This document shows positions 1-64,000 of a DNA stretch of 64,000 nt, one piece after another; positions within the stretch are counted from its first letter, which is position 1, and every line of letters starts with the position of its first letter. Below the pieces are notes generated by a model. That model had not been told where the DNA came from. It was given only the letters and a program-made list of their open reading frames with translations, and searched no databases. Both the position numbers and the translations under genes were made by a program. The stretch is from positions 1,612,001 to 1,676,000 of the forward strand of contig NC_012804.1 of assembly GCF_000022365.1 (NCBI RefSeq). Direction: 5' to 3'. Source of the stretch: Thermococcus gammatolerans EJ3. Its GTDB lineage: Archaea; Methanobacteriota_B; Thermococci; Thermococcales; Thermococcaceae.

Positions 1-241
1 CCAGGGTTATGAGCTTCACCTTGACGTTATACTCCTTCTCGAATTTGGGTATCGTCACCTTGGCAACGCTCTGAAAGCTGTCGTAGGCGTAAACCGTCAG
101 GGTCTCCGGTTTTTTGGTCGTGGTGGACACAGATGAAGATTGAGTCCCCCCAGATTTTTCTTCGTTCCTTGAACCTATGCACCCAAGGCCCACAACGAGC
201 AGGGCCACGAGGATTATTGCGGCAAGCGTCTTGCTTCTCAT
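1..241 (-). CDS. Lipoprotein, ABC transporter solute-binding type (N-terminal part)
   Basis: Only the first 80 or so codons lie in the window; the gene runs off the left edge. The start is the ATG at 241, preceded by a GGTGGTGA Shine-Dalgarno sequence. The product begins with a basic-hydrophobic signal ending in a lipobox (GLGC, Cys about residue 21), then a Ser/Thr-rich linker, then LTVYAYDSFQSVAK, which resembles the first strand of periplasmic thiamine/iron-type binding proteins. It is therefore probably a membrane-anchored substrate-binding subunit of an ABC importer. The substrate cannot be read from this piece; a thiamine-type ligand is a guess from family resemblance. Transcription is divergent from the NSS transporter genes. 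Confidence 0.7.
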   Translation of the reverse strand, partial: MRSKTLAAIILVALLVVGLGCIGSRNEEKSGGTQSSSVSTTTKKPETLTVYAYDSFQSVAKVTIPKFEKEYNVKVKLITL

Positions 242-512
242 ATTCACCACCCTAAAACGCGGTTTTTGTTTTCAATAACCGATTTAGCAAACGGTTAAAA
301 AGTTTTGCTGGTCGAAAGTGCCCCCACTGGTTTTTAACCGGAGTACGTTTTTGAAGATGTTTCGGAATAGTAACAAAACGGCATAATTTAAACGGAATTT
401 GTGGTGAGATGCCGAAACTATTTTAAAGCAGTTCGTCATAGGAAATCAATGTCCCATCTTGTCCCGGGTTGATTTATTATTTACCCGGACACCCAATAAA
501 GGGGGTGATTGA
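242..512. promoter_or_regulatory. Divergent intergenic region with inverted repeats
   Basis: A 271-base AT-rich region separates the leftward lipoprotein gene from the rightward transporter operon. For the leftward gene a TATA-like CTTTTTAACC lies at about 293-303, next to an inverted repeat TAACCG (76-81 of line 241 block, i.e. 276-281) / CGGTTA (292-297). For the rightward operon an AT-rich core at 471-483 sits between GTCCCGGGT (461-469) and ACCCGGAC (483-490), and another TATA-like TATTTTAAAG lies near 418-427. The inverted arms look like operators, but no regulator is known to me. Confidence 0.5.
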
Positions 513-2096
513 ATGGAGCAGAGGGATCAATGGGCAACAAAGCTCGGTTTGATTTTGGCCATGGCGGGAAACGCAATAGGCTTAGGTAACTTCTGGAGGT
601 TCCCGTACCAGCTCGCCAGCAACGGTGGCGGGGCCTTCATGATACCGTACTTCATAGCACTGTTCTTCCTTGGTATTCCAGTGATGTGGATTGAGTGGAC
701 CACCGGTCGCTACGGTGGCAAGTATGGTCACGGTACTATCGGCCCAATGTTTTACCTCATGGCCAGGGAGAGCGTCAAGCCCAAGACCGCGCTTATCTTT
801 GGTATCATCGGTGGAATGCTGGCCTTCTCGGTCGCATCGCTACTGAGCTCGTACTACTACCAGGTTATCGGATGGTCAGCGGCCTACACCTACTACAGCC
901 TCACGGGAGCGTACTTCGGCAAGGACACCGTCCAGTTCTTCCTTGACTACGTGGCCAACACCAAGGCGGTGATATTCTTCTGGGGTCTCACGATGGTCCT
1001 GCTCGGCATAGCCGTCGGTCAGGGTGTCAGCAAGGGTATCGAGAGATGGGTCAAGGTCATGATGCCCCTCCTGTACGTGTTCGCCATACTCCTCGTTATC
1101 AGGGCCCTGACCCTTGGTTCACCAGTCAAGCCGGAGTGGAGCTCAATAAAGGGTCTGGAGTACATCTGGAAGCCGGACTTCCAGACACTGAGCAAGCACT
1201 TCTTCAAGATAAGCCTGGCAGCAGCGGGACAGATATTCTTCACACTATCGCTCGGTATGGGTATCATCCACAACTACGCAAGCTACCTCGGACCCGAGGA
1301 CGACGTTGCCCTGAGCGGTCTTGCCACGGTCTCGCTCAACGAGTTCGCTGAAGTAGTACTCGGTGGCTCCCTCGCCATCCCAATAGCCTTCGCCTACCTC
1401 GGACCGGAGCAGGCCATCAAGGGTGGCGTTGGATTGGCGTACATGGCGCTGCCTAACGTCTTCGCCAACATGCCTGCTGGACAGATATTCGGTGCAATGT
1501 GGTTCCTGCTCCTCTGGTTCGCTGGATTCACCTCGGCAATAGCAACGTACAACTACCTTGTGGCAATGCTCGAAGAGGACATACACATCGAAAGGAAGAT
1601 AGGCACATGGGTGGTCTGGATATTCCTGTTCATCCTCGGACTCCCGGTTGCCCTCGACAGCACCCTCGCCTACCTGAGTGAGCTCGACATGTGGGTCGGC
1701 AGCTACTTCCTCGTCCTGCTCGGTCTCTTCGACGTCATAGTGGCAGTCTGGCTCTTCAAGCCTGACAACTTCTGGGAGGAGCTCCACAAGGGTGCGTACA
1801 TTAAAGTACCAGAGTGGTTCAAGCCGATCATCACCTACATAGCGCCGCTCTTCATGATAATACTCCTCGGCGGCAACACCTACGACTACTGGAAGAATGG
1901 GGCATTCAGCGTCTCAAAGTACTATGTCACAGAAGTACTCAAGTACGACTACACGCCTGAGATCATCAGTCTCATTACCAGAGCCAGGATAGTGATCTTC
2001 ATAATCCTCATAATCGGTGCCATCGAGGCATACCTGGCCATCAAGAAGAAGTACGGCGAGGAGCTCGAAAAGAACGAGGTCATCATAAAGGTCTGA
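513..2096 (+). CDS. Sodium-dependent NSS-family amino-acid transporter (MetP-like)
   Basis: A 527-residue, roughly 12-helix membrane protein of the neurotransmitter:sodium symporter family. The first helix carries the family signature GNAIGLGNFWRFP (residues 19-31) followed by NGGGAF, the region that lines the sodium and substrate sites in LeuT. The ATG at 513 has a strong GGGGGTGATT Shine-Dalgarno. Ten bases after its stop lies a 37-residue single-helix gene, matching the two-gene MetPS arrangement described in Corynebacterium, where the pair imports methionine and alanine. A neutral amino acid is therefore the likely substrate here, but the exact one is inferred only from that homology. Probably driven by the Na+ gradient. 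Confidence 0.9.
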   Translation: MEQRDQWATKLGLILAMAGNAIGLGNFWRFPYQLASNGGGAFMIPYFIALFFLGIPVMWIEWTTGRYGGKYGHGTIGPMFYLMARESVKPKTALIFGIIGGMLAFSVASLLSSYYYQVIGWSAAYTYYSLTGAYFGKDTVQFFLDYVANTKAVIFFWGLTMVLLGIAVGQGVSKGIERWVKVMMPLLYVFAILLVIRALTLGSPVKPEWSSIKGLEYIWKPDFQTLSKHFFKISLAAAGQIFFTLSLGMGIIHNYASYLGPEDDVALSGLATVSLNEFAEVVLGGSLAIPIAFAYLGPEQAIKGGVGLAYMALPNVFANMPAGQIFGAMWFLLLWFAGFTSAIATYNYLVAMLEEDIHIERKIGTWVVWIFLFILGLPVALDSTLAYLSELDMWVGSYFLVLLGLFDVIVAVWLFKPDNFWEELHKGAYIKVPEWFKPIITYIAPLFMIILLGGNTYDYWKNGAFSVSKYYVTEVLKYDYTPEIISLITRARIVIFIILIIGAIEAYLAIKKKYGEELEKNEVIIKV

Positions 2097-2106
2097 GGTG
2101 ATAAAA

Positions 2107-2220
2107 ATGGACGCGGGTGCCCTTGCTTTCCTTGTACTTGCATGGGGTTCAATATTTGCCATGATGTACTGGAGCATTACCAAGCTCCTTCAGGCCGAGA
2201 AGCAAGCAAAGGCTTCTTAA
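2107..2220 (+). CDS. MetS-type small subunit of NSS transporter
   Basis: A 37-codon gene starting at ATG 2107; its Shine-Dalgarno GAGGTGAT overlaps the stop codon of the transporter gene, so the two are translationally linked. The product is a short extracellular/luminal N-terminus (MDAGALAF), one hydrophobic helix and a basic-polar tail (EKQAKAS). This size, topology and position match the MetS / 'methionine and alanine importer small subunit' family, whose corynebacterial member is required for MetP activity. Easily missed because of its length. Confidence 0.8.
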   Translation: MDAGALAFLVLAWGSIFAMMYWSITKLLQAEKQAKAS

Positions 2221-2236
2221 AGCCCTTTTCTTTTAC
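2221..2236 (+). terminator. T-rich terminator candidate after transporter operon
   Basis: CCCTTTTCTTTTA directly follows the small-subunit stop. Oligo-T runs on the non-template strand are the usual archaeal termination signal; there is no hairpin. It could also be part of the next gene's promoter. Confidence 0.35.
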
Positions 2237-2260
2237 ATATTTGTTGGAGGTGCATTTTAA

Positions 2261-2989
2261 ATGAAAAGTGAAAAAGTGCTAAAGGAAGTAGCCAGCGTTA
2301 TCGATGAAATCAAAGCCCGCATCGATCGCCTCAACGTTCTGAAGGACAAAGACAAAAGGAAAGCACTCGTGCTTCTCGATGAAGCCAAGAGAAACTTCAT
2401 GGAGGTCGCGGAAAATATTGCCTACGATAACGAGGAGCTGGCAAACTTTTTCCTTAAAAGGGCAACGAAATTGAAGAACAGCACAAGCGACAAAACCATT
2501 GAAAAAATCGGCGTCAAGGAGTACATGAACATGGTCTCCCAGCTCAACCGATATTCCAAAGCCGCACCCTATGATTTCTCGGGAAAGGTTAAAGAGCTAC
2601 AAAAAGCCTACCGGGCTTTTCTCTTCGGAATGATTCCTTTCTACATCATATCCGGAATCTTTGGTCCGATGTACGCCATAACGGCGTTAATCCTCGTAAT
2701 CCCAACGCTTCTCGCGATCCTGAGCCTGAGGAAGAGAGGAAGCCTTGGACTAATGCTCGCCTTTGCCGTTATCCCGATACCAATGGTCATGGGTGCGTTT
2801 TCAGTCAGGTACATGGTCTATGCCCTAACCCATCAGGGAGAGGTTCAAAAAATAGCCGAAGCCCTCGGCAGGAGCATTATGGTGGCCCAGCTAATAGTTG
2901 TTGCAATAGGCCTGCTGGGACTTGCGAGCCTAGTACTCCTCGGCTATGCAAGCTACATGCTCTACAAACACCGCCACGCGTTCCTCTGA
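2261..2989 (+). CDS. Membrane protein of unknown function
   Basis: A 242-residue protein with ATG at 2261 behind GGAGGTGC. Residues 1-110 or so are charged and strongly helical (alternating Lys/Glu with leucines, e.g. KVLKEVASVIDEIKARIDRL), probably cytoplasmic. The C-terminal half contains about four hydrophobic segments. I do not recognise a family. It follows the NSS transporter operon by 40 bases in the same direction, so it may be co-transcribed. Its end lies five bases from the end of the convergent P-II gene. Confidence 0.6.
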   Translation: MKSEKVLKEVASVIDEIKARIDRLNVLKDKDKRKALVLLDEAKRNFMEVAENIAYDNEELANFFLKRATKLKNSTSDKTIEKIGVKEYMNMVSQLNRYSKAAPYDFSGKVKELQKAYRAFLFGMIPFYIISGIFGPMYAITALILVIPTLLAILSLRKRGSLGLMLAFAVIPIPMVMGAFSVRYMVYALTHQGEVQKIAEALGRSIMVAQLIVVAIGLLGLASLVLLGYASYMLYKHRHAFL

Positions 2990-2994
2990 TGAAG

Positions 2995-3342
<348 letters not shown>

Positions 3343-3375
3343 TCAAAAAAGGCTTTCGAAAACAAAAATGAAAGC

Positions 3376-5427
3376 TCAGGAAATCTGGGCCAAAAACTTT
3401 CTCAGCCTCTTTATCGAAATCCGGGTTTTTCTCGCGAGCTCTTTAAGGTCAGCGTTAAGCAAGTCCTCAGGCGTTTTTATCCCCGCCTTGTTCAGCTTCG
3501 CGAGGGTTTTAGGGCCGATGCCCTTGATGTCAATGAGGTTCTTTACTTTTGCGCGTTTCTTCTCGGCCTTCGGCTTCTCGGGCTTTCCAATCCTCTCGAC
3601 CCTCTTGGCGAGCCTCGTGTCAACTCTCTTCGCGAGGGGAACCTTCGGCTTCCTCCTCTTTACGAAGGCGAGTGAACTCGCGTAGAACCTCCCATCGGAA
3701 CCCTCGAAAACGCTCTCCTCGAGCTCGGCCTCCGCCTCAACGAACGTTCCTCTCACTTCCTCCGTTCTATCCCTTTCTTCGGGCGGGACCTCGGGCGGTT
3801 CGACGAACTCCTCAAGCTCGGGCGGATTTTCGCCGACGTAATAGGAAGCTATAACTGGCCTGAAGGGGTTGTCGCGCTCCTCGAGCCCCTCGAGGAGTGA
3901 AACGTCCATCTCCCCGGTCCTGAAATACCTGACTACCTCGTTTGCAAGCCTGTGGAAGTCCCTGCTGTGGAGCAAAACGCGCCTCTCCGCGTAGGCCTTT
4001 GCCTGGCCAGTTGTTATGAGGAACTGCCAGTCGCTCGCCTCGAGGATTAAGAGTTCTCTCGCGAGCTGTTCTATCGCCCTGTCGCCGAGATTATCTTTCC
4101 CGTAAAAGCGGCTCGCCAGCGCGACCATCCTGTCCTCGGCGCGGTATATCTCTTCCCACGTCCATTCGGTTTGCTCGTTCCACCAGGTCGAGTGGTCCGC
4201 GTTGGCGCCCCACGAGCCTTCGGGCAGTTCAACCTCAAGCCTCTCCCCTGAGTAGTTCAAGAGGAAGGCCGAAAGTGTTGTCGTCTTGATTCCGCGCTCG
4301 GCTAAAAGCTCAAGAACCCTGCCAAGCCACTTAACTCCCTCGTACCACCAGTGGCCGAAGAGCTCGGTGTCGTATGGAGAGACGATTATTCCTTTCTCGC
4401 CCGTTTCCTCCTCGAACCTCGAGAGCAGGCCCTCGACGAGGGAAACGAAGTGCCTCGCGTGCTCTTCAACCCGTTCAAGGGCCTTCTCGGGGTCGTAGAA
4501 GTCCTTCTCGCCCAAATCAACGTCCTTGCCAGTTATACGCCAGTACTGGTTACCGCTCTTCGGGGCCTTCCTGTGGAACTCTCTGTACCAGAAGTCGCCG
4601 GGGTAGCCGTAGTGGGCGCTCCAGACCTGATGGCCCGTCTCGCGGTTCCTCGCGAAGACCACAACGTTTGACCCCTTGACCCAGTAGGGTCGGAGCGTTG
4701 CGAGTGAACCGGTAGGAACCGGAGCGCCGTAGGAGTCGCTGACCGGTCCGTTATCAATGAGGTTGCTCTCGACGAAGAAGTACTCGATTCCAAACTCCTC
4801 GAGGAACTTCTCTATCCCCTTCCTCTTGACAGTTCTTCCGCCGGGAAGCTTCCACTCGCCACTCGGCCGGTAGGCGCACTCGGAAACCCACATACCCTGC
4901 GGTCTCCTTCCGAAGTGCTTCTCGTAGGTCGCTATCCCGTTGGCTATCTGGGAGCGTATTGATTCTTCCCTCCAGAGGAGGGGGAGGTAGGCGTGTGTCG
5001 CGGGGGAGGTTATTATTTCAAGGTAGCCCTCACCCTGAAGTTCCCGGAATTTGCCTATTATGTCTCCGTTTATGGCCTTCCAGTAGGAGTAAACACGCTC
5101 GAAGTGGCGGAGGACTTCCCTAACAGGTTTCTCGGGGTATTTGCCAGATTCGAGATCCTCCCTTGTTCTTTCGATTTTCCTCAAGAGGTACTTCTCGAAC
5201 TCGGCCTTGACGTAGTCGTCGACCAGCTGTTCCATCAGGACGGGCGTTATGTTCACGACGAGCTGGAAGCGAACGCCAGAGTCCCTTAAACGCTCGAACT
5301 CCATGAGCAGGGGTAGGTAGCTCTCGCTCATCGCCTCATAGAGCCACTCCTCTCCGAAGGGCCACTTGCCGTGCTTTCTGACGTAGGGAATATGAGTGTG
5401 GAGGACGAACGTGAAGTAGCCTTTCAT
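3376..5427 (-). CDS. GH57 1,4-alpha-glucan branching enzyme with HhH tail
   Basis: A 683-residue glycoside hydrolase family 57 protein. It cuts alpha-1,4-glucan and rejoins it as alpha-1,6 branches, probably in glycogen metabolism. Residues 1-20 carry the family's first conserved His motif (FVLHTHIPYVRKHG). The nucleophile is Glu183 in MWVSECAYRP and the acid/base is Asp353 in VSPYDTELFGHWW, as in the characterised T. kodakarensis enzyme TK1436 (E183/D354). A Glu/Arg-rich linker (about 540-620) leads to a C-terminal helix-hairpin-helix, IKGIGPKTLAKLNKAGI, also present in that orthologue; it is dispensable-looking and its role is unclear. The ATG at 5427 has a GGTGAT Shine-Dalgarno. Confidence 0.93.
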   Translation of the reverse strand: MKGYFTFVLHTHIPYVRKHGKWPFGEEWLYEAMSESYLPLLMEFERLRDSGVRFQLVVNITPVLMEQLVDDYVKAEFEKYLLRKIERTREDLESGKYPEKPVREVLRHFERVYSYWKAINGDIIGKFRELQGEGYLEIITSPATHAYLPLLWREESIRSQIANGIATYEKHFGRRPQGMWVSECAYRPSGEWKLPGGRTVKRKGIEKFLEEFGIEYFFVESNLIDNGPVSDSYGAPVPTGSLATLRPYWVKGSNVVVFARNRETGHQVWSAHYGYPGDFWYREFHRKAPKSGNQYWRITGKDVDLGEKDFYDPEKALERVEEHARHFVSLVEGLLSRFEEETGEKGIIVSPYDTELFGHWWYEGVKWLGRVLELLAERGIKTTTLSAFLLNYSGERLEVELPEGSWGANADHSTWWNEQTEWTWEEIYRAEDRMVALASRFYGKDNLGDRAIEQLARELLILEASDWQFLITTGQAKAYAERRVLLHSRDFHRLANEVVRYFRTGEMDVSLLEGLEERDNPFRPVIASYYVGENPPELEEFVEPPEVPPEERDRTEEVRGTFVEAEAELEESVFEGSDGRFYASSLAFVKRRKPKVPLAKRVDTRLAKRVERIGKPEKPKAEKKRAKVKNLIDIKGIGPKTLAKLNKAGIKTPEDLLNADLKELARKTRISIKRLRKFLAQIS

Positions 5428-5458
5428 TTAGTATCACCGGGAGTGTTATCGAGCGGAG

Positions 5459-5470
5459 AGTATTTAACCT
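5459..5470 (-). promoter_or_regulatory. TATA box of branching-enzyme gene
   Basis: On the minus strand AGGTTAAATAC lies 33-43 bases upstream of the ATG at 5427, the expected place for a BRE/TATA element giving a short leader that includes the GGTGAT Shine-Dalgarno. Confidence 0.55.
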
Positions 5471-5516
5471 TATCCGGAACAGACCTGTCATCGTGACCAG
5501 TAATGTGCACGGAAAA

Positions 5517-5526
5517 CGTTTTATCC
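5517..5526 (+). promoter_or_regulatory. TATA box of small membrane protein gene
   Basis: AAAACGTTTTATCC about 35 bases before the ATG at 5555 looks like a purine-rich BRE followed by TTTTAT. Confidence 0.45.
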
Positions 5527-5554
5527 TCCGATCCCAAGGAAAGTCGGTGGTGCT

Positions 5555-5815
5555 ATGAGACTTGATGAGCTTACGGGCACAGAGGGCGGCTTCATTGCGG
5601 GGGCCCTAGCGGTGGTTCTTCTTGGAGCGATAATCTCAGTTCTCTCAATGCCCATCAGAGACCTCATGAAGCTCGCCTACTTGATCTACGACATCGGAAT
5701 CGTTGGCCTTTCCTTCGGACTTTTGAACGAGGCCTTTGAAGGGGAGAGGAGCGACGCGATTAGGGCAGCTTTTGCAATCGCGGGAACGATAGTTCTGCTC
5801 GCGCTTAGGCTTTAA
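5555..5815 (+). CDS. Small three-helix membrane protein, unknown function
   Basis: An 86-residue protein with about three hydrophobic segments (roughly residues 14-31, 40-60 and 69-86), and a short acidic loop (NEAFEGERSD). Start ATG 5555 follows GGTGGT. The gene lies 39 bases upstream of rqcH on the same strand and may share its transcript. No family recognised. Confidence 0.6.
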   Translation: MRLDELTGTEGGFIAGALAVVLLGAIISVLSMPIRDLMKLAYLIYDIGIVGLSFGLLNEAFEGERSDAIRAAFAIAGTIVLLALRL

Positions 5816-5854
5816 CCTTTTAACTTAATCCCTCTACTCTTTTCGGGTGAGAGA

Positions 5855-7807
5855 ATGAAGGAAGAAATGAGCTCGGTTGACATACGCTACGTCGTGAGAG
5901 AGCTACAATGGCTCGTTGGCTCTCGCGTTGACAAGGTTTACCATGACGGCGACGAGATAAGGATTAAACTCCGCACGAAAGAGGGAAGGGCCGATTTAAT
6001 CCTCCAGGCGGGAAAGAGGTTCCACCTCACGAGCTACGTCAAGGAGGCGCCGAAACAGCCTTCGAGCTTCACGATGCTCCTGAGAAAGCACCTGAGCGGG
6101 GGCTTTATAGACGCGATAGAACAGCACCAGTTCGACAGGATTGTCAAGATTCGTGTCGGCGACTACACGCTCATTGGCGAGCTCTTCAGGAGGGGCAACA
6201 TCGTCCTCGTTGATTCCGAGAACAGGATTGTGGCCGCTCTCCGTTACGAGGAGTACAAGGACAGGGCGATAAAGCCCAAGGCAGAGTACAAGTTCCCGCC
6301 AGCGAGGGAAAACCCGCTTGAGGTCAGCTTCGAGCGCTTTCTTGAGCTGATGAGGGAGGATGAAAACCTTGAGCTCGTGCGCGCCCTGGCGAGGAAGCTC
6401 AACATGGGCGGGATGTACGCCGAGGAAATCTCCATAAGGGCGGGCTTCGAGAAAACCACCCCCGTGAGGGAGCTGAGCGACGAGGATTTGAGGAAGGTCT
6501 ACGAGGCGATGATGGGAACCTTCAACGACGAGCCGAGGCCGAACATCGTCTACAAGGACGGAAACATGCACGACGTCGTTCCGATAGAGCTGAAAATCTA
6601 CGAGGGCCTTGAGAAGCGCTATTTTAAAACGTTCAGCGAGGCCCTGGATGAGTACTTTGGAAAGCTCACAATCGAGAAGGCCAAAATCGAAAAAACGAGA
6701 AAGCTCGAAAGCAAAAAGAAGCAACTGCTGGCGACGCTTAGGAAGCAGGAGGAGATGCTGAAGGGCTTCGAGAAGGCAATGAACGAGAACCAGGAGATAG
6801 GGGATTTAATCTACGCGAACTACGCGATGGTTGAACGGCTTTTGGACGAGTTCAGGAAGGCAACGGAAAAGCTCGGCTGGGAGGAGTTCAAAAGGAGAAT
6901 AGAGGCGGGTAAAAAAGAGGGCAACAAAGTTGCGCTCATGGTGAAGGCCATCGACCCGAAGGAGAAGACCGTAACTATTGAGCTCGAGGGGAGGAAGGTC
7001 AAGCTCTACCTCAACAAAAGCATAGGTGAGAACGCCGAGCTCTACTACGAGAAGGCCAAGAAGTTCAGGCACAAGTACGAGGGTGCCCTGAAGGCCTACG
7101 AGGACACGAGGAGGAAGCTCGACGAGGTCGAGAAGCTCATCGAGGAGGAGATGAAGAAGGAACTGAACGTGAAGCGCATAGAGAGGAGAAAGAAGAAGTG
7201 GTTCGAGAAGTTCCGCTGGTTCATTTCGAGCGAGGGCTTTCTGGTTTTGGCGGGAAAGGACGCGAGCACGAACGAGACGCTCATCAAAAAGCACATGAGC
7301 GACAACGACCTCTACTGCCACGCCGACGTTTACGGTGCTCCGCACGTCGTCATCAAGGACGGGCAGAAGGCTGGAGAGAAGACGATATTCGAGGCCTGCC
7401 AGTTCGCGGTCTCGATGAGCCGCGCCTGGAGTCAGGGGCTGTATGGAGCGGACGCCTACTGGGCGTATCCAAATCAGGTGACTAAGCAAGCTCCCAGCGG
7501 TGAGTACCTCGGCAAAGGTGCCTTCATGGTCTACGGAAAGAGGAACTGGTTGAGAGGACTTCCGCTCAAGCTGGCGGTGGGAGTTATAAACTACGAGGGA
7601 GAAGACTACGTCGTCTGCGCGCCCGTTGACGCGATTAAGGCCCACACGAGCAAGTACATTGTCATAAGACCCGGCAGGCTCAAGAAGGGCGAGCTCGTCA
7701 AGAAGATACGCGGAATCCTCGAAAAGTGGGGCTACAAGGTTCGCGAGGAGGATTTGAATGCGATTCTTCCGCCGGGAGGGGGAGAAATAGTGGAGGTGGT
7801 AGGGTGA
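5855..7807 (+). CDS. rqcH: Ribosome rescue factor RqcH (NEMF/Tae2/NFACT family)
   Basis: A 650-residue NFACT protein of the RqcH/Rqc2/NEMF family, which binds stalled large ribosomal subunits with peptidyl-tRNA and recruits tRNA for C-terminal tailing. The order is typical: NFACT-N (about 1-200) with the conserved Asp-Arg in HQFDRIVKIRVG, a helix-hairpin-like middle, a long Lys/Glu coiled coil (about 270-450), and the NFACT-R domain (about 450-570: WFISSEGFLVLAGKDASTNE; HADVYGAPHVVIK). The ATG at 5855 has a GGGTGAGAG Shine-Dalgarno. Its stop abuts the stop of the convergent membrane-protein gene. The function is known for the family; archaeal tailing is inferred. Confidence 0.9.
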   Translation: MKEEMSSVDIRYVVRELQWLVGSRVDKVYHDGDEIRIKLRTKEGRADLILQAGKRFHLTSYVKEAPKQPSSFTMLLRKHLSGGFIDAIEQHQFDRIVKIRVGDYTLIGELFRRGNIVLVDSENRIVAALRYEEYKDRAIKPKAEYKFPPARENPLEVSFERFLELMREDENLELVRALARKLNMGGMYAEEISIRAGFEKTTPVRELSDEDLRKVYEAMMGTFNDEPRPNIVYKDGNMHDVVPIELKIYEGLEKRYFKTFSEALDEYFGKLTIEKAKIEKTRKLESKKKQLLATLRKQEEMLKGFEKAMNENQEIGDLIYANYAMVERLLDEFRKATEKLGWEEFKRRIEAGKKEGNKVALMVKAIDPKEKTVTIELEGRKVKLYLNKSIGENAELYYEKAKKFRHKYEGALKAYEDTRRKLDEVEKLIEEEMKKELNVKRIERRKKKWFEKFRWFISSEGFLVLAGKDASTNETLIKKHMSDNDLYCHADVYGAPHVVIKDGQKAGEKTIFEACQFAVSMSRAWSQGLYGADAYWAYPNQVTKQAPSGEYLGKGAFMVYGKRNWLRGLPLKLAVGVINYEGEDYVVCAPVDAIKAHTSKYIVIRPGRLKKGELVKKIRGILEKWGYKVREEDLNAILPPGGGEIVEVVG

Positions 7808-8233
7808 TTATTTCTTTCCTCCACCCCCACCGATGGCCCCAATCAGGAAGCCGACCCAGGAGAGATAGTAGCCCGTGTCCGTGATATCAAAGAGGTGATC
7901 CCTGAACACCATGTACCAGGCAGCGGTGAAGAGGGCCATTCCTATAAGGCCGAGGATGTGGCCTCCTCTGCCCCCCGTCAGGCCGATGAGTGCCCCGAGG
8001 GTTATGAAGAGCACGCCGAGGAAGTACATCCCGAGAAAACTGGTCGTTTTTCCAGACTCATCGTGCTCCGCCAGGTACTGAAATGTCTTCAGGAATTCAT
8101 CGAGGTTTGAATAGGTGCTTTCCGCCATCTTGTAGAAGGACACGGATTCGTATCCCAGCATAGTGCTATGGAACCAGGGCATGAAGAGGGCGAAGATCAC
8201 TATCAGTGCCCCTGCAAACCCCACTATGCGCAT
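7808..8233 (-). CDS. Four-helix membrane protein, unknown function
   Basis: The ATG at 8233 is chosen because GGTGGTAGAA lies immediately upstream; the frame stays open to 8329 but that extension would cover the promoter. The 141-residue product has an N-terminal helix (RIVGFAGALIVIFALFMPWF), a polar loop of about 50 residues, and three more helices, ending in a Gly-rich GGGGGKK tail. I do not recognise a family. It is divergently transcribed from the NhaC antiporter gene across a 174-base region holding both promoters. Confidence 0.6.
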   Translation of the reverse strand: MRIVGFAGALIVIFALFMPWFHSTMLGYESVSFYKMAESTYSNLDEFLKTFQYLAEHDESGKTTSFLGMYFLGVLFITLGALIGLTGGRGGHILGLIGMALFTAAWYMVFRDHLFDITDTGYYLSWVGFLIGAIGGGGGKK

Positions 8234-8265
8234 TTCTACCACCTGAAATAATACATAATGATGCA

Positions 8266-8277
8266 CTTTTAAAATTT
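8266..8277 (-). promoter_or_regulatory. TATA box of four-helix membrane protein gene
   Basis: Minus-strand CAAATTTTAAAAG lies 33-44 bases upstream of ATG 8233, consistent with a short leader carrying the GGTGGT Shine-Dalgarno. Confidence 0.5.
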
Positions 8278-8351
8278 GCCCGCGTGTCCAGCCGGCGAAC
8301 TTTTCGAAGAATTTTCTGAGATTCGCCAATTTGTCGAAGAAATTTACAAAA

Positions 8352-8363
8352 GGCTTATATACC
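8352..8363 (+). promoter_or_regulatory. TATA box of nhaC-family gene
   Basis: AAAAGGCTTATATACC about 50 bases before ATG 8408 is a near-consensus Thermococcales BRE/TATA element; a start about 25 bases downstream leaves a leader with GGAGGTGAG. Confidence 0.65.
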
Positions 8364-8407
8364 TACTCGAAATCCTTGGGATCACGAACCAACTGGAGGT
8401 GAGTTAA

Positions 8408-10015
8408 ATGCCTGAATTTGGCGTGCTGTCACTGCTCCCACCGCTTGTGGCCATCATACTGGCCATATGGACAAAAAGGGTCGTGCTGGCCCTGTTCGCA
8501 GGAGTATGGGTAGGGGGGTGGATGTTATCCGGGTGGAATCCGATAACCGGAACAACCCAGACCCTGGACTGGATCGTGGCCAGTGCAACCGACGACTGGA
8601 ACGCCAAAATCCTGCTCTTTGACTTTCTGATCGGTGCGGGAGTTGGACTCGTCTATAAATCCGGGGGTGCCCTGGCCATTGGGAGGGCTTTAGCTGGGAG
8701 GGTTCGCTCGAGCAGGGGAGCCTCGTTAATGGGCTGGTTGCTTGGGGTTCTCATATTTTTCGATGACTACGCTAACACGATAATAGTGGGAAACACAATG
8801 AGGCCAATAACGGACAGGACGCGCGTTTCGAGGGAGATGCTGGCTTACATAGACGACTCGACTGCAGCGCCGGTTGCAGGACTTGCGGTGGTCTCAACGT
8901 GGATCGGCTACGAAGTCGGCCTCATAGGGAAGTCCTTTAACGAACTCAACGTTGACTTAACCTCGGTTGGAGGTGCCTATGGAGCATGGATGCACAGTGT
9001 TCCTTTCAGGTTCTACTCAATACTCGCCATAATCCTCGTGTTCATCGTGGCCTACACCCACAGGCACTATGGTGCGATGCTCCACGCCGAGTACCGCGCA
9101 AGGACGACTGGAAAGGTCCTCCGCGACGGTGCGAAGCCGTTGATGACCACAGAGGTTGACCTCGGGATGCCAAAGGAAGGTGGAAGTGTACACCTCTTCG
9201 TCTGGCCGATACTGACGCTGATATTCGTAACCCTCTACGGCATGTGGTACACCGGAGGTGGTGGCAAAGCCTACGCCGAAGGGGGTCTTATGAACGTCCT
9301 CGGAAACTCCGACTCCGCACTCGCACTGCTCTGGGGCAGTTTTGCGATGGTCATCGTTGCCTTCACCCTCGTCCTCGCAACAAAGCAGATGACCATTGAG
9401 GAAGCGGAAGATGCGATCGTCCGCGGCATGAAGCAGATGGTCATAGCCAACACCATACTCCTGCTCGCATGGAGCCTGAAAAACGCGACCGAGGCAGTTG
9501 GAACGTCCTCCTACGTCGTCAGCATTGCAAAGGACGCGGGCATAACCGGGGCGTGGGTTCCGTTGATAGTCTTCCTCATCTCAATGTTCATCTCGTTCAC
9601 AACGGGAACCAGCTGGGGAACGTTCAGCATAATGCTCCCGATAGCGATTCCGCTAGCCTACGGGGTTACGGGTAGCGTTGGCCCGGAGGTCTTCGCTAGC
9701 ATCGGTGCAGTCTTCGCGGGCGGCATCTTCGGCGACCACTGCTCCCCAATAAGCGATACAACGATTATGAGCTCTATGTTCAGCGGTTCCGACCACATAG
9801 ACCACGTTACGACTCAGATACCCTACGCGGTAACGGCATCAAGCGTCGGCTTAATCCTCTACGTCCTCTTTGGCATTGGAGTCAAGAGCTGGATGGTTCT
9901 CCTTCCGCTTGGAGTTCTGCTGCTCATCGGCGCCTGGTACCTCCTGAGCGAGTGGTACGGCAAGAAGTACGGCATACCACACGGCAAGGTGCCGGTGTAC
10001 GTGGTCGAGGAATGA
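8408..10015 (+). CDS. Na+/H+ antiporter, NhaC family
   Basis: A 535-residue multi-spanning membrane protein. The N-terminus LLPPLVAIILAIWTKRVV, the segment FFDDYANTIIVGNTMRP and the late motif GTSWGTFSIMLPIAIPLA are typical of the NhaC/YuiF group of the ion-transporter superfamily. Such proteins exchange Na+ for H+ (some exchange organic acids), helping pH and Na+ homeostasis in an organism that uses sodium bioenergetics. GGAGGTGAG precedes the ATG at 8408 by a normal spacing. It appears to be a single-gene unit: strong TATA upstream and a T-rich stretch downstream. The exact transported ions are inferred from the family. Confidence 0.88.
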   Translation: MPEFGVLSLLPPLVAIILAIWTKRVVLALFAGVWVGGWMLSGWNPITGTTQTLDWIVASATDDWNAKILLFDFLIGAGVGLVYKSGGALAIGRALAGRVRSSRGASLMGWLLGVLIFFDDYANTIIVGNTMRPITDRTRVSREMLAYIDDSTAAPVAGLAVVSTWIGYEVGLIGKSFNELNVDLTSVGGAYGAWMHSVPFRFYSILAIILVFIVAYTHRHYGAMLHAEYRARTTGKVLRDGAKPLMTTEVDLGMPKEGGSVHLFVWPILTLIFVTLYGMWYTGGGGKAYAEGGLMNVLGNSDSALALLWGSFAMVIVAFTLVLATKQMTIEEAEDAIVRGMKQMVIANTILLLAWSLKNATEAVGTSSYVVSIAKDAGITGAWVPLIVFLISMFISFTTGTSWGTFSIMLPIAIPLAYGVTGSVGPEVFASIGAVFAGGIFGDHCSPISDTTIMSSMFSGSDHIDHVTTQIPYAVTASSVGLILYVLFGIGVKSWMVLLPLGVLLLIGAWYLLSEWYGKKYGIPHGKVPVYVVEE

Positions 10016-10033
10016 TTTTCTCTTTTTCCCTCT
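10016..10033 (+). terminator. T-rich terminator after nhaC-family gene
   Basis: TTTTCTCTTTTTCCCTC directly after the stop is a typical archaeal oligo-T termination signal. Confidence 0.5.
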
Positions 10034-10037
10034 AAAC

Positions 10038-10049
10038 CCTTTTAAAAGC
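10038..10049 (+). promoter_or_regulatory. TATA box of pantoate kinase gene
   Basis: CCCTTTTAAAAGC lies 30-41 bases upstream of ATG 10079. Confidence 0.55.
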
Positions 10050-10078
10050 TCCGCTCAACTCCTTCTGGAGGTGATGCA

Positions 10079-10993
10079 ATGCTCGTCAGAGCTTTCGTTC
10101 CAGCGCACATAACTGCCTTCTTTGTCCCGGTCTTTCACGATGATCCGCTCAAAGCCGGCTCACTCGGGGCGGGAATAAACCTAGACAAGGGAACGAACGT
10201 CTTCGCCAGCATAGAAACAGGCACGCTGGAAAGGCACATCCATGTGGCCTTCAACGGGGAGCCCGTGAAGAGGGAAGAGGCCGTCATAAGTTATTCCGTC
10301 GCCGAGAAGATCGTTCCAAAGGATTTCATGGGCGAGGTTGAAATCTGGCAGTACTTTGACTTCCCGAGCGGCTACGGCTTCGGTAACAGCGCGGGGGGCG
10401 CTCTCGGCACGGCTTTGGCACTGAGCTACGCCTTCGGAGGGACGTGGCTCAAAGCGGCCCAAATTGCCCACGAGGCGGAAGTCGTGAACAAAGGCGGTCT
10501 CGGGGACGTTGTAGCCCAGCTCGCCGGGGGAATGGAGGTTAGAGTCAAAGCCGGCGGGCCAGGGTGTGGAGTCGTTGACAACCTCTTCTTCGAGGACTAC
10601 AAGGTTCTGGTCGTTCCCCTCGGAAGGCTCTCGACGAAGGAGATACTCGACGGCGAGGTTGTGAAGGTCATAGAAGTCGAGGGGAGGAAATCTTTGGAGA
10701 AACTCCTGAAGGATCCAACTCCAGAAAGGCTAATGGCCCTCGCCAGAGCTTTCGCCGAGAGAACTGGCCTGCTCACAGGTGAGCTCCTTGAACTGGCGGG
10801 GGAACTCGACAGGGTTCTTAAGAGCCCGAGCTCGATGATAATGCTCGGGAAGGGCCTCTTCGCGCTCGTCCGGGAGAAGGAACTAGAAAGTGCGAAAGCC
10901 CTCCTTGCCGACCTCAATGTACCCTACGACGTGGCGGAGATCCACGAGGGGAAGCCAAAGGTCGGAAGATGGTTTGGGGAGGGATACCGATGA
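10079..10993 (+). CDS. Pantoate kinase (archaeal CoA biosynthesis)
   Basis: A 304-residue GHMP-superfamily kinase. Archaeal pantoate kinase makes 4-phosphopantoate from pantoate and ATP, replacing the bacterial pantothenate synthetase/kinase route; the T. kodakarensis enzyme is characterised. The diagnostic ATP-binding loop is FPSGYGFGNSAGGALGTALA (about residues 95-114), with a conserved N-terminus VPAHITAFFVP and a substrate segment NKGGLGDVVAQ. The ATG at 10079 is preceded by GGAGGTGATGCA. Its stop overlaps the start of a small membrane-protein gene (ATGA), and DNA ligase follows, an order I recall from other Thermococcales. Confidence 0.9.
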   Translation: MLVRAFVPAHITAFFVPVFHDDPLKAGSLGAGINLDKGTNVFASIETGTLERHIHVAFNGEPVKREEAVISYSVAEKIVPKDFMGEVEIWQYFDFPSGYGFGNSAGGALGTALALSYAFGGTWLKAAQIAHEAEVVNKGGLGDVVAQLAGGMEVRVKAGGPGCGVVDNLFFEDYKVLVVPLGRLSTKEILDGEVVKVIEVEGRKSLEKLLKDPTPERLMALARAFAERTGLLTGELLELAGELDRVLKSPSSMIMLGKGLFALVREKELESAKALLADLNVPYDVAEIHEGKPKVGRWFGEGYR

Positions 10994-11214
10994 ACACAAC
11001 GCTGTTCCTGATCGCGGTCGTCTTAATCATCGCGGCCACGTACGCCAACATGAAAAGGGAGCACAAACTCGGCGTTGTACTGTCCGGCACCGCCGGAGGA
11101 TTCGCGGTGTGGTTGCTCTTTTACGGCAAGCTGAACCCCATCTTGGCCTTCGCAATTGGCTTCACGCTCACTGCGATTTTTGAGGCAATGAGGTTCCTTC
11201 CGGGGAAGCGCTGA
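10990..11214 (+). CDS. Small two-to-three-helix membrane protein
   Basis: A 74-residue hydrophobic protein beginning MNTTLFLIAVVLIIAATYA. The ATG at 10990 overlaps the pantoate kinase stop (ATGA) and has GGGGAGGGAT upstream; an upstream in-frame start would sit inside the kinase gene. Three hydrophobic segments are separated by short basic loops (MKREHK, GKLN). No function known. Co-translation with pantoate kinase is likely. Confidence 0.65.
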   Translation: MNTTLFLIAVVLIIAATYANMKREHKLGVVLSGTAGGFAVWLLFYGKLNPILAFAIGFTLTAIFEAMRFLPGKR

Positions 11215-11224
11215 GTTTTTATCC
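11215..11224 (+). promoter_or_regulatory. TATA-like element before DNA ligase gene
   Basis: GAGTTTTTATCCCC lies 30-39 bases before the proposed ligase start. It could equally act as the T-rich terminator of the preceding small gene. Confidence 0.4.
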
Positions 11225-11253
11225 CCTTCACCGTATTTCAGTCGGTGGTGAGA

Positions 11254-12942
11254 GTGGGTGACATGAGGTACTCCGAGTTAGCCGAACTTTACAGGAGGCT
11301 TGAGAAGACCACGCTCAAAACGCTCAAGACGAAGTTTGTGGCGGACTTCCTCAAGAAAACGCCCGACGATTTGCTCGAGATAGTGCCCTACCTGATTCTC
11401 GGCAAGGTCTTCCCAGACTGGGACGAGCGCGAGCTCGGCGTCGGAGAAAAACTCCTGATAAAGGCCGTTTCGATGGCAACGGGTGTCCCCGAGAAGGAAA
11501 TCGAGAACTCGATTAAAGATACCGGCGACTTGGGCGAGAGCGTGGCTTTAGCCCTCAAGAAGAGAAGGCAGAAGAGCTTCTTCAGCCAGCCCCTCACGAT
11601 AAAGCGCGTCTACAACACCTTCGTTAAGGTTGCCGAGGCGAGCGGAGAGGGGAGCCAGGACAGGAAGATGAAATATCTGGCCAATCTCTTCATGGACGCC
11701 GGGCCTGAGGAGGGAAAGTACATAGCGAGGACAGTCCTCGGAACTATGAGGACCGGGGTTGCCGAGGGAATCCTGCGCGATGCCATAGCCGAGGCCTTTA
11801 AGGTAAAGGTTGAGCTTGTTGAGAGAGCTTATATGCTAACGAGCGACTTCGGCTACGTGGCGAAGATAGCGAAGCTTGAAGGGAACGAGGGGCTCTCGAA
11901 GGTGAGCATACAGATCGGGAAGCCGATAAGGCCCATGTTGGCACAAAACGCCGCGAGCGTTAAGGACGCACTCATTGAGATGGGCGGTGAAGCCGCCTTC
12001 GAGATAAAGTACGACGGAGCGAGGGTTCAGGTCCACCGCGACGGGGATAAGGTGATAATCTACTCGAGGAGGCTTGAGAACGTCACCCGCTCGATTCCAG
12101 AGATAGTCGAGGCGGTAAAGGCCTCGCTGAAGCCTTCTAAGGTCATAGTAGAGGGTGAGCTGGTTGCCGTTGGCGAGAACGGTCGTCCGAGACCCTTCCA
12201 GTACGTCCTGAGGAGGTTCAGGAGGAAGTACAACATCGAGGAGATGATTGAGAAGATCCCGCTCGAGCTCAACCTCTTTGATATTCTCTACGTCAACGGC
12301 GAAAGTCTCATCGACACGAAGTTCACCGAGAGGCGGAAGAGGCTCGAGGAGAGCGTCGAGGAGAGCGATAAGATAAAGCTCGCCGAACAGCTCGTTACGA
12401 AGAAGGTCGACGAAGCCGAGGAGTTCTACAAGAGGGCCCTGGAGCTTGGCCACGAGGGGCTCATGGCAAAGAGGCTTGACGCGATCTACGAGCCCGGAAA
12501 TCGCGGAAAGAAATGGCTCAAGATCAAGCCCACGATGGAGAACCTCGATTTGGTCATCATCGGCGCCGAGTGGGGCGAGGGAAGGCGCGCACACCTGCTC
12601 GGTTCCTTCCTCGTCGGTGCGTACGACCCGGAGAGCGGTGAGTTCGTCCCGGTTGGGAAGGTCGGGAGCGGTTTCACCGACGAGGATCTGGTAGAGTTCA
12701 CCAAGATGCTCAAGCCCCTCATCATCCGCGAGGAGGGCAAGTTCGTCGAGATTGAGCCAAAGGTGGTCATAGAGGTTACCTACCAGGAGATACAGAAGAG
12801 TCCGAAGTATAAGAGCGGTTTCGCGTTAAGGTTCCCGCGCTACGTGGCGTTGAGGGAAGATAAAAGTCCGGAGGAGGCGGACACGATAGAGAGAGTCGCC
12901 CAGCTCTACGAGCTCCAGGAGAGGTTCAAGGCGAAAAGGTAA
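11254..12942 (+). CDS. lig: ATP-dependent DNA ligase
   Basis: Seals nicks in DNA during replication and repair using ATP (family also tolerates other cofactors). The three archaeal/eukaryotic ligase I domains are present: a helical DNA-binding domain (about 1-220), the adenylation domain with catalytic lysine in [15 protein letters not shown] (Lys near residue 250), and the OB domain from about 420 with the closing basic tail. I favour the GTG at 11254 because GGTGGTGA lies just upstream and the resulting 562-residue product begins [13 protein letters not shown], the same length and nearly the same start as the T. kodakarensis enzyme; ATG 11263 and GTG 11245 are alternatives. The 3' end overlaps the convergent PrsW-family gene by 17 bases. 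Confidence 0.93.
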
Positions 12943-13711
12943 AGTCCCCCTGCTCAGGAGCGATTGAGGGGACTTCTGGATTTTCCTCCTCCAATCCCGC
13001 TTTCCTTCTTTCCTCGATTTTCCTTTTGCCAAGGACGTATGCGACTTCAAAGACGCGGTTGAGGCTGCTGAAGAGCAGGGCGAAGCCAGCCATAGCCAGG
13101 GGGACAATGAGTATCAGGGCATCCCCCGCCCCAAGGAAGGCAAAGATCACCGGGGCGTCGTAGATAGCGTGCAGGAGGGAGGCCTTGACGTAGCCACCCC
13201 TAAGGCTTCCGTTTACGATGGCAGATTCCAGGGCAATGGCCGTGAGCACAACGTGGACCATGATCACCAGGAACCTCAACAGGGCCGCAATCAGGTTGCC
13301 CATCATCAGGAGGTTAAAGGCATAGAGCACCGCCTCGATGATGCCGAAGTAGAAGGCCCCTCTAACTGCGAAGCGCCATCTGGTGAGTGTATCCCCTTTT
13401 TCAACGACGAAGGGGATGAGCTTGGCCCCTTCCTCAGCAAACCCTATTAGGAGCACGACAATGGAGGCGAGGAGTAAGGAGGAATGCATCGTACCGCTGG
13501 CGATGGCCTCCTTGAGCAGGAAAAAGCCACTTAGTTCAACAATCACAGCAACCACAACGGCGACAAAGCCGTAGGCAAAGCAGCGCCTTTCGCTGACCAT
13601 CGGCAGGACGCGGTCGAGCCTTTCAAACCAGGATAAGCCCCTGATTAGCATTATCGAGCCGAGAACCACAACTAGAAGCACGTAACCCAAAAGGAGAAGG
13701 AGTGAGAGCAT
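12926..13711 (-). CDS. PrsW-family intramembrane metalloprotease
   Basis: A 261-residue protein with about seven hydrophobic helices. The PrsW/CPBP-like motifs are all visible: [13 protein letters not shown] (FxxxE), HVVLTA, and HAIYDAP (HxxxD); these residues form the metal site of membrane-embedded proteases or type-II CAAX-like peptidases. The tail is acidic and proline-rich, extramembrane. ATG 13711 is chosen because GAGGTGG lies just upstream, overlapping the stop of fttA, so it is the third gene of a psmB-fttA-prsW operon. Substrate unknown. The shared operon with a proteasome subunit hints at membrane protein turnover, which is inference. Confidence 0.8.
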
Positions 13712-13721
13712 GGTTTCCACC

Positions 13722-15668
13722 TCACTTCAACCTTATGGCGTCGAGGTTGTTGGGGGCCCTTGTCGAGAGGTTGAACTTCTTGTGCAGACTGGATGCGAGG
13801 TCGAGGCACTTGTGGGGCTCGCCGTGAACTGTTATGACGCGTTCCGGCCTCGGCCTTAACCGGGCGACGTAGCTTATGAGTTCCCTTCTGTCTGCGTGGC
13901 CTGAGAAGCCGTCTATCGTGTGCACCTCCATGTTGACCTGAACCACTTCCGTCCTGCCATCCTCCCCGACGAGCGGTATCTCGCGTAGGCCCCTCTGCAC
14001 CTGCCTTCCGAGCGTCCCCTCGGCCTGGTAGCTGACGAAGATTATGCTGTTCTTCGGATCGGGGGCGAGCTGCTTGAAGTACTCCACGCTCGGACCGCCG
14101 ACGAGCATGCCCGATGTGGCTATGATTATCGCCGGCTCTCCAGAGTCTATAATGTCCTGCCTCTCGCGCGAGTTGGCGACGCTCTTGAATATTGGGTTGA
14201 GGAACGGGTTGTAGCCCTCGTGGAAGATCTGCTCCCTCAGCCTTCTGCTGAGGTACTCTGGATAAGCCGTGTGAATCGCCGTTGCCTCCCAGATCATTCC
14301 GTCGAGGTAAATCGGAACGTCTATGCCGCCGACGCGCGCGTACTCCTCGAGGACCATCATTATCTCCTGGGCCCTGCCGACGGCCATCGCGGGGATTAGA
14401 ACCTTTCCTCCGCGCTTTATCGTGTGGTGGATGACCTCTATGAGCCTCTTCTCGGCCTCATCGCGGGGCATCTGGTAGTCGTTGCTTCCACCGTAGGTGG
14501 ACTCCATAACGAGGGTCTCAACTCGCGGGAACCTGCTGACGGCGGGCTCAAGGAGCCTCGTTGGGATGAACTTGAAGTCACCGGTTATGGCTATGTTGTG
14601 CAGTCCGTTGCCGATGTGGAGGTGGACTATGGCCGAGCCGAGGATATGACCGGCGTTGTGAAGGGTGAGCCTTATGTCGGGGGCTATGTCCCTGACCTCG
14701 CCGTAGTCGAGGGTTATGGTGTGCTTTATGACCTCCTTTATGTCCCTCGGCCGGTAGAGGGGCTCCATTCCGTTCATGTGCTGGATCTCGATGAAGTCCT
14801 GCTGGAGGAGGGTCATCAGATCCCTCGTCGGGGGGGTGGTGTAAATCGGCCCGTCAAAGAGCTTGTAGCGGAAGAGGTAGGGAAGCATTCCGCTGTGGTC
14901 GAGGTGGGCGTGGGTTATGATTATCGCGTCCAGAAGGCCCTCATCGAGAACGTAACGGAACTCAGGGGCGTCGAAGTGCGGAAACGCTTTGAGAGGATCC
15001 CTCATCGCGGCTATGTTCACACCAAAGTCCACCAGAACGTAGCTCTCATCCGTCTGGACAAGGAGCGCGCTCCTGCCGACCTCGCGGAAGCCCCCAAGGC
15101 CGGTAATCCTTATCCACCTACTCTTGTACTCGGGTTTGCGGTAGATGTTCCTGCCGACCTGCCTCAGGAACTTCCTCCTGTCCTTGCTCTCCGTCTGGAG
15201 GATCTGTCTGATCGAGTAGATCGTCTGACTCTGTATCGGAGGGGTTCTTATCGCCTTCGGTGCCCAGTGAACCTTCTGGGTGATGAGGCGGAGCGTTTCG
15301 CCGTTCTTACCTATCACGAGGCCGGGTTTTCTGGCCTCTATAATGACCTCACCAACGGAGGGGTCGAAGCTTATGTTGGTTATCTCCGCCTCTGGCGGGA
15401 CGATCTGCTTTATCATCTCCTCAGCCTTCTCGGGAGGTATCAGGATGTCCGGATCCGGGCGGACGCTTATCCTCTTCTTGAGCACTTTGGCAAGGTTCCT
15501 TATCAGGTCGCCGTCGCGCATTATTGCCTCGGGGTTCTTGACGTAGATGACCAGCTCAGGCCCCTCGAACTCAACCTCGGTCACCTTCGCCTCTTTTGGA
15601 ACCATCTGGTTGATGACAGCCCTTATGTCCTTGAGTATGTCCTCGACGAAAGTTTCTCTCCTGATCAA
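13722..15668 (-). CDS. fttA: aCPSF1 / FttA, transcription-termination beta-CASP ribonuclease
   Basis: An approximately 648-residue archaeal CPSF73 homologue that cleaves nascent RNA and ends transcription (FttA in T. kodakarensis). Two N-terminal KH domains (second with PGLVIGKNGETLR, about 116-128) precede a metallo-beta-lactamase domain with the zinc motif HAHLDH (about 253-258) and a beta-CASP domain, ending in the C-terminal motif HTIDGFSGHADR and HGE. Start choice: GAGGTGAT sits exactly where an ATG (15674) would begin, so I prefer the TTG at 15668 with four bases of spacing (MIRRETFVED); 15674 is possible. Lies directly downstream of psmB. Confidence 0.93.
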   Translation of the reverse strand: MIRRETFVEDILKDIRAVINQMVPKEAKVTEVEFEGPELVIYVKNPEAIMRDGDLIRNLAKVLKKRISVRPDPDILIPPEKAEEMIKQIVPPEAEITNISFDPSVGEVIIEARKPGLVIGKNGETLRLITQKVHWAPKAIRTPPIQSQTIYSIRQILQTESKDRRKFLRQVGRNIYRKPEYKSRWIRITGLGGFREVGRSALLVQTDESYVLVDFGVNIAAMRDPLKAFPHFDAPEFRYVLDEGLLDAIIITHAHLDHSGMLPYLFRYKLFDGPIYTTPPTRDLMTLLQQDFIEIQHMNGMEPLYRPRDIKEVIKHTITLDYGEVRDIAPDIRLTLHNAGHILGSAIVHLHIGNGLHNIAITGDFKFIPTRLLEPAVSRFPRVETLVMESTYGGSNDYQMPRDEAEKRLIEVIHHTIKRGGKVLIPAMAVGRAQEIMMVLEEYARVGGIDVPIYLDGMIWEATAIHTAYPEYLSRRLREQIFHEGYNPFLNPIFKSVANSRERQDIIDSGEPAIIIATSGMLVGGPSVEYFKQLAPDPKNSIIFVSYQAEGTLGRQVQRGLREIPLVGEDGRTEVVQVNMEVHTIDGFSGHADRRELISYVARLRPRPERVITVHGEPHKCLDLASSLHKKFNLSTRAPNNLDAIRLK

Positions 15669-15678
15669 GCCCATCACC

Positions 15679-16284
15679 TCACTTCAGAACCGGTTCAAGC
15701 TCACGGTAGCCCTCCTTTGTGATCGCGACGACCGTAACTCCCTCGCCGGTGTAAACATCCCTTCTTATGGCGGCCTTAACGGCTCTAACGGCCAGATCAA
15801 TGCCCTCATCAAGGCCCATCCCATCGGAGAAGTTTTCCTCAAGAAGGGCGAGGGCGAACTCCATACCAGAACCGGCCGCGATGAAGCGCTCCTCGGTAAC
15901 GCCTCCCGCGGCGTCTATCGAGTAAAGCCTTGGCTTCACATCGTACCCCCCGATCAAGAACCAGGCGAAGTAGGGGAGGTGTCTGCTCCCGTGCAGAACG
16001 TTCGAAACAAGTGTTGCCAGAGCTTTAACTGACATCTCCCTGCCGACCTTTGCCCTGTAGAGCTTGGCCTCCGCCCTGAGAAGTCTGACGAGACTGAGTA
16101 TGTCGCCAACGAGACCGGCACCGGCTATGGCGAGATGATCGTCTATCTGGAAAACCTTTGTTACCTCCTTTGACGTCACCATGTTGCCCAGCGTTGCCCT
16201 TCTGTCCGCTGCGAGCACGACGCCGTCCCTACACACCACGCCAACGGTCGTGGTGCCCTTCATTGCACTCGGACTCCCGTTCAA
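15679..16284 (-). CDS. psmB: Proteasome beta subunit
   Basis: Catalytic subunit of the archaeal 20S proteasome. A short propeptide ends at Gly before the N-terminal nucleophile ([10 protein letters not shown]); Asp and Lys of the active site appear in AADRRAT and its surroundings, and the later block [14 protein letters not shown] is typical. About 200 residues. The start is uncertain: GTG 16293, TTG 16284 or ATG 16263. TTG 16284 is favoured since GGGGTG lies six bases upstream. The stop overlaps the Shine-Dalgarno of fttA, so the two are one operon. Confidence 0.9.
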
Positions 16285-16346
16285 CAGTAACACCCCTGTA
16301 TGGTCTGTGTAGAACAGAAAAACCTCAAACCCCGGTTTGAAAAAGG

Positions 16347-16359
16347 GGTATTTAAAGAT
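16347..16359 (-). promoter_or_regulatory. TATA box of psmB-fttA-prsW operon
   Basis: Minus-strand AATCTTTAAATACC about 65 bases above the psmB start, in the only gap between the CDC48-type gene and psmB; it would drive the three-gene operon with a leader of about 35-40 nt. Confidence 0.55.
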
Positions 16360-16369
16360 TTCGAAAGGC

Positions 16370-18886
16370 TCAGAAGGTGTAGTAATCGACCCCCCTGGCC
16401 TCCTTGCCGCCCCTTCTCTTCCGGCTCTCCTCGAAGTTCTTGTAGTAGTCGATCATGTAGGGGGTTATGCTGGGCTTGACCTTCCGGAGGGCCATCTCAA
16501 AGTCCCTCCTCGAGACCTTCAGGCTCTCAAGGAACTCCTCCCCCTGCTTTTCCACGATCTCCCTTGGAAGCCTTGAAACGGCCCTCCTGAGGGCTATCAA
16601 CGCCGCCTCCCTGACGAGGGCCTCGATGTCCGCCCCGGAGTAGCCTTCCGTCTTCTTTGCCAGCTCCGCAAGATCCACGTCCTCAGCAAGGGGAACTCTC
16701 CTCGTGTGCACCTTGAATATCTCCAGCCTGGCCTTCTCGTCCGGCGCTGGAACGAGTATCAGCCTGTCAAAGCGCCCAGGCCTCAACAGTGCTGGATCAA
16801 TAATATCAGGTCTGTTAGTAGCTCCAATGACAACGACACCGCTGTTCTCCTGAATACCATCCATCTCAGTGAGGAGCTGGTTGATAAGGGTATCAAGGTG
16901 TCTTCCTCCCTCGTAGCTTCCTCTGGCAGGTGCTATCGCATCGATCTCGTCTATGAAGACAACCGTCGGAGCGGCCTGGCGAGCCTTCCTGAATATCTCC
17001 CTTATCCTTTTCTCAGTCTCGCCGACCCACTTGCTGAGAACTTCTGGCCCCCTGATGGCTATGAAGTTTGCCTCGCTCTCGTTTGCCACAGCCTTGGCGA
17101 GGAGAGTCTTACCCGTTCCGGGCGGACCGTAGAGGAGTATTCCCTTCGGCGGTGTTATGCCGAGCCTCTCAAAGGCCTTGGGATATTTAAGCGGCCATTC
17201 TACCGCCTCCCTGAGTTCCTGCTTCACGTCTTCAAGGCCTCCTATGTCGTCCCAGCGGACGTTCGGAACCTCTATCAAGACTTCCCTAAGGGCTGACGGC
17301 TCGACCATCTTGAGGGCCTCATAGAAGTCCTCCTCCCTGACCCTGAGCTCCTGAAGAACCTCTGGCGGAATGCGCTCCTGCTCCGGACTCACCTTGCCCT
17401 CCTGAATGAGCCTCCTGAGAACGACCATAGCGGCCTCTCTTGCGAGCGCTGCGAGGTCCGCTCCAACGAAGCCGTGCGTCCTGTCCGCTATCCTGTCGAG
17501 CATCCTGTCAATCAGCTTTGCCTTCACTTCGGAGTACAGCTCACCGTTTTTCTTCAAGATCCCCTTGATTTCCTCCTCGCTCTGGGCGGCCTCAATGAGG
17601 GGCCTTATCCCCGCAACTTCCTCGGCGAATTTATCCGTCCTCCCGGCCAGCCTGTCAAGCACCGTCAAGACTTCCTCCTTGTCAAAGGACGGCTCAAGGG
17701 GCATTCCCCTGGTGTGTATCTGGAGTATCTCCTTCCTGCCCTGCTTGTCCGGAACGCCAACCTCAATCTCCCTGTCAAACCTTCCCGGCCTTCTCAGCGC
17801 GGGGTCAATGGCGTCGGGCCTGTTGGTTGCGGCAATGACTATGACCTTGCCCCTGCCCTTCAGACCATCCATCAGCGTCAGGAGCTGTGAAACAACCCTC
17901 TTCTCGACCTCACCGACAACTTCCTCCCTCTTCGGAGCTATCGCGTCTATCTCGTCGATGAAGATGATGCTCGGTGCGTTTTCCTCGGCTTCCTTGAAGA
18001 TCTCCCTGAGCCTCTCCTCGCTCTCGCCGTAGAACTTGCTCATTATCTCCGGCCCGTTGATGGCTATGAAGTGGGCGTTGGCTTCGTTGGCGACGGCCTT
18101 CGCGAGGAGTGTCTTACCCGTTCCCGGCGGACCGTAGAGGAGAACTCCCTTAGGCGGTTCTATTCCCAGCCTTTCAAACAGCTCCGGATGCTTGAGAGGG
18201 AGCTCAACCATCTCGCGGATCTTCTGAATAGCATCGCTCAGGCCACCGATGTCCTCGTATGTGACCTCCGGAATGCTCTCCTCACGTACCTCGACCGCCT
18301 GTGGGAGAACCTCAACCTCGGTGTTATAGGTTATCTGGACAATACCCTTGGGGACTGTGTTCACGACCACGAACTTCAGCTCGCCAAAGCCAATTGGCAT
18401 GGCCTCAAAGAGGCCCCTGATGAGATCATCGAGGGGACTCCCATAATACCCGGTCTCACCCCTGCTGCTCGCGACTATTATGTCCCCCTTCACAACGGGC
18501 CTCCCAAGTAGGTTCTGCTTGACTATGTCCCCAGGTATCTGAAGTATGACCCCCTTCTGGGCCGGGGCCAGGACAACTTTCTTCGCCTCCTGAACCTGGG
18601 CCTTCCTGACCGTCACGTAGTCGCCTATGCTAACCCCCGCGTTCTTTCTGATGTAGCCGTCCATCCTAATGATGTCGAGGCCCCTGTCGTCCGGGTGAGC
18701 GTTAGCCACTATCGCGGCGGTTGAGCGCGAACCTATGAGCTCGACTATGTCCCCGGTGGATACGCCGAGCTTCCGCTGGTACTGCTTGTCGAACCTCACT
18801 ATCCCCCTGCCAACGTCCACCTTCAGGGCCTCTGCAACCCTGAGCTTTATTTCCTCCACGTTCTCCTCGCCTCTCCCAAAGATCAC
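16370..18886 (-). CDS. CDC48/VCP-type AAA+ ATPase
   Basis: An 838-residue double-ATPase of the CDC48/p97/VAT family, which unfolds proteins and feeds the proteasome. An N domain (double-psi barrel plus four-strand barrel, about 1-185) is followed by D1 and D2, each with GPPGTGKT (about residues 252 and 585) and Walker [11 protein letters not shown]. The C-terminal tail is basic and ends YYTF, close to the pore-gate-opening HbYX-like ends of proteasomal ATPases but not identical. Start GTG 18886 is chosen because GGAGGTG lies six bases upstream; TTG 18901 would overlap that site. No intein. Neighbouring psmB suggests joint function in proteolysis. Confidence 0.93.
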
Positions 18887-18933
18887 AGCTCGCACCTCCA
18901 ATGCTTTTTCACGACGATGATCCTACGACGCAA

Positions 18934-18945
18934 GGGTATAAAACT
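18934..18945 (-). promoter_or_regulatory. TATA box of CDC48-type gene
   Basis: Minus-strand AGTTTTATACCC lies about 50 bases above the GTG start, between this gene and the stop of the RuvX-like gene. Confidence 0.6.
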
Positions 18946-18951
18946 CCTCCG

Positions 18952-19710
18952 CTACTTTTTCCGCCTCTGCCGCTCTATAGCCTCTTCGAGCGTCATGTTT
19001 CCGAGGGCCACTTCCCTCGCGAGCCTCGTGGATATGGTTATGTTGCCGCTCAGCTCCCTGCTCCTCCTTTTGATGTCCTCTATCTCGCGCTTTGTTGGCT
19101 CCCTGACCTCAAGCAGCTCGCCAATGGTGGTCTCTCTCCCCTCCCTGAGGCCGATGTTTATCGAGGCAACTATGTCCTGAACTCCGGGGGCCTCGGTGTT
19201 CCCGACCCTTGGTGTAGTTCTCGCCTCGTTCACGAGTATAACGCGGTAGTCGTAGCCGAGGGCCTGGCCGAGAGCCTTAAGGGTGAGCGTTCTCTGCCTC
19301 CTAGCACCGTGACCTATCTTTATTCTCGCCCCAGGGTACTTTTCGAGGAGCTCAAGAACTATGGAAACATCCCTCGGGTTTCTCATCCTGTGAACTTCAA
19401 GAACCCGGTTGTCGGCCACGACGCTGACACCGGGCCTCTCCCCTGGGTCTATGGCGATGAAAATCCTCCTGAACTTTTCCCTGCCCTCAAGAAACGCAAG
19501 GAGCTCGTCTACAAAACCCCCGTCCTTCACGAGGATTTTGGAAGGAAAATTCACCTTCTCCCAGCTGGCCTCATCAACGAGGACGACCTCAACGTCGAAG
19601 GGGATCTTCTCACCTGGCCTGAGGCTGTAGAACCCTATCCCGTAGGCCTTGAGGGTCTTCACGATCAGGTAATAGGCCCTCGCGTTCTCCGTGATGACCG
19701 CAACCCTCAT
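18952..19710 (-). CDS. RuvX/YqgF-like RNase H-fold protein
   Basis: A 252-residue protein of uncertain role. Residues 82-180 carry three motifs in the order and spacing of the RuvC/YqgF branch of the RNase H fold: FIAIDPGERPGVSVV (Asp88), VILVNEARTT (Glu162; compare the DERLTT block of RuvX) and VQDIVASINIGL (Asp179; compare VDxxAAxxIL). These would be the metal ligands of a nuclease. Residues 1-75 look like a separate small alpha/beta domain (MRVAVITENARAYYLIVKTL), and 190-252 is a charged helical tail. Family assignment is my inference from motifs. No clear Shine-Dalgarno; TATA at 19743-19750 gives a short leader. Confidence 0.6.
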   Translation of the reverse strand: MRVAVITENARAYYLIVKTLKAYGIGFYSLRPGEKIPFDVEVVLVDEASWEKVNFPSKILVKDGGFVDELLAFLEGREKFRRIFIAIDPGERPGVSVVADNRVLEVHRMRNPRDVSIVLELLEKYPGARIKIGHGARRQRTLTLKALGQALGYDYRVILVNEARTTPRVGNTEAPGVQDIVASINIGLREGRETTIGELLEVREPTKREIEDIKRRSRELSGNITISTRLAREVALGNMTLEEAIERQRRKK

Positions 19711-19740
19711 CCCTAACCCCTGCCAGGATGTCGGGGAAAA

Positions 19741-19752
19741 GTCTTAAATCTT
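19741..19752. promoter_or_regulatory. Shared bidirectional TATA region
   Basis: GGGGAAAAGTCTTAAATC reads as BRE/TATA rightward, and GGTGAAAGATTTAAG reads as BRE/TATA leftward. The same AT core can thus serve the RuvX-like gene (start 19710) and the acidic mini-protein gene (start 19783). Confidence 0.45.
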
Positions 19753-19782
19753 TCACCCCCAAATATGTGTGAGGTAGGTTCC

Positions 19783-19926
19783 ATGTCCCCACCCAAAAAG
19801 AAGGTTAAAGTCGAAGACGATGAGGATTATCTCGAGGAGGAGCTCTGGGAGGAGGACGACTTCGAGGAAGAGGACTGGGAAGAAGAGTGGGAGGACGAGG
19901 ACTGGGAGGAGGATGAAGACTGGTAG
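19783..19926 (+). CDS. Acidic tryptophan-rich mini-protein
   Basis: A 47-codon reading frame with ATG 19783 behind GAGGTAGG and a TATA-like element about 35 bases upstream. After a basic head (MSPPKKKVKV) the product is nearly all Glu/Asp with regularly placed aromatics (LWEEDDFEEEDWEEEW). Net charge is strongly negative; it is probably unstructured or partner-dependent. It lies antisense to the C-terminal 33 codons of the helical-repeat gene. Which of the two overlapping ends is translated is uncertain, but the signals in front of this frame are good. Confidence 0.55.
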   Translation: MSPPKKKVKVEDDEDYLEEELWEEDDFEEEDWEEEWEDEDWEEDEDW

Positions 19927-21002
19927 AAAAGCCTCTCCTCGAATTCCCTCTGGATTTTTACACCCATCTCAAATACCCTGCGGGACTTACCCAAAAGTTC
20001 CGGATCGTTTTTCTTCTTTGCCTCCCCCAGCATCTCAAAGGCGAGGAACTTGAGGAGGCGGGCAAGGAGGTAATCGCTCTCCGGTAGCAGGACTGTCTCC
20101 GCAAGATTTCTGTCGAGCAGTCCCCTCACCGCAACCTCCCGCAGGACGAGCAACCTCCTCAAGGGGTCTCCTATCTTTGGAGAGAGAAAAGCAAGTTTGT
20201 CAGGCTCTCCCCTCTCAATCGCCTCGATAGCGAGCAGATAAGCAAGATCTTCAGTTCTCCCGGCTTTTTTGACAAGCTCAAGGGCTTTCCCTAGAATCCC
20301 CGCCCGAAGGTAAATTAGCCCAGCAGCCTCGAGGAGTTCATCCCCCATCGGTTCTCCAAAGAGTTCAGCCCAGTACTCAAGCTCATCAACATTGGCCATC
20401 TCCTCGATCAGCCGTAAGTAGCCCAGCAAATAGTGGCTCTCCCTCCCTCCAAATCCGAAGTCCGGCCTTTCCGGAGGACTTCTCGGGGACTCGTTGAGGG
20501 GGACCACCTCGTTCCTGAACTCCCCTTTCATCCTGAGTATCTCCCCACCGGGCATCAGCTTGCCGTCCTTGAGGCTTATTCCCCCGGGAAGGGGCTTTAA
20601 GACCTCGACGTCACTCTCGTCAAGGCCGAGCTCGCTCAGGCTTATCTCCGTCCCCCTTTCAACTATTGCCTTGGCCAAGATAGTGGAAACACTTTGGAGG
20701 GCCTTTTTTCGGGCGAATTCCCCCTTTATCCTTCTGGCAACGTCTATGGCCAGTTTGAACTTCCCCTCCCTGGAAAAAATGTACGAGAGGTCCGAGAGAG
20801 TATCGTCCCTCAGGGATTCGGTCGAGATCGTCTCCGCGATCTGAATGGCCCTTTCGGGGCTCTTAGGGGCGTAGGCCTCCGCGACCCATCTGAGGGCGTA
20901 GTCCCTCCAGTAAGGCTCCTCAATGCTCTCCGCGATGAGCAGCGCAGTTTCCAGCTTCCCCTCGGAGAGGAGGGTTCTAACGTCGATTAACTTCTCATCC
21001 AT
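19827..21002 (-). CDS. Helical-repeat (TPR-like) protein with Ser-rich tail
   Basis: A 391-residue soluble protein. Two stretches (about 1-105 and 185-355) consist of antiparallel helix pairs resembling TPR/SEL1-type repeats (e.g. LIAESIEEPYWRDYALRWVAE). A middle segment (about 110-185) is loop-rich. The last 32 residues are almost only Ser with Gln, His and Lys, and are exactly antisense to the Glu/Asp codons of the acidic mini-gene, so they may be a read-through by-product of overlap and not selected sequence. ATG 21002 immediately follows the stop of the uridine phosphorylase gene. Probably a protein-interaction scaffold; function unknown. Confidence 0.7.
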   Translation of the reverse strand: MDEKLIDVRTLLSEGKLETALLIAESIEEPYWRDYALRWVAEAYAPKSPERAIQIAETISTESLRDDTLSDLSYIFSREGKFKLAIDVARRIKGEFARKKALQSVSTILAKAIVERGTEISLSELGLDESDVEVLKPLPGGISLKDGKLMPGGEILRMKGEFRNEVVPLNESPRSPPERPDFGFGGRESHYLLGYLRLIEEMANVDELEYWAELFGEPMGDELLEAAGLIYLRAGILGKALELVKKAGRTEDLAYLLAIEAIERGEPDKLAFLSPKIGDPLRRLLVLREVAVRGLLDRNLAETVLLPESDYLLARLLKFLAFEMLGEAKKKNDPELLGKSRRVFEMGVKIQREFEERLFYQSSSSSQSSSSHSSSQSSSSKSSSSQSSSSR

Positions 21003-21003
21003 C

Positions 21004-21837
21004 TCAACCCCTCAGCCCCGGGAACCACACCTTCTTTCCGGCTTTTTCCTTCTCCTCGTCCCATTCGGCGAGTATCTTCACCGCCTCGCTCGCGACCATC
21101 GCGGCTTCCTTCTCCCCGGCTTTGCCGAACTCGTTCGTAACGCGGTTCGCGAAGACGGCGCAGACGCAACCTGCCCTAAGCCCGTAGATGTTGGCAAGCG
21201 TGAACAGCGTAGCCGCTTCCATCTCGAAGTTCGTGACCCTCGCCTGCCTGAGGTCGTCGAGGATGTTCCTCGCGAAGCTTGGGAAGTAGCCGTTCAGACC
21301 CGGCCTGCCCTGACCGAGGTAGAAGCTGTCCGTCGAGGCAGTGATGCCAATGTGATACCTAACGCCGAGGGTTTCGGCCGCTTCAATCAGCGCGAGCGTG
21401 ACCTCAAGGTCAGCAACGGCCGGATACTCGACGCGGACGTACTGCTTTGAGGTTCCTTCAAGCCTCACGGCGGCCTTGGCTATAATCAGGTCGCCTATCT
21501 CCATCCCCGGCTGGATTGCACCTGTCGAGCCGACCCTTATGAACGTGTCAGCGCCTATCGCCGCGAGCTCCTCGACGGCGATAGCGGTTGAAGGCCCTCC
21601 TATTCCCGTCGAGGTGACGCTTATTGGGACGCCCTTGTATTTGCCGGTGTGCGTTCTGTACTCGCGGTGGAAGGCTATCTCCTTAGCTTCGTCCCATAGG
21701 GAGCTTATCTTTGGCACTCTCTCCGGGTCGCCTGGCAGGAGAACGTAGCGCGCCACATCACCTGGCTTGCAGGCTATGTGGTACTGGTAGCCCTCCTCGG
21801 TTTGAGGCCTCTCAGCTGAAATGAACTTCTCACCCAT
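21004..21837 (-). CDS. udp: Uridine phosphorylase (PNP/UDP family)
   Basis: Splits uridine with phosphate into uracil and ribose-1-phosphate for nucleoside salvage. The family signature STGIGGPSTAIAVEEL, phosphate-binding VLLPGDPERV and the late substrate block NFEMEAATLFTLA are present, and GDVARYVLLPGDPER at the start is typical of hexameric UPs. Start ATG 21837 has GGTGGT upstream (MGEKFISAERPQ), giving 277 residues; ATG 21870 is in frame but lacks such a site. Related enzymes cleave purine nucleosides, so the base preference is inferred. Followed two bases later by the helical-repeat gene. Confidence 0.87.
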   Translation of the reverse strand: MGEKFISAERPQTEEGYQYHIACKPGDVARYVLLPGDPERVPKISSLWDEAKEIAFHREYRTHTGKYKGVPISVTSTGIGGPSTAIAVEELAAIGADTFIRVGSTGAIQPGMEIGDLIIAKAAVRLEGTSKQYVRVEYPAVADLEVTLALIEAAETLGVRYHIGITASTDSFYLGQGRPGLNGYFPSFARNILDDLRQARVTNFEMEAATLFTLANIYGLRAGCVCAVFANRVTNEFGKAGEKEAAMVASEAVKILAEWDEEKEKAGKKVWFPGLRG

Positions 21838-22092
21838 AGCAACCACCTTTTTAAGCTGTGTCTGTGTCATTTATTTCTCGCCATCCCCTAAAAAGGTGAT
21901 GCCATGCCGCGCTCTTCCCTCTGCGGAAAACCCCGGTGGGCCAACATTCACAGTAGCTCCCCCAGTGTCGTGGAAGCTAATTATGGGTCAGGCTGAAAAG
22001 CAAGCTCGCCGCGCCACTATTGATGGGATCGAACCTTAAATTAACCCAAGGTATTTAAACTCTCGCGCTAACTAACTCTGGAGGTGGTGGCG
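21838..22092. other. Intergenic region with unexplained structured segment
   Basis: It holds the uridine phosphorylase leader on the left and the memo-family TATA box at 22048-22061 on the right. Between them, 21890-22040 is GC-rich and unlike a promoter. A GGTGAT Shine-Dalgarno precedes ATG 21904, which opens a 30-codon frame (MPRSSLCGKPRWAN...); a hairpin AGCTCCCCC/GGAAGCT spans 21955-21978; and GCCGCGC is repeated at 21906 and 22008. I cannot assign it to a known RNA or protein. Confidence 0.35.
22048..22061 (+). promoter_or_regulatory. TATA box of memo-family gene
   Basis: CCAAGGTATTTAAACT lies 32-45 bases upstream of ATG 22093. Confidence 0.6.
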
Positions 22093-22968
22093 ATGATTAG
22101 GTACCCGGCAGTCGCGGGGAGCTTCTATCCCGCCGATGATGAGCTCATCCTGATGCTCGAGAAGTTCTTCAGCGACCTCGGCGAGGAGGGAAGCGAGAGA
22201 AGGATAACCGCCGGAGTGGCACCCCACGCGGGTTACATCTTCTCGGGCTATACAGCATCGAGAACTTACAAGGCCATCTTCGAGGACGGCCTGCCGGAAA
22301 CCTTCGTAATCCTCGGGCCGAATCATACAGGCCTCGGCTCGCCGATAGCGGTCTATCCTGAGGGTGAGTGGCTCACCCCGCTCGGGAGTATAGAGGTTGA
22401 CGCCGAAATGGCAAAGGAGATAGCAAAGCTCTCCGGGATAGCGGATTTGGACGAATTAGCACACAAGTACGAGCACTCGATAGAAGTTCAGGTGCCCTTT
22501 ATCCAGTACCTCACCGAGCTTGCTGGAAAGGAGGTCAAAATCGTCCCGATAACCCTCGGAATCCAGGACGAGGACGTTTCGAGGGCCCTTGGAAAGGCGA
22601 TATTTGAGGCGAGCGAAAAGTTGGGCAGGGACGTCGTGGTCATAGCGAGCACGGACTTCATGCACTACGGCCCGGCCTACGGCTACGTACCCTTCAGGGC
22701 GAGGGCCGACGAGCTTCCGCACAGGATAAAGGAGTGGGACTTCAGGCTCATCAGGAGAATCCTCGACTTCGACGTTGACGGCCTTTTCAGGGAGCTCCGC
22801 GAGATGAGGCACACGATGTGCGGACCGGGGGCTGTTGGAACGGCGATAGTCTATTCGCGCCTCGCTGGAGCTGTTGAGGCTGAGCTTTTGCACTACACGA
22901 CGAGCTACGAGATCAGCAGGAGCACCGAGGCTGTTGTTGGCTACGCGAGCATCGTGATGAGGAGGTGA
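22093..22968 (+). CDS. Memo-family protein (AmmeMemoRadiSam system protein B)
   Basis: A 291-residue member of the Memo family, folded like class III extradiol dioxygenases. Metal-ligand positions of the family are visible: [20 protein letters not shown] (His), LGPNHTG (His), and the Cys block [10 protein letters not shown], together with [11 protein letters not shown] 22093 is preceded by GGAGGTGGTGG; an upstream GTG would overlap that site. In archaea it often goes with AMMECR1 and radical SAM proteins, but neither is beside it here. Biochemical role not settled; human Memo has been linked to copper and redox biology. Confidence 0.87.
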
Positions 22969-22999
22969 AGTTTTAATAGTTTCCCACCTATTTTCTACC

Positions 23000-23374
23000 A
23001 TGAACATCGACGATGCCGTGAGAAAAATCCTCCAGCTTGGCGGCGACCGGGTGAAGTTTATCATCCTCTTCGGCTCCCGCGCGAGGGGCGAGGCGAGAAA
23101 GGACAGCGACGTCGATTTGTGCGTCTACTACGAGGGCACTCCCAGGGAGGCCTTTGAGTTCAGGATGCGCGTTCTTGGAGTTCTTCCGGAGGAATACGAC
23201 GTCCAGATTTTCCAGCTTCTCCCGATTTATCTCAGAAAGGAGTGCCTCAGGGGAAAGGTTCTCTTCTGCAGGGACGAGACGTTCCTCTACGACCTCGCCT
23301 ACGAGACGCTAAAGGAGTGGGAGGACTTCAAGCGCTACTACTATGACTACCTCGGCTTGGAGGCGATAGAATGA
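23000..23374 (+). CDS. MNT-type minimal nucleotidyltransferase (orphan antitoxin-like)
   Basis: A 124-residue protein of the MNT/MntA group of the polymerase-beta superfamily. The signature FGSRARGEARKDSDVDLCV (about residues 24-42) has GSxxxG and the two metal-binding Asp residues (DVD), so it is potentially active. These proteins usually pair with a HEPN RNase toxin and silence it by AMPylation. Here the partner is missing: only a 14-codon stub overlaps this gene's stop before mevalonate kinase. TATA-like GTTTTAATAG lies about 25 bases upstream, so the transcript may be near leaderless. Confidence 0.8.
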   Translation: MNIDDAVRKILQLGGDRVKFIILFGSRARGEARKDSDVDLCVYYEGTPREAFEFRMRVLGVLPEEYDVQIFQLLPIYLRKECLRGKVLFCRDETFLYDLAYETLKEWEDFKRYYYDYLGLEAIE

Positions 23375-23415
23375 GGGTTGAGATGATAGAGAAACTTCTG
23401 GAGGGTCAAAAATGA
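23371..23415 (+). pseudogene. 14-codon stub, possible remnant of a HEPN partner gene
   Basis: ATG 23371 overlaps the MNT stop (ATGA), as HEPN genes normally do, and reads [14 protein letters not shown] before a TGA that itself overlaps the mevalonate kinase ATG. The peptide resembles the amphipathic first helix of DUF86 HEPN proteins, but it is too short to prove. It also carries GGAGGGTC, the Shine-Dalgarno for mevalonate kinase, so selection could keep it as a coupling leader. Both 23371 and 23412 start with ATGAGGGTT. Confidence 0.35.
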
Positions 23416-24416
23416 GGGTTCTGGCATCTGCTCCGGCTAAAATTATCCTCTTCGGCGAGCACAGCGTTGTCTATGGAAAACCAGCGATAGCGGCCGCGAT
23501 AAACCTGAGAACCTATGTGTGGGCCGAGTTCAACGAGAGGGGTGCAATAAAGATAGAGGCCAAGGACATACGCGTCCCTGGTTTGACCGTTTCGTTCTCT
23601 GAGGACGAGATTTACTTCGAGAGCGACTACGGAAAGGCCGCGGAGGTCCTCAGCTACGTCCGCCAGGCGATAGAGCTCGTGAGGGAGGAGGCCGACAAGA
23701 ACGGAAGAGGAATTACAGTCTCGATAACGTCCCAGATTCCCGTCGGGGCGGGTCTCGGTTCATCGGCAGCCGTAGCCGTCGCCACAATCGGCGCGGTTTC
23801 AAGGCTCCTCGGCCTCGAGCTGACCAACGAGGAAATCGGGAAACTCGGCCACAGGGTTGAACTCCTCGTTCAAGGGGCATCGAGCGGTATCGACCCGACG
23901 GTCTCAGCCATAGGTGGCTTCATCCACTACGAGAAGGGCAAGTTCGAGCCTCTACCCTTCATGGAGCTTCCAATCGTTGTGGGTTACACGGGCTCAAGCG
24001 GTTCAACGAAGGAGCTCGTCGCAATGGTGAGGAGAACGAGGGAGGAGATGCCCGAGATAATAGAGCCGATACTCCTCTCGATGGGTAAAGTGGTGGAGAA
24101 AGCGAAGGAGATCTTACTATCCGACCTTGAGGAGAAGATTCGCTTCGAGAGGCTTGGAAAGCTGATGAACATTAATCACGGTCTCCTCGATGCCCTCGGC
24201 GTTTCCACCAAGAAGCTCAGCGAGCTGGTTTATGCAGCCAGAACCGCGGGGGCTCTTGGAGCCAAGATAACCGGGGCCGGGGGAGGTGGCTGTATGTACG
24301 CTCTCGCGCCTGAGAAGCAGAGCGAAGTGGCAACGGCCATAACGATAGCCGGCGGAACGCCGATGATAACCGAGATAAGCAAAGAGGGCCTCAGAATAGA
24401 GGAGGTGATTCCGTGA
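23412..24416 (+). CDS. mvk: Mevalonate kinase
   Basis: A 334-residue GHMP kinase that phosphorylates mevalonate at C5 in isoprenoid (archaeal lipid) synthesis. Motif 1 [16 protein letters not shown] (about 6-21), the ATP loop [16 protein letters not shown] (about 111-126) with the conserved catalytic Asp in [13 protein letters not shown], and the C-terminal [14 protein letters not shown] are all in place and typical for mevalonate kinase. Start ATG 23412 with GGAGGGTC. It overlaps the following isopentenyl phosphate kinase gene by four bases (GTGA), forming a two-gene pathway unit. Confidence 0.94.
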
Positions 24417-25198
24417 TAATAGTCAAGATCGGGGGTAGCGTCTTCAGCGACAAGGATGGCGAGCCGGAGAACTTCGACCACGAAACCGTGAGAGGGCTCG
24501 CAGAGGAAATCGGGAGGTTCTACCCGGCGGAGAGATTTTTGATAGTTCACGGCGGCGGGAGCTTCGGCCATCACTACGCCAAGAAATACGGGATCCGCGA
24601 GGGCCTTCCGGAGGACTTCGATGTAGCGAGGGAGAGGATGATAGGATTCACGAGAACCCACCAGGCAATGCTCAGGGCCAACAACAACTTCCTCGATCAT
24701 TTTCTGGAGGTTGGCATTCCAGCTTTCCCGGTAGCCACATCTTCCGTCTTCATAACCGAGAACGGGGAGGTCGCCTACGGTGACGTGGAGGTCATAAAGA
24801 AGCTCCTCAAGCTGAGGTTCGTTCCGGTTTTATTCGGCGATGTCTCGGTCGACCTGGCGAAGGGCATAGACATCCTCTCGGGCGACCAGATAATAACTTA
24901 CCTCGCCAAGATGCTCAATCCGAAGAAGGTTATTTTCCTCATGGACGTCGACGGGATCTACGATGGGAAACCGGGGGAGGGACGGCTCTTGCAGAACATC
25001 AGCGTGGATGAGATTGACTCACTCCTGGAAAGACTGGATTGCTCGGCGAAGGACGTCACCGGCGGGATCTGCAACAAGCTCAGGGAGGCAAAGAAGATCG
25101 CCCGCTTTTCCGAGGTCTGGTTCGTGAACGGAAAAATACCGGGAAGGCTGGAGGGGGCGATACGGGGAGACGGATTTGGGACGAGGATTGTACATTAG
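24413..25198 (+). CDS. Isopentenyl phosphate kinase
   Basis: A 261-residue amino-acid-kinase-fold enzyme that turns isopentenyl phosphate into isopentenyl diphosphate in the archaeal mevalonate variants. Glycine-rich [11 protein letters not shown] (about 4-14) binds phosphate; [15 protein letters not shown] contains the family's diagnostic substrate histidine (His53, equivalent to His60 in characterised enzymes), and [10 protein letters not shown] plus [10 protein letters not shown] close the nucleotide site. GTG 24413 follows GGAGGTGATTCC and overlaps the mevalonate kinase stop. Confidence 0.92.
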
Positions 25199-25247
25199 CT
25201 GGGACGAAATCCTTTTATTTTTCTTGACGTTGATAACTTTGATGACC

Positions 25248-25988
25248 ATGTTGCGTAAGACTTTAGCCTTTATGGTGCTCTTTATCCTCGCTTTCTGGGG
25301 GCTTCAGAAGGCATCTTCCGGTGGCTACCTGAGTGCTTTCGACGCATCCCCTGATAACCTGAACCTAAGCGTTCAGTCTAAGGACAACACCGTTATTGTT
25401 AAATGGGAGCTTCAAGGCGGAAGCATAGTTAGAACTCTCGCCGGCGGAAGGGACGCGGTTATTCTGGTTTATCCCGGCTGGGTGGAGGACAATGATTCGT
25501 GGCTTGTGCTGGGTGATGCCGAAAACCTGTCCGTGGCATTGAACGGTGAAAGCCCGAGGAATCTCACGATTATTTACCACCCGTTCCAGGTCTTGGTTTC
25601 CAACGGGAGCGCTCAGGCTAAATTGAGAGTCTTTGTAGTTCCCATCGATTTTCCGTCAACGGTTCAGTCCGGAAAAATCGAACTTAAACTGGTAACCTAC
25701 TACGGAACCTGCAACAACATCACCCTCGATGTAATTTACTTCCACAGTACGGGTAAAGGGGACTACCGGGATCTTGTGCTCCCCCTCTCAGTTGACTTTG
25801 GCAAAGGATTCCCCATACTCCCGGGTTTCAGGTCGAGGTTTAACCTCACAATTAAAGCATCTAAAATGCTAGAATTCCTCAGATCGGCCGTGAACGCCCA
25901 CTACCCAGGTAACTGGATTGATGAACCAAAGGGCTGGCTGGTCGTGAAAAAAGTGAACGTCACCGTCTGCCCACCCGAAACCTCTTAA
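25248..25988 (+). CDS. Secreted or membrane-anchored protein, unknown function
   Basis: A 246-residue product starting MLRKTLAFMVLFILAFWGL, a signal peptide or N-terminal anchor; the rest is beta-rich with several N-x-S/T sites (e.g. NLSV, NLTI, NITL), as expected for an extracellular domain. A TATA-like CCTTTTATTTTT lies at 25211-25221, so ATG 25248 would be almost leaderless; ATG 25242 is the alternative, and longer in-frame starts fall inside the kinase gene. I recognise no family. The codon use looks less GC-rich than that of neighbours. Confidence 0.55.
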   Translation: MLRKTLAFMVLFILAFWGLQKASSGGYLSAFDASPDNLNLSVQSKDNTVIVKWELQGGSIVRTLAGGRDAVILVYPGWVEDNDSWLVLGDAENLSVALNGESPRNLTIIYHPFQVLVSNGSAQAKLRVFVVPIDFPSTVQSGKIELKLVTYYGTCNNITLDVIYFHSTGKGDYRDLVLPLSVDFGKGFPILPGFRSRFNLTIKASKMLEFLRSAVNAHYPGNWIDEPKGWLVVKKVNVTVCPPETS

Positions 25989-26010
25989 CTTTTTTCGTCT
26001 TCTCTTTCCC
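25989..26010 (+). terminator. T-rich terminator candidate
   Basis: CTTTTTTCGTCTTCTCTTTCCC follows the stop of the secreted-protein gene with an oligo-T core of six. Confidence 0.45.
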
Positions 26011-26020
26011 GATGGTTTTA

Positions 26021-26116
26021 ATGAAGGCTTTTGATTTTGATAAAGAGGAGCTCACGGTCATCAGGGAGGTTGAGCACATCGAGCACTGCATAAGGGGGAA
26101 GATCCGGAAAGGTTAA
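26021..26116 (+). CDS. Possible 31-codon gene or gene remnant
   Basis: ATG 26021 opens MKAFDFDKEELTVIREVEHI... ending IRGKIRKG. The residue mix is that of a real soluble protein (amphipathic helix with His/Cys, HIEHC), yet there is no Shine-Dalgarno and the only TATA-like sequence (GGTTTTAATG) touches the start. It may be the leftover of a longer gene. Low certainty. Confidence 0.3.
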   Translation: MKAFDFDKEELTVIREVEHIEHCIRGKIRKG

Positions 26117-26164
26117 GTTAAGTGATCAGGGAAACGGTTTTGAGAGTGTGATTGGGTGATGTCC

Positions 26165-26926
26165 ATGTTCGCTGAGATTCTCACCGTTGGAGATGAACTC
26201 CTCACCGGGAACACCGTTGACAGCAACTCCGCCTTCATAGCCAAAAAGCTGACCGAGCGCGGCTACTGGGTGAGAAGGATAACCACCGTTGGCGACGACG
26301 TGGGAGATATAAAAGCGGCCGTTCTGGAGATCCTGGAAAGAAAACCCGAGGTTCTTGTGATTTCCGGCGGTCTGGGGCCGACTCACGATGACGTCACCAT
26401 GCTGGCTGTGGCTGAGGCTCTTGGAAAGAAGCTCGTCCCCTGCGAGGAATGCCTGGAGAGAATACGAGAGTTCTATCACAGGCTCTACGAGAAGGGCCTG
26501 ATAGACGATCCGGAGCTGAACGATGCTAGGAGAAAGATGGCATACCTGCCCGAGGGGGCCGAACCGCTTGAGAACAGCGAGGGCGCGGCCCCGGGAGCCT
26601 ACATCGAACATGGGAAAACCAAGATCTTTGTCCTCCCTGGAATGCCCAGGGAGATGAAGGCGATGCTCGAAAAGGAGGTTCTGCCGAGGCTGGGGGAGAA
26701 AAAGTTCGTCCAGCTCAAGTTTCTGGCGGAGATAACCGACGAGAGCAAGCTGGCACCGATACTCAGGGAAGCCCTGGAGAGGTTCAACGTGAAGATCCAC
26801 TCCTCCCCGAAGGGCTTTGGCAGGTACATAGGAATCATCGTCTTCGCGGAGTCTGAAGTGGAGGCCGAGAAGGTCGTGGGGTTCCTCAGGGAGAGGGGCA
26901 TCTCCCTTCAGCGGTGGAAGCTCTGA
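26165..26926 (+). CDS. CinA-like / molybdopterin-binding-domain protein
   Basis: A 253-residue protein with the MoCF-biosynthesis (MogA/CinA N-terminal) fold: VGDELLTGNTVDSNSAFIAKKL near the start, then VISGGLGPTHDDVT (about 75-88), and the partner segment FVLPGMPREMKAMLE. It has only the N-terminal domain of CinA and lacks the C-terminal NMN deamidase domain, hence the usual label 'NMN deamidase-related protein'; activity, possibly ADP-ribose pyrophosphatase as in COG1058 relatives, is not certain. ATG 26165 is supported by GGGTGAT four bases upstream; earlier GTG/ATG codons overlap that site. Confidence 0.82.
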   Translation: MFAEILTVGDELLTGNTVDSNSAFIAKKLTERGYWVRRITTVGDDVGDIKAAVLEILERKPEVLVISGGLGPTHDDVTMLAVAEALGKKLVPCEECLERIREFYHRLYEKGLIDDPELNDARRKMAYLPEGAEPLENSEGAAPGAYIEHGKTKIFVLPGMPREMKAMLEKEVLPRLGEKKFVQLKFLAEITDESKLAPILREALERFNVKIHSSPKGFGRYIGIIVFAESEVEAEKVVGFLRERGISLQRWKL

Positions 26927-27078
26927 GAGGAAGTTCAAAGTTTTCAGCCTTTTTCTGCAAAAATTTTTCGTCATTCTCGTGAAATCTGAAGGTTCTCCTC
27001 CTCTGATTTCAAAAGCTGGAAGCTTCTTTGCCCTTTTTCGTTAAACGGGAGTGTTTTAGGGTTTTGAGAAAATTAAAG

Positions 27079-27117
27079 CTGTTTGTGAACCCAAAAGGTT
27101 TATTAGAAACAGTTCAC
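27079..27117 (+). promoter_or_regulatory. Promoter with interleaved inverted repeats before tungsten oxidoreductase
   Basis: A TATA-like AAAGGTTTATTAGA at 27094-27107 is bracketed by two nested inverted repeats: CTGTTT (27079-27084) with AAACAG (27107-27112), and GTGAAC (27085-27090) with GTTCAC (27112-27117). This is the geometry of an operator that covers the TATA box. The rest of 26927-27078 is AT-rich and shows no gene. Confidence 0.5.
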
Positions 27118-27139
27118 TACTGATCGTTGGTGATCCACC

Positions 27140-29032
27140 ATGAATGGTTACTGGGGAAAGATTCTGCGTGTTAACCTTTCGACCGGGGAGATAAAGGTCG
27201 AGCCCCTCCCGGAGGAATTCCCGAGGAAGTACCTCGGCGGCGTTGGGTTTGGAACGAGACTTCTCTACGACGAGGTTCCCGCAAAGGTAGACCCCCTCGG
27301 ACCGGAGAACAAGATGATAATAACGCCAGGTCTCTTCGTTGCAACTGGCATCGGAACCGGCTCAAAGACCGCGTTCAACTTCAAGAGCCCGCTTACCGGC
27401 GGTTACGGCAGAGCGATGGCAGGAGCGAAGATGGGTGAGGAGCTTAAGAAGGCCGGCTACGACGTCCTCATCATCGAGGGCAAGAGCGAGGAACCCGTAC
27501 TTCTCGTAATCGAGGATGACAACGTCAAGCTTGTTCCGGCCAAGGAGTACTGGGGACTCACAACCGGCGAGGCAAGGAAGAAGGCTAAGGAGGAGTATCC
27601 GGGCTTCGCCACCGCTTTCATTGGCCCCGCTGGAGAGAACCTCAGCCTCATCTCAATCATAGACACCGACGAGAGGCAGGCCGCTCGCGGTGGCCCCGGT
27701 GCAGTCCTCGGAAGCAAGAAGCTCAAGGGAATCCTCGTCAAGGGAACCAAGAAGGTACCGATCGCCAATCCGGAGAAGCTCCGCGAGCTCATCAAGAAGT
27801 GGGCGCTCGTCTTCAAGGACCACCCGGCAACTAAAGCGGACATGGAGTACGGAAGCGGTGAGTTCCTCGACTGGATGAACAGGGAGAGGGGAACCTTCCC
27901 GACCAGGAACTGGCAGATGGGCTTCTTCAAGAAGGCCTATGAGAAGGCCAAGGAGGAGGGCAGGGAGCACATCGGAATAGACCCCTACTACTGGGCTCCC
28001 AAGTACCGCGTCGGAAGGAGGCCGTGCCCGCTCTGTAACAAGCCGTGCAGCCAGTACGTCAAGGTCGAGAGCGAGAAGTGGGGCACCTTCATGGTAGATG
28101 GTCCAGAGTACGAGACCCTCTACTCCTTCGGTGGAGTCCTTGAGATAGACGACTTCGAGACAGTCGCATATCTCAACTACCTCGCTGATGAACTTGGTCT
28201 CGACACGATTTCAGCTGGCGTCACCATCGCCTGGGCCATGGAGGCCTATGAGAGGGGCATTCTCACCAAGGAGGAAGCGGACGGCCTTGAGCTGACCTTC
28301 GGAAACGGCGAGGCCGCTGTGGAAGCGCTCAAGAAGATGGCCTACCGCGAGGGCAACCTCGGAAAGCTCTTGGCCGACGGTGTCAAGAGGGCAAGTGAGC
28401 GCCTAGGCAGGGGAAGCGAGAAGTTCGCCGTGCACGTCAAGGGCATGGAGCCCCCAGCGTACGACGTCAGGGGAATCAAGGGAATGGCGCTCGCCTTCGC
28501 GGTCAGCGTCCGCGGTGCCGACCACCTCACGAGCGGTGCCTACGGAACCGAGCTCGTTGGCAAGTGGTGGAAGTTCGAGGGCGTTGACAGGACCAAGGGC
28601 GAGAACAAGGGATTCGAGATTGCCTTCCACGAGAACCTCATGGCAATCTACGATGCAACGGGAACGTGCAAGTTCTCAAGGCACATGTACTTCCTTGAAG
28701 GCTTCCCAGAGCTCGTCGAGGCTGTCACAGGCATGAACATCGGCGAGGCCGAGCTGATGGTCATCGGCGAGAGGATAATGAACATCGCAAGGGCATTCAA
28801 CGTCCGCGAGGGCTTCAGCAGGAAGGATGACACCCTACCTTACAGGATTATGTGGGAGCCGATTCCCGAGGGGCCGAGCAAGGGCCTCCACGTCCCGCCG
28901 TGGGAGCTCGACAGGATGCTCGACGAGTACTATCAGGCTCGCGGATGGAGCAGGGACGGAATCCCGACCAAGGCCAAGCTCATGGCCCTCGACCTGCCGG
29001 ACATCGCGGACGACATTGGAGCTGGAATCTGA
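27140..29032 (+). CDS. Tungsten-containing aldehyde:ferredoxin oxidoreductase family enzyme
   Basis: A 630-residue AOR-family protein, cytoplasmic. AOR enzymes bind a tungsto-bispterin and one [4Fe-4S] cluster and oxidise aldehydes to acids with ferredoxin. Cluster ligands are Cys296, Cys299, Cys303 (CPLCNKPC) and Cys510 (DATGTCKFS); pterin-contact regions include GPAGENLSL and the DTLPYR stretch near the end. By comparison from memory it is not the classical AOR, FOR or GAPOR of Pyrococcus, so its aldehyde is unknown; a WOR4-like type is possible. GGTGATCC precedes ATG 27140. A four-cysteine mini-protein gene follows 42 bases downstream. Confidence 0.88.
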   Translation: MNGYWGKILRVNLSTGEIKVEPLPEEFPRKYLGGVGFGTRLLYDEVPAKVDPLGPENKMIITPGLFVATGIGTGSKTAFNFKSPLTGGYGRAMAGAKMGEELKKAGYDVLIIEGKSEEPVLLVIEDDNVKLVPAKEYWGLTTGEARKKAKEEYPGFATAFIGPAGENLSLISIIDTDERQAARGGPGAVLGSKKLKGILVKGTKKVPIANPEKLRELIKKWALVFKDHPATKADMEYGSGEFLDWMNRERGTFPTRNWQMGFFKKAYEKAKEEGREHIGIDPYYWAPKYRVGRRPCPLCNKPCSQYVKVESEKWGTFMVDGPEYETLYSFGGVLEIDDFETVAYLNYLADELGLDTISAGVTIAWAMEAYERGILTKEEADGLELTFGNGEAAVEALKKMAYREGNLGKLLADGVKRASERLGRGSEKFAVHVKGMEPPAYDVRGIKGMALAFAVSVRGADHLTSGAYGTELVGKWWKFEGVDRTKGENKGFEIAFHENLMAIYDATGTCKFSRHMYFLEGFPELVEAVTGMNIGEAELMVIGERIMNIARAFNVREGFSRKDDTLPYRIMWEPIPEGPSKGLHVPPWELDRMLDEYYQARGWSRDGIPTKAKLMALDLPDIADDIGAGI

Positions 29033-29074
29033 AGGTTTTTTATCCCTCCCTTCTTATTCTCCCTGGTGAGCAAA

Positions 29075-29242
29075 ATGGACGAGAACCTAAAAGCCTGCAA
29101 GAACTGTCGCTGGTTCGGGCCGATTGACTCCTACTTCCTGACCTACGGGATGTGCAGGAAGCACATGAAGACCGTCCACATGAACTTCGTCTGCGACGAC
29201 TGGGAGCCCCTGTGGGGTGCGGAAAAGCAGAAAAAGGAATAA
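29075..29242 (+). CDS. Four-cysteine mini-protein, possible Fe-S partner of the oxidoreductase
   Basis: A 55-residue product with ATG 29075 after GGTGAG. Its four cysteines (8, 11, 27, 40) are set as ACKNCRWFG... GMCRKH ... FVCDDWEP, a C-x2-C-x15-C-x12-C pattern with aromatic residues resembling the small HiPIP-like [4Fe-4S] subunits of benzylsuccinate synthase-type enzymes; a zinc site is the alternative. Position right behind the tungsten oxidoreductase suggests an electron-transfer or maturation partner. It ends two bases from the stop of the convergent antiporter gene. A TTTTTTAT tract at 29035-29042 could be its TATA box or a partial terminator. Confidence 0.65.
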   Translation: MDENLKACKNCRWFGPIDSYFLTYGMCRKHMKTVHMNFVCDDWEPLWGAEKQKKE

Positions 29243-29244
29243 AA

Positions 29245-30579
29245 TCACGCCCCACTCTTCGGTTCTGACTCCTGCTTCTTCTGAGCGACCTTTCTCTTCC
29301 TTTCCGAGATCCTGCTCTTCCTCTCCTCGACCTTCTGGATGATTGCGCTCTCGATGTCCCTCCTGAAGGCCCACTTGAGGAGTGGCGGCGTTATCAGCAC
29401 CGAGACCGTTATGAATATCAGCGTTGCTGCTATGAACTCCGGCGCGTCCTTCTGAGGGATAGCCCCACCCTGTATCGCAACCATCAGATCGACGAGGGCA
29501 ACCTCCGTCCTAGGTATCGAGCCTATTCCCATCTGGAGGGACATCCAGAAGTTATCCCTCGTAAACAGGAAGTCCCTGCCGCGTCCCCACGCGGTTATCC
29601 ACGCTCCAAAGCCCCTGCCCACAACTTTTCCGATTATCGCCACCGTTGAGAGCACCGCTGCGAGCGTAATCGCGTTCCAGTTCTCGAAGACCCTGAGGTC
29701 GAGCATCGCCCCGGTATGCACGAAGAAGAAAGGCACGAGGAGGCCGTATCCTATGGCCCTGACGTCCTCCATTATCCTTTTGCCCTCTGGAAGCTTGGAC
29801 AGGATCAGGCCCATCATGAAGGCACCCTCGATGGCCGCCGCAAACCAGCCTTCAGCCAGTGCCGCGAAGAGGAACATCATGCCAACCGCCATCCCGAGGA
29901 TGCCCTTCTCCACGTGGAGCCGCTCGGCGAAGCGGACGTAGTGGTCAATGACGTACCAGCCAAGGACGCCGGTTATTATGAAGAACGCCACTATCTTGAC
30001 GCTCAGGTCGAGCAAACTGCCGCTTCCAACCGCGAAGATGACCAGCGCTATGCCGAGGAAGTCGTCCATGACGCTCGCGCTCAGCGATGCCGCACCAACC
30101 TCACTCCTCAGAACGCCGAGATCCATCATGACCCTTACCGTCAGCCCTATGCTTGTAGCCGTCAGCAGGACACCGCCGGCGAAGGCCTCCCTGCTCGGGT
30201 AGCCCATGGCCATGAGGGCGTACCAGCCTATTACCAGTGGGACGAAAACGCCCAACACAGTTGAAACGGTAGCCGTCAGGCCGGTTTTTTTCAGCTGCTC
30301 AACGTCAGTATCGAGGGCGCCCAGAAAGAGGAGGAATATTATACCGAGCTTCGCCAGAAAATCCGAGATCTCCGCGGCGGTTGTTTCAAAGCCTTGGTCG
30401 GAGACGATGGGAAGGTATTGCGGCGCCACGATTCCAAAGTAAACGAGGTTCCCGAGGAGCATTCCCATGAGGAGCTCCCCGAGGACACCGGGCAGTTCAA
30501 ACCTCTCGATTATGCTGTCGCCTATTTTTGCCAGGATCAGGGAGATTCCGATTGTGAAGAGGAGCCATGTCGCGTCCAT
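29245..30579 (-). CDS. Cation:proton antiporter, CPA2 (Kef/NapA-like)
   Basis: A 444-residue membrane protein of about 12 helices. Recognisable are the N-terminal motif ELPGVLGELLMGMLLGN, FLLFLGALDTDVEQLKK, and the ion-site helix SASVMDDFLGIALVIF with its paired aspartates. The C-terminal 45 residues are a basic-acidic cytoplasmic tail (KKQESEPKSGA end). It lacks the TrkA-N domain found in many Kef proteins. Its ATG lies 43 bases inside the upstream CBS-domain gene, so translation is coupled and the CBS protein may serve as its regulatory subunit. Na+ or K+ preference is unknown. Confidence 0.85.
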   Translation of the reverse strand: MDATWLLFTIGISLILAKIGDSIIERFELPGVLGELLMGMLLGNLVYFGIVAPQYLPIVSDQGFETTAAEISDFLAKLGIIFLLFLGALDTDVEQLKKTGLTATVSTVLGVFVPLVIGWYALMAMGYPSREAFAGGVLLTATSIGLTVRVMMDLGVLRSEVGAASLSASVMDDFLGIALVIFAVGSGSLLDLSVKIVAFFIITGVLGWYVIDHYVRFAERLHVEKGILGMAVGMMFLFAALAEGWFAAAIEGAFMMGLILSKLPEGKRIMEDVRAIGYGLLVPFFFVHTGAMLDLRVFENWNAITLAAVLSTVAIIGKVVGRGFGAWITAWGRGRDFLFTRDNFWMSLQMGIGSIPRTEVALVDLMVAIQGGAIPQKDAPEFIAATLIFITVSVLITPPLLKWAFRRDIESAIIQKVEERKSRISERKRKVAQKKQESEPKSGA

Positions 30580-31064
30580 TTCACATCCCCCACCCTCAGC
30601 AGTCTAAGGAACTCGTTGATAAGGAGGCGAAGGCTGACCTCTCCGACCAGGCGATCGCCATCAACGACCGCGAGCACCTGAGCCCTGTACCGCCTCATCT
30701 TGAGAAGGGCGTCGAGAACCGTCGAGTCCCTCTCGATCGTGAGAACGTCCCTCTCGGCAACGTCGATGGCTTTCTCAGCCCCTCCCAGTATTGACCTCAG
30801 ACTCCTGCTGGTCATCCCGAGCTTGAACTTGTAGGCCTCGGGGGGAAGGAGTATGTCTATGACGTCCAGGTACCTGATGACGCCCTTGAGCCTCATGCTC
30901 TCCCTGTCCTCAACGACCCACACGTGGTGCCTTGTCCTTAGGATTTTTAGTACAGTGAGAACGGAAGTATCGACCGTGACGACTGGCATCGAGGCTATCG
31001 GGGGCATAATGTCGTCCAGCTTCATGGAATGGAAACTCTGAAGGGCCCTTTCAATGTCATACAC
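30537..31064 (-). CDS. CBS-pair (Bateman) protein coupled to antiporter
   Basis: About 175 residues with two CBS motifs, roughly 17-75 (LDDIMPPIASMPVVTVDTSV ... LKGVIRYLDVIDILL) and 95-160 (AIDVAERDVLTIERDSTVLD ... LVGEVSLRLLINEF). CBS pairs bind adenine nucleotides and gate transporters or enzymes. The final 43 bases overlap the antiporter gene. The start is uncertain; GTG 31064 has GGTGGTGA just upstream, while GTG 31073 or 31070 would overlap it. Minus-strand AATCTTAAAGG around 31098 may be the TATA box. Confidence 0.8.
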   Translation of the reverse strand: MYDIERALQSFHSMKLDDIMPPIASMPVVTVDTSVLTVLKILRTRHHVWVVEDRESMRLKGVIRYLDVIDILLPPEAYKFKLGMTSRSLRSILGGAEKAIDVAERDVLTIERDSTVLDALLKMRRYRAQVLAVVDGDRLVGEVSLRLLINEFLRLLRVGDVKWTRHGSSSQSESP

Positions 31065-31179
31065 AGTCACCACCGGTTTTCATGTTTGAAGACCTTCCTT
31101 TAAGATTTTCTGGTCATTTAAAGTCCACAATGAACGTTTAGGAGCATATAAATGACCTTTCCGTGCTAGGGGCCACTAA

Positions 31180-31192
31180 TTTTTTATAACCT
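31180..31192 (+). promoter_or_regulatory. TATA box of KaiC-like gene
   Basis: CTAATTTTTTATAACC lies 43-55 bases before ATG 31235. A second good TATA (GCATATAAATG, 31145-31155) lies upstream, so two start points are possible. Confidence 0.5.
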
Positions 31193-31234
31193 TTTAGTCC
31201 ATCAGGCAATGAAGTATTCCAAACGGTGATCCCT

Positions 31235-31939
31235 ATGGTGAAGAGGGTATCCACTGGGATAGCAGGCCTTGACGAGATGCTCGGGGGAGGCCTGATAGCG
31301 GGAAGAGCATATCTCGTCGAAGGGCCTCCAGGGGCTGGAAAGACCATCCTGGCAACACACTTCGCTATGGCGGGCGTCGATAGGGGCGAAAACGCCCTCT
31401 ACGTGACTCTGGAAGAGCCTGCGGATCAGCTAAAGGAGGACATGGCGAGACTCGGCTTCAACGTTGGGAGCGGGAACTTCAAGATCGTGGACGCGACCCC
31501 TGTGAACCCTGAGAGAAGCGTCGTATTCTCCGAAAGCCCTGACATCGAATTCGGCGAGAGCTTTGAGAGACTGCTCAACTCCCTGAGCGCGGAGCTCAGG
31601 AAGAGGGACTATCAAAGGGTGGTCATCGATCCGATAACGATGGTCAAGCTCACCGTGCCGAATGAACTCGAGTACAGAAAGATATTTCTCGCCTTCCTGA
31701 AGACTCTCAGGAGGTACAACGTCACGGTGTTGATGACTGCAGAAGTTGAAAAAAGCGACGTGGAGAAGTACCTTGTCAGCGGCGTGATCAGGCTCCTCAG
31801 AGTCGAGTCAGGGGATAAGATCGTTAGGGCAATTCAGATAACCAAGTTCAGGGGTTCAGCCTTCGACGAGGTTATGAGGCCATACAAGATAACGAACCAG
31901 GGGATACAGGTATTCCCCGAGGAGACAGTGTTTATTTAA
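31235..31939 (+). CDS. KaiC/RAD55-family RecA-like ATPase
   Basis: A 234-residue single-domain RecA-fold ATPase. It begins KRVSTGIAGLDEMLGGGLIAG, typical of archaeal KaiC-like proteins, with Walker A EGPPGAGKT (about residue 30), catalytic EE in LYVTLEEPADQL and Walker B RVVIDPITMV. Such proteins act in signal transduction, often with gas-vesicle, archaellum or transcription partners, but no specific role can be read here. ATG 31235 is supported by GGTGATCCCT. It is convergent with glycyl-tRNA synthetase, 14 bases apart. Confidence 0.85.
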   Translation: MVKRVSTGIAGLDEMLGGGLIAGRAYLVEGPPGAGKTILATHFAMAGVDRGENALYVTLEEPADQLKEDMARLGFNVGSGNFKIVDATPVNPERSVVFSESPDIEFGESFERLLNSLSAELRKRDYQRVVIDPITMVKLTVPNELEYRKIFLAFLKTLRRYNVTVLMTAEVEKSDVEKYLVSGVIRLLRVESGDKIVRAIQITKFRGSAFDEVMRPYKITNQGIQVFPEETVFI

Positions 31940-31953
31940 AGGGAGAAAAGGGG

Positions 31954-33666
31954 CTACTCCCCGAAGATCAGCTCCCTGAGCTTTGAAGGTAGCTCCTCGA
32001 TGCTCACCCTTACCTGCTCCCTCGTGTCGCGGTCGCGGATCGTCACCGTGCTATCCTCGGGCGTCTGGTTGTCTATCGTCACGCAGTAGGGCGTTCCAAT
32101 CTCGTCGTAGCGGAGGTAACGCCTTCCGATTGTATCTTTCTCGTCGTAGACGACTATGAAACCCGCCTTCTGGAGCTTTCTAAAGATTTCGTAGGCGATG
32201 CTCTTGAGAGGCTCCTTGGCGACGAGGGGCAAAACGGCAACCTCAATCGGCGCCATGTCCTTCTTGAGCTTGAGGTAAGTCCTGTCCTCCTCGATGACGA
32301 GGCTGTTCTCAAGGAGCAGGTAGAAGGGCCTGTCTATGCCGAAACTCGGCTCAAGGACGTGGGGTACTATCTTCTCGCCGGTAATCTTCTCCTCGACTTC
32401 CCTTATTATGAAGTCGTCCTTCTCAAGCTCGTAGCCCTCTATCGTGATTTTGCCCTCTTTCCCAAGGATTTCGACCAGCTCACGCTTCTTCTCCTCGTTC
32501 CAGCTTTTTATCAGCTCGTTTATCCTCTTGGCGTCTTTCCTAAGCTTCGGGCCGACGCGCTTGAGGTTCAGGCTGACCTCCAGCCTCTTGACTATCTTCG
32601 GCTCGTCGTAGTGGATTAGCACCGTAAGGTCGGCCCCGCTCTCGCGCATGTGCCTGCTCAGGTCATAGTCTCCCCTGTTCGCTATTCCAACGCACTCGAC
32701 CCAGCCGAAGCGCTCGCTGTGGACTTCCGCGTCCCAGGTGTCGCGGGAGTAGTGGGCGCGCTCCTCGGGGAGCTGCTGGCGGAAGCGTATCTTGTCCTCC
32801 GGGATGCCGATGTCGAGGAGGACGCGCTTCACCATGACCATGTAGTAGGCGAAGAAGGTGTTCATAATGTAGCCCTTCTTTACCGCCTCCTCGGCTGTGA
32901 GCTCGATCTCGCCGAGGTTCTTGAGCTGGTGCTCTATCGGGTAGAGCCTGAGCTTTTCATTCTTGACCTCGTCGAAGTGCGGGTGCTCTGTCTCGCTGGG
33001 GTTGAAGAATATCTCCGCCTCCGCCTGCGTGAACTCCCTGAGCCTTAACATACCCTGCCTCGGCGAAATCTCGTTGCGATAGGCTTTGCCTATCTGGAAT
33101 ACGCCAAAGGGGAGCTTGTTCCTCGCGAAAGCGTTTAAGCGTTTGAAGTTCACGAAGATGCCCTGGGCCGTCTCGGGCCTCAGGTAGCCCTTCTGGTCGC
33201 CGTAGGGGCCGATTTTCGTCTCGAACATGAGGTTGAAGTACCACACGTCGCTCAGCTCGCCGCCGCACTCGGGACAGCGAATGTCGTGCTCGCGGATGAG
33301 CTTCGTGAGTTCTTCGGCGGATAAACCTTCAACGTCCATCCCGAGGGCTTCCTCAATGATGTGGTCGGCCCTAAACCTTGCGCCGCACTTCCTGCACTCG
33401 ACGAGAGGGTCAACGAACTTCTCAACGTGTCCGCTCGCGATGAAGACCTTCTCGGGCGTTATGTCGGGCGTTTCGAGCTCGAAGAAGCCCTCCCTCTGAA
33501 AGGCCTCCCTGATCTTCTGCTCTATCTTCCTCTTTATAGTCGCGCCGAGCGGACCGTAGTCGTAGAATCCGCGTGAACCGCCGTAGATTTCAAAGCTACC
33601 CCACGCGAAGCCTCGTCTCCTCATCAAATCCTGAAGAATCTCGTACTTGTCGGGCTTCTCTCCCAT
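31954..33666 (-). CDS. glyS: Glycyl-tRNA synthetase (class II)
   Basis: A 570-residue alpha-2-type glycyl-tRNA synthetase that charges tRNA-Gly. N-terminus RRRGFAWGSFEIYGGSRGFY with the glycine-site motif, a zinc-ribbon-like insertion (CRKCGARF ... CPECGG, about 93-140), class II motif 2 (FQIGKAYRNEISPRQGMLR), motif 3 (EPSFGIDRPFYLLLE) and an anticodon-binding domain in the last 110 residues. ATG 33666 follows GGTGGTGAG. Minus-strand TTTTTATG at 33701-33709 is the likely TATA box. Confidence 0.95.
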   Translation of the reverse strand: MGEKPDKYEILQDLMRRRGFAWGSFEIYGGSRGFYDYGPLGATIKRKIEQKIREAFQREGFFELETPDITPEKVFIASGHVEKFVDPLVECRKCGARFRADHIIEEALGMDVEGLSAEELTKLIREHDIRCPECGGELSDVWYFNLMFETKIGPYGDQKGYLRPETAQGIFVNFKRLNAFARNKLPFGVFQIGKAYRNEISPRQGMLRLREFTQAEAEIFFNPSETEHPHFDEVKNEKLRLYPIEHQLKNLGEIELTAEEAVKKGYIMNTFFAYYMVMVKRVLLDIGIPEDKIRFRQQLPEERAHYSRDTWDAEVHSERFGWVECVGIANRGDYDLSRHMRESGADLTVLIHYDEPKIVKRLEVSLNLKRVGPKLRKDAKRINELIKSWNEEKKRELVEILGKEGKITIEGYELEKDDFIIREVEEKITGEKIVPHVLEPSFGIDRPFYLLLENSLVIEEDRTYLKLKKDMAPIEVAVLPLVAKEPLKSIAYEIFRKLQKAGFIVVYDEKDTIGRRYLRYDEIGTPYCVTIDNQTPEDSTVTIRDRDTREQVRVSIEELPSKLRELIFGE

Positions 33667-33748
33667 GGGCTCACCACCTGAAAGTTGAGCGGACGAATTT
33701 CATAAAAAGGTTTTGGGGCTCCCTTTGGAATTCTGACAAAGTCCAAAA

Positions 33749-33775
33749 ACGGAAAGAGTTATAAACCGTTTCCGT
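33749..33775 (+). promoter_or_regulatory. lsm-rpl37e promoter flanked by inverted repeat
   Basis: The TATA element GAGTTATAAACC (33756-33767) sits between ACGGAAA (33749-33755) and TTTCCGT (33769-33775), a perfect 7-base inverted repeat. The lsm start lies 42 bases further on. Confidence 0.6.
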
Positions 33776-33816
33776 CGTTTAGGCTATGAGCTTTGATTGT
33801 TTGGAGGTGCGTGAAA

Positions 33817-34047
33817 ATGGCGGAAAGACCACTCGATGTTATTCACAGGTCCCTCGACAAGGACGTCCTCGTGCTCCTCAAGAGGGGTGGCGAGTTTAGG
33901 GGCAAGCTCATCGGTTACGACATCCACCTGAACGTCGTCCTCGCCGGAGCCGACTACATCCAGGACGGCGAGGTCGTTAAGAGCTACGGTAAAATCGTCG
34001 TGAGGGGAGACAACGTTCTCGCGATCTCCCCGGTTGATATCGAGTGA
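33817..34047 (+). CDS. Sm-like archaeal RNA-binding protein (LSm)
   Basis: A 76-residue Lsm protein. Sm1 (VLVLLKRGGEFRGKLIGYD, with the hLNVVLAGAD end) and Sm2 (GKIVVRGDNVLAISP) motifs are complete. Archaeal Lsm rings are usually heptamers that bind U-rich RNA. ATG 33817 is preceded by GGAGGTGCG; an earlier in-frame TTG would disrupt the Sm fold start. It is followed by rpl37e 25 bases later, a gene pair conserved in many archaea. Confidence 0.94.
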   Translation: MAERPLDVIHRSLDKDVLVLLKRGGEFRGKLIGYDIHLNVVLAGADYIQDGEVVKSYGKIVVRGDNVLAISPVDIE

Positions 34048-34072
34048 GCACAAACCTTAGCGGGGTGAGATC

Positions 34073-34264
34073 ATGGGAGCCGGAACCGCGCCGAAGGGCA
34101 AGCGCAACAGGACTCCAACTCACATAAGGTGCAGGCGCTGTGGTAGGAGGGCCTTTAACGTCAAGAAGGGCTACTGCGCCGCCTGTGGCTTTGGCAGGAG
34201 CAGGAGAATGAGGAAGTACAGCTGGAGCCACAAGTGGAAGAAGAAGAGGAACCTCTCCTACTGA
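34073..34264 (+). CDS. rpl37e: Ribosomal protein L37e
   Basis: A 63-residue, very basic large-subunit protein with a zinc-ribbon: [20 protein letters not shown] (C-x2-C-x14-C-x2-C). The C-terminal [17 protein letters not shown] is the rRNA-binding tail. ATG 34073 has GGGGTGAGAT. Length and start [12 protein letters not shown] are as in other archaeal L37e proteins. Confidence 0.96.
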
Positions 34265-34281
34265 ACCCTCTTTTCTTTTCT
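34265..34281 (+). terminator. T-rich terminator after lsm-rpl37e
   Basis: CCCTCTTTTCTTTTCT directly follows the L37e stop. Confidence 0.45.
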
Positions 34282-35056
34282 AGCGATGATGAGCGCTGGT
34301 CTCCCCGGCTGACGGTGATGAGCTGGACCCGTGCCTGAGCTCTAACAGGATTTCCTTGAACCTCTTCGCGTCCCTGCACATGTCGGTGTTGTTGAAGAAG
34401 ACGAAGCTCTCATTTCTGTTCCAGCCGAGGACGCGCTCCCTGATTTTCTGCAGTTCCTCATCGCTGTAGGAGTGCCGGTAAATTATCCTCCCGTTCTCGT
34501 AGCGCCCGTGAAGCCTGTAATAGTTCGTCTCGCCCCTGTGGAGCGGAATCCTCACGAGCGGGTCGGTCACGTCTATGACGTCGAAGGCTCTAACGAAGCG
34601 CTTAACGCCCTTCTCGCTCCAGCCCCTCAGCTCAACGGCTATCTCGAAGTTTCCCCTGTCAATCATCTCGAAGAATCTTTCCGCGTTGGCGAAGCTCTCC
34701 TCGTTCTCCTTGAAGCTCTTCGGCAACTGAATGAGAATGAAGCGCGCGCCGAGAAGTTCAGCCTCCTTCAGCGTCAGGCGCCAGAAGTGAAGGACGTCGC
34801 TGTTTGGCCTCAAAAGGCCGACGTTTTTGCTCGGCCTAACGTTGCTCCTCCGCCACGTTGGGCTGTTCGGCGGGTGCGTTACGCCCTGAAAGGCCTTCAT
34901 CGCGAAGATGAAGCCCTCAGGAGCTTCCTTCCTCCAGCGCTCAAGGGTTTTCTCCTGGAGGATTCGGTAAAAGGTCTGCTGAACCTCAACGGCATCGAAG
35001 TCCCGGAAATATTTCGACCTTCCCTCGCAGAAGCCACAGGTTCCGACCTTAATCAT
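34280..35056 (-). CDS. DUF72 family protein
   Basis: A 258-residue TIM-barrel-like protein of the DUF72/YecE group. Family landmarks are VGTCGFCEG at the N-terminus, FDAVEVQQTFYR, FAMKAFQGVTHP, FILIQLPKSF, AVELRGWSE, YYRLHGR and FVFFNNTDMCRDA. No activity is established for the family. ATG 35056 is chosen on GGAGTGAT four bases upstream; earlier starts overlap nurA. It sits at the end of the herA-mre11-rad50-nurA operon, so is likely co-transcribed. The last 15 residues are Ser/His-rich and may be weakly conserved. Confidence 0.85.
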   Translation of the reverse strand: MIKVGTCGFCEGRSKYFRDFDAVEVQQTFYRILQEKTLERWRKEAPEGFIFAMKAFQGVTHPPNSPTWRRSNVRPSKNVGLLRPNSDVLHFWRLTLKEAELLGARFILIQLPKSFKENEESFANAERFFEMIDRGNFEIAVELRGWSEKGVKRFVRAFDVIDVTDPLVRIPLHRGETNYYRLHGRYENGRIIYRHSYSDEELQKIRERVLGWNRNESFVFFNNTDMCRDAKRFKEILLELRHGSSSSPSAGETSAHHR

Positions 35057-35061
35057 CTCCA

Positions 35062-36300
35062 TCACTCCAGCGGTTCCCTTCCGTAGCGCAGGAAGTTCAG
35101 GTAAGCCTCATCCTCCCCGACTATCGCGCTCAGGATTGCGTCGACGTACGCGTCGAACTCCCTCTTCTTGATTACGACCGAGTGGTGCGCGTACTCGAGC
35201 GGAATCACGTACTCATCTTCGGCCACCGAGAGGATTTTCGCGAGGGTATCCTCGAAGTCCTGCTTCTCCGGAACCTCGAGAAGGTATATGAGTCCTCCAT
35301 CGGCAAACCGGACGTAGGCCGGCCGTATCCTCGCGCCCTCTATCTTCCTTCCGTCGAGGACGAGAATCTCGCGAAGGTTCTCGAAAAAGCCGTGCTCCAT
35401 GAGGTCGAGGATTAGCCCGGCGAGGGCCTCCTTCTTGCCGACCTTCGACGAGAAGCGCAGGTAACCGCTCTTATCGGTCAGCGAGGCCACGACCGGTGTG
35501 TCCACCATTATCGGAACCCTCTTCAGCTTCTCCCTCTCGGCTACCGTCCCTATGACGTCCGAGCGGTAGAAGGTCTTCGCTATCGAGGCTATCTCGTTTT
35601 CCAAAAGCCTGTCGAGGGCGTGGAGGTACTCGAGGTACTCGAAGAGGACTATCAGGTTTTCGGCATCTACAACCCACCAGATTTTCCCGCGAATGCTCCG
35701 TGAGCCCTTCTCCTCCAGTATTTTGAAGATTGACTTCCCTTCCCTCCCGCGCGCGAGTAGAGATGGACCCGAGATGACGCCCTTTTTGAGCTCCCGCTTC
35801 CACTCCTTCCACTTGAGATTGAGGGCATCAAGGAAGTCCATCGAGGCCTCCAAAAGCGTCCTCCCGTGCCTTTCGTAGAGCTGGTTCGTAGTTGAGTTGG
35901 CGTAGCTCGGCGGTCTTATGAGGGCCCCGCTTATCGTGCCGTCCATGAGCACGAGGTCTGACATTTCCCCGACGAGAGCGCCCATTCTTTTCTCCAGTGT
36001 GTCCATATGAACCCTTATTCTATCATCGGCGTTGCTGTAGGGGAAGAGCGCCCCGATGTCGTTCCAGTAGTAGAGGTCGTCGCCGACCGCTGATGCGGAG
36101 ACGGCGTAGATTATCGCCCCGCTGAGCCTTCTGGCCATCCTGCTCCCGTCAACGGCGTAAACCCTCGTCTTCTTCGGCTCTGGAAGGTCTTCCCAGCGGT
36201 AGTGCTTCCTCACGAGGGGGACGAGCTTTCCGAGCTCCTTCCTGCTCTCCCTGAGGAAGTGCCTGATTTCCTCGAGGTGCCTGTCGTCAATACGCTCCAA
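35062..36300 (-). CDS. nurA: NurA 5'-3' nuclease of DNA end resection
   Basis: NurA works with the HerA translocase and Mre11-Rad50 to resect double-strand breaks. The catalytic motif [19 protein letters not shown] (metal-binding Asp in DGS) is near residue 45, [10 protein letters not shown] provides a second acidic site, and the C-terminal [16 protein letters not shown] is typical. I prefer the TTG at 36300 (412 residues), six bases after GGAGGTGG within rad50; GTG 36327 would add nine residues. Overlap with rad50 implies translational coupling. Confidence 0.9.
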
Positions 36301-38944
36301 GGCTCTCCACCTCCACCCTCGCTTCACCGGCGTTGGTAACCCTTATCACGTAATCGGCCGCGTCCTTCAGTTCTTCGTCGTGCGAGACGATGATTACCTG
36401 AGGTATTTTTCTCAGCTGGCTCGATATAATCTCCACGAGCTTCTTCCTCCTCTCCTCGTCGAGGAAGGGCGTTGGCTCGTCCAGTATGAGGAGCTCAAGG
36501 TTGCCCACCTTGTAGAGCGAGAGGGCAAGGCGGAAGGCCAGACCGAGCGCTATCCTCTCCCCACCGCTGAGGAAGTCTATTCCAACTTCGTTGCCCGCGT
36601 AGAGGACTTTAAGCTCAATCCGCTCTTTCCCATAGCGCTTCTCGCGCCTCAGCCTTATCCCCTGATACTTGCCCTCGGTCATCTCCGAGAACAGCTCCCC
36701 AGCCAGCTTCTGCACCTCTTCAAGCCCTCTAAGCTCTTCCTCCGCCTTCAGCCGGGCTATCTTTTCCCTGAAGGCCGTCAGGTCTGCCAGCGCCTTCTCG
36801 ATGAGCTCGAGCTCCCTCTCGGCCTTCTCAATCTCCCCGAGGTTCGCCTTCAGCTCGTCTATTAAGCGGGCTATCTCGTCCCTCAGGCTCTCCGCTCCCT
36901 CAAGCTCGGCCCTCGCCCTCTCAAGGGCTCTCGACTTCTCAAGGTATTCCCTCTCGGCCCTCTCAAAGTCCTCCTCCGAGAATTCCTTCCTGGCTTCTTC
37001 CAGCTCTTTTCTCGCCTTTTCGAGCTCGGCCTTTAAGCGCGCTATGTTCGCCCTTGACTCATCGGCCTTCCTCTGCTCGATGTCGAGCTTCTTCTCGAGG
37101 GCCTCAATCCTCCTCGGAATGTCCTTCAGCGAGAGGAACTCGCGGTAGGGCTTCTCAAGCTCCCCAATCCTCTCCTCGACCTCATCAAAGGAGCTGAATC
37201 CCCTCTCGGAGAGCCTCTTTAGAATGTCGGCCTTTCTCTCCTCAAGGGTGTGGAGTTCCTTCTCTACAGCCCTCTTTTCCTTCTCAAGGCCCTCAAGCTC
37301 CTCAAGCCTCTCCTTAACGTTTCTGATTTCCTTCTTGAGGCCGATGAGCTTCTCCTTCGTTTCCTCGAAGAGCTTCGCGTCCCTCTCAAGCTCCTCAACG
37401 CCGAGCTCCTCAAGCTTCTCCTCCGCCTCTCTGAGCAAATCGGCCGTCTTCTTGAGGCGAATCAGCTTCGGCTCCCTCGCGAGGAGCTTCCTTAGCTCGA
37501 CCTCGCGCTTCCTCAGCTCCTCAAGCTTCTCCCCGAAGGTTTTAACTTCACTCTCAATCCTCGAAATCTCGGCCCTGTACTCGGCCAGGATTTCGCCTTC
37601 CTCGTGCTCGTCTATGGGTCTTCTGCAGAGGGGACAGATTTTGGCCCCTTCCAGTCTCTCCATGTTCGCCTCAAGCTCGGCCCTTTTGCCCCTCAGCGAG
37701 GCTATTCTCTCCCTGACCTTTGAAATCTCCTCGCGGAGCCTTTCAAGCTCCTCCTTGGCTTTCTCGATTTCTTTGAGTTCCTTTTCAAGCTTCTCGACGG
37801 TGTAGCCGGCCCTCTCAAGCTCCTTCCTGTGCTTCTCGGCCTCGCCGAGGATTGACAGGGCGCGCTGGTAGAGCTTGTGCCTCTCCTTGAGCCTCTCGTA
37901 TTCCCTCCTCGTCTCTACCTCTTTCTTCTTCAGCTCCCCAAGTTTCCTTTCCAGCTCCTCTCGCTTCTCCATTTCTCTCTCGAGGGAGCGGAGCTTTTCC
38001 CTTAGCGATGAAAGCCCAACCTCAACATTCGAGAGCTCGTCCTTCAGCTTCAAAAGCTTGCCCAGCTCAATGTACTCCTCGGCGAGAGGTTTTAACTCCT
38101 CAAGCCTCGCCCTCTTCTCCTCCAGCTCCTCCAGCTCGAGCTTCAGCTCCTCTATCCTCTTCTCCCTCTCCTTCAAAAGTTCCTCCTCGCTCGCCAGCGA
38201 TTTTTCGAGGAGAGCTATTCTCTTCTCGAGGCCGGCTATCAGCTCCTTTCTTTCCTTCATCTCTTGATAGAGCTTGGAAAGCTTCTCCACCTCGGCCGAA
38301 AGCTCCCTTTCCCTCTTCCTCAGCTCACTAATCCTCCTCAGCGTCTCGGCAAACCTCTTCCCTGCCTCGCTCAGCCTGTCTTCGACTTCAGCTTTCCTCT
38401 CGATGAGCTTCTTCAGGTTCTCCCTTCTCCTCTTCAGCTCGCGGATTACCTCTGCCGAGTTCCTCTCGGCGTTCTCGTAGTCCTCTATGCCGAGAACCTT
38501 GCGCAGAACCTTTTCCATGACCTCGCGGTTGGTGATTATGCCCTCAATCTCGCCCTGTCGGATGTAGAGGGCGTTCGTATAGACCTGCAGGGGGTAAACG
38601 TTCCTCTCGACCCAGCGCGCTACCTCGGAGCTCTTCTCCGCAATAAGTTTTCCGTTCTCGAGGAGCTCGCTCTTCTTCGTCGTCCGGGTTATGCGGTAGG
38701 TTTTGCCGTTGTGCTCGAACTCCAGGCCCAGGGAAAGCTCCCCGGTTCCGACGCGGGCGTTGGCCTTCAGATAGCCCTTCGGGAAGCTCGGGTGTCCGAG
38801 GTAAAGCGAGGCAAAGATGGCCTCAAGGATTGAGCTCTTCCCGGCTCCATTCTGGCCGATTATCAGGTTTATGCCGTCGCTGAACTCAACAATGCTTTTC
38901 CTGTGGGCCCTGAAGTTCCGAATCTCGATTTTCCTGACCCTCAT
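36287..38944 (-). CDS. rad50: Rad50 DNA repair ATPase
   Basis: An 885-residue SMC-like ATPase. Walker [18 protein letters not shown] (near 33), long coiled coils with the zinc-hook CPLC (about residue 440) in the middle, then the signature [14 protein letters not shown] and Walker [15 protein letters not shown]. It dimerises through the hook and partners Mre11 to tether and process DNA ends. ATG 38944 overlaps the mre11 stop (ATGA), and [14 protein letters not shown] is the usual start. Confidence 0.96.
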
Positions 38945-40329
38945 TGCCTGCCACCCCTGAGCCACGCATCGAGGCTCGACGGCTTTGCCGGTCTCGTTTT
39001 CTTCTCGGTTTTGGGCTTCTCTATTTTCTCCTTCTTTGGAGTTGCTTTCACGCGCTTTTCCCCTTTCGGCCGTTTCTCTTCGGCATTTTCTGGTTTCTTC
39101 GGCTCTTCCACTGGTTTGCGGGCCCTTGCACTCATCCCTTCCGGAACGCCGAGGCGGTACTTCTCAAGGAGCCAGTCCATGAACTCGTCGAGCGGGAACT
39201 CCTTTGGTTCACTCCGCAGGTGGAGGAAGAGCTCCCTCTCCCACTCGGTCAGTATCTCCTCGCCCACGCGCTCCTTAGAGATTATCGCCTCGCCCGTGAC
39301 CCTGCTCCTGAAGGCGTAGTAGGCTATGCCAGAGCCCTTCAGCAGGTCGTTGAACTCAGCTAAACTAACGCCACCTTTCACCGTTCCCTCAAGGTAGATG
39401 ATTGCCACCGCATCTTTTGGAATCAGACCCGCTACCTCCTCCACCTTCCTCCTGAGCTCGGCCTTGGAGTTTCCCGAAACCGTAACGCGGTAGAAGGGCC
39501 TCGTCTCGACCTCGACGAACTCCGGCCGGAAGTCCTCAACGATGTAGAAGCCCTTAGGCTGGGGGTTCTCGCGGAGCTTCGGCTTTCTGTCCCTCTCGCC
39601 GTAAACTACTACGTGGCTCGCCTCCCTCACGTCGGTTCTCTCGGTGGAGCCAGGATATGCTATCGGGCCCTTTAGACCCGTCTGCTCGGGCTCGGCCAGC
39701 TTTCTCACGTGTATGTGTCCGAGGGCGTAGTAGGAGAAGTTATCAGGGAGTTCGCTGAGCTTGAGGTCGAAGGCGTCCTGATACGGTGTGTCCTTAGCGA
39801 GGTAGTCAACCGCCTGGTGGAGCATCAGGATGTCTCCCCTCTTGAAGAGGGCCTTCAGGACGTTGGTGTTACCCCTTATGAGCTGCCAGCGCGTGTGATG
39901 TCTTAAGCCGTAGATTTTGAGGTCTCCGACCTCTGCCCAGACGAGGTAGCGGTCGGCAATCTTTTTGCTCCGCAGGAACTCGTCCCGCTTTTCCTCTCTT
40001 CTGAGGCCGAGGGTCCTGATTAGGCCGAGGTGTTCGAGCAGGTCGAAGACGGAAGCCTCTCTAATCGTCTTGTCGTGGTTGCCCTCGATGGCGAAGACAG
40101 GGATTTCCTTTCTCCTCGGGATTTCGAGTATCTCGACCGCATCGCGCAGGGCCTTAGGCGACGGCCTGCTCACGTGGAAGAGGTCTCCGGCGATGAGTAT
40201 GAAGTCCACCCTGGCCTTAACGGCCTTCTCGACGGCCTCACGAAACGCTTTAACGTAGTCCTCGTAGCGGAAGGGCTGGTTGAACTGCTCCCGGCCGAGA
40301 TGGGCATCGGCTATGTGCGCGAACCTCAT
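38941..40329 (-). CDS. mre11: Mre11 nuclease
   Basis: A 462-residue Mn-dependent phosphoesterase with endo/3'-5' exonuclease activity. Phosphoesterase motifs: AHIADAHLG (residues 4-12), [13 protein letters not shown] (about 44-56), FAIEGNHD (about 78-85), GLRHH and [10 protein letters not shown] capping domain precedes a Lys/Pro/Glu-rich tail (about 400-450) and a short end helix used to bind Rad50. ATG 40329 follows GAGGTGTT. Third residue block and operon order (herA-mre11-rad50-nurA) match other Thermococcales. Confidence 0.96.
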
Positions 40330-40338
40330 CTTAACACC

Positions 40339-42015
40339 TCACAGGGGGAGGGAAGCTATCGCCTCCTCCTCGCTCACCTCTTCCTCCTTCCCCTCGAGCC
40401 ACTCCTCGACGATGTCTATGTCCCTTCCTCCATAGTGGCCGTTGAAGTCCTTCTCGAAGTTATAAACCTTCACCATCGCCGGAATCGTGATTGCGTAGCC
40501 CACTATCACCGCCTCGCCGACGCCCAGCGAGGCTATATCGCTCAGCAGGTCCTCGCTTATCTGCTCGCTCGCCTGCTGGACGTAGCGCTGGTCGTTGGGC
40601 TCAACCAGCTTGAGGATTATCTTTGTGTTGGTCTGGCTGAGTATGTCGTCGTCGAGCTTCTTCGGCCTCTGGGACACTATTCCAAGGCCCACGCCGAACT
40701 TTCTCCCCTCTCGGGCTATCTTGCCGAGCCACAGGGTTGCGGGGTTCTTCTCGCCCCTCGGCGCGAATATGTGGGCTTCTTCAACTATGACGAGGATTGG
40801 CTTCCTTATTGCGGGGTAGGCTTCGAGTATCTCCCTCGCGGTGAGCCTGTCGTTGGTTCTGACGGCCTTGAGGTACTCAATGCGGTTCTTGAGGATTCCC
40901 CTCAGGACGAAGCTCGCGAGCGTTATCATCTGCTCCTCTTCCATCCCGCTGAGGTCTATGACGTTCACCATGCCGGGCCTTATCTCGCCGAGCACATCTA
41001 CCGGGCTTATGAACTCGCCGAAATTAGCTTTCAGCTCGCCTATGTAGTCCTTCAGCCTTATCAGGGCCTCCAAATCCCTCTGTTGAATCTTCCTCGGCAT
41101 CTCTATGCCCTTCTCGTTGTAGTAGTGGATGACCCTGTCCTCCTTGCTCTCCGAGTTCTCGTAAACCCTAATCCACTCCTCTATCTTGTCCTCCATCGCT
41201 TCGAGGAAGGGCAGACCGCCGACGACCTTTCCGTCCCGTCTCATCTCCTCCTTGACTGTTCGGTAAACGAGCCCGAGGAAGCGCCTCTGGAGGCTCGCGT
41301 TTTCGGCTATGCCGAGGAGCGTTGCCAGCTCGCTCAGCCTTATTCTCCCGGGGTCTATAGTGGCCTTTATCGGGTTGACCTTTGCCCCTGGCCAGCTCAA
41401 CCTCTGGTACTCGCCGTGAGGGTCGAGGATTACGACGGTGGCGTTAACGTTGTCAACGAGCTCCTTGGTGAGAACGGCTATCGTGTTTGACTTGCCCGCT
41501 CCGGTAACGGCCAAAACCGCGAAGTGCCTCGAAACGAGCCTGTTGGCGTCGAGGCGAACCTCTATGTTGCCCCTCGCGATGAGCTTTCCAACCCTGAGGT
41601 GGCCGTTTGCGAATATTCTCTCCAGGTCCTCGTCCCTCGCGAGGTAAACCTTCTCGCCTGGCTTTATAGGGACGCGGTTCGGGGCGGGCTTTGGCAGAAA
41701 CTCGCCGTCCCTAGTTCTGAGAACGCCGAGAACCTTGGCCGTAGCCAATATCTCCTCGCTCTTGTCGAGAATTCCGCGCGAGAAAACGTTGACTGTCTTT
41801 TCAACGTAGTCGTAGCTTCCCCTTCCAGCTTCCATAAGCCAGTTGAGGTTTCTTATGGATTTGAGCAGGGCTAAAACCTCGTCTCCCTCCCGGTTTTTAA
41901 CGACAAGGAACTCGCCGAAGCGCGGGAGCTCGTTCCTAGGGTTGACTATGAACGTGAAGTGGTCGGTGCTCGATTCACCGAACACGATTCCAACCGAAGC
42001 GTCGGGCCCCTCCAT
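40339..42015 (-). CDS. herA: HerA hexameric DNA translocase
   Basis: A 558-residue bidirectional helicase/translocase of the FtsK-HerA superfamily. An N-terminal HAS beta-barrel (about 1-130) is followed by the RecA-like core with Walker A AVTGAGKSNTIAVL (about residue 168) and Walker B ILVIVEEAHIFAPRG. ATG 42015 is selected since GGTGGTAAT directly precedes it (MEGPDASVGIVFGESS); longer in-frame starts would include the promoter. First gene of the resection operon, with a palindrome just downstream of its TATA box. Confidence 0.95.
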   Translation of the reverse strand: MEGPDASVGIVFGESSTDHFTFIVNPRNELPRFGEFLVVKNREGDEVLALLKSIRNLNWLMEAGRGSYDYVEKTVNVFSRGILDKSEEILATAKVLGVLRTRDGEFLPKPAPNRVPIKPGEKVYLARDEDLERIFANGHLRVGKLIARGNIEVRLDANRLVSRHFAVLAVTGAGKSNTIAVLTKELVDNVNATVVILDPHGEYQRLSWPGAKVNPIKATIDPGRIRLSELATLLGIAENASLQRRFLGLVYRTVKEEMRRDGKVVGGLPFLEAMEDKIEEWIRVYENSESKEDRVIHYYNEKGIEMPRKIQQRDLEALIRLKDYIGELKANFGEFISPVDVLGEIRPGMVNVIDLSGMEEEQMITLASFVLRGILKNRIEYLKAVRTNDRLTAREILEAYPAIRKPILVIVEEAHIFAPRGEKNPATLWLGKIAREGRKFGVGLGIVSQRPKKLDDDILSQTNTKIILKLVEPNDQRYVQQASEQISEDLLSDIASLGVGEAVIVGYAITIPAMVKVYNFEKDFNGHYGGRDIDIVEEWLEGKEEEVSEEEAIASLPL

Positions 42016-42053
42016 ATTACCACCTTGAGTTGATTTTCCCGTGAGGACAAAAA

Positions 42054-42084
42054 CCTTTCGGATGCCCGAAAGGGTTTTTATGGG
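42054..42084 (-). promoter_or_regulatory. herA operon promoter with 8-bp palindrome
   Basis: Minus-strand TATA CCCATAAAAACCC (42073-42084) lies about 60 bases above the herA start. Immediately downstream is a perfect palindrome CCTTTCGG (42054-42061) / CCGAAAGG (42066-42073) with a 4-base loop. It spans the expected transcription start, as a repressor operator or a leader hairpin would. Confidence 0.5.
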
Positions 42085-42099
42085 AGCCACTAAAACCCC

Positions 42100-42160
42100 A
42101 CGCCCGATGACGAACTACTCCCGGCTGAGTGGTGATGAGCCACCTACCGGCCGAGGGCTT
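42100..42160 (+). ncRNA. C/D-box guide sRNA candidate
   Basis: Ordered boxes with archaeal spacing: C core GATGA (42106-42110), 14-nt guide, D' CTGA (42125-42128), 3-nt spacer, C' GTGATGA (42132-42138), 12-nt guide (42139-42150), D-like CCGA (42151-42154). GCCC (42102-42105) can pair with GGGC (42155-42158) as a terminal stem. A rightward TTTTTATG at 42075-42082 is about 25 bases upstream, right for a start near 42102. The D box deviates from CTGA and the C box lacks the leading RU, so it may be weak or degenerate. C/D sRNAs guide 2'-O-methylation of rRNA or tRNA; I could not assign a target. Confidence 0.6.
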
Positions 42161-42166
42161 TTAAGC
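42156..42166 (+). promoter_or_regulatory. TATA box of DHPS-like gene
   Basis: GGGCTTTTAAGC lies 21-31 bases before ATG 42187, so that transcript is nearly leaderless. It overlaps the 3' end of the sRNA candidate. Confidence 0.45.
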
Positions 42167-42186
42167 TCAACCCCGAAGGTTCAACC

Positions 42187-43716
42187 ATGAGAATCCTCCT
42201 CGTCACCGGTAAACTCGCCGAACCCCTCGTGAGGAAGTACGGGAAAGGCTGCGACGTATTTGTAACCCCGGTGAGCGTCGCGGCATTCCTTACCCCGGAG
42301 ATGATAACCCACTATCTGAAAAAGGCCGGCGTGAGGAGCGGGAACTACGATCTAATCCTCATCCCCGGCCTCGTCAGGGGTTCAGCCCAGCCCATCGAGG
42401 ACGAAATTGGAATTCCAGCCTTTAAAGGGCCGAAGAACGCGATGGATCTGCCCGTCGTTTTGAGGGCCTTGCGCGAGGGCTTCAAGCTGAGCAAGGAGAA
42501 ACCGGCGGACGAGCTGTTTTCCCTCGATGGGTTGAGGAAAGTTAAGGACATCAGGAACAAGGCGAGGGACAGGCGCTACATCGAAAGAGCCCTCAAACGG
42601 CCCGGAAACCTCCTCATCAGCAATCTCCCGGTTGGGAGGGACTTTCCGGCGAGGATTTTGGGAGAGGTTGTCGATGCCCCAAAACTCGGCGTCGATGGGG
42701 TCGTTGAGAAGGCCCTTTACTACCTCCGCGAGGGGGCCGACATCGTTGACATCGGGATGGTGGCGGGCGAGACAAACCTCGAGTTCATCGAACTCATCCC
42801 GGAAATCCGCGAGAGACTTAGGGAAGGCGGTTTTAATGTCCCGATGAGCTTTGATTCCCTTAACACCGCCGAGATAGAGAGGGCCCTTGATTATGCGGAT
42901 TTATTCCTGAGCGTTGACGAGAGCAACCTTGAGGGGCTCGTCACTGCAAAGCCAGTCGTTCTAATCCCTACAAACCAGAAGAAGGGTTTCTTCCCGGTCA
43001 GGCCTTTCGAGAGGGTCGAGTTCCTTGAAAACCTTAAGGGGAAGGCCCTCGATTTGGGTTACAAAAACCTAATCCCGGACTTAATCCTCGAGCACGTCCC
43101 CCACTTAGCGCGTTCCATAACTGCCTTCCAGCTCTACCGCGAGAGGAATCCGGACGACGTTCTCTTGGCTGGAGTCGGCAACGTGGTCGAGCTCTACGAC
43201 GCGGACAGCGTCGGAATGAACGCCCTCCTTGCTGGAATCGCGAAGGAGCTTTCAATAAACCTCCTCCTCACGACCGAGACGAGCGCGAAGGCGAGAGGTT
43301 CGGTAAGGGAGCTGAGGAGGGCAATCGACATGAACCTCTTCGAGATGCCAAAGGATCTGGGCTTCGACCTACTTCTCTTAAAGGAGAAGAGGGCCGCTGA
43401 GTGGCGGTTTGAACCGGCGGAAGAAATAATCAAAGCCAAAGAAAAGCCTATCGAGCTCGAACCCCTCTACTTCCGGGTCTGGGTTGAGGGAGGCAAAATC
43501 TGGGTCAACGCCCACAGGGGAATCGAGGCCGTTCTCACGATAGTCGGCGACGAACCAAACGCGATAATAGACACGATCCTCGAGCGCTTTGAGATAAGCC
43601 CAAGGCACGCCTTCTACCTCGGCAGGGAGCTGGAGAGGGCTAAAACAGCGCTGAAGCTGAGAAGGAGCTACGTTCAAGAAATGGAGCTCTTCCCGGATTT
43701 TTACATAAAAGATTGA
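42187..43716 (+). CDS. Dihydropteroate synthase-like protein
   Basis: A 509-residue archaeal protein of the DHPS-related family (MJ0107-like, TIGR00284). The middle (about 150-380) has a pterin-binding TIM barrel: KPGN LLISNLPVGRDFPARI-type start, GADIVDIGMVAGETN, VPMSFDSLNTAEIERAL and a later phosphate-loop region. An N-terminal domain of about 140 residues (MRILLVTGKLAEPLVRKYG) and a C-terminal extension are extra relative to bacterial DHPS. Archaea of this group make modified pterins, so the true substrate is uncertain. Start ATG 42187 has only a weak GAAGG upstream, in keeping with a near-leaderless mRNA. Confidence 0.82.
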   Translation: MRILLVTGKLAEPLVRKYGKGCDVFVTPVSVAAFLTPEMITHYLKKAGVRSGNYDLILIPGLVRGSAQPIEDEIGIPAFKGPKNAMDLPVVLRALREGFKLSKEKPADELFSLDGLRKVKDIRNKARDRRYIERALKRPGNLLISNLPVGRDFPARILGEVVDAPKLGVDGVVEKALYYLREGADIVDIGMVAGETNLEFIELIPEIRERLREGGFNVPMSFDSLNTAEIERALDYADLFLSVDESNLEGLVTAKPVVLIPTNQKKGFFPVRPFERVEFLENLKGKALDLGYKNLIPDLILEHVPHLARSITAFQLYRERNPDDVLLAGVGNVVELYDADSVGMNALLAGIAKELSINLLLTTETSAKARGSVRELRRAIDMNLFEMPKDLGFDLLLLKEKRAAEWRFEPAEEIIKAKEKPIELEPLYFRVWVEGGKIWVNAHRGIEAVLTIVGDEPNAIIDTILERFEISPRHAFYLGRELERAKTALKLRRSYVQEMELFPDFYIKD

Positions 43717-43724
43717 AAAGGGAA

Positions 43725-44531
43725 TTAGCGTCTTCTAATTGCGGCGAGAATTACTAGGATGGCCATTAAGCCGGGCCCACAGGTTTTTCCTGAGCCGGTG
43801 CTGGCAGTGGACGATGTTTTCTCTGGACTCGAAGTTTCGATTTGAGATTGGGTTCTGGTTTCCGTAGGGGTGAACTCGTAGGAGACCCTAACCTCATCGA
43901 AATACATGTGGGACTTCAATGGACTGTCGTCCCAGCCGCCTATAAGGAGCTGGAAATGGGTGGCGTCTCCAAACTCCTTTGTTGAAGCATTTTTGATCAG
44001 CCCCCCCGATTCCCAGAACTCCACGTGGTCTTTGTATAGGACGATTTTGAAGGATTTGTACTCCTTCGGGATTTTTCGAGCTTCGCTGAGTGCTCCGTCG
44101 GGTAAATCGTAGGCTATCTTGTCCGAGGGCCAGCTTATGTAGCGCATCCCCAGGTACTTTCCGGAGTCAAGGTCATAGACCCGGAACCACATCTCGGCCG
44201 TTCCTGGGTCCGTGAACTTCCACACCCCGGAGAACGTTATGGAGTCCCAGTTCTCGATCGTTATCACCTTGCTTCTGAGGAAGGCGTGCTCCTTGTGATA
44301 GTCCTTAAGCCTGAGGCCGTAGGTCTCGAAAACCGCCGCGCCGTCCTCCTCGCTGAACCTGTTACCGCTTCCCGCGATATCGAGGGTCCATTTTCCCCCT
44401 ATGCTTCCCGAACTGAAGTCATCGTGGAAGACTACCTTTTCAGAGGGGTTTCCAGCCGTAAGCCCCGAAAAGGCCAGAAGGCCTGAAAGAAACAGGAAAA
44501 GGAGCAAAAACGAACCTTTTCTCACTTTCAC
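43725..44531 (-). CDS. Secreted ConA-like-domain protein with CGP-CTERM anchor
   Basis: A 268-residue surface protein: signal peptide (about 1-27), a concanavalin A-like/laminin-G-type beta-sandwich (about 33-215), a Ser/Thr-rich likely glycosylated linker (about 218-248), and a Cys-Gly-Pro plus hydrophobic helix and RRR end (TCGPGLMAILVILAAIRRR), the CGP-CTERM sorting signal of Thermococcales. Its main domain is very close to the N-terminal domain of the giant protein next door (shared WKFTDPGTAEMWFR). GTG 44531 overlaps the giant gene's stop (GTGA); GTG 44525 is the alternative. It is therefore the second gene of a coupled pair. Confidence 0.75.
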   Translation of the reverse strand: MKVRKGSFLLLFLFLSGLLAFSGLTAGNPSEKVVFHDDFSSGSIGGKWTLDIAGSGNRFSEEDGAAVFETYGLRLKDYHKEHAFLRSKVITIENWDSITFSGVWKFTDPGTAEMWFRVYDLDSGKYLGMRYISWPSDKIAYDLPDGALSEARKIPKEYKSFKIVLYKDHVEFWESGGLIKNASTKEFGDATHFQLLIGGWDDSPLKSHMYFDEVRVSYEFTPTETRTQSQIETSSPEKTSSTASTGSGKTCGPGLMAILVILAAIRRR

Positions 44532-47500
44532 CGCCTCCTGTATACGTAAACCCCAATCAGCACCAGGATCGCAAGCGCCGCGAGGATGTAGCAGGCGGTG
44601 TTTCCTCCTTCCTGTGATGACTGTACCGGTGTTGAGGTTGTCTCGGCTGGACTTTCGGTGTGGGTCGGTGTTTCCGTTGGGGTCTCGTGTTCCTCGTGCG
44701 TTTCAACCTTCACTTTGCTCGCAACGGCGAAGAGGGAAAGCGAAGGCACGTTGACGCGGTAGTAAACGTATTCGAGGTCTTCGTACTCGAACACAGGCCC
44801 GTACTCGACCCAGCCGTTCTCGAGGTGGAGCAGGAGCAGGGAGTCCTTGCTGACGTTGCTCGCCCTGAGCCATTCCTTTGAGACCCTGAAGCGGAGCGTT
44901 GCGTTGGCTATGCTCAAGTTCTCCGGATGGGTGACGTTGAAGATGGAGTAGGTAACGTAATCGTAGCCCTCCGGCGCCTCCACGTCTCCAGGCCTCTGGT
45001 AAACCGCCACCATGCCGTTCACCTTCACCTTTGGAAGGAAGTATATCCTGTAGAGATCTGTCCTCGTCGAGACCCGCACCCATTTACCGGGCTCGGCGGA
45101 TACAATGTCCCCGTCAGCTTCCTTCTCCGTGATGGGCTTCTCCACCAGTTCCACAGTGTAGTTCTTCTTCTCCGTCAAGTTCCCGTAGAGGCAGGTCACG
45201 GTGAGGGTGTAGTTCCCCGCCTTCAGACCCCTGGTCGGTACGAAATCTCCGCTTCCGGCGAGGTTTCCGAGCTTCCAGCTCAGAGAGCATGGCTTTGACG
45301 TCTTGATAGTGACCTCCCCACCGGTGTAGAGCTTCTCGGGTGTGATGGTTACCTCCGGCGGTTCCAGGGTTCCATTCTTGGGAACGGCTATCAAGACGCT
45401 TCCGTCTTCATTGCCCTCGAGAATCTTGACGCTCCCTCCAACGGTGGTTTCCACTTTGGATGGGTCTATCCCAAAGGCCGACCTTAACTCAACCGAGCCC
45501 CTGTAAGTGCCCATCCTCTCGATGGTCGCGTTGGTGAAGAGTTTTCCAGCGTTCATTGTGATGTGTATCCCCTCATCCTCCGGCAGGGCGACGAGCTCTC
45601 CCTTAGCACTCAGGATTATTGTGTTGTCTTTAATTTCCACGTCGAGAGAATCAACCTTGGTGAGGTACGGGCTCACGAAAGCCCTGGCGAAGGCTTCGTT
45701 CCTGAAGATCGCGAAGACCATGGATGCATTCCGGGGGTCGGGTCTCAGCTCCATCCTGAGCTCGCCGAGCATCGCTCCCTTCCGAGTTCCTGTTATCTCA
45801 ACGCTCATGCCTTCGAGGGTTCCGTTGAAGAGCGGTCCAACCCTCATAAGGGGCGTTGGAACAATGTATTCCGCCCTGTAAACGTCCGGCTCACCGAAGG
45901 TGAGGCTCACGTTGCCCCAGCCGTCGAGGCTTCCCCCTTCGCCGCCGAGGAGTATTGCGGTGTCAAACTTTTGGGCCTCGACCGTGTAGTTCGCCGGCGG
46001 GTCGAGCACCTGTATGCTCATTGGAGTTGGCTGGGTCAGGGTTGCGTAGATGTTGTAGAAGGCCCACTCCCCCAACGTGATGAAAGTGTCCACCGCCGCT
46101 GCTATCGTGCCCTTTGCGTCCTTCAGGGCCTTTTTCTGCTCCTTCGGTGAGAGGGACTGGAAGGACTTCTTCTTTTTGAGCTCTTTGACTATCAACTCCT
46201 GCGCTATCTCCTTGGCGGCCTTCTTTGAGGCCTCGCTGAACTCCTCGGCCATCTCTTCCTCCGGCGATGGCGGGTTGGCGGCGTCCTGGGCTTCCTTGTA
46301 TATCTCGTTCAGGATGTCGTTGTCCACTATCTCAAGCACAGTTTCAAGGAGCAGCATCTGGAGATCCTCGTCGCCTATTATCGCCGTCCCGTACTTCTTC
46401 ACGACCTCGATTTCCTCCGGCAGGGAGAGGCTATCGAAATTGGCGACGTCCTCGTAGAAGTCCCTGTCCATGCCGTAGTTCTGCTCAAGTCTCGCCATCG
46501 TGTCGAGGTTTATCACCGCCGCGTAGGTCGCGTCGTCGGCCTCGATTAGGGCGTTGGTTTCGGGAGAGTTCTGAGCCATCCACGTGAAGTTCTTGTCCTC
46601 ATCGGGGAAGTCTATGTTCTCGACGATGTTGGTTATCTTAAGCATGCTCTTGGCCATAGCCGCCACTATGGTCCTTACCGGAACGTCAATGTCGTACACG
46701 CCAAGCGCCCCTTCTACGCCTATCGCTATCAGGTCTATCTCATTGAAGAGGAGCGAGTACTCGACACCAACGGTAACGCGGTAGTGGGGTATGACCGTTC
46801 CGGGTTCCTTGCTGTGGTCCGCTATGGCCCTGAACTCAAAACCCGGCGGGATGACGTGGTACCAGACGTAGCCCTCCGGCTCCATATCGTAGTCGCCCTC
46901 GGCGTAGTAGCTGTAGTAGATGTTATCGTTTGTGTTCTTGAGCTTTAGATAGGTCTTGTCCCCGTTCACGCCGATGACATCAACCTGAACGGGACCGACG
47001 TACTCGGTGAATGGCACGAAGCTCTTGTCGAGGGCCTTCACTGGTGTCTTCATGTAGTTTATCGGTATCGTCACGTAGTAGCCGGGCAGGGGCTGTCCGT
47101 TGATGGTCTCGTAGTACAGCACGTTGGCCGTGCTCATGTACTCGCCCGAAAAGTTCACGGGTGGGATGTACGTGGGGGGAGCGTCCAGCCACCAGGGCAT
47201 CCATGCCCCGTAAACGTACCTGACCTGGCCGGGCTTGACAAGCCTCGTCAGGTTCTTCGCCCAGACGTCGGCCATGAAGGTTTCATCGCTTCCGCCGAGG
47301 AGCGTGACGGAGTTCCTCTTGAGGAGCTTGTTGTGTAGGTTGGGGTCGCGCTCCGGGATGTAGTCCCTCACGCTGAGCGACTTCAGGTAGACCTCCCTGT
47401 CGCCGATGTTCTCGATTATGAGGTCGAAGTGGTGGCTCTCAGCCGCTTCGAGGTTTCCATCGCCGTCGCCGTCGTAGGTGTAGCTGTTCAGGCCGTAGTT

Positions 47501-50500
47501 CTTGACGCTGCACTCCCCGCTTATCTGGCACCACTGCCTCGTGTACGGGTAGGCGTCGTACCCGTTTATCTTGAAGACGGGCCCGAGGTCGAACTCTATC
47601 GTGGCGTTCCTCTCGTCCCTTAGAACCCCATCGAGGTCATAGAGCCGTATTTTGATCGGAATCTTTCCGTCGCTCGGAAGTTCATCGGGGAGAGGGTCCC
47701 ATCTCAGGGTTATCGGATCGAAGTCCGTTATGGGGATGAGGGCGTTGAAGTAGCCTTCCATGTTCCCCGGAACCGCGACGAGGAGGCTCACCTTTCCGGT
47801 ATGCCTCTCGATGTACTCGGGCAGAACGAGCTCGATCTTCGCGACGCCTGTAAGTTCCCCGATGTTCTTTAGGAGAACGCTCACGTTCGCGAAGCGCTCG
47901 TCGTATGGAATGGCAGTTCCAAAGACATCTGGATCTCTCCTATAAACGTAAACGGCCGTTGGGTGACTGATTGAGTAGGACACTATCTTTATGTCCACGT
48001 TTCTGAAGTACACCTTCCTGATGGCGCTGATGCTCGTCCCCTCGGCGTTTTTGGCGGTGAACTTCAGATAGCCCGTCCCAGTGAGGTTCTTTCCGACGGT
48101 GTCGAGCGTTATGTAGCCATAGTACTCCGTGGAATTTAGAGAGCTCTCGTTGAGAAGCTCCTCCATTCCGTTGTAGATGAGGGTGTAGTTCACGGCAACG
48201 ATGGGACTCCGCGAGCTTGCCCCTCCGGCGAGGCTTATAACGCCTTTGACGTCGCCATTGCTCATCGGGTACACGTCCAGCGAGACGCCGAGAAGGCTGG
48301 AGCCCCAGCCGGGACCCGTGCTGACCGTGCTTCCAAGCGAAACTGCTCCCCTCTCGTCGAGGATGTCGTAGTTCGTCTCCACTTCGCCGCTCGCGGTGTA
48401 CATCGTCCCGCCCGTGAAGTTTTCAACGAGCCGCGGCTCGTGGCCTCCCCAGTCGGTGTTGTTGATAGCACTAGCGCCTGTAGTCAGATGGATTCCCTTT
48501 CTATTCACCAGCGAGTTGTTCTCCAGCGTGAGAACCGCGTTTCCGGCCATAAAAATCCCGAGGTCGTTGTTCTGGACGAGGCTGTTTGTCAAGCTCACGA
48601 CTCCGCCGCTTCCTTGGGGTATTGAAATCCCCACGTTTCCTCCCGTTATAGTGTTGTGGTCTATGAGAGTACTCGTGCCTTCAGATACCCAGATGTCTAT
48701 TCCAACGTCGTTGTCGAAGAACAGGTCGTTGTAGATTGTCCCGTTAACGCTTAGAAGCTCCATACCCTTGGTGTTGTGCATAACATAGCTGCCCCTCACG
48801 TCAACAGCTGCCCTATATGTCCACAGCCCCACCTCGTTTTCTGTTATCTTGCTGGAGATCACCTTAACACTCCCACTGGAGCCCATTGGATGGAGATGAA
48901 TCCCATAATCGAAGCCGCCCATCGTGCTCTCGTTAATGATGACATCGAAGGGATTCTCCGACCAGACCCCGTAGCCGGTTCCGTCCCCTGTTATCTCGCT
49001 CTTCTCTATCTCCATGCGTCCGCTGACCTTGACGCTCCCACGGATTCTGGAGTTACTTATCCGTATCCTTGAGTAAAATGAAGAGGTCACGTTGCTGTAT
49101 ATCTCGTCGTTTGCTATGATGAGCCTCGCCGCGCTGCCGTAAACGGGCGCGTTTACGACGCTGTCCCTCAGGCCAGCAACCCCGCTTACCGTGTAGAGGG
49201 TCGCCTCGAAGGCACCGAGCTGAAGGTAGGGGTAGCGGTTCGGGCTTCTCACGTGGACGGCTATGACGTTCTCCCCGCTTCTCAGGTAGCCCGCGAGGTC
49301 GACGAAGTCTATCAGTGGAGTGGCGCTTATTCTGCCCCCGCCCCAGCCGTAGACGAATGAAAGTTGTGCCTCGTGGTTCAGCTCATCAACGACCTTCTTT
49401 CCGTTCACATATATCTCAACGCCGCTTATCGCGTAGTAGTTTAGCCACGCCTGGACTGGCAGTTTTTCAAAGTTCACGACCTTCTTCAGGTAGAGGTCCG
49501 TGAACTCCCCTACCTCGGTCCCGCTGGTAAAGCTGGAATGATACATATCCGCGGAGAACGGAGCGCTTCCGGTGCTCATGCCCGTGGTTTCTGTCGTGTA
49601 CATCCAGTTATCAGCGGGTTTGCTCATGGAGTAGAACCACTCGGCGTTTTCACCCACGGCAGTTTCCCTGACCTCAGTGTTCTCATGGCTCCAGAACATC
49701 CAGGTGCTGAAGGAGACACTCCCACCGTCTATGCGGCAGCCTGTGATCAGGGCATCGGTCGAGAGGGTTCCAAAGGTCGAGCCTTCGAGCCTTGAGTTCA
49801 GGATTACGATGTGGGACTGGCCGATGTTGCTACTCAAACCTTCAATGATTATGTTCCTGAGGACGCTCGCGTCCTTGTCCAGGTCGTCCGTCGCTGGTAT
49901 TCCGTCAACATCTTCCACGCGGAGGGTTCCTTCCGGCTTGACTTCGATCTTGCCCCCCTCAACCGTGTAGCTCCTCAGCCTTAGCTTGCCGTTCACATGG
50001 GCATAGAGGCGGCCTGCCTTTCCGCTCTCTAAGGTGCTCACCTTTCCCCCGCTGACGTAGACCATCAGATACCCAGGGTACGGCGAGACGTCGCCGGTGA
50101 GGTTAACGTCGTGAAGCTCTATCCCGCCAACGTTCTGGGCGTGGAACGCGTACTCGCTGCCGGTGACGTTGGTATCGTAGAGGTAAATCCAGTTGTTGCT
50201 CAGGTCGAGCTCGAAGTTCCTCTCCCCGTTGGATTCTATAAGCGAATCCCTGAAGCTCAGGCGAACGTTCTTCGCACAGACACCTTTCCCGTTGTTCCTC
50301 AGGGTCACGTTCTTCAGTTCCTCGGTGGCGTATCCATAGCGGGGAGCCTCAAGGCAGAGTCCGCATTCCCGGTTGTTCTCGATTAAGAGGTTCTCCATCG
50401 TCCAGTGCCAGTCAGAGGCGACCCCGAGAAACTTTATTCCGAACTCGTTGTTCCTGAAGGTGCTGTTGACTATCCGCAGCGAGCCGGGGGAGTTCCACAC

Positions 50501-53500
50501 GGGCCTGAGGTACGTGAGCCCCATCCCCCTGTGGAAGATGCTGTTCTCAACGTTCAAGCTTCCGCTCACGGTAATTCCGCCGTTTACATCACTGTTCCTC
50601 ACGGTGACGTTCGAGAGACTGAAGTTGAACTCCCCATCCAAGGTTGAGCTGATGAACTCAGCGTTGCCTGTAAAAGTTCCTCCTTCAAAGCCGCTTAGCC
50701 TTGAATCTGACACATCCATATTCCCGTTTTCGCCTGAGAGGTTTAGGGAAGTACCCCGGATAACCGAGTTCTGGAGAACCTTCAGCGTTCCGTTCACTTG
50801 CACACCATCGCCGAGGACGCTGATCTGGCAGTTCCTAAGCTCAAGGGAACCCCTGCTGGTTATCAAGATGCTCCCGTTGACGGTGTACGATTTTCCAGAG
50901 CAGAGCTGGGTGTTGTTCACCAGCCAGTCGCCCTGAACCGGCGGGCCGGAGATTCTCACTTTAAAGGCCTCAACGGTCGCGGCCCCGCAGGTGTCAACGG
51001 CCTTCACCCTTACCACGTTGTTCGCGTACGGCTGGAGATACGGCGATATGTCCATGTCCTCGCTGTAATCCATGTATTCACCGCCGTTGATTGAGACGTA
51101 GATTCCCTGCAGGTTTCCATTCTTGTCTTTGACCTCCGCGTGGAGGATAACCTCTTCGCCGGGTCTTGCCTCATCGACAATCTTCACGGCAAGCTCTGGC
51201 CTCTCGTTGCCAGAGCATACGGAGAACTCCGTCTCTGCCCTAAGTTCTCTCCCGCAAGAGTCCATAGCGGTGATAACCAGACTCAAAAGCTCCCCGCGAG
51301 CCCCTTCTTCCTTGAGTTCCTTCATAAAGGGACTCAAGTCCAGCAGAAAGCTTCCGTTCAGGCTGAGGTGGTCGTCCACCCAAGAGTAGCTCACGTTCGG
51401 CGTAAAGGGCTCCGTGTGCTCGATGTTCTCTATGGTGAACGTGTAGTTGGTTGGCGGGGCGTTGGTGTCCATCGTGAAGTTGATGGGGACGAGCAGGTTC
51501 ATCACGTTGCCCCTCGGCGAGGTTATCTCAAGGGTGCAGTCCTTGAAGCAGGGCCACTTAACGGTTATATGCCTCGTGGGTAGTGACCTGAAGTGTCCAT
51601 AGCCATCATAGACGACCGCATAGAAACTGTGCTCCCCGTTCAGATGTCCTGAGAAGGTTTTCTCGCAGTAGTAGATGCGTTTCGTGTGAAGGTGTCCCTT
51701 ATCGTCGATGTAGCTTATCCAAGCGGTCTTGACCCGAAGCCTGTAGTAATGACCGTCCCATGATAGGGTGCATGATGCGAAACTATCCGATGACTCTATC
51801 CTTACCGTTATCTCCTCCGTTTCTGGAGGGAGCTCTGCCCCATCGGATGGAGTCAGGAGAGCGTAACCGGCGTTCAGGCTCGGATACGGTATCGTCACGC
51901 TCTTCCACGTGGCCTCGCCCCGGTTTCCGTACCTATCAACTGGAACGACGGAGATGTTGTAGGTCTCTCCCGGAGTGAGTGTGAGCGTTGTCCCGTCCCA
52001 TAAGCCCGGTTCTCCCGTGAAGTTCCCGACCAGTGTCTCATTTATCCACAGCTCGGTGTGGTTGAAGTCTTCATCACTTGGGTTTATCCACCCAACTTCC
52101 GCACCGCCAGCAAACGTCGTAACGGCGAGAACTTCTATCTTTGCAGGGGGAACTGTGTCCCTAACGCGCAGGAAGAAGTACTTTCCATATGTTCCATGAC
52201 CAAGGGCATCGTATACCTCGATGTAGTACATCACGTATGCCGGTTCGCTCGTGTTGAACCGCACAAAAAATGGAACTCCACTGGTGTAATTCCCGGAGTA
52301 GAGTTCTACCCACCCGTGGTTGGGGTCGTTCGCGTCCGGGTTGAAGTAGACGTCATAGTGACCGGGATGGGGCTCTGTGACATTGATGAGCAGGCCCGCT
52401 TTAAGTCCTCTCTCTGCATGAGTTGAGTATATCCCATCCCTCTCCCATTCAAGGGTCAGGTTGACGAGCTTGTCATGAACCACCGGGGGGGCTGTGTCCG
52501 TCTCTACAACTCTCGTTTCTGTAGAGCCAATGTTCCCACCCAAATCAATCCCGTACACCCTAAAGACGTGCCTGCCATCTGGGATGGGGATGGTTATGTT
52601 CCAGTCTTCTTCGTCCCCTTCCATTGTATGGTTAACCCCGTCGAGTTCGAGTAGTGCCGAGCTGAGGCGCTCACCGGCGACGATGTTAAAGGTGAGTTGA
52701 GAGGCTCCAAGAAGGGAGTCGTTTTCCGGTGTCGGTTGAATAAACCAAAGTTCCGGAGGTGTTGTATCCACTGTAAAAGTTCTGTGCTCCGTTTCGTTGA
52801 AGTTACCTGCGGTGTCCCAAGCCCCAACATAAAACTCGTAGTGTCCGTCTTCGATGGTTAGGGAGATGCTCCAGTTCCTCCCGGAGCCCATCATCACATA
52901 CACGGCCCCATTAAAGTTCAATACCGCCCGTGAGAGGTTTTCATTCGAGAGCAGTCTGAACTTGACGCTGTTTTTGTTCAAGATTGAACCGTTTTCCGGT
53001 GTGGGCGGTAGGAGAATAAGCCTCGGGGGCGTCGTATCCCTCACCCGTATCTGCACCGTCCTCTCGCTTTCCCATCCGAATGTATCGTTGGCCCACACCT
53101 TGTACTCCACCATCCCCGGCTCATGTGCCTGGAAGACCACGCGCAACGTGGTGTTGCTGGAGTAAATGCCTTCCTCCTGAAGGACGCTGTCCCTGTAGAT
53201 TTCGTAGCTCGCGGGGTGGATATCGTGTATGCTTACCTCCACCGTCACCAAGTCCCCCTCATCCACCGTATCCGGGCAGTTTACCGTTATCTCTGGAGGA
53301 TTCCCATCCGATTCAAAGGTCAGCTCCCCGCTTTTTGCTCTAGTTCCTGCCGCGTCCATGCCGTAGATCCTGAGGACGTGATGTCCATCCGTTAGGGAGA
53401 CGTTCAGGTTCCAGCTCCTTCCAGAACCAAGCATCGTGTGGTTGACACCATCGAGTTCAAGAACCGCCAGCAAGAGTTCCCTGCTCGCCTCCGCCTCGAC

Positions 53501-56500
53501 CGTTACCCAGCTTCCCTTTATCCTCGATCCGTTCTCCGGCGCGAGAACGACTATTTTGAGTGGACTTTCGCGTTTCACAACCCTCATCAGCCACCAGCGT
53601 CTCGCAACGCCGTTCTCGTTTTCGGCCCTCACGCTGACGTTCCAGAGGCCTGGAATTAGAGTAGAGTTGGTGTAAGTCGAGCCGTTCCCTTCTTCCTCCA
53701 GAACTACCGTCCCGTTAACTGCCCATGTAACGTTTGCCACCTGGTTGAGCGCTATGGAGAACGTCACCGTTTCGTTTTGAAAAACTTCAACCTCCTCTCC
53801 TTCAGGTGATGAAGAAACGATCTTTAGTGGCTCGATAACTCTGAAACATTCTAATGGCGTGGAGTTTACATGCCCGAGTGTATCCTCGGCCTCGATTATC
53901 CAGCAGTACGTTCCTCCGGATAGTCCTTCCGTCGAGATCGTGAAGTTCGTCCAGCTCGAATACTCTGAAGTTACAACCGTTGTCCATTCTCCACTCTCGG
54001 TGGCGTTCGTCTTTAGTTTTGCGATGGAGGGATGCGCTTCGTTCCACAGGGCATATACGGTTACATCCTCCCCCTGGAGGACAGATTCACTTTCCTGACC
54101 GTAGGAGACATACCTCGGTGCCGTGGTGTCAATTTCAAATACAACTACCCCGGTTGCACCCTCATTGCCGTGCATGTCCTTCCCAGTGGCATGGAACTCG
54201 TGATTCCCATCGCCGGCGTTTAGGCTAACCCACCATTCCCTTCCAGAGCCTTCCATGGGGTAAGCGGTTTCGTCAAAGTAAAGGGTAGCCTGGCTTAGCT
54301 CCTCACTTGATGTCAGGTTAAAGACAACCAGAGAATCTCCGACGAGGCTTCCGTTTTCGGGGGTTGGTGGAAGGAACGTAAGAACCGGTGGTGTTGTGTC
54401 CGTTTTAACCGTGAGCTTCCATGAGTGACTTACTTCCCTTCCATCTCTACGGGCCACTACGGTTACGTTCCACACTCCGGGGATTAGGGTATCGTTGTGG
54501 TACTCAGAGTACGTCCCTTCTTCCGCCAGAACCTCGGTGTTGTTGACGAACCAAGTCACATTGGCGGCTTTGTTTAATTCAATTGAAAAGCTCACACTCT
54601 CATTGTCCCAGACCGTGATGTCGTTGCTCTCGGGCGAAAACGAGACTATCCTCAGCCCTTCCTCAACGCGGAAGCAGAGCTTCGGCGTTTCGTTCCCGTT
54701 CCCGAAGGTGTCGTTGGCTTTGATGTACCAGCAGAAGACCTTTCCGGCAAAGTTTTCCTCGGTACTTATCGTCCCGTTGCTCCAGCCGTTGGCGATTTGG
54801 AGCGGCACCTCGCTCCATACGAAGGTCCCATCAACGAGGGTTGCGTTCGTAACCAGAACTGCCCCCTCAAGGTGGGCATCGGTCCACTTCGCAAAGACCT
54901 TGGCTTTATCACCAGCCATCACCTCGTCCTCAGCCTGACCGTACTCCAGAAATCTGGGGGCCGTCGCGTCTATTTCCACCGTTCTCTCTTCCGTGTGGTT
55001 GGTTATCCCTTCGGCCGAGCCGTAAACGCGGAAGGCATATGTTCCGTCCGCGAGGTTTTCCTTTACCGCCCACCAGCTCCTCCCGGAACCGCTCATGCTC
55101 TCGTTGGCGCCGTTCCACTCGAGGGTGGCGTTGTCGAGGTCGAGCGAGGAACTGACGTTTATGATGACTCTCCTCACGTTGAGCATCGCCCCGTTCTCTG
55201 GAGTTGGTTCCACGAAGCTCACGGTGAGGCCCGGCTTGGGATAGACGTACCACGCCCAGAAGTGGCTCGCCGAGCCGTTGGAGTTCTCGACGACGGCCCT
55301 GACGCTGTGCTCCCCCTCCCCCACATCGGAGTTCGTGTAGGTGGATGTCTCAACGTTCTCCTCCGTCTTCACGATGCTCCCGTCGAGGTACCAGGTAACG
55401 TTTACGGTTTGGTCGACGGTTACCGAGAACTCGACGGTATCGCCGACGTAGCTCTCAACGGGGCTCTCCGGTGAGTACGAGACTATTTCAGGTGGGGAGT
55501 AAACCACGAAACAGTGAACCGGAGTGGTGCTCTCGTGATCCAGGGCATCGTATCCAGTTATCTTCCAGCAGTAAAGGTCCGGCTCATCCATGCTTATTGA
55601 GAAGTTGCTCCAGCCTTCCGTTCCTTCAAAGACCACTTCATCAAAGACCTCCCATGAGCCGGTTATGTTTGTATAAAGAACCGCCCCCCTGAGGTGGGGG
55701 TCGCTCCAGAAGGCGTGGACGTGAACTTCCCCGCCCGGCGGGATACCTTCCGCATCCTGGCCGACGTTTGAATACTCCGGGGCCTTCGTGTCAACTTCAA
55801 ATTCCCTCTCCTCGCTCGTCCCGTTGTTACCGGCCAAGTCCTGGCCGTAAACCCTGAAGGTATGGGTTCCATCAGCAACGCTCATCGTGTAGTGCCACTC
55901 CTTTCCCGAGCCGAGCATGGTATGATTTGCCCCGTCGAACTCAAGGGTCGCCATTGTGAGGTTCTCGTTCGAGGTGACGTTTATCACCACGCTTGAGTCG
56001 CCGATCAGGGAGCCATCCTTTGGCGTCGGCTCAACGAAGGTGAGGACAGGTGGGGTGATGTCGTTCTCCTCCTGGGCAAGCGGTGCGAAGATGCCCAATC
56101 CCGTCAGGTTGGCCTCGACGAGGTTCTTGTTCGTGTCCAGATGGTGCCCGCTCGTCCCATCGAGCGTCCAGCCCTCGGTGAAGTGCCATATCTGGAGGCT
56201 GTTCTCATTAAGGCCCTCAAGGGCAGAATCGTCGTAATAGAGGCCCAGATGGAGCCAGCTGTCCACGTCTATCTCAATGTATTCCCCAACGTCGCCGTAG
56301 CCCTCCGGCGGTGCCGGCCGGTTCTCCGGGGGAACTCCCCTCACGAGACAGTTTCCGGGACAGGTTACCTCCGTTGGAATCCCGTTTATCGTATTCCCGC
56401 TCAGCGAGCCGTAGAACTCTGCGATGACGATTATTGCCCAGGCGTTCGTCTCGGAGAGATTAGTCGTCAGTTCGTTGTTGTCTATAAACGAATCCCCCGC

Positions 56501-58345
56501 GAGGTACAGGTAGAGGGCATAACCGGCGTTCTCACCCACACCGCTTATCGAGATTGTGTTATCATAAACCCACGTCGAGGTGTAGAAGACCTCTATTCCG
56601 TCGGCGCTGTCGCCTCTAACCGTGACTGTGTTGTCGTGGACGTCGCTGGCTTCCCCCTCTTCCTCGTAGACGTAAATTCCAACACCCTGAAAGCCTGAAA
56701 CGCTCACGTCGTTGTCCCTGATGATGTTGCCTCCCCCATAGCTGAGATAAATTCCGTAGCGCTCACTCTCTCCGGTCTCGGTTATCGTAATCGTGTTGTC
56801 CTCAATCGTACAGTTCTCAACGCCGTCCACCCAGACCCCGATGTTCGAGACTGACGAGGGTATGACGAATCCCCTCAGCACGACGTTATTAGAGCTCACG
56901 TAGAAGACGGGCTTTCTTCCGGTATCCAACTCGGAGCCGTCGCCGGTGATGCGGGCGCTCTCGCTCGTTTCCACGGTGAGGAATTTACCTATCTCCACAC
57001 TCTCCGGATAGGTTCCAGCAAGGACTACGACCGTTCCACCTTCGATCGCGTTCTTTATTCCGTCCTGAAGCGGCGTCTCGCTGGGGTTGAGGCTCCCGCC
57101 CTCGTACCACCAGCCGCTCTCGTTTACATAAACCGTTTCAGCTGGAGTAAGCGTCGTTGCGGTGTCGTTCACCCAAGTGGTGTTGACGTTTCCCGAGTAG
57201 TCCCTCGTGAGGATTCCAATCGTGTGCGTTTCGCCGGGCAAAAGCTCGTCGAGCCACCACTCGCCCTCGTCAGTCTCCCCTTCGAACTTTCCGTCAATGT
57301 ACACCAGCGCCGTTTCAAAGTCCTCATCCTCCGGGTTGTCCCAAGTCCAGTGGATGTAGTCCGCCCCAACTTCGTGGGCCAGGTTTCTAACGGTCCCCGG
57401 CGGCGTCTCGTCTTCCCCGCTCGCATTCACGTAGAAGTTCACCTGAGCCACCCCTGTCTCGTCGCCGGCGAGGGCGTACACCACGAGGAGGTTCTCCCCG
57501 TTCTGAGCGGTTATCGTGGTGTTCGGCTCGAACGTGACGTTCTTCCCGCCGTTGAGGGAGTAGCGCCACTCGTCAACCGGCTTGTTGGCGGTGACGTTCA
57601 GGTCTATCGTTGCGGTGTTGTATGTCCTCTCCTCCGGGGAGAGAATCGTTACCTTGAGACTTTCTTCCGGCGGAGCCGCCTCCTCGTATTCGACGACTAT
57701 GTTATCGAAGTACATGTGTGAATCAGTGGGGGTGTCGTCCCAGCCGCCTATCACGAGTTGGAAATTGGTAGTGCTTTCCATCGTGATTGTTTCTATGGTC
57801 TTTACAAGGTTCCCGTTCTCCCAGTACTCAAAGTGATCCTTGTAGAGGACGATTCTGAAGGGTACGTAAGTTTGGGGTGCTGACCTGCTCTCACTTATGG
57901 TTCCTTCAACCCTGTCGTAGGCTATTTCAGTGGTCCAGCTCACGTAGCGCACGCCAAGGTATTTGCCTGAGTCTGCGTCGTAGATCCTAAACCACATCTC
58001 CGCCGTCCCAGGGTCGGTGAACTTCCACTTTCCTGAAAACACCACGTAGCTCCAGTTTTCTATTGAAATCACCGAGCTTCGGAGAAATGCATGTTCTGTA
58101 CCATAATTTCCAGTTCTTCCTCCGTGAGTGATAAACTGCGCTTCACCATTTGCCTCCGTGTAGCTGTTCCCGCTCCCCACGACGTCCTCTGTCCATTTGC
58201 TGGTGTCAAGGCTGTTGTCGTTGAAGTCGTCCTGGAAAACGGGACTTTGAGCCTGAACGGGATGGAGGAATCCAACGAAACCCACGTTTAGGTAGGAGCT
58301 GATTAAGAGGTAGAACAAAAAGAGCGCGCTCTTTTTCACTTTCAC
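44528..58345 (-). CDS. Giant modular surface protein (4605 residues)
   Basis: An extracellular membrane-anchored protein. Order: signal peptide (1-33); ConA-like domain (about 35-225); Ig- and FnIII-like domains; NosD-type right-handed beta-helix (about 405-620) with its closing domain; six TPENGS-type Ig-like domains in larger modules (about 760-1950); further Ig/FnIII domains; a long second beta-helix (about 2470-3330) interrupted by a jelly-roll resembling GH2 sugar-binding domains (IYVNGKKVVDE ... GENVIAVHV, about 2930-3050); an EF-hand-like loop DGDGDGNLEAAE (3625-3636); CARDB-like parts; a helical basic-acidic stretch near 4030-4060; a PGF-pre-PGF-like domain (about 4414-4545); Thr/Ser-rich stalk and a terminal helix ending YRRR. 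Many N-x-S/T sites. GTG 58345 has GGAGGTGAT four bases upstream. Probably an adhesin or polysaccharide-binding protein; no catalytic site identified. Confidence 0.85.
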   Translation of the reverse strand: MKVKKSALFLFYLLISSYLNVGFVGFLHPVQAQSPVFQDDFNDNSLDTSKWTEDVVGSGNSYTEANGEAQFITHGGRTGNYGTEHAFLRSSVISIENWSYVVFSGKWKFTDPGTAEMWFRIYDADSGKYLGVRYVSWTTEIAYDRVEGTISESRSAPQTYVPFRIVLYKDHFEYWENGNLVKTIETITMESTTNFQLVIGGWDDTPTDSHMYFDNIVVEYEEAAPPEESLKVTILSPEERTYNTATIDLNVTANKPVDEWRYSLNGGKNVTFEPNTTITAQNGENLLVVYALAGDETGVAQVNFYVNASGEDETPPGTVRNLAHEVGADYIHWTWDNPEDEDFETALVYIDGKFEGETDEGEWWLDELLPGETHTIGILTRDYSGNVNTTWVNDTATTLTPAETVYVNESGWWYEGGSLNPSETPLQDGIKNAIEGGTVVVLAGTYPESVEIGKFLTVETSESARITGDGSELDTGRKPVFYVSSNNVVLRGFVIPSSVSNIGVWVDGVENCTIEDNTITITETGESERYGIYLSYGGGNIIRDNDVSVSGFQGVGIYVYEEEGEASDVHDNTVTVRGDSADGIEVFYTSTWVYDNTISISGVGENAGYALYLYLAGDSFIDNNELTTNLSETNAWAIIVIAEFYGSLSGNTINGIPTEVTCPGNCLVRGVPPENRPAPPEGYGDVGEYIEIDVDSWLHLGLYYDDSALEGLNENSLQIWHFTEGWTLDGTSGHHLDTNKNLVEANLTGLGIFAPLAQEENDITPPVLTFVEPTPKDGSLIGDSSVVINVTSNENLTMATLEFDGANHTMLGSGKEWHYTMSVADGTHTFRVYGQDLAGNNGTSEEREFEVDTKAPEYSNVGQDAEGIPPGGEVHVHAFWSDPHLRGAVLYTNITGSWEVFDEVVFEGTEGWSNFSISMDEPDLYCWKITGYDALDHESTTPVHCFVVYSPPEIVSYSPESPVESYVGDTVEFSVTVDQTVNVTWYLDGSIVKTEENVETSTYTNSDVGEGEHSVRAVVENSNGSASHFWAWYVYPKPGLTVSFVEPTPENGAMLNVRRVIINVSSSLDLDNATLEWNGANESMSGSGRSWWAVKENLADGTYAFRVYGSAEGITNHTEERTVEIDATAPRFLEYGQAEDEVMAGDKAKVFAKWTDAHLEGAVLVTNATLVDGTFVWSEVPLQIANGWSNGTISTEENFAGKVFCWYIKANDTFGNGNETPKLCFRVEEGLRIVSFSPESNDITVWDNESVSFSIELNKAANVTWFVNNTEVLAEEGTYSEYHNDTLIPGVWNVTVVARRDGREVSHSWKLTVKTDTTPPVLTFLPPTPENGSLVGDSLVVFNLTSSEELSQATLYFDETAYPMEGSGREWWVSLNAGDGNHEFHATGKDMHGNEGATGVVVFEIDTTAPRYVSYGQESESVLQGEDVTVYALWNEAHPSIAKLKTNATESGEWTTVVTSEYSSWTNFTISTEGLSGGTYCWIIEAEDTLGHVNSTPLECFRVIEPLKIVSSSPEGEEVEVFQNETVTFSIALNQVANVTWAVNGTVVLEEEGNGSTYTNSTLIPGLWNVSVRAENENGVARRWWLMRVVKRESPLKIVVLAPENGSRIKGSWVTVEAEASRELLLAVLELDGVNHTMLGSGRSWNLNVSLTDGHHVLRIYGMDAAGTRAKSGELTFESDGNPPEITVNCPDTVDEGDLVTVEVSIHDIHPASYEIYRDSVLQEEGIYSSNTTLRVVFQAHEPGMVEYKVWANDTFGWESERTVQIRVRDTTPPRLILLPPTPENGSILNKNSVKFRLLSNENLSRAVLNFNGAVYVMMGSGRNWSISLTIEDGHYEFYVGAWDTAGNFNETEHRTFTVDTTPPELWFIQPTPENDSLLGASQLTFNIVAGERLSSALLELDGVNHTMEGDEEDWNITIPIPDGRHVFRVYGIDLGGNIGSTETRVVETDTAPPVVHDKLVNLTLEWERDGIYSTHAERGLKAGLLINVTEPHPGHYDVYFNPDANDPNHGWVELYSGNYTSGVPFFVRFNTSEPAYVMYYIEVYDALGHGTYGKYFFLRVRDTVPPAKIEVLAVTTFAGGAEVGWINPSDEDFNHTELWINETLVGNFTGEPGLWDGTTLTLTPGETYNISVVPVDRYGNRGEATWKSVTIPYPSLNAGYALLTPSDGAELPPETEEITVRIESSDSFASCTLSWDGHYYRLRVKTAWISYIDDKGHLHTKRIYYCEKTFSGHLNGEHSFYAVVYDGYGHFRSLPTRHITVKWPCFKDCTLEITSPRGNVMNLLVPINFTMDTNAPPTNYTFTIENIEHTEPFTPNVSYSWVDDHLSLNGSFLLDLSPFMKELKEEGARGELLSLVITAMDSCGRELRAETEFSVCSGNERPELAVKIVDEARPGEEVILHAEVKDKNGNLQGIYVSINGGEYMDYSEDMDISPYLQPYANNVVRVKAVDTCGAATVEAFKVRISGPPVQGDWLVNNTQLCSGKSYTVNGSILITSRGSLELRNCQISVLGDGVQVNGTLKVLQNSVIRGTSLNLSGENGNMDVSDSRLSGFEGGTFTGNAEFISSTLDGEFNFSLSNVTVRNSDVNGGITVSGSLNVENSIFHRGMGLTYLRPVWNSPGSLRIVNSTFRNNEFGIKFLGVASDWHWTMENLLIENNRECGLCLEAPRYGYATEELKNVTLRNNGKGVCAKNVRLSFRDSLIESNGERNFELDLSNNWIYLYDTNVTGSEYAFHAQNVGGIELHDVNLTGDVSPYPGYLMVYVSGGKVSTLESGKAGRLYAHVNGKLRLRSYTVEGGKIEVKPEGTLRVEDVDGIPATDDLDKDASVLRNIIIEGLSSNIGQSHIVILNSRLEGSTFGTLSTDALITGCRIDGGSVSFSTWMFWSHENTEVRETAVGENAEWFYSMSKPADNWMYTTETTGMSTGSAPFSADMYHSSFTSGTEVGEFTDLYLKKVVNFEKLPVQAWLNYYAISGVEIYVNGKKVVDELNHEAQLSFVYGWGGGRISATPLIDFVDLAGYLRSGENVIAVHVRSPNRYPYLQLGAFEATLYTVSGVAGLRDSVVNAPVYGSAARLIIANDEIYSNVTSSFYSRIRISNSRIRGSVKVSGRMEIEKSEITGDGTGYGVWSENPFDVIINESTMGGFDYGIHLHPMGSSGSVKVISSKITENEVGLWTYRAAVDVRGSYVMHNTKGMELLSVNGTIYNDLFFDNDVGIDIWVSEGTSTLIDHNTITGGNVGISIPQGSGGVVSLTNSLVQNNDLGIFMAGNAVLTLENNSLVNRKGIHLTTGASAINNTDWGGHEPRLVENFTGGTMYTASGEVETNYDILDERGAVSLGSTVSTGPGWGSSLLGVSLDVYPMSNGDVKGVISLAGGASSRSPIVAVNYTLIYNGMEELLNESSLNSTEYYGYITLDTVGKNLTGTGYLKFTAKNAEGTSISAIRKVYFRNVDIKIVSYSISHPTAVYVYRRDPDVFGTAIPYDERFANVSVLLKNIGELTGVAKIELVLPEYIERHTGKVSLLVAVPGNMEGYFNALIPITDFDPITLRWDPLPDELPSDGKIPIKIRLYDLDGVLRDERNATIEFDLGPVFKINGYDAYPYTRQWCQISGECSVKNYGLNSYTYDGDGDGNLEAAESHHFDLIIENIGDREVYLKSLSVRDYIPERDPNLHNKLLKRNSVTLLGGSDETFMADVWAKNLTRLVKPGQVRYVYGAWMPWWLDAPPTYIPPVNFSGEYMSTANVLYYETINGQPLPGYYVTIPINYMKTPVKALDKSFVPFTEYVGPVQVDVIGVNGDKTYLKLKNTNDNIYYSYYAEGDYDMEPEGYVWYHVIPPGFEFRAIADHSKEPGTVIPHYRVTVGVEYSLLFNEIDLIAIGVEGALGVYDIDVPVRTIVAAMAKSMLKITNIVENIDFPDEDKNFTWMAQNSPETNALIEADDATYAAVINLDTMARLEQNYGMDRDFYEDVANFDSLSLPEEIEVVKKYGTAIIGDEDLQMLLLETVLEIVDNDILNEIYKEAQDAANPPSPEEEMAEEFSEASKKAAKEIAQELIVKELKKKKSFQSLSPKEQKKALKDAKGTIAAAVDTFITLGEWAFYNIYATLTQPTPMSIQVLDPPANYTVEAQKFDTAILLGGEGGSLDGWGNVSLTFGEPDVYRAEYIVPTPLMRVGPLFNGTLEGMSVEITGTRKGAMLGELRMELRPDPRNASMVFAIFRNEAFARAFVSPYLTKVDSLDVEIKDNTIILSAKGELVALPEDEGIHITMNAGKLFTNATIERMGTYRGSVELRSAFGIDPSKVETTVGGSVKILEGNEDGSVLIAVPKNGTLEPPEVTITPEKLYTGGEVTIKTSKPCSLSWKLGNLAGSGDFVPTRGLKAGNYTLTVTCLYGNLTEKKNYTVELVEKPITEKEADGDIVSAEPGKWVRVSTRTDLYRIYFLPKVKVNGMVAVYQRPGDVEAPEGYDYVTYSIFNVTHPENLSIANATLRFRVSKEWLRASNVSKDSLLLLHLENGWVEYGPVFEYEDLEYVYYRVNVPSLSLFAVASKVKVETHEEHETPTETPTHTESPAETTSTPVQSSQEGGNTACYILAALAILVLIGVYVYRRR
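52490..56060 (-). repeat. Tandem Ig-like modules inside the giant gene
   Basis: The motif [PT]xPENG-S followed by a G-S-G-R-x-W core and a closing DTTPP linker recurs six times. Measured at the same codon, copies 1-4 lie 274, 280 and 274 codons apart, each module adding two further beta domains (one with Trp/Cys YCWxI, one with NVTW); copies 4-5 are 180 and 5-6 are 90 codons apart, i.e. the same unit with two, one and no accessory domain. The amino-acid sequences have diverged, so the array is old, not a recent tandem expansion. Confidence 0.75.
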
Positions 58346-58393
58346 GTGGATCACCTCCAACGCAAGAAGAGCCGGGCTGCACAGACACGGGAG

Positions 58394-58486
58394 GGTTATT
58401 AGAACCGCACGTTATTAGAGCCCACAGTCCGGGCTCCCCTTACGTTCGTGTTCAAGGTTAGTCCTTCAAGGTATAATAATTTTTTG
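58394..58486 (-). promoter_or_regulatory. Promoter and long structured leader of the giant gene
   Basis: TATA AAAAAATTATTATACC (58471-58486, minus) predicts a start near 58450 and a leader of roughly 100 nt, unusual here. The leader has a hairpin GAGCCC/GGGCTC (58417-58435, 7-base loop) and a direct repeat GTTATTAGA (plus-strand reading) at 58394 and 58410, 16 bases apart. Region 58487-58586 is AT-rich without genes. Confidence 0.5.
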
Positions 58487-58586
58487 GTTCAATACCGAAA
58501 TGTTGGAAAAGCTACAATAGGCGTTTCTTCCCCAAAATTGGGCAATAACGTGTATTTTTGGTCCCGATTATGTTTCATTGAAAATC

Positions 58587-58604
58587 GGCGGCTTTTAGAC
58601 CGCC
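58587..58604 (-). terminator. Hairpin after STAND regulator gene
   Basis: GGCGG/CCGCC stem with an 8-base loop lies 21 bases past the stop of the regulator and is followed on the minus strand by GATTTTC. Either an intrinsic-like terminator or an mRNA end-stabilising hairpin. Confidence 0.45.
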
Positions 58605-58624
58605 TAGCTAAGTTGTTGAGAGAT

Positions 58625-60919
58625 TTAATTGGCTTGCGGTGCTGTAGTGGTTTCTTCGAGGAGCGACGTGTCGAAGACCTTTCCAAGTTCCTCCATAACA
58701 GCATCGTAGAGCCAGGGGTATTCTTTAAGGTGTTCTCTACCTTTCTTGAGGTATTCGCTGCCATCTTGGCCCCTGAGTATTTTAGACGTGCCGAGGAAGA
58801 TGTAGCCAGCCCACCCTAGAGGATATCCTGTACCGTGAGCTATCTTTATCATTTCCCTCGCGTCTTTTTCTGCTCTTTCAGCATCGTCCAGAGCTATCCA
58901 CGAGACGCAACGGTAGGCTAGGGTATCCACAGTCCTTCTGTAGTTTCTGATCCTCGTGAAGTACTCTACTGCCCTAGTGCCGTAGGAAATGGCCTTCTCA
59001 TAGTTCCCGAGTATATAGTGGCACTTTGATAACTCCATATAGGCTAGGTGTTCGAGGGAGAGCATCCCATAGACCCTTGATACCTCGAGACTTTCCTTGT
59101 AGTACCTCACAGCTTTTTCGGGCATCTCCATTTCGAGGTATATATCACCTATGTGGAGAAGCACGAGCGCCTCATTCTCAGGCAGATTGGCTTGCCTCCG
59201 TGAGATCTCAAGCTCCTTAAACGCGCTCTCCAGGGCCTTTTCGGGCCGTTCCTGGTAGTACTCGTACTTTGTTTTCTCCATGTAGTACCACAGCCAAACG
59301 TCCGGATCGTCCAGTTCTTCCGCGAGCCTCTGCAGCTTTTCAAGATACTCTTCGGCTTTTTCAAATTCCTCCATCGAGATCAGTACGTCGGCGAGGATGC
59401 CCACGACCTCCGCCCTAAATATACCCTCGACCTCGTACTCGACCTCCATTAAAATATCCCGAGCCTTCTGGAAAAAGCCTGTGGTGAAGTATATTATTCC
59501 CAGCTCGGCCTTGGCATAGGGGTTGTCGCTTACTTGAATGAGTATCCTCCGGTACGTTTTTGGGAAGTCCCCTACCACGTGCTTGAACTTCTTCAGCCTC
59601 AACAGCACTAGGTCTTTGATTTTGTAATAGGCACCGGCTTTGAGTGTGTACTCGAAGGCCTTAAGGAAGTCGTGCGGGTTATTTTTTTCGAGGAGGTAGT
59701 CTGCATAGGTCAGGTAATATTCCTTGGAGTTCACCGATTCGGCCTCCTTTAAAAAGCCCCTCAGCATATCGTGGACGAAGTAGTTTCTTCCCCTCCTCTC
59801 CACCAGACCCTTCCTGAGGAGGGAATGGAGAACGGGGAAAGCGTTCTTTTTGCCGTAAAGGGTCTTTATGGCATCGTATTCAAGCGGCCCCTCAAACAGG
59901 CTGAGAATCGACAGCATTCGCCTTTCGTCCGCGCTGAGGGACTGGTATATCTCCATGAACAGGAACTCGAAGAAGTTCTCCCTAACTACCTCCTCGCTCA
60001 GTTCGGGGCTCTCAAGGAGGAGTATGATGGCCAGTGGGTGGCCCCGGGTTATCCTGTATATCCTCGCGAACTCCTCGACCGAGACCTCGCCCCGGACGTT
60101 CTTGGCTAGTTCGTACGCTTCCCTGGGCTTCAGACCGCCGAGGTTTATGTAGACCACACCTTCTATGCCCAGCATCGGTTTGATCCTCGATGCAACGGCC
60201 ACGGTGCCGTTCCTAAGCTTCCCTGCAAGGTACGTCAGAAGCCTCTTCACGGCATCGTCTTGGCACTTGTGGAGGTCGTCTATTATGACGACGCTTTCTG
60301 TTTCCTCCAACCCGTCCAAGATAAGCTCGAAGATTTCCCTCTCTCCCTTTCCGCCACTTCGGAGGTATTCGAGAAGTGCCGTGTACCCGAGGGAGTTGAG
60401 GTAAAGCCCCAGCTGCCACGCGAGGTATTCCATGCTCTCCGACCCGTCTAAGGTGTACCAGAACGCCTCAGGAAAGGCCTTCGCCAGCAGGCTGGTCTTT
60501 CCTATTCCTGCTATCCCATACACAACAACCAGCTTTCCCTTCGAGCTCCTGAGGATCTCTATCTCCTCACCCCTTCCAACGAAGAACTTAACTTCTGGAA
60601 CCTCTCCCGCGGTTATGGGGACTGTATAGTCCTCCTTCTCCCCGATATCAACCTGCACCTTTTCGGGGAGGAAGTCTATCTTCACTTCATCCACTTTGAG
60701 GGAGTACACCCTCACGTTTCTATCGCCCAGCCGAACCCATCTCCCTTCAACGAGGCCGAGCTTTTCGAGCTTCTTAAGCCTCCTAGAAACGTCGCTCTCG
60801 CTCCTATGAAGGAGTCTTGCGAGCTCCCTCGGGTGAAAAGAGCCCGACCTGAGCAGGGACAGTATCTGGAGGTTTGTCTCGCTGGAGAGAACTTTAAGCA
60901 GGGAGATTGGCTCCACCAC
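58625..60919 (-). CDS. STAND/MalT-like regulator: winged helix + NTPase + TPR
   Basis: A 764-residue protein. Residues 1-80 form an ArsR-type winged helix (ETNLQILSLLRSGSFHPRELARLLHRSESDVSRRLKKLE). An NTPase of the STAND class follows with Walker A VVYGIAGIGKT (about 132-142) and Walker B SVVIIDDLHKC, plus a winged-helix/GxP-like hinge region (ITRGHPLAIILLL). From about 430 to the end, TPR repeats (e.g. AVRYYKESLEVSRVYGMLSLEHLAYMELSKCHY) would sense a ligand or partner. This is the layout of a signal-triggered, ATP-dependent transcription regulator. The true start is GTG 60919 or 60916: the longer frame includes the TATA box (60945-60956). It lies between two large surface-protein genes and may control them (inference). 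Confidence 0.82.
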   Translation of the reverse strand: MVEPISLLKVLSSETNLQILSLLRSGSFHPRELARLLHRSESDVSRRLKKLEKLGLVEGRWVRLGDRNVRVYSLKVDEVKIDFLPEKVQVDIGEKEDYTVPITAGEVPEVKFFVGRGEEIEILRSSKGKLVVVYGIAGIGKTSLLAKAFPEAFWYTLDGSESMEYLAWQLGLYLNSLGYTALLEYLRSGGKGEREIFELILDGLEETESVVIIDDLHKCQDDAVKRLLTYLAGKLRNGTVAVASRIKPMLGIEGVVYINLGGLKPREAYELAKNVRGEVSVEEFARIYRITRGHPLAIILLLESPELSEEVVRENFFEFLFMEIYQSLSADERRMLSILSLFEGPLEYDAIKTLYGKKNAFPVLHSLLRKGLVERRGRNYFVHDMLRGFLKEAESVNSKEYYLTYADYLLEKNNPHDFLKAFEYTLKAGAYYKIKDLVLLRLKKFKHVVGDFPKTYRRILIQVSDNPYAKAELGIIYFTTGFFQKARDILMEVEYEVEGIFRAEVVGILADVLISMEEFEKAEEYLEKLQRLAEELDDPDVWLWYYMEKTKYEYYQERPEKALESAFKELEISRRQANLPENEALVLLHIGDIYLEMEMPEKAVRYYKESLEVSRVYGMLSLEHLAYMELSKCHYILGNYEKAISYGTRAVEYFTRIRNYRRTVDTLAYRCVSWIALDDAERAEKDAREMIKIAHGTGYPLGWAGYIFLGTSKILRGQDGSEYLKKGREHLKEYPWLYDAVMEELGKVFDTSLLEETTTAPQAN

Positions 60920-60944
60920 GATCCCCCAAACAAAATAGGAGAAG

Positions 60945-60956
60945 GGGGTATAAATC
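60945..60956 (-). promoter_or_regulatory. TATA box of STAND regulator gene
   Basis: Minus-strand GATTTATACCC about 26-37 bases above GTG 60919; a start about 25 bases on would give an almost leaderless mRNA. Confidence 0.6.
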
Positions 60957-60967
60957 ACTTCCGAGAC

Positions 60968-63900
60968 TTATAGAGCTCTCATCAGCAGCTTCAAGGCCCT
61001 CTTTTCCAGGAAGTAAGCCCTTCTCATGTAGATTGCATACCTCATTGGGTCGTGCAGGCAGTACATCTTCCCGAAGAGGTAGTACTCTTCTGCTTTTCTG
61101 TGGAGAGCCAAAGCCTTCTCCAAGATCTTCTCCTCTTCCGCTCTGGGTTCAATTGCCTCGAAAGTGTCTTTGAGCTCCAGGTATCTCTTCTCCCACTTCA
61201 TGCCGAGTAGGAACCACGCCCAGTAAGGATCAAATCTCCGCGCCGGGCTTTCAAGCTGTATATGGACTGTGGAAGCACCGTGAATGAGGACGTAAACGTA
61301 CTCTCCAAGCGCTCCGTAGTATCCTACACTGCCCATGCCTTCACTTAGCTTGTAGGTTATCCCATCCTTTTCAAGGGTAACACTCACTACTCTCATCCCC
61401 TCCAAGGGCATCAAGAGCACGGCGTACCCTTCACCGGTTACTTCAGCCCGTATGGTCTTCGTTCTATGCTTGAAGGCCCCTTCTCTACGCTCTCCTTCCT
61501 TTATAGAAATACCCACCATTTTCATGCCGTTACTGATCACAAGCCAGGGAGTTTCCTTAAGACACTCGTCTATGACCACTCTCCCGCCTGGTGGGAAGTG
61601 GAAGTACGTCCTTGTTCCGTTGAGCCCGAGGATTACCCTCAAGGCGTCACCTTTGAACTTGACCCTGCTCTTGATTTCTCCAGGCACTCTAATGACTTCC
61701 GTCCCGTTGATGTATATGACCTCAACGCTCGTGTTCACCGTGAACTCAACGACTTTGCTCCTCGTGTTATCCCATATGTCCACAGCAGTCACAACAATCC
61801 TGTGGTGCCCGTCTCCAAGGTTCACAGCGGCCCTCCAGATCCCATCAGCCTGATGGAGTGAAACACACCTGCCGTCCACCTCAGCGAAAACGACCTGCAC
61901 CCCGCTCGAGTCACTCGCCTCAACGCGTATCTCGGTAACGTTGTGATCGTAGGTTTTGTTCTCGGGATAGAGGATTTTCAGGCTGGGTGGCTCGGTGTCC
62001 CTCAGGTTGCTCGCGTTCGCAAAGAGGGCAACGCTCTGGGTTATCCTCAGCAGGGTCTCGTTGTGGTCGATGATGCCTCTCACCCTGACCACTCTAAGGT
62101 AAGTGGCGTTTATCCAGCCGTAGCCTGAGCCGGGAACGAGGCTCTCAGCTCTGCTCACGATGCTCCAGTTCCCGGTTTCAATTTCCCACACTTCCTCAAA
62201 TTCATCCACAAGGACGTTTATGCTACGGAGGACTTCCTCCTTCCATGCCTCAAACTCCCCCTTGAACGGTTCCCACGAGATCGTGTTGTAAAAGCCGAAG
62301 TCCTTGGTGAAGGTGTAACTCTCCTCCCTGCTCTCGTTCACGAGGGCAAAGACCTCAATGGTCTTTGAGGCTGTGGCACTGAGGTTGTAGGCGTCCCAGA
62401 CCGTAAGCGTGACAGTGTAAACACCGCCCGCGGCGTAGACGTGGGTCGGGTTGGTCTCGTCGCTCGTGGAGCCGTCCCCAAAGTTCCAGAGGTAGCCCGC
62501 TATCCCGTCCGGGTCGTCGGCGAGAGCTGAGAACGCCACCGTCAGATGCTCGGCATCCCAGGTGAAGTTCACCGTCGGTGGTTCGTTCACCCGGAAGGTT
62601 ACGGTTTCACTGACGTTGTTGCTAACGTCCCAGGCAACCACCGTGAAGTTATGGCCTCCATAGTCCAGCGACAGGTTTAGGCCCGCGACGGGCTCCGTGG
62701 AGATCAGCCTCCCGTCGAGGTACGCCTTGACACCGAGCAGATCGTCGTCCAGCACGGTGTAGTTGAACCAGATGGTTCTTGAGTTGTATATCTTCTCAGC
62801 AGGACTCTCGATGGTTATGAGTGGCGCGCGCGGGTTCAGATAGAGCCACAGCGTCTCATTGGCGCAGTTTCCAAAGACGTCTTCGGCTACAACCACCACG
62901 GTGTTGTTGCCCACGCTGAGAGACGGCCTCCCGCTCCAGAGGGAGAGGTTGCCGGATTTTTCCACCAGCGTCATGTTCTCCCTCGCGCCTTCCACCTCAA
63001 CCCAGACGGTTACGTTGCTCTCATCTATTACCGTGACGTTGAGGACTGGAATCTCCTCATAAACACCGCTGGCCGGCGAGACGCTGATCTCGGGCGGAGT
63101 AGTGTCAGCTTTCTTGCTCGTGTTCGCGAAGAGAGTAACCCTCTGGGTTATTCTCACCGTTGTGTAGTTGAAGCCCGTTATGCCGACGATGGTGGCATTT
63201 CTCTCGTAGGTGGCGTTTATCCAGCCCCTTTCGGTTGTGAGGCTCTCGGTGTAGTTAATGAGGGTCCACTCCGAGACGCTCTCGTTAAGTACCACTTCAA
63301 GCCCGGTTTCCGGGAGGGAGACGTTGGCCAAAACACCCGTTGCCCAGTCGACAAAGTCCTGCCTGAACTCTTCCCAGCGAGTGTAGCCGTCGCCGAAGTC
63401 CCGGGAATATGTGAAGGCCTCTAACTCCTCCCTGCTGACGTTTCTGTAGGCGGTGACTGTCCAGGTTTCACCATCCACGCTCAGCGTGTGCTTTCCCGCC
63501 TCTGTTATCTCGACCCTGAAGGTTACGTTTGCCGTTTCTCCGGGCCCAACTTCGACGGTTCTCCAAGCAATGGGCTCGTCGTCAAGCCTTAGGGTGGCGT
63601 TGTAAACTCCGGCCAAGTCCCCCGTGTTGGTAACGTTGACCGTCAGGCTCAGGGTGAAGGGAACGACGCCCCACTCTGGGGAGATCTCACCCGTAACCTT
63701 GAACATTGCCGATGTGTAGACGTAAACGACCTCCCTTACAGAGGCACTCTCGTTCTCGTCATCCCAGACCGTCAGGACAACTGTGTGGTTCCCGGGTTCG
63801 GTGAAGGTGTAGTTCACAGCCGGCCCCTCAAAGCTCTCGTTTCCGATTATCCAGGCGTACCTCACGATCCTGCCGTCAGGGTCGTAGCTTAGAGATCCGT

Positions 63901-64000
63901 CCAGCAGTACAGTGCTGTTAACGATGGGCTCCCCTATGACCTTCACCACTGGAACCGGCGGGCGGTTTGCCTTAAGGATGTAGAACTCCGGGGTTCCGAG
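60968..64000 (-). CDS. Large PKD/Ig-type extracellular protein (C-terminal 1010 residues)
   Basis: The frame is open to the window edge, so the N-terminus and any signal peptide lie outside. Visible parts from the N-side: PKD (SYDPDGRIVRYAWIIGNESF), a CARDB-like domain (TNTGDLAGVYNATLRLDDEP), a roughly 120-residue unknown domain, Ig-like domains, a second PKD (YLWNFGDGSTSDETNPTHVY), a second copy of the unknown domain, Ig-like and two more beta domains. The last 90 residues are helical and charged, with no membrane segment or CGP-CTERM, unlike the giant gene. Many N-glycosylation sequons. Likely an exported binding or sensing protein; function unknown. Confidence 0.75.
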   Translation of the reverse strand, partial: LGTPEFYILKANRPPVPVVKVIGEPIVNSTVLLDGSLSYDPDGRIVRYAWIIGNESFEGPAVNYTFTEPGNHTVVLTVWDDENESASVREVVYVYTSAMFKVTGEISPEWGVVPFTLSLTVNVTNTGDLAGVYNATLRLDDEPIAWRTVEVGPGETANVTFRVEITEAGKHTLSVDGETWTVTAYRNVSREELEAFTYSRDFGDGYTRWEEFRQDFVDWATGVLANVSLPETGLEVVLNESVSEWTLINYTESLTTERGWINATYERNATIVGITGFNYTTVRITQRVTLFANTSKKADTTPPEISVSPASGVYEEIPVLNVTVIDESNVTVWVEVEGARENMTLVEKSGNLSLWSGRPSLSVGNNTVVVVAEDVFGNCANETLWLYLNPRAPLITIESPAEKIYNSRTIWFNYTVLDDDLLGVKAYLDGRLISTEPVAGLNLSLDYGGHNFTVVAWDVSNNVSETVTFRVNEPPTVNFTWDAEHLTVAFSALADDPDGIAGYLWNFGDGSTSDETNPTHVYAAGGVYTVTLTVWDAYNLSATASKTIEVFALVNESREESYTFTKDFGFYNTISWEPFKGEFEAWKEEVLRSINVLVDEFEEVWEIETGNWSIVSRAESLVPGSGYGWINATYLRVVRVRGIIDHNETLLRITQSVALFANASNLRDTEPPSLKILYPENKTYDHNVTEIRVEASDSSGVQVVFAEVDGRCVSLHQADGIWRAAVNLGDGHHRIVVTAVDIWDNTRSKVVEFTVNTSVEVIYINGTEVIRVPGEIKSRVKFKGDALRVILGLNGTRTYFHFPPGGRVVIDECLKETPWLVISNGMKMVGISIKEGERREGAFKHRTKTIRAEVTGEGYAVLLMPLEGMRVVSVTLEKDGITYKLSEGMGSVGYYGALGEYVYVLIHGASTVHIQLESPARRFDPYWAWFLLGMKWEKRYLELKDTFEAIEPRAEEEKILEKALALHRKAEEYYLFGKMYCLHDPMRYAIYMRRAYFLEKRALKLLMRAL
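61960..63420 (-). repeat. Duplicated PKD-flanking domain in partial surface gene
   Basis: Two copies of an unassigned domain about 1.1 kb (365 codons) apart: YSRDFG ... GWINATYERN ... RITQRVTLFANTS (63420-63120) and FTKDFG ... GWINATYLRV ... RITQSVALFANAS (62330-62010). Nucleotide similarity persists around CTCTGGGTTAT, so the duplication is visible at DNA level. Confidence 0.7.

Follow-up and report, generated by a model that had tools for sequence, protein, structure and literature searches.

The window, which is the whole stretch of 64,000 nucleotides analysed here (genome G000, coordinate label G000:C1), holds a gene for a protein of 4605 residues, and it raises the question of what an archaeal cell uses such a giant for. 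In a preliminary description of this DNA the product was taken for a cell-surface fibre for attachment or polymer binding. The fibre part of that proposal stood, and the predicted anatomy and the conservation of the protein make a surface fibre a well-supported reading. Attachment and binding did not attain the same standing; they are suggested by the carbohydrate-active ConA fold of one domain. The preliminary description gave no strand, and it did not include the exchange of halves, the single conserved accessory site, the ConA-CGP gene that overlaps the stop codon or the neighbouring second giant.

The giant gene and its reading frame

The gene occupies 44528..58345 on the minus strand. The longest open frame (58360-44528, minus strand) gives 4610 residues if counted from a TTG codon. 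Translation probably starts five codons inside the frame, at GTG 58345, 2 nt behind a strong ribosome-binding site, the Shine-Dalgarno sequence GGAGGTGATCC (58348..58358, minus strand); translation from this codon to the stop at 44528-44530 yields the 4605 residues first reported. A possible TATA-type promoter element, ATTATTATA, was read from the sequence at 58472..58480 (minus strand).

Frameshifts that split the frame into several genes were the main objection foreseen in the preliminary description, and the homologues answer it. The frame was found to be single, and homologous single open frames of 4049-4692 aa were found in 12 other Thermococcales genomes (13 including the present one). 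The homologues of G031 and G034 are split by a frameshift, near L037 9269-9272 in G031 and near L017 7179-7242 in G034; these two are pseudogenes or carry sequencing errors. The gene is under purifying selection within an allele class, dN/dS being mostly 0.1-0.3. A chance open frame is thus excluded by the 12 intact and two frameshifted homologues together with these ratios.

The size originally described was confirmed; ‘exceptionally large for an archaeon’ was an overstatement, since a second giant, of 4490 aa, lies next door. At the edge of the window, a PKD protein (60968-63949, minus strand) corresponds to the last 993 residues of this second giant, which has ten CARDB stretches and runs on to G000:C1:1686440 (L053 2968-16440). 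Only one gene stands between the two giants. It encodes a STAND-type regulator of 777 aa (58625-60958, minus strand) with HTH, ATPase and TPR parts, and it adjoins the PKD/CARDB giant. Homologues of the regulator were found in 31 of 94 Thermococcales genomes, in two of which (G014 and G084) they lie beside large PKD/CARDB-type proteins. The frame upstream of the same regulator in G084 (L046) is of this type, has 4646 aa and shows weak Ig similarity to the first giant. A linkage between the regulator and the first giant was considered and rejected, because the regulator is often absent or located elsewhere in giant-carrying genomes and adjoins a PKD/CARDB protein in the two genomes just named.

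Domain organization

All coordinates in this section are on the minus strand. Residues 1-34 (58244..58345) form a putative signal peptide with the conserved motif YLLxSSYLNVGFVGF, as read from the translations. They are followed by a ConA-like domain of GH16 fold (residues 35-232; 57650..58243). This domain had no sequence family match. Searches of PDB sequences returned nothing significant and gave no solved relative by sequence. The fold of the domain, proposed before, was borne out by a structure model (pLDDT 85) that matched GH16 laminarinases in Foldseek (E 5e-9, TM-score 0.67). The catalytic motif ExDxxE is absent from all ConA domains inspected (23/23). Ig/FN3-like modules, recognized by domain scans and an internal Ig profile, occupy residues 233-410 (57116..57649) and precede a first parallel beta-helix of NosD type with its cap (residues 411-760; 56066..57115). 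Domain matches to both NosD and parallel beta-helices were obtained here, with a NosD (TIGR04247) score of 40.4 bits against a cut-off of 300; the beta-helix fold is all that this part has in common with the NosD copper-insertion protein.

An Ig-like array extends over residues 761-2440 (51026..56065). It consists of three a-b-c super-repeats (residues 762-1591) and then of single modules, which the internal Ig profile assigned to type a; the number of modules differs between genomes. The second, right-handed beta-helix (residues 2450-3340; 48326..50998) was matched by PF13229 in five stretches, and carries a jelly-roll-like insert at about residues 2948-3052 (49190..49504). The GH2-like nature claimed for this insert was only weakly borne out, by Bac_rhamnosid_N in six of nine members (best E 0.009) and by GH2_N in one (E 0.11).

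The C-terminal core, or C-core (residues 3340-4460; 44966..48328), belongs to no Pfam family and occurs in two allele classes about 40% identical to each other. Its model (pLDDT 51), for which Foldseek returned generic beta-sandwiches, is too poor to interpret. The EF-hand-type Ca loop within it, DGDGDGNLEAAE (residues 3625-3636; 47438..47473), is a perfect sequence match and is kept in all 13 giants as well as in relatives from Archaeoglobales and Micrarchaeota. A helical segment was predicted, by a low-confidence model, at about residues 3859-4104 (46034..46771). Next comes a PGF-pre-PGF domain (residues 4460-4542; 44720..44968), the sole copy in the genome, whose TIGR04213 score of 40.2 bits lies above the curated cut-off of 28. 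The tail sequences indicate a Thr/Ser/Pro-rich spacer, a membrane helix and an RRR end (44531..44698); 14 of 15 giants have a tail of YY type, and the present one has CY. No PGF motif was found ahead of the terminal helix in these tails (n = 15), nor was there an NCBIfam PGF-CTERM match, and the CGP motif is absent from this position of the giant. The genome contains two archaeosortase-family genes.

Thus the ConA-like domain, the NosD beta-helix, the tandem Ig modules, the second long beta-helix, the EF-hand-type loop and the PGF-pre-PGF-like end of the preliminary description were all recovered. The domain HMM scan suggested there gave the NosD, PF13229 and PGF-pre-PGF matches; structure prediction in pieces was informative for the ConA domain and uninformative for the C-core.

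This anatomy could also be that of a polysaccharide-degrading surface enzyme platform, in which the beta-helices would be lyase-like and the ConA-like domain a GH16 relative. The laminarinase-like fold of that domain is in keeping with such a function, and beta-helix folds are frequent in polysaccharide lyases. The absence of ExDxxE from all 23 ConA domains inspected argues against it, as do the beta-helices, which match generic beta-helix and NosD families only, and we regard an enzyme platform as quite unlikely. GH16 activity as such was rejected on account of the missing catalytic motif.

Occurrence and genomic site

Strong matches to an 899-aa N-terminal query were obtained in 19 of 94 Thermococcales genomes, and C-core matches in 17 of the 94, one of them of another genus. 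The giant gene is accessory and is found at a single conserved site. It usually sits between TatD-like and DHPS-like genes, in some genomes with a DapA-like gene as well, and the TatD and DHPS-like genes adjoin in most of the giant-free genomes examined. In the source genome the upstream neighbours are instead the STAND-type regulator and the 4490-residue CARDB/PKD protein. The giants of G013 and G031 have no ConA domain, and a search with the domain found none in G010; the domain is therefore not essential to the role of the protein. Its absence from no fewer than two giants shows that the tip is open to loss or replacement.

Outside Thermococcales, C-core relatives with 26-27% identity were found in metagenome assemblies labelled as Archaeoglobales and Micrarchaeota. 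The ConA domain is retained in the relative from Micrarchaeota, and the relative from Archaeoglobales has a similar YY-helix tail (L051 1-11886; L052 4442-11776). Viral contigs scanned with C-core and N-half alignments held no relatives. There was no match in 23 genomes of one other archaeal phylum, a sample that carries no weight.

A structural part of the S-layer lattice, with C-half classes that match S-layer types, might likewise be a large extracellular protein with a membrane-proximal stalk. The gene is missing from most genomes, however, which makes such a part highly improbable. A correspondence between S-layer type and C-half class was rejected: class A co-occurs with both PF05124 S-layer groups, and by PF05124 the class B genome G005 groups with the class A genomes G000, G009, G027 and G094.

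Exchange of blocks between species

The giant is a mosaic: the history of its N-terminal half conflicts with that of its C-terminal half, which comprises 2700 residues. Identity along the gene separates the two C-half classes (A and B, ~40% identical), and the N-halves cross these classes. Thus the N-half of G004 matches that of G026 at 97% identity, and the C-core at 38%; for G000 and G013 the values are 90-96% and 41%, and their neighbouring DHPS-like proteins are 85% identical. Both pairs are grouped by the N-half tree and separated by the C-core tree, and this conflict is fully supported. When each grouping was imposed on the other half, AU tests rejected it (p 1e-4 and 3e-6; log-likelihood differences 491 and 380), with p-values that are somewhat optimistic, as the groups were picked after the identities were known, and log-likelihood differences that are large.

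For the pair G000 and G013, most of the N-half has dS values of 0.13-0.42, and the C-half has 1.1-2.7. The neighbouring gene, with dS 1.04, is more diverged than most of the N-half, which points to a recent transfer of this half. One Ig block of 276 residues inside it, with dS 2.5, behaves separately. The ConA domain is also exchanged independently: between G004 and G026, dS is 1.27 in this domain and ~0.1 directly after it. One pair has nucleotide break points at residue 231, which is the ConA end, and at residue 1877; another pair has one at residue 1312. Both 1877 and 1312 lie near Ig module edges. Tip, N-half and C-half have thus been passed between species, with module boundaries as the joints. 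The giant of G001 resembles another chimera: its Ig residues 1900-2440 are of class B, and the sequence after them is of class A.

The divergence of the two C-half classes and the free exchange of N-halves would suit a fibre that recognizes partners or kin, telling self from non-self, in which the allele combinations produced by block exchange decide aggregation or DNA exchange. A similar role has been proposed for VARTIG, a recombining Ig surface system of the same order (PMC8416519). If the C-terminus is the anchor, however, the variable half is on the membrane side, where partner contact is least expected, and no genome-wide type showed a link; such a fibre is rather unlikely. In an allotype-like form of recognition, which we hold to be unlikely, two old classes of lower stalk would be maintained in Thermococcales, and reshuffled tips, N-halves and C-halves would decide which cells or surfaces are bound. 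If this reading were true, the presence of the core in assemblies of Archaeoglobales and Micrarchaeota would make it a contact system of wider range among archaea.

The companion gene and a deletion-like remnant

A companion gene of 268 aa (43725..44531, minus strand) begins where the giant ends, its start overlapping the stop of the giant (GTGA). It encodes the same ConA-like domain as the giant, followed by a CGP-CTERM-type tail (TCGP, helix, RRR). The tail scored 19.2 bits with TIGR04288, against a cut-off of 21, and CGP is present in 7/7 homologues. Of 15 giant loci, six have a ConA-CGP neighbour; it lies downstream of the giant at four of them and upstream at two. G014, which has no giant, carries at the site a 279-aa gene (L022 16405-17244) whose start resembles that of the G001 giant and whose end resembles that of the companion. 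Recombination between the two ConA domains, with deletion of the giant, would produce such a gene; the reverse order would be possible too.

A very large surface protein with exchanged parts, next to a gene that repeats one of its domains, is reminiscent of contact-dependent toxin delivery of the polymorphic-toxin kind. The domain repeated is the N-terminal one, though, and no immunity gene was recognized; nor was a toxin family found in the C-core, and the C-terminus is a membrane anchor behind the PGF-pre-PGF domain, not a swappable toxin. We consider toxin delivery very unlikely.

A proposed surface fibre

The reading that we prefer, and hold to be probable with real room for doubt, is an adhesive fibre that is secreted, held in the membrane at its C-terminus and tipped by a lectin domain at its N-terminus. 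The anchor, surface location, orientation, adhesion and ligand of the fibre are what we infer. The giant would be exported by the Sec pathway and anchored in the membrane by its C-terminal helix and Arg cluster, and the Thr/Ser/Pro-rich spacer would take the fibre through the S-layer. A stiff lower stalk may be built from the C-core, with its Ca loop, and the second beta-helix. The Ig array, being of variable module number, would determine the reach, and the first beta-helix and the ConA-like lectin domain would be the outer tip; its ligand may be a glycan or polysaccharide carried by surfaces, by particles or by other cells. By the usual dimensions of Ig modules and beta-helices, the fibre could have a length of the order of 100 nm.

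Comparison with known systems

The closest comparison is with VARTIG (arCOG07710), the hypervariable Ig surface proteins of Thermococcales that recombine between species (PMC8416519). Like these, the giant is a large secreted Ig-domain protein of patchy distribution in Thermococcales that recombines in place between species, so the principle of inter-species recombination, established by VARTIG for Ig surface proteins of this order, is not new (PMC8416519). VARTIG is far shorter, the Ig domains of the one mapped ending near residue 952, and its end is D[ND]NxxxG[GD] (PMC8416519), whereas the giant ends in YY-helix-RRR (15 tails read). VARTIG varies in its last Ig domain; in the giant there are two classes of the C-half as a whole, and the N-half moves as one block, so that the swapped block measures ~2700 residues plus the N-half. 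VARTIG genes adjoin arrays of small genes, several beside an RNase III-like gene (PMC8416519). The giant occupies the TatD-DHPS site, and its flanks (TatD, DHPS-like, DapA-like and ConA-CGP genes) include no array of small variable membrane-protein genes. Differing in tail, last-Ig variability and gene array, the giant is not a VARTIG member and represents a different family.

PGF-pre-PGF proteins of methanogens and haloarchaea (TIGR04213) likewise have this domain near the C-terminus and then a membrane helix; unlike them, the giant has no PGF-CTERM signal and is the only such protein in its genome. The companion, which has the ConA domain of the giant, ends in TCGP, a helix and RRR and scores just under the cut-off for the CGP-CTERM proteins of Thermococcales (TIGR04288); the giant lacks the CGP motif. 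Among archaeal huge proteins (PMC11573180), halomucins are similarly very long and extracellular, a likeness by description; the giant is under the 5000-residue limit of that survey (PMC11573180).

All parts of the giant are of known kinds. A search of the literature outside subscription journals turned up no description of the family itself, of the scale of its exchanged blocks, of its two C-half classes or of its wider range among archaea. The C-core, without a Pfam family, extends to assemblies of two other archaeal lineages. A role is known for few surface proteins of archaea, and near-identical tip halves on very different stalk halves in related hyperthermophiles amount to a natural experiment. 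Chimeras, empty sites and the deletion-like remnant can all be compared, so that two questions become open to test: what part of such a giant adhesin determines its specificity, and how recombination between species remodels archaeal surfaces.
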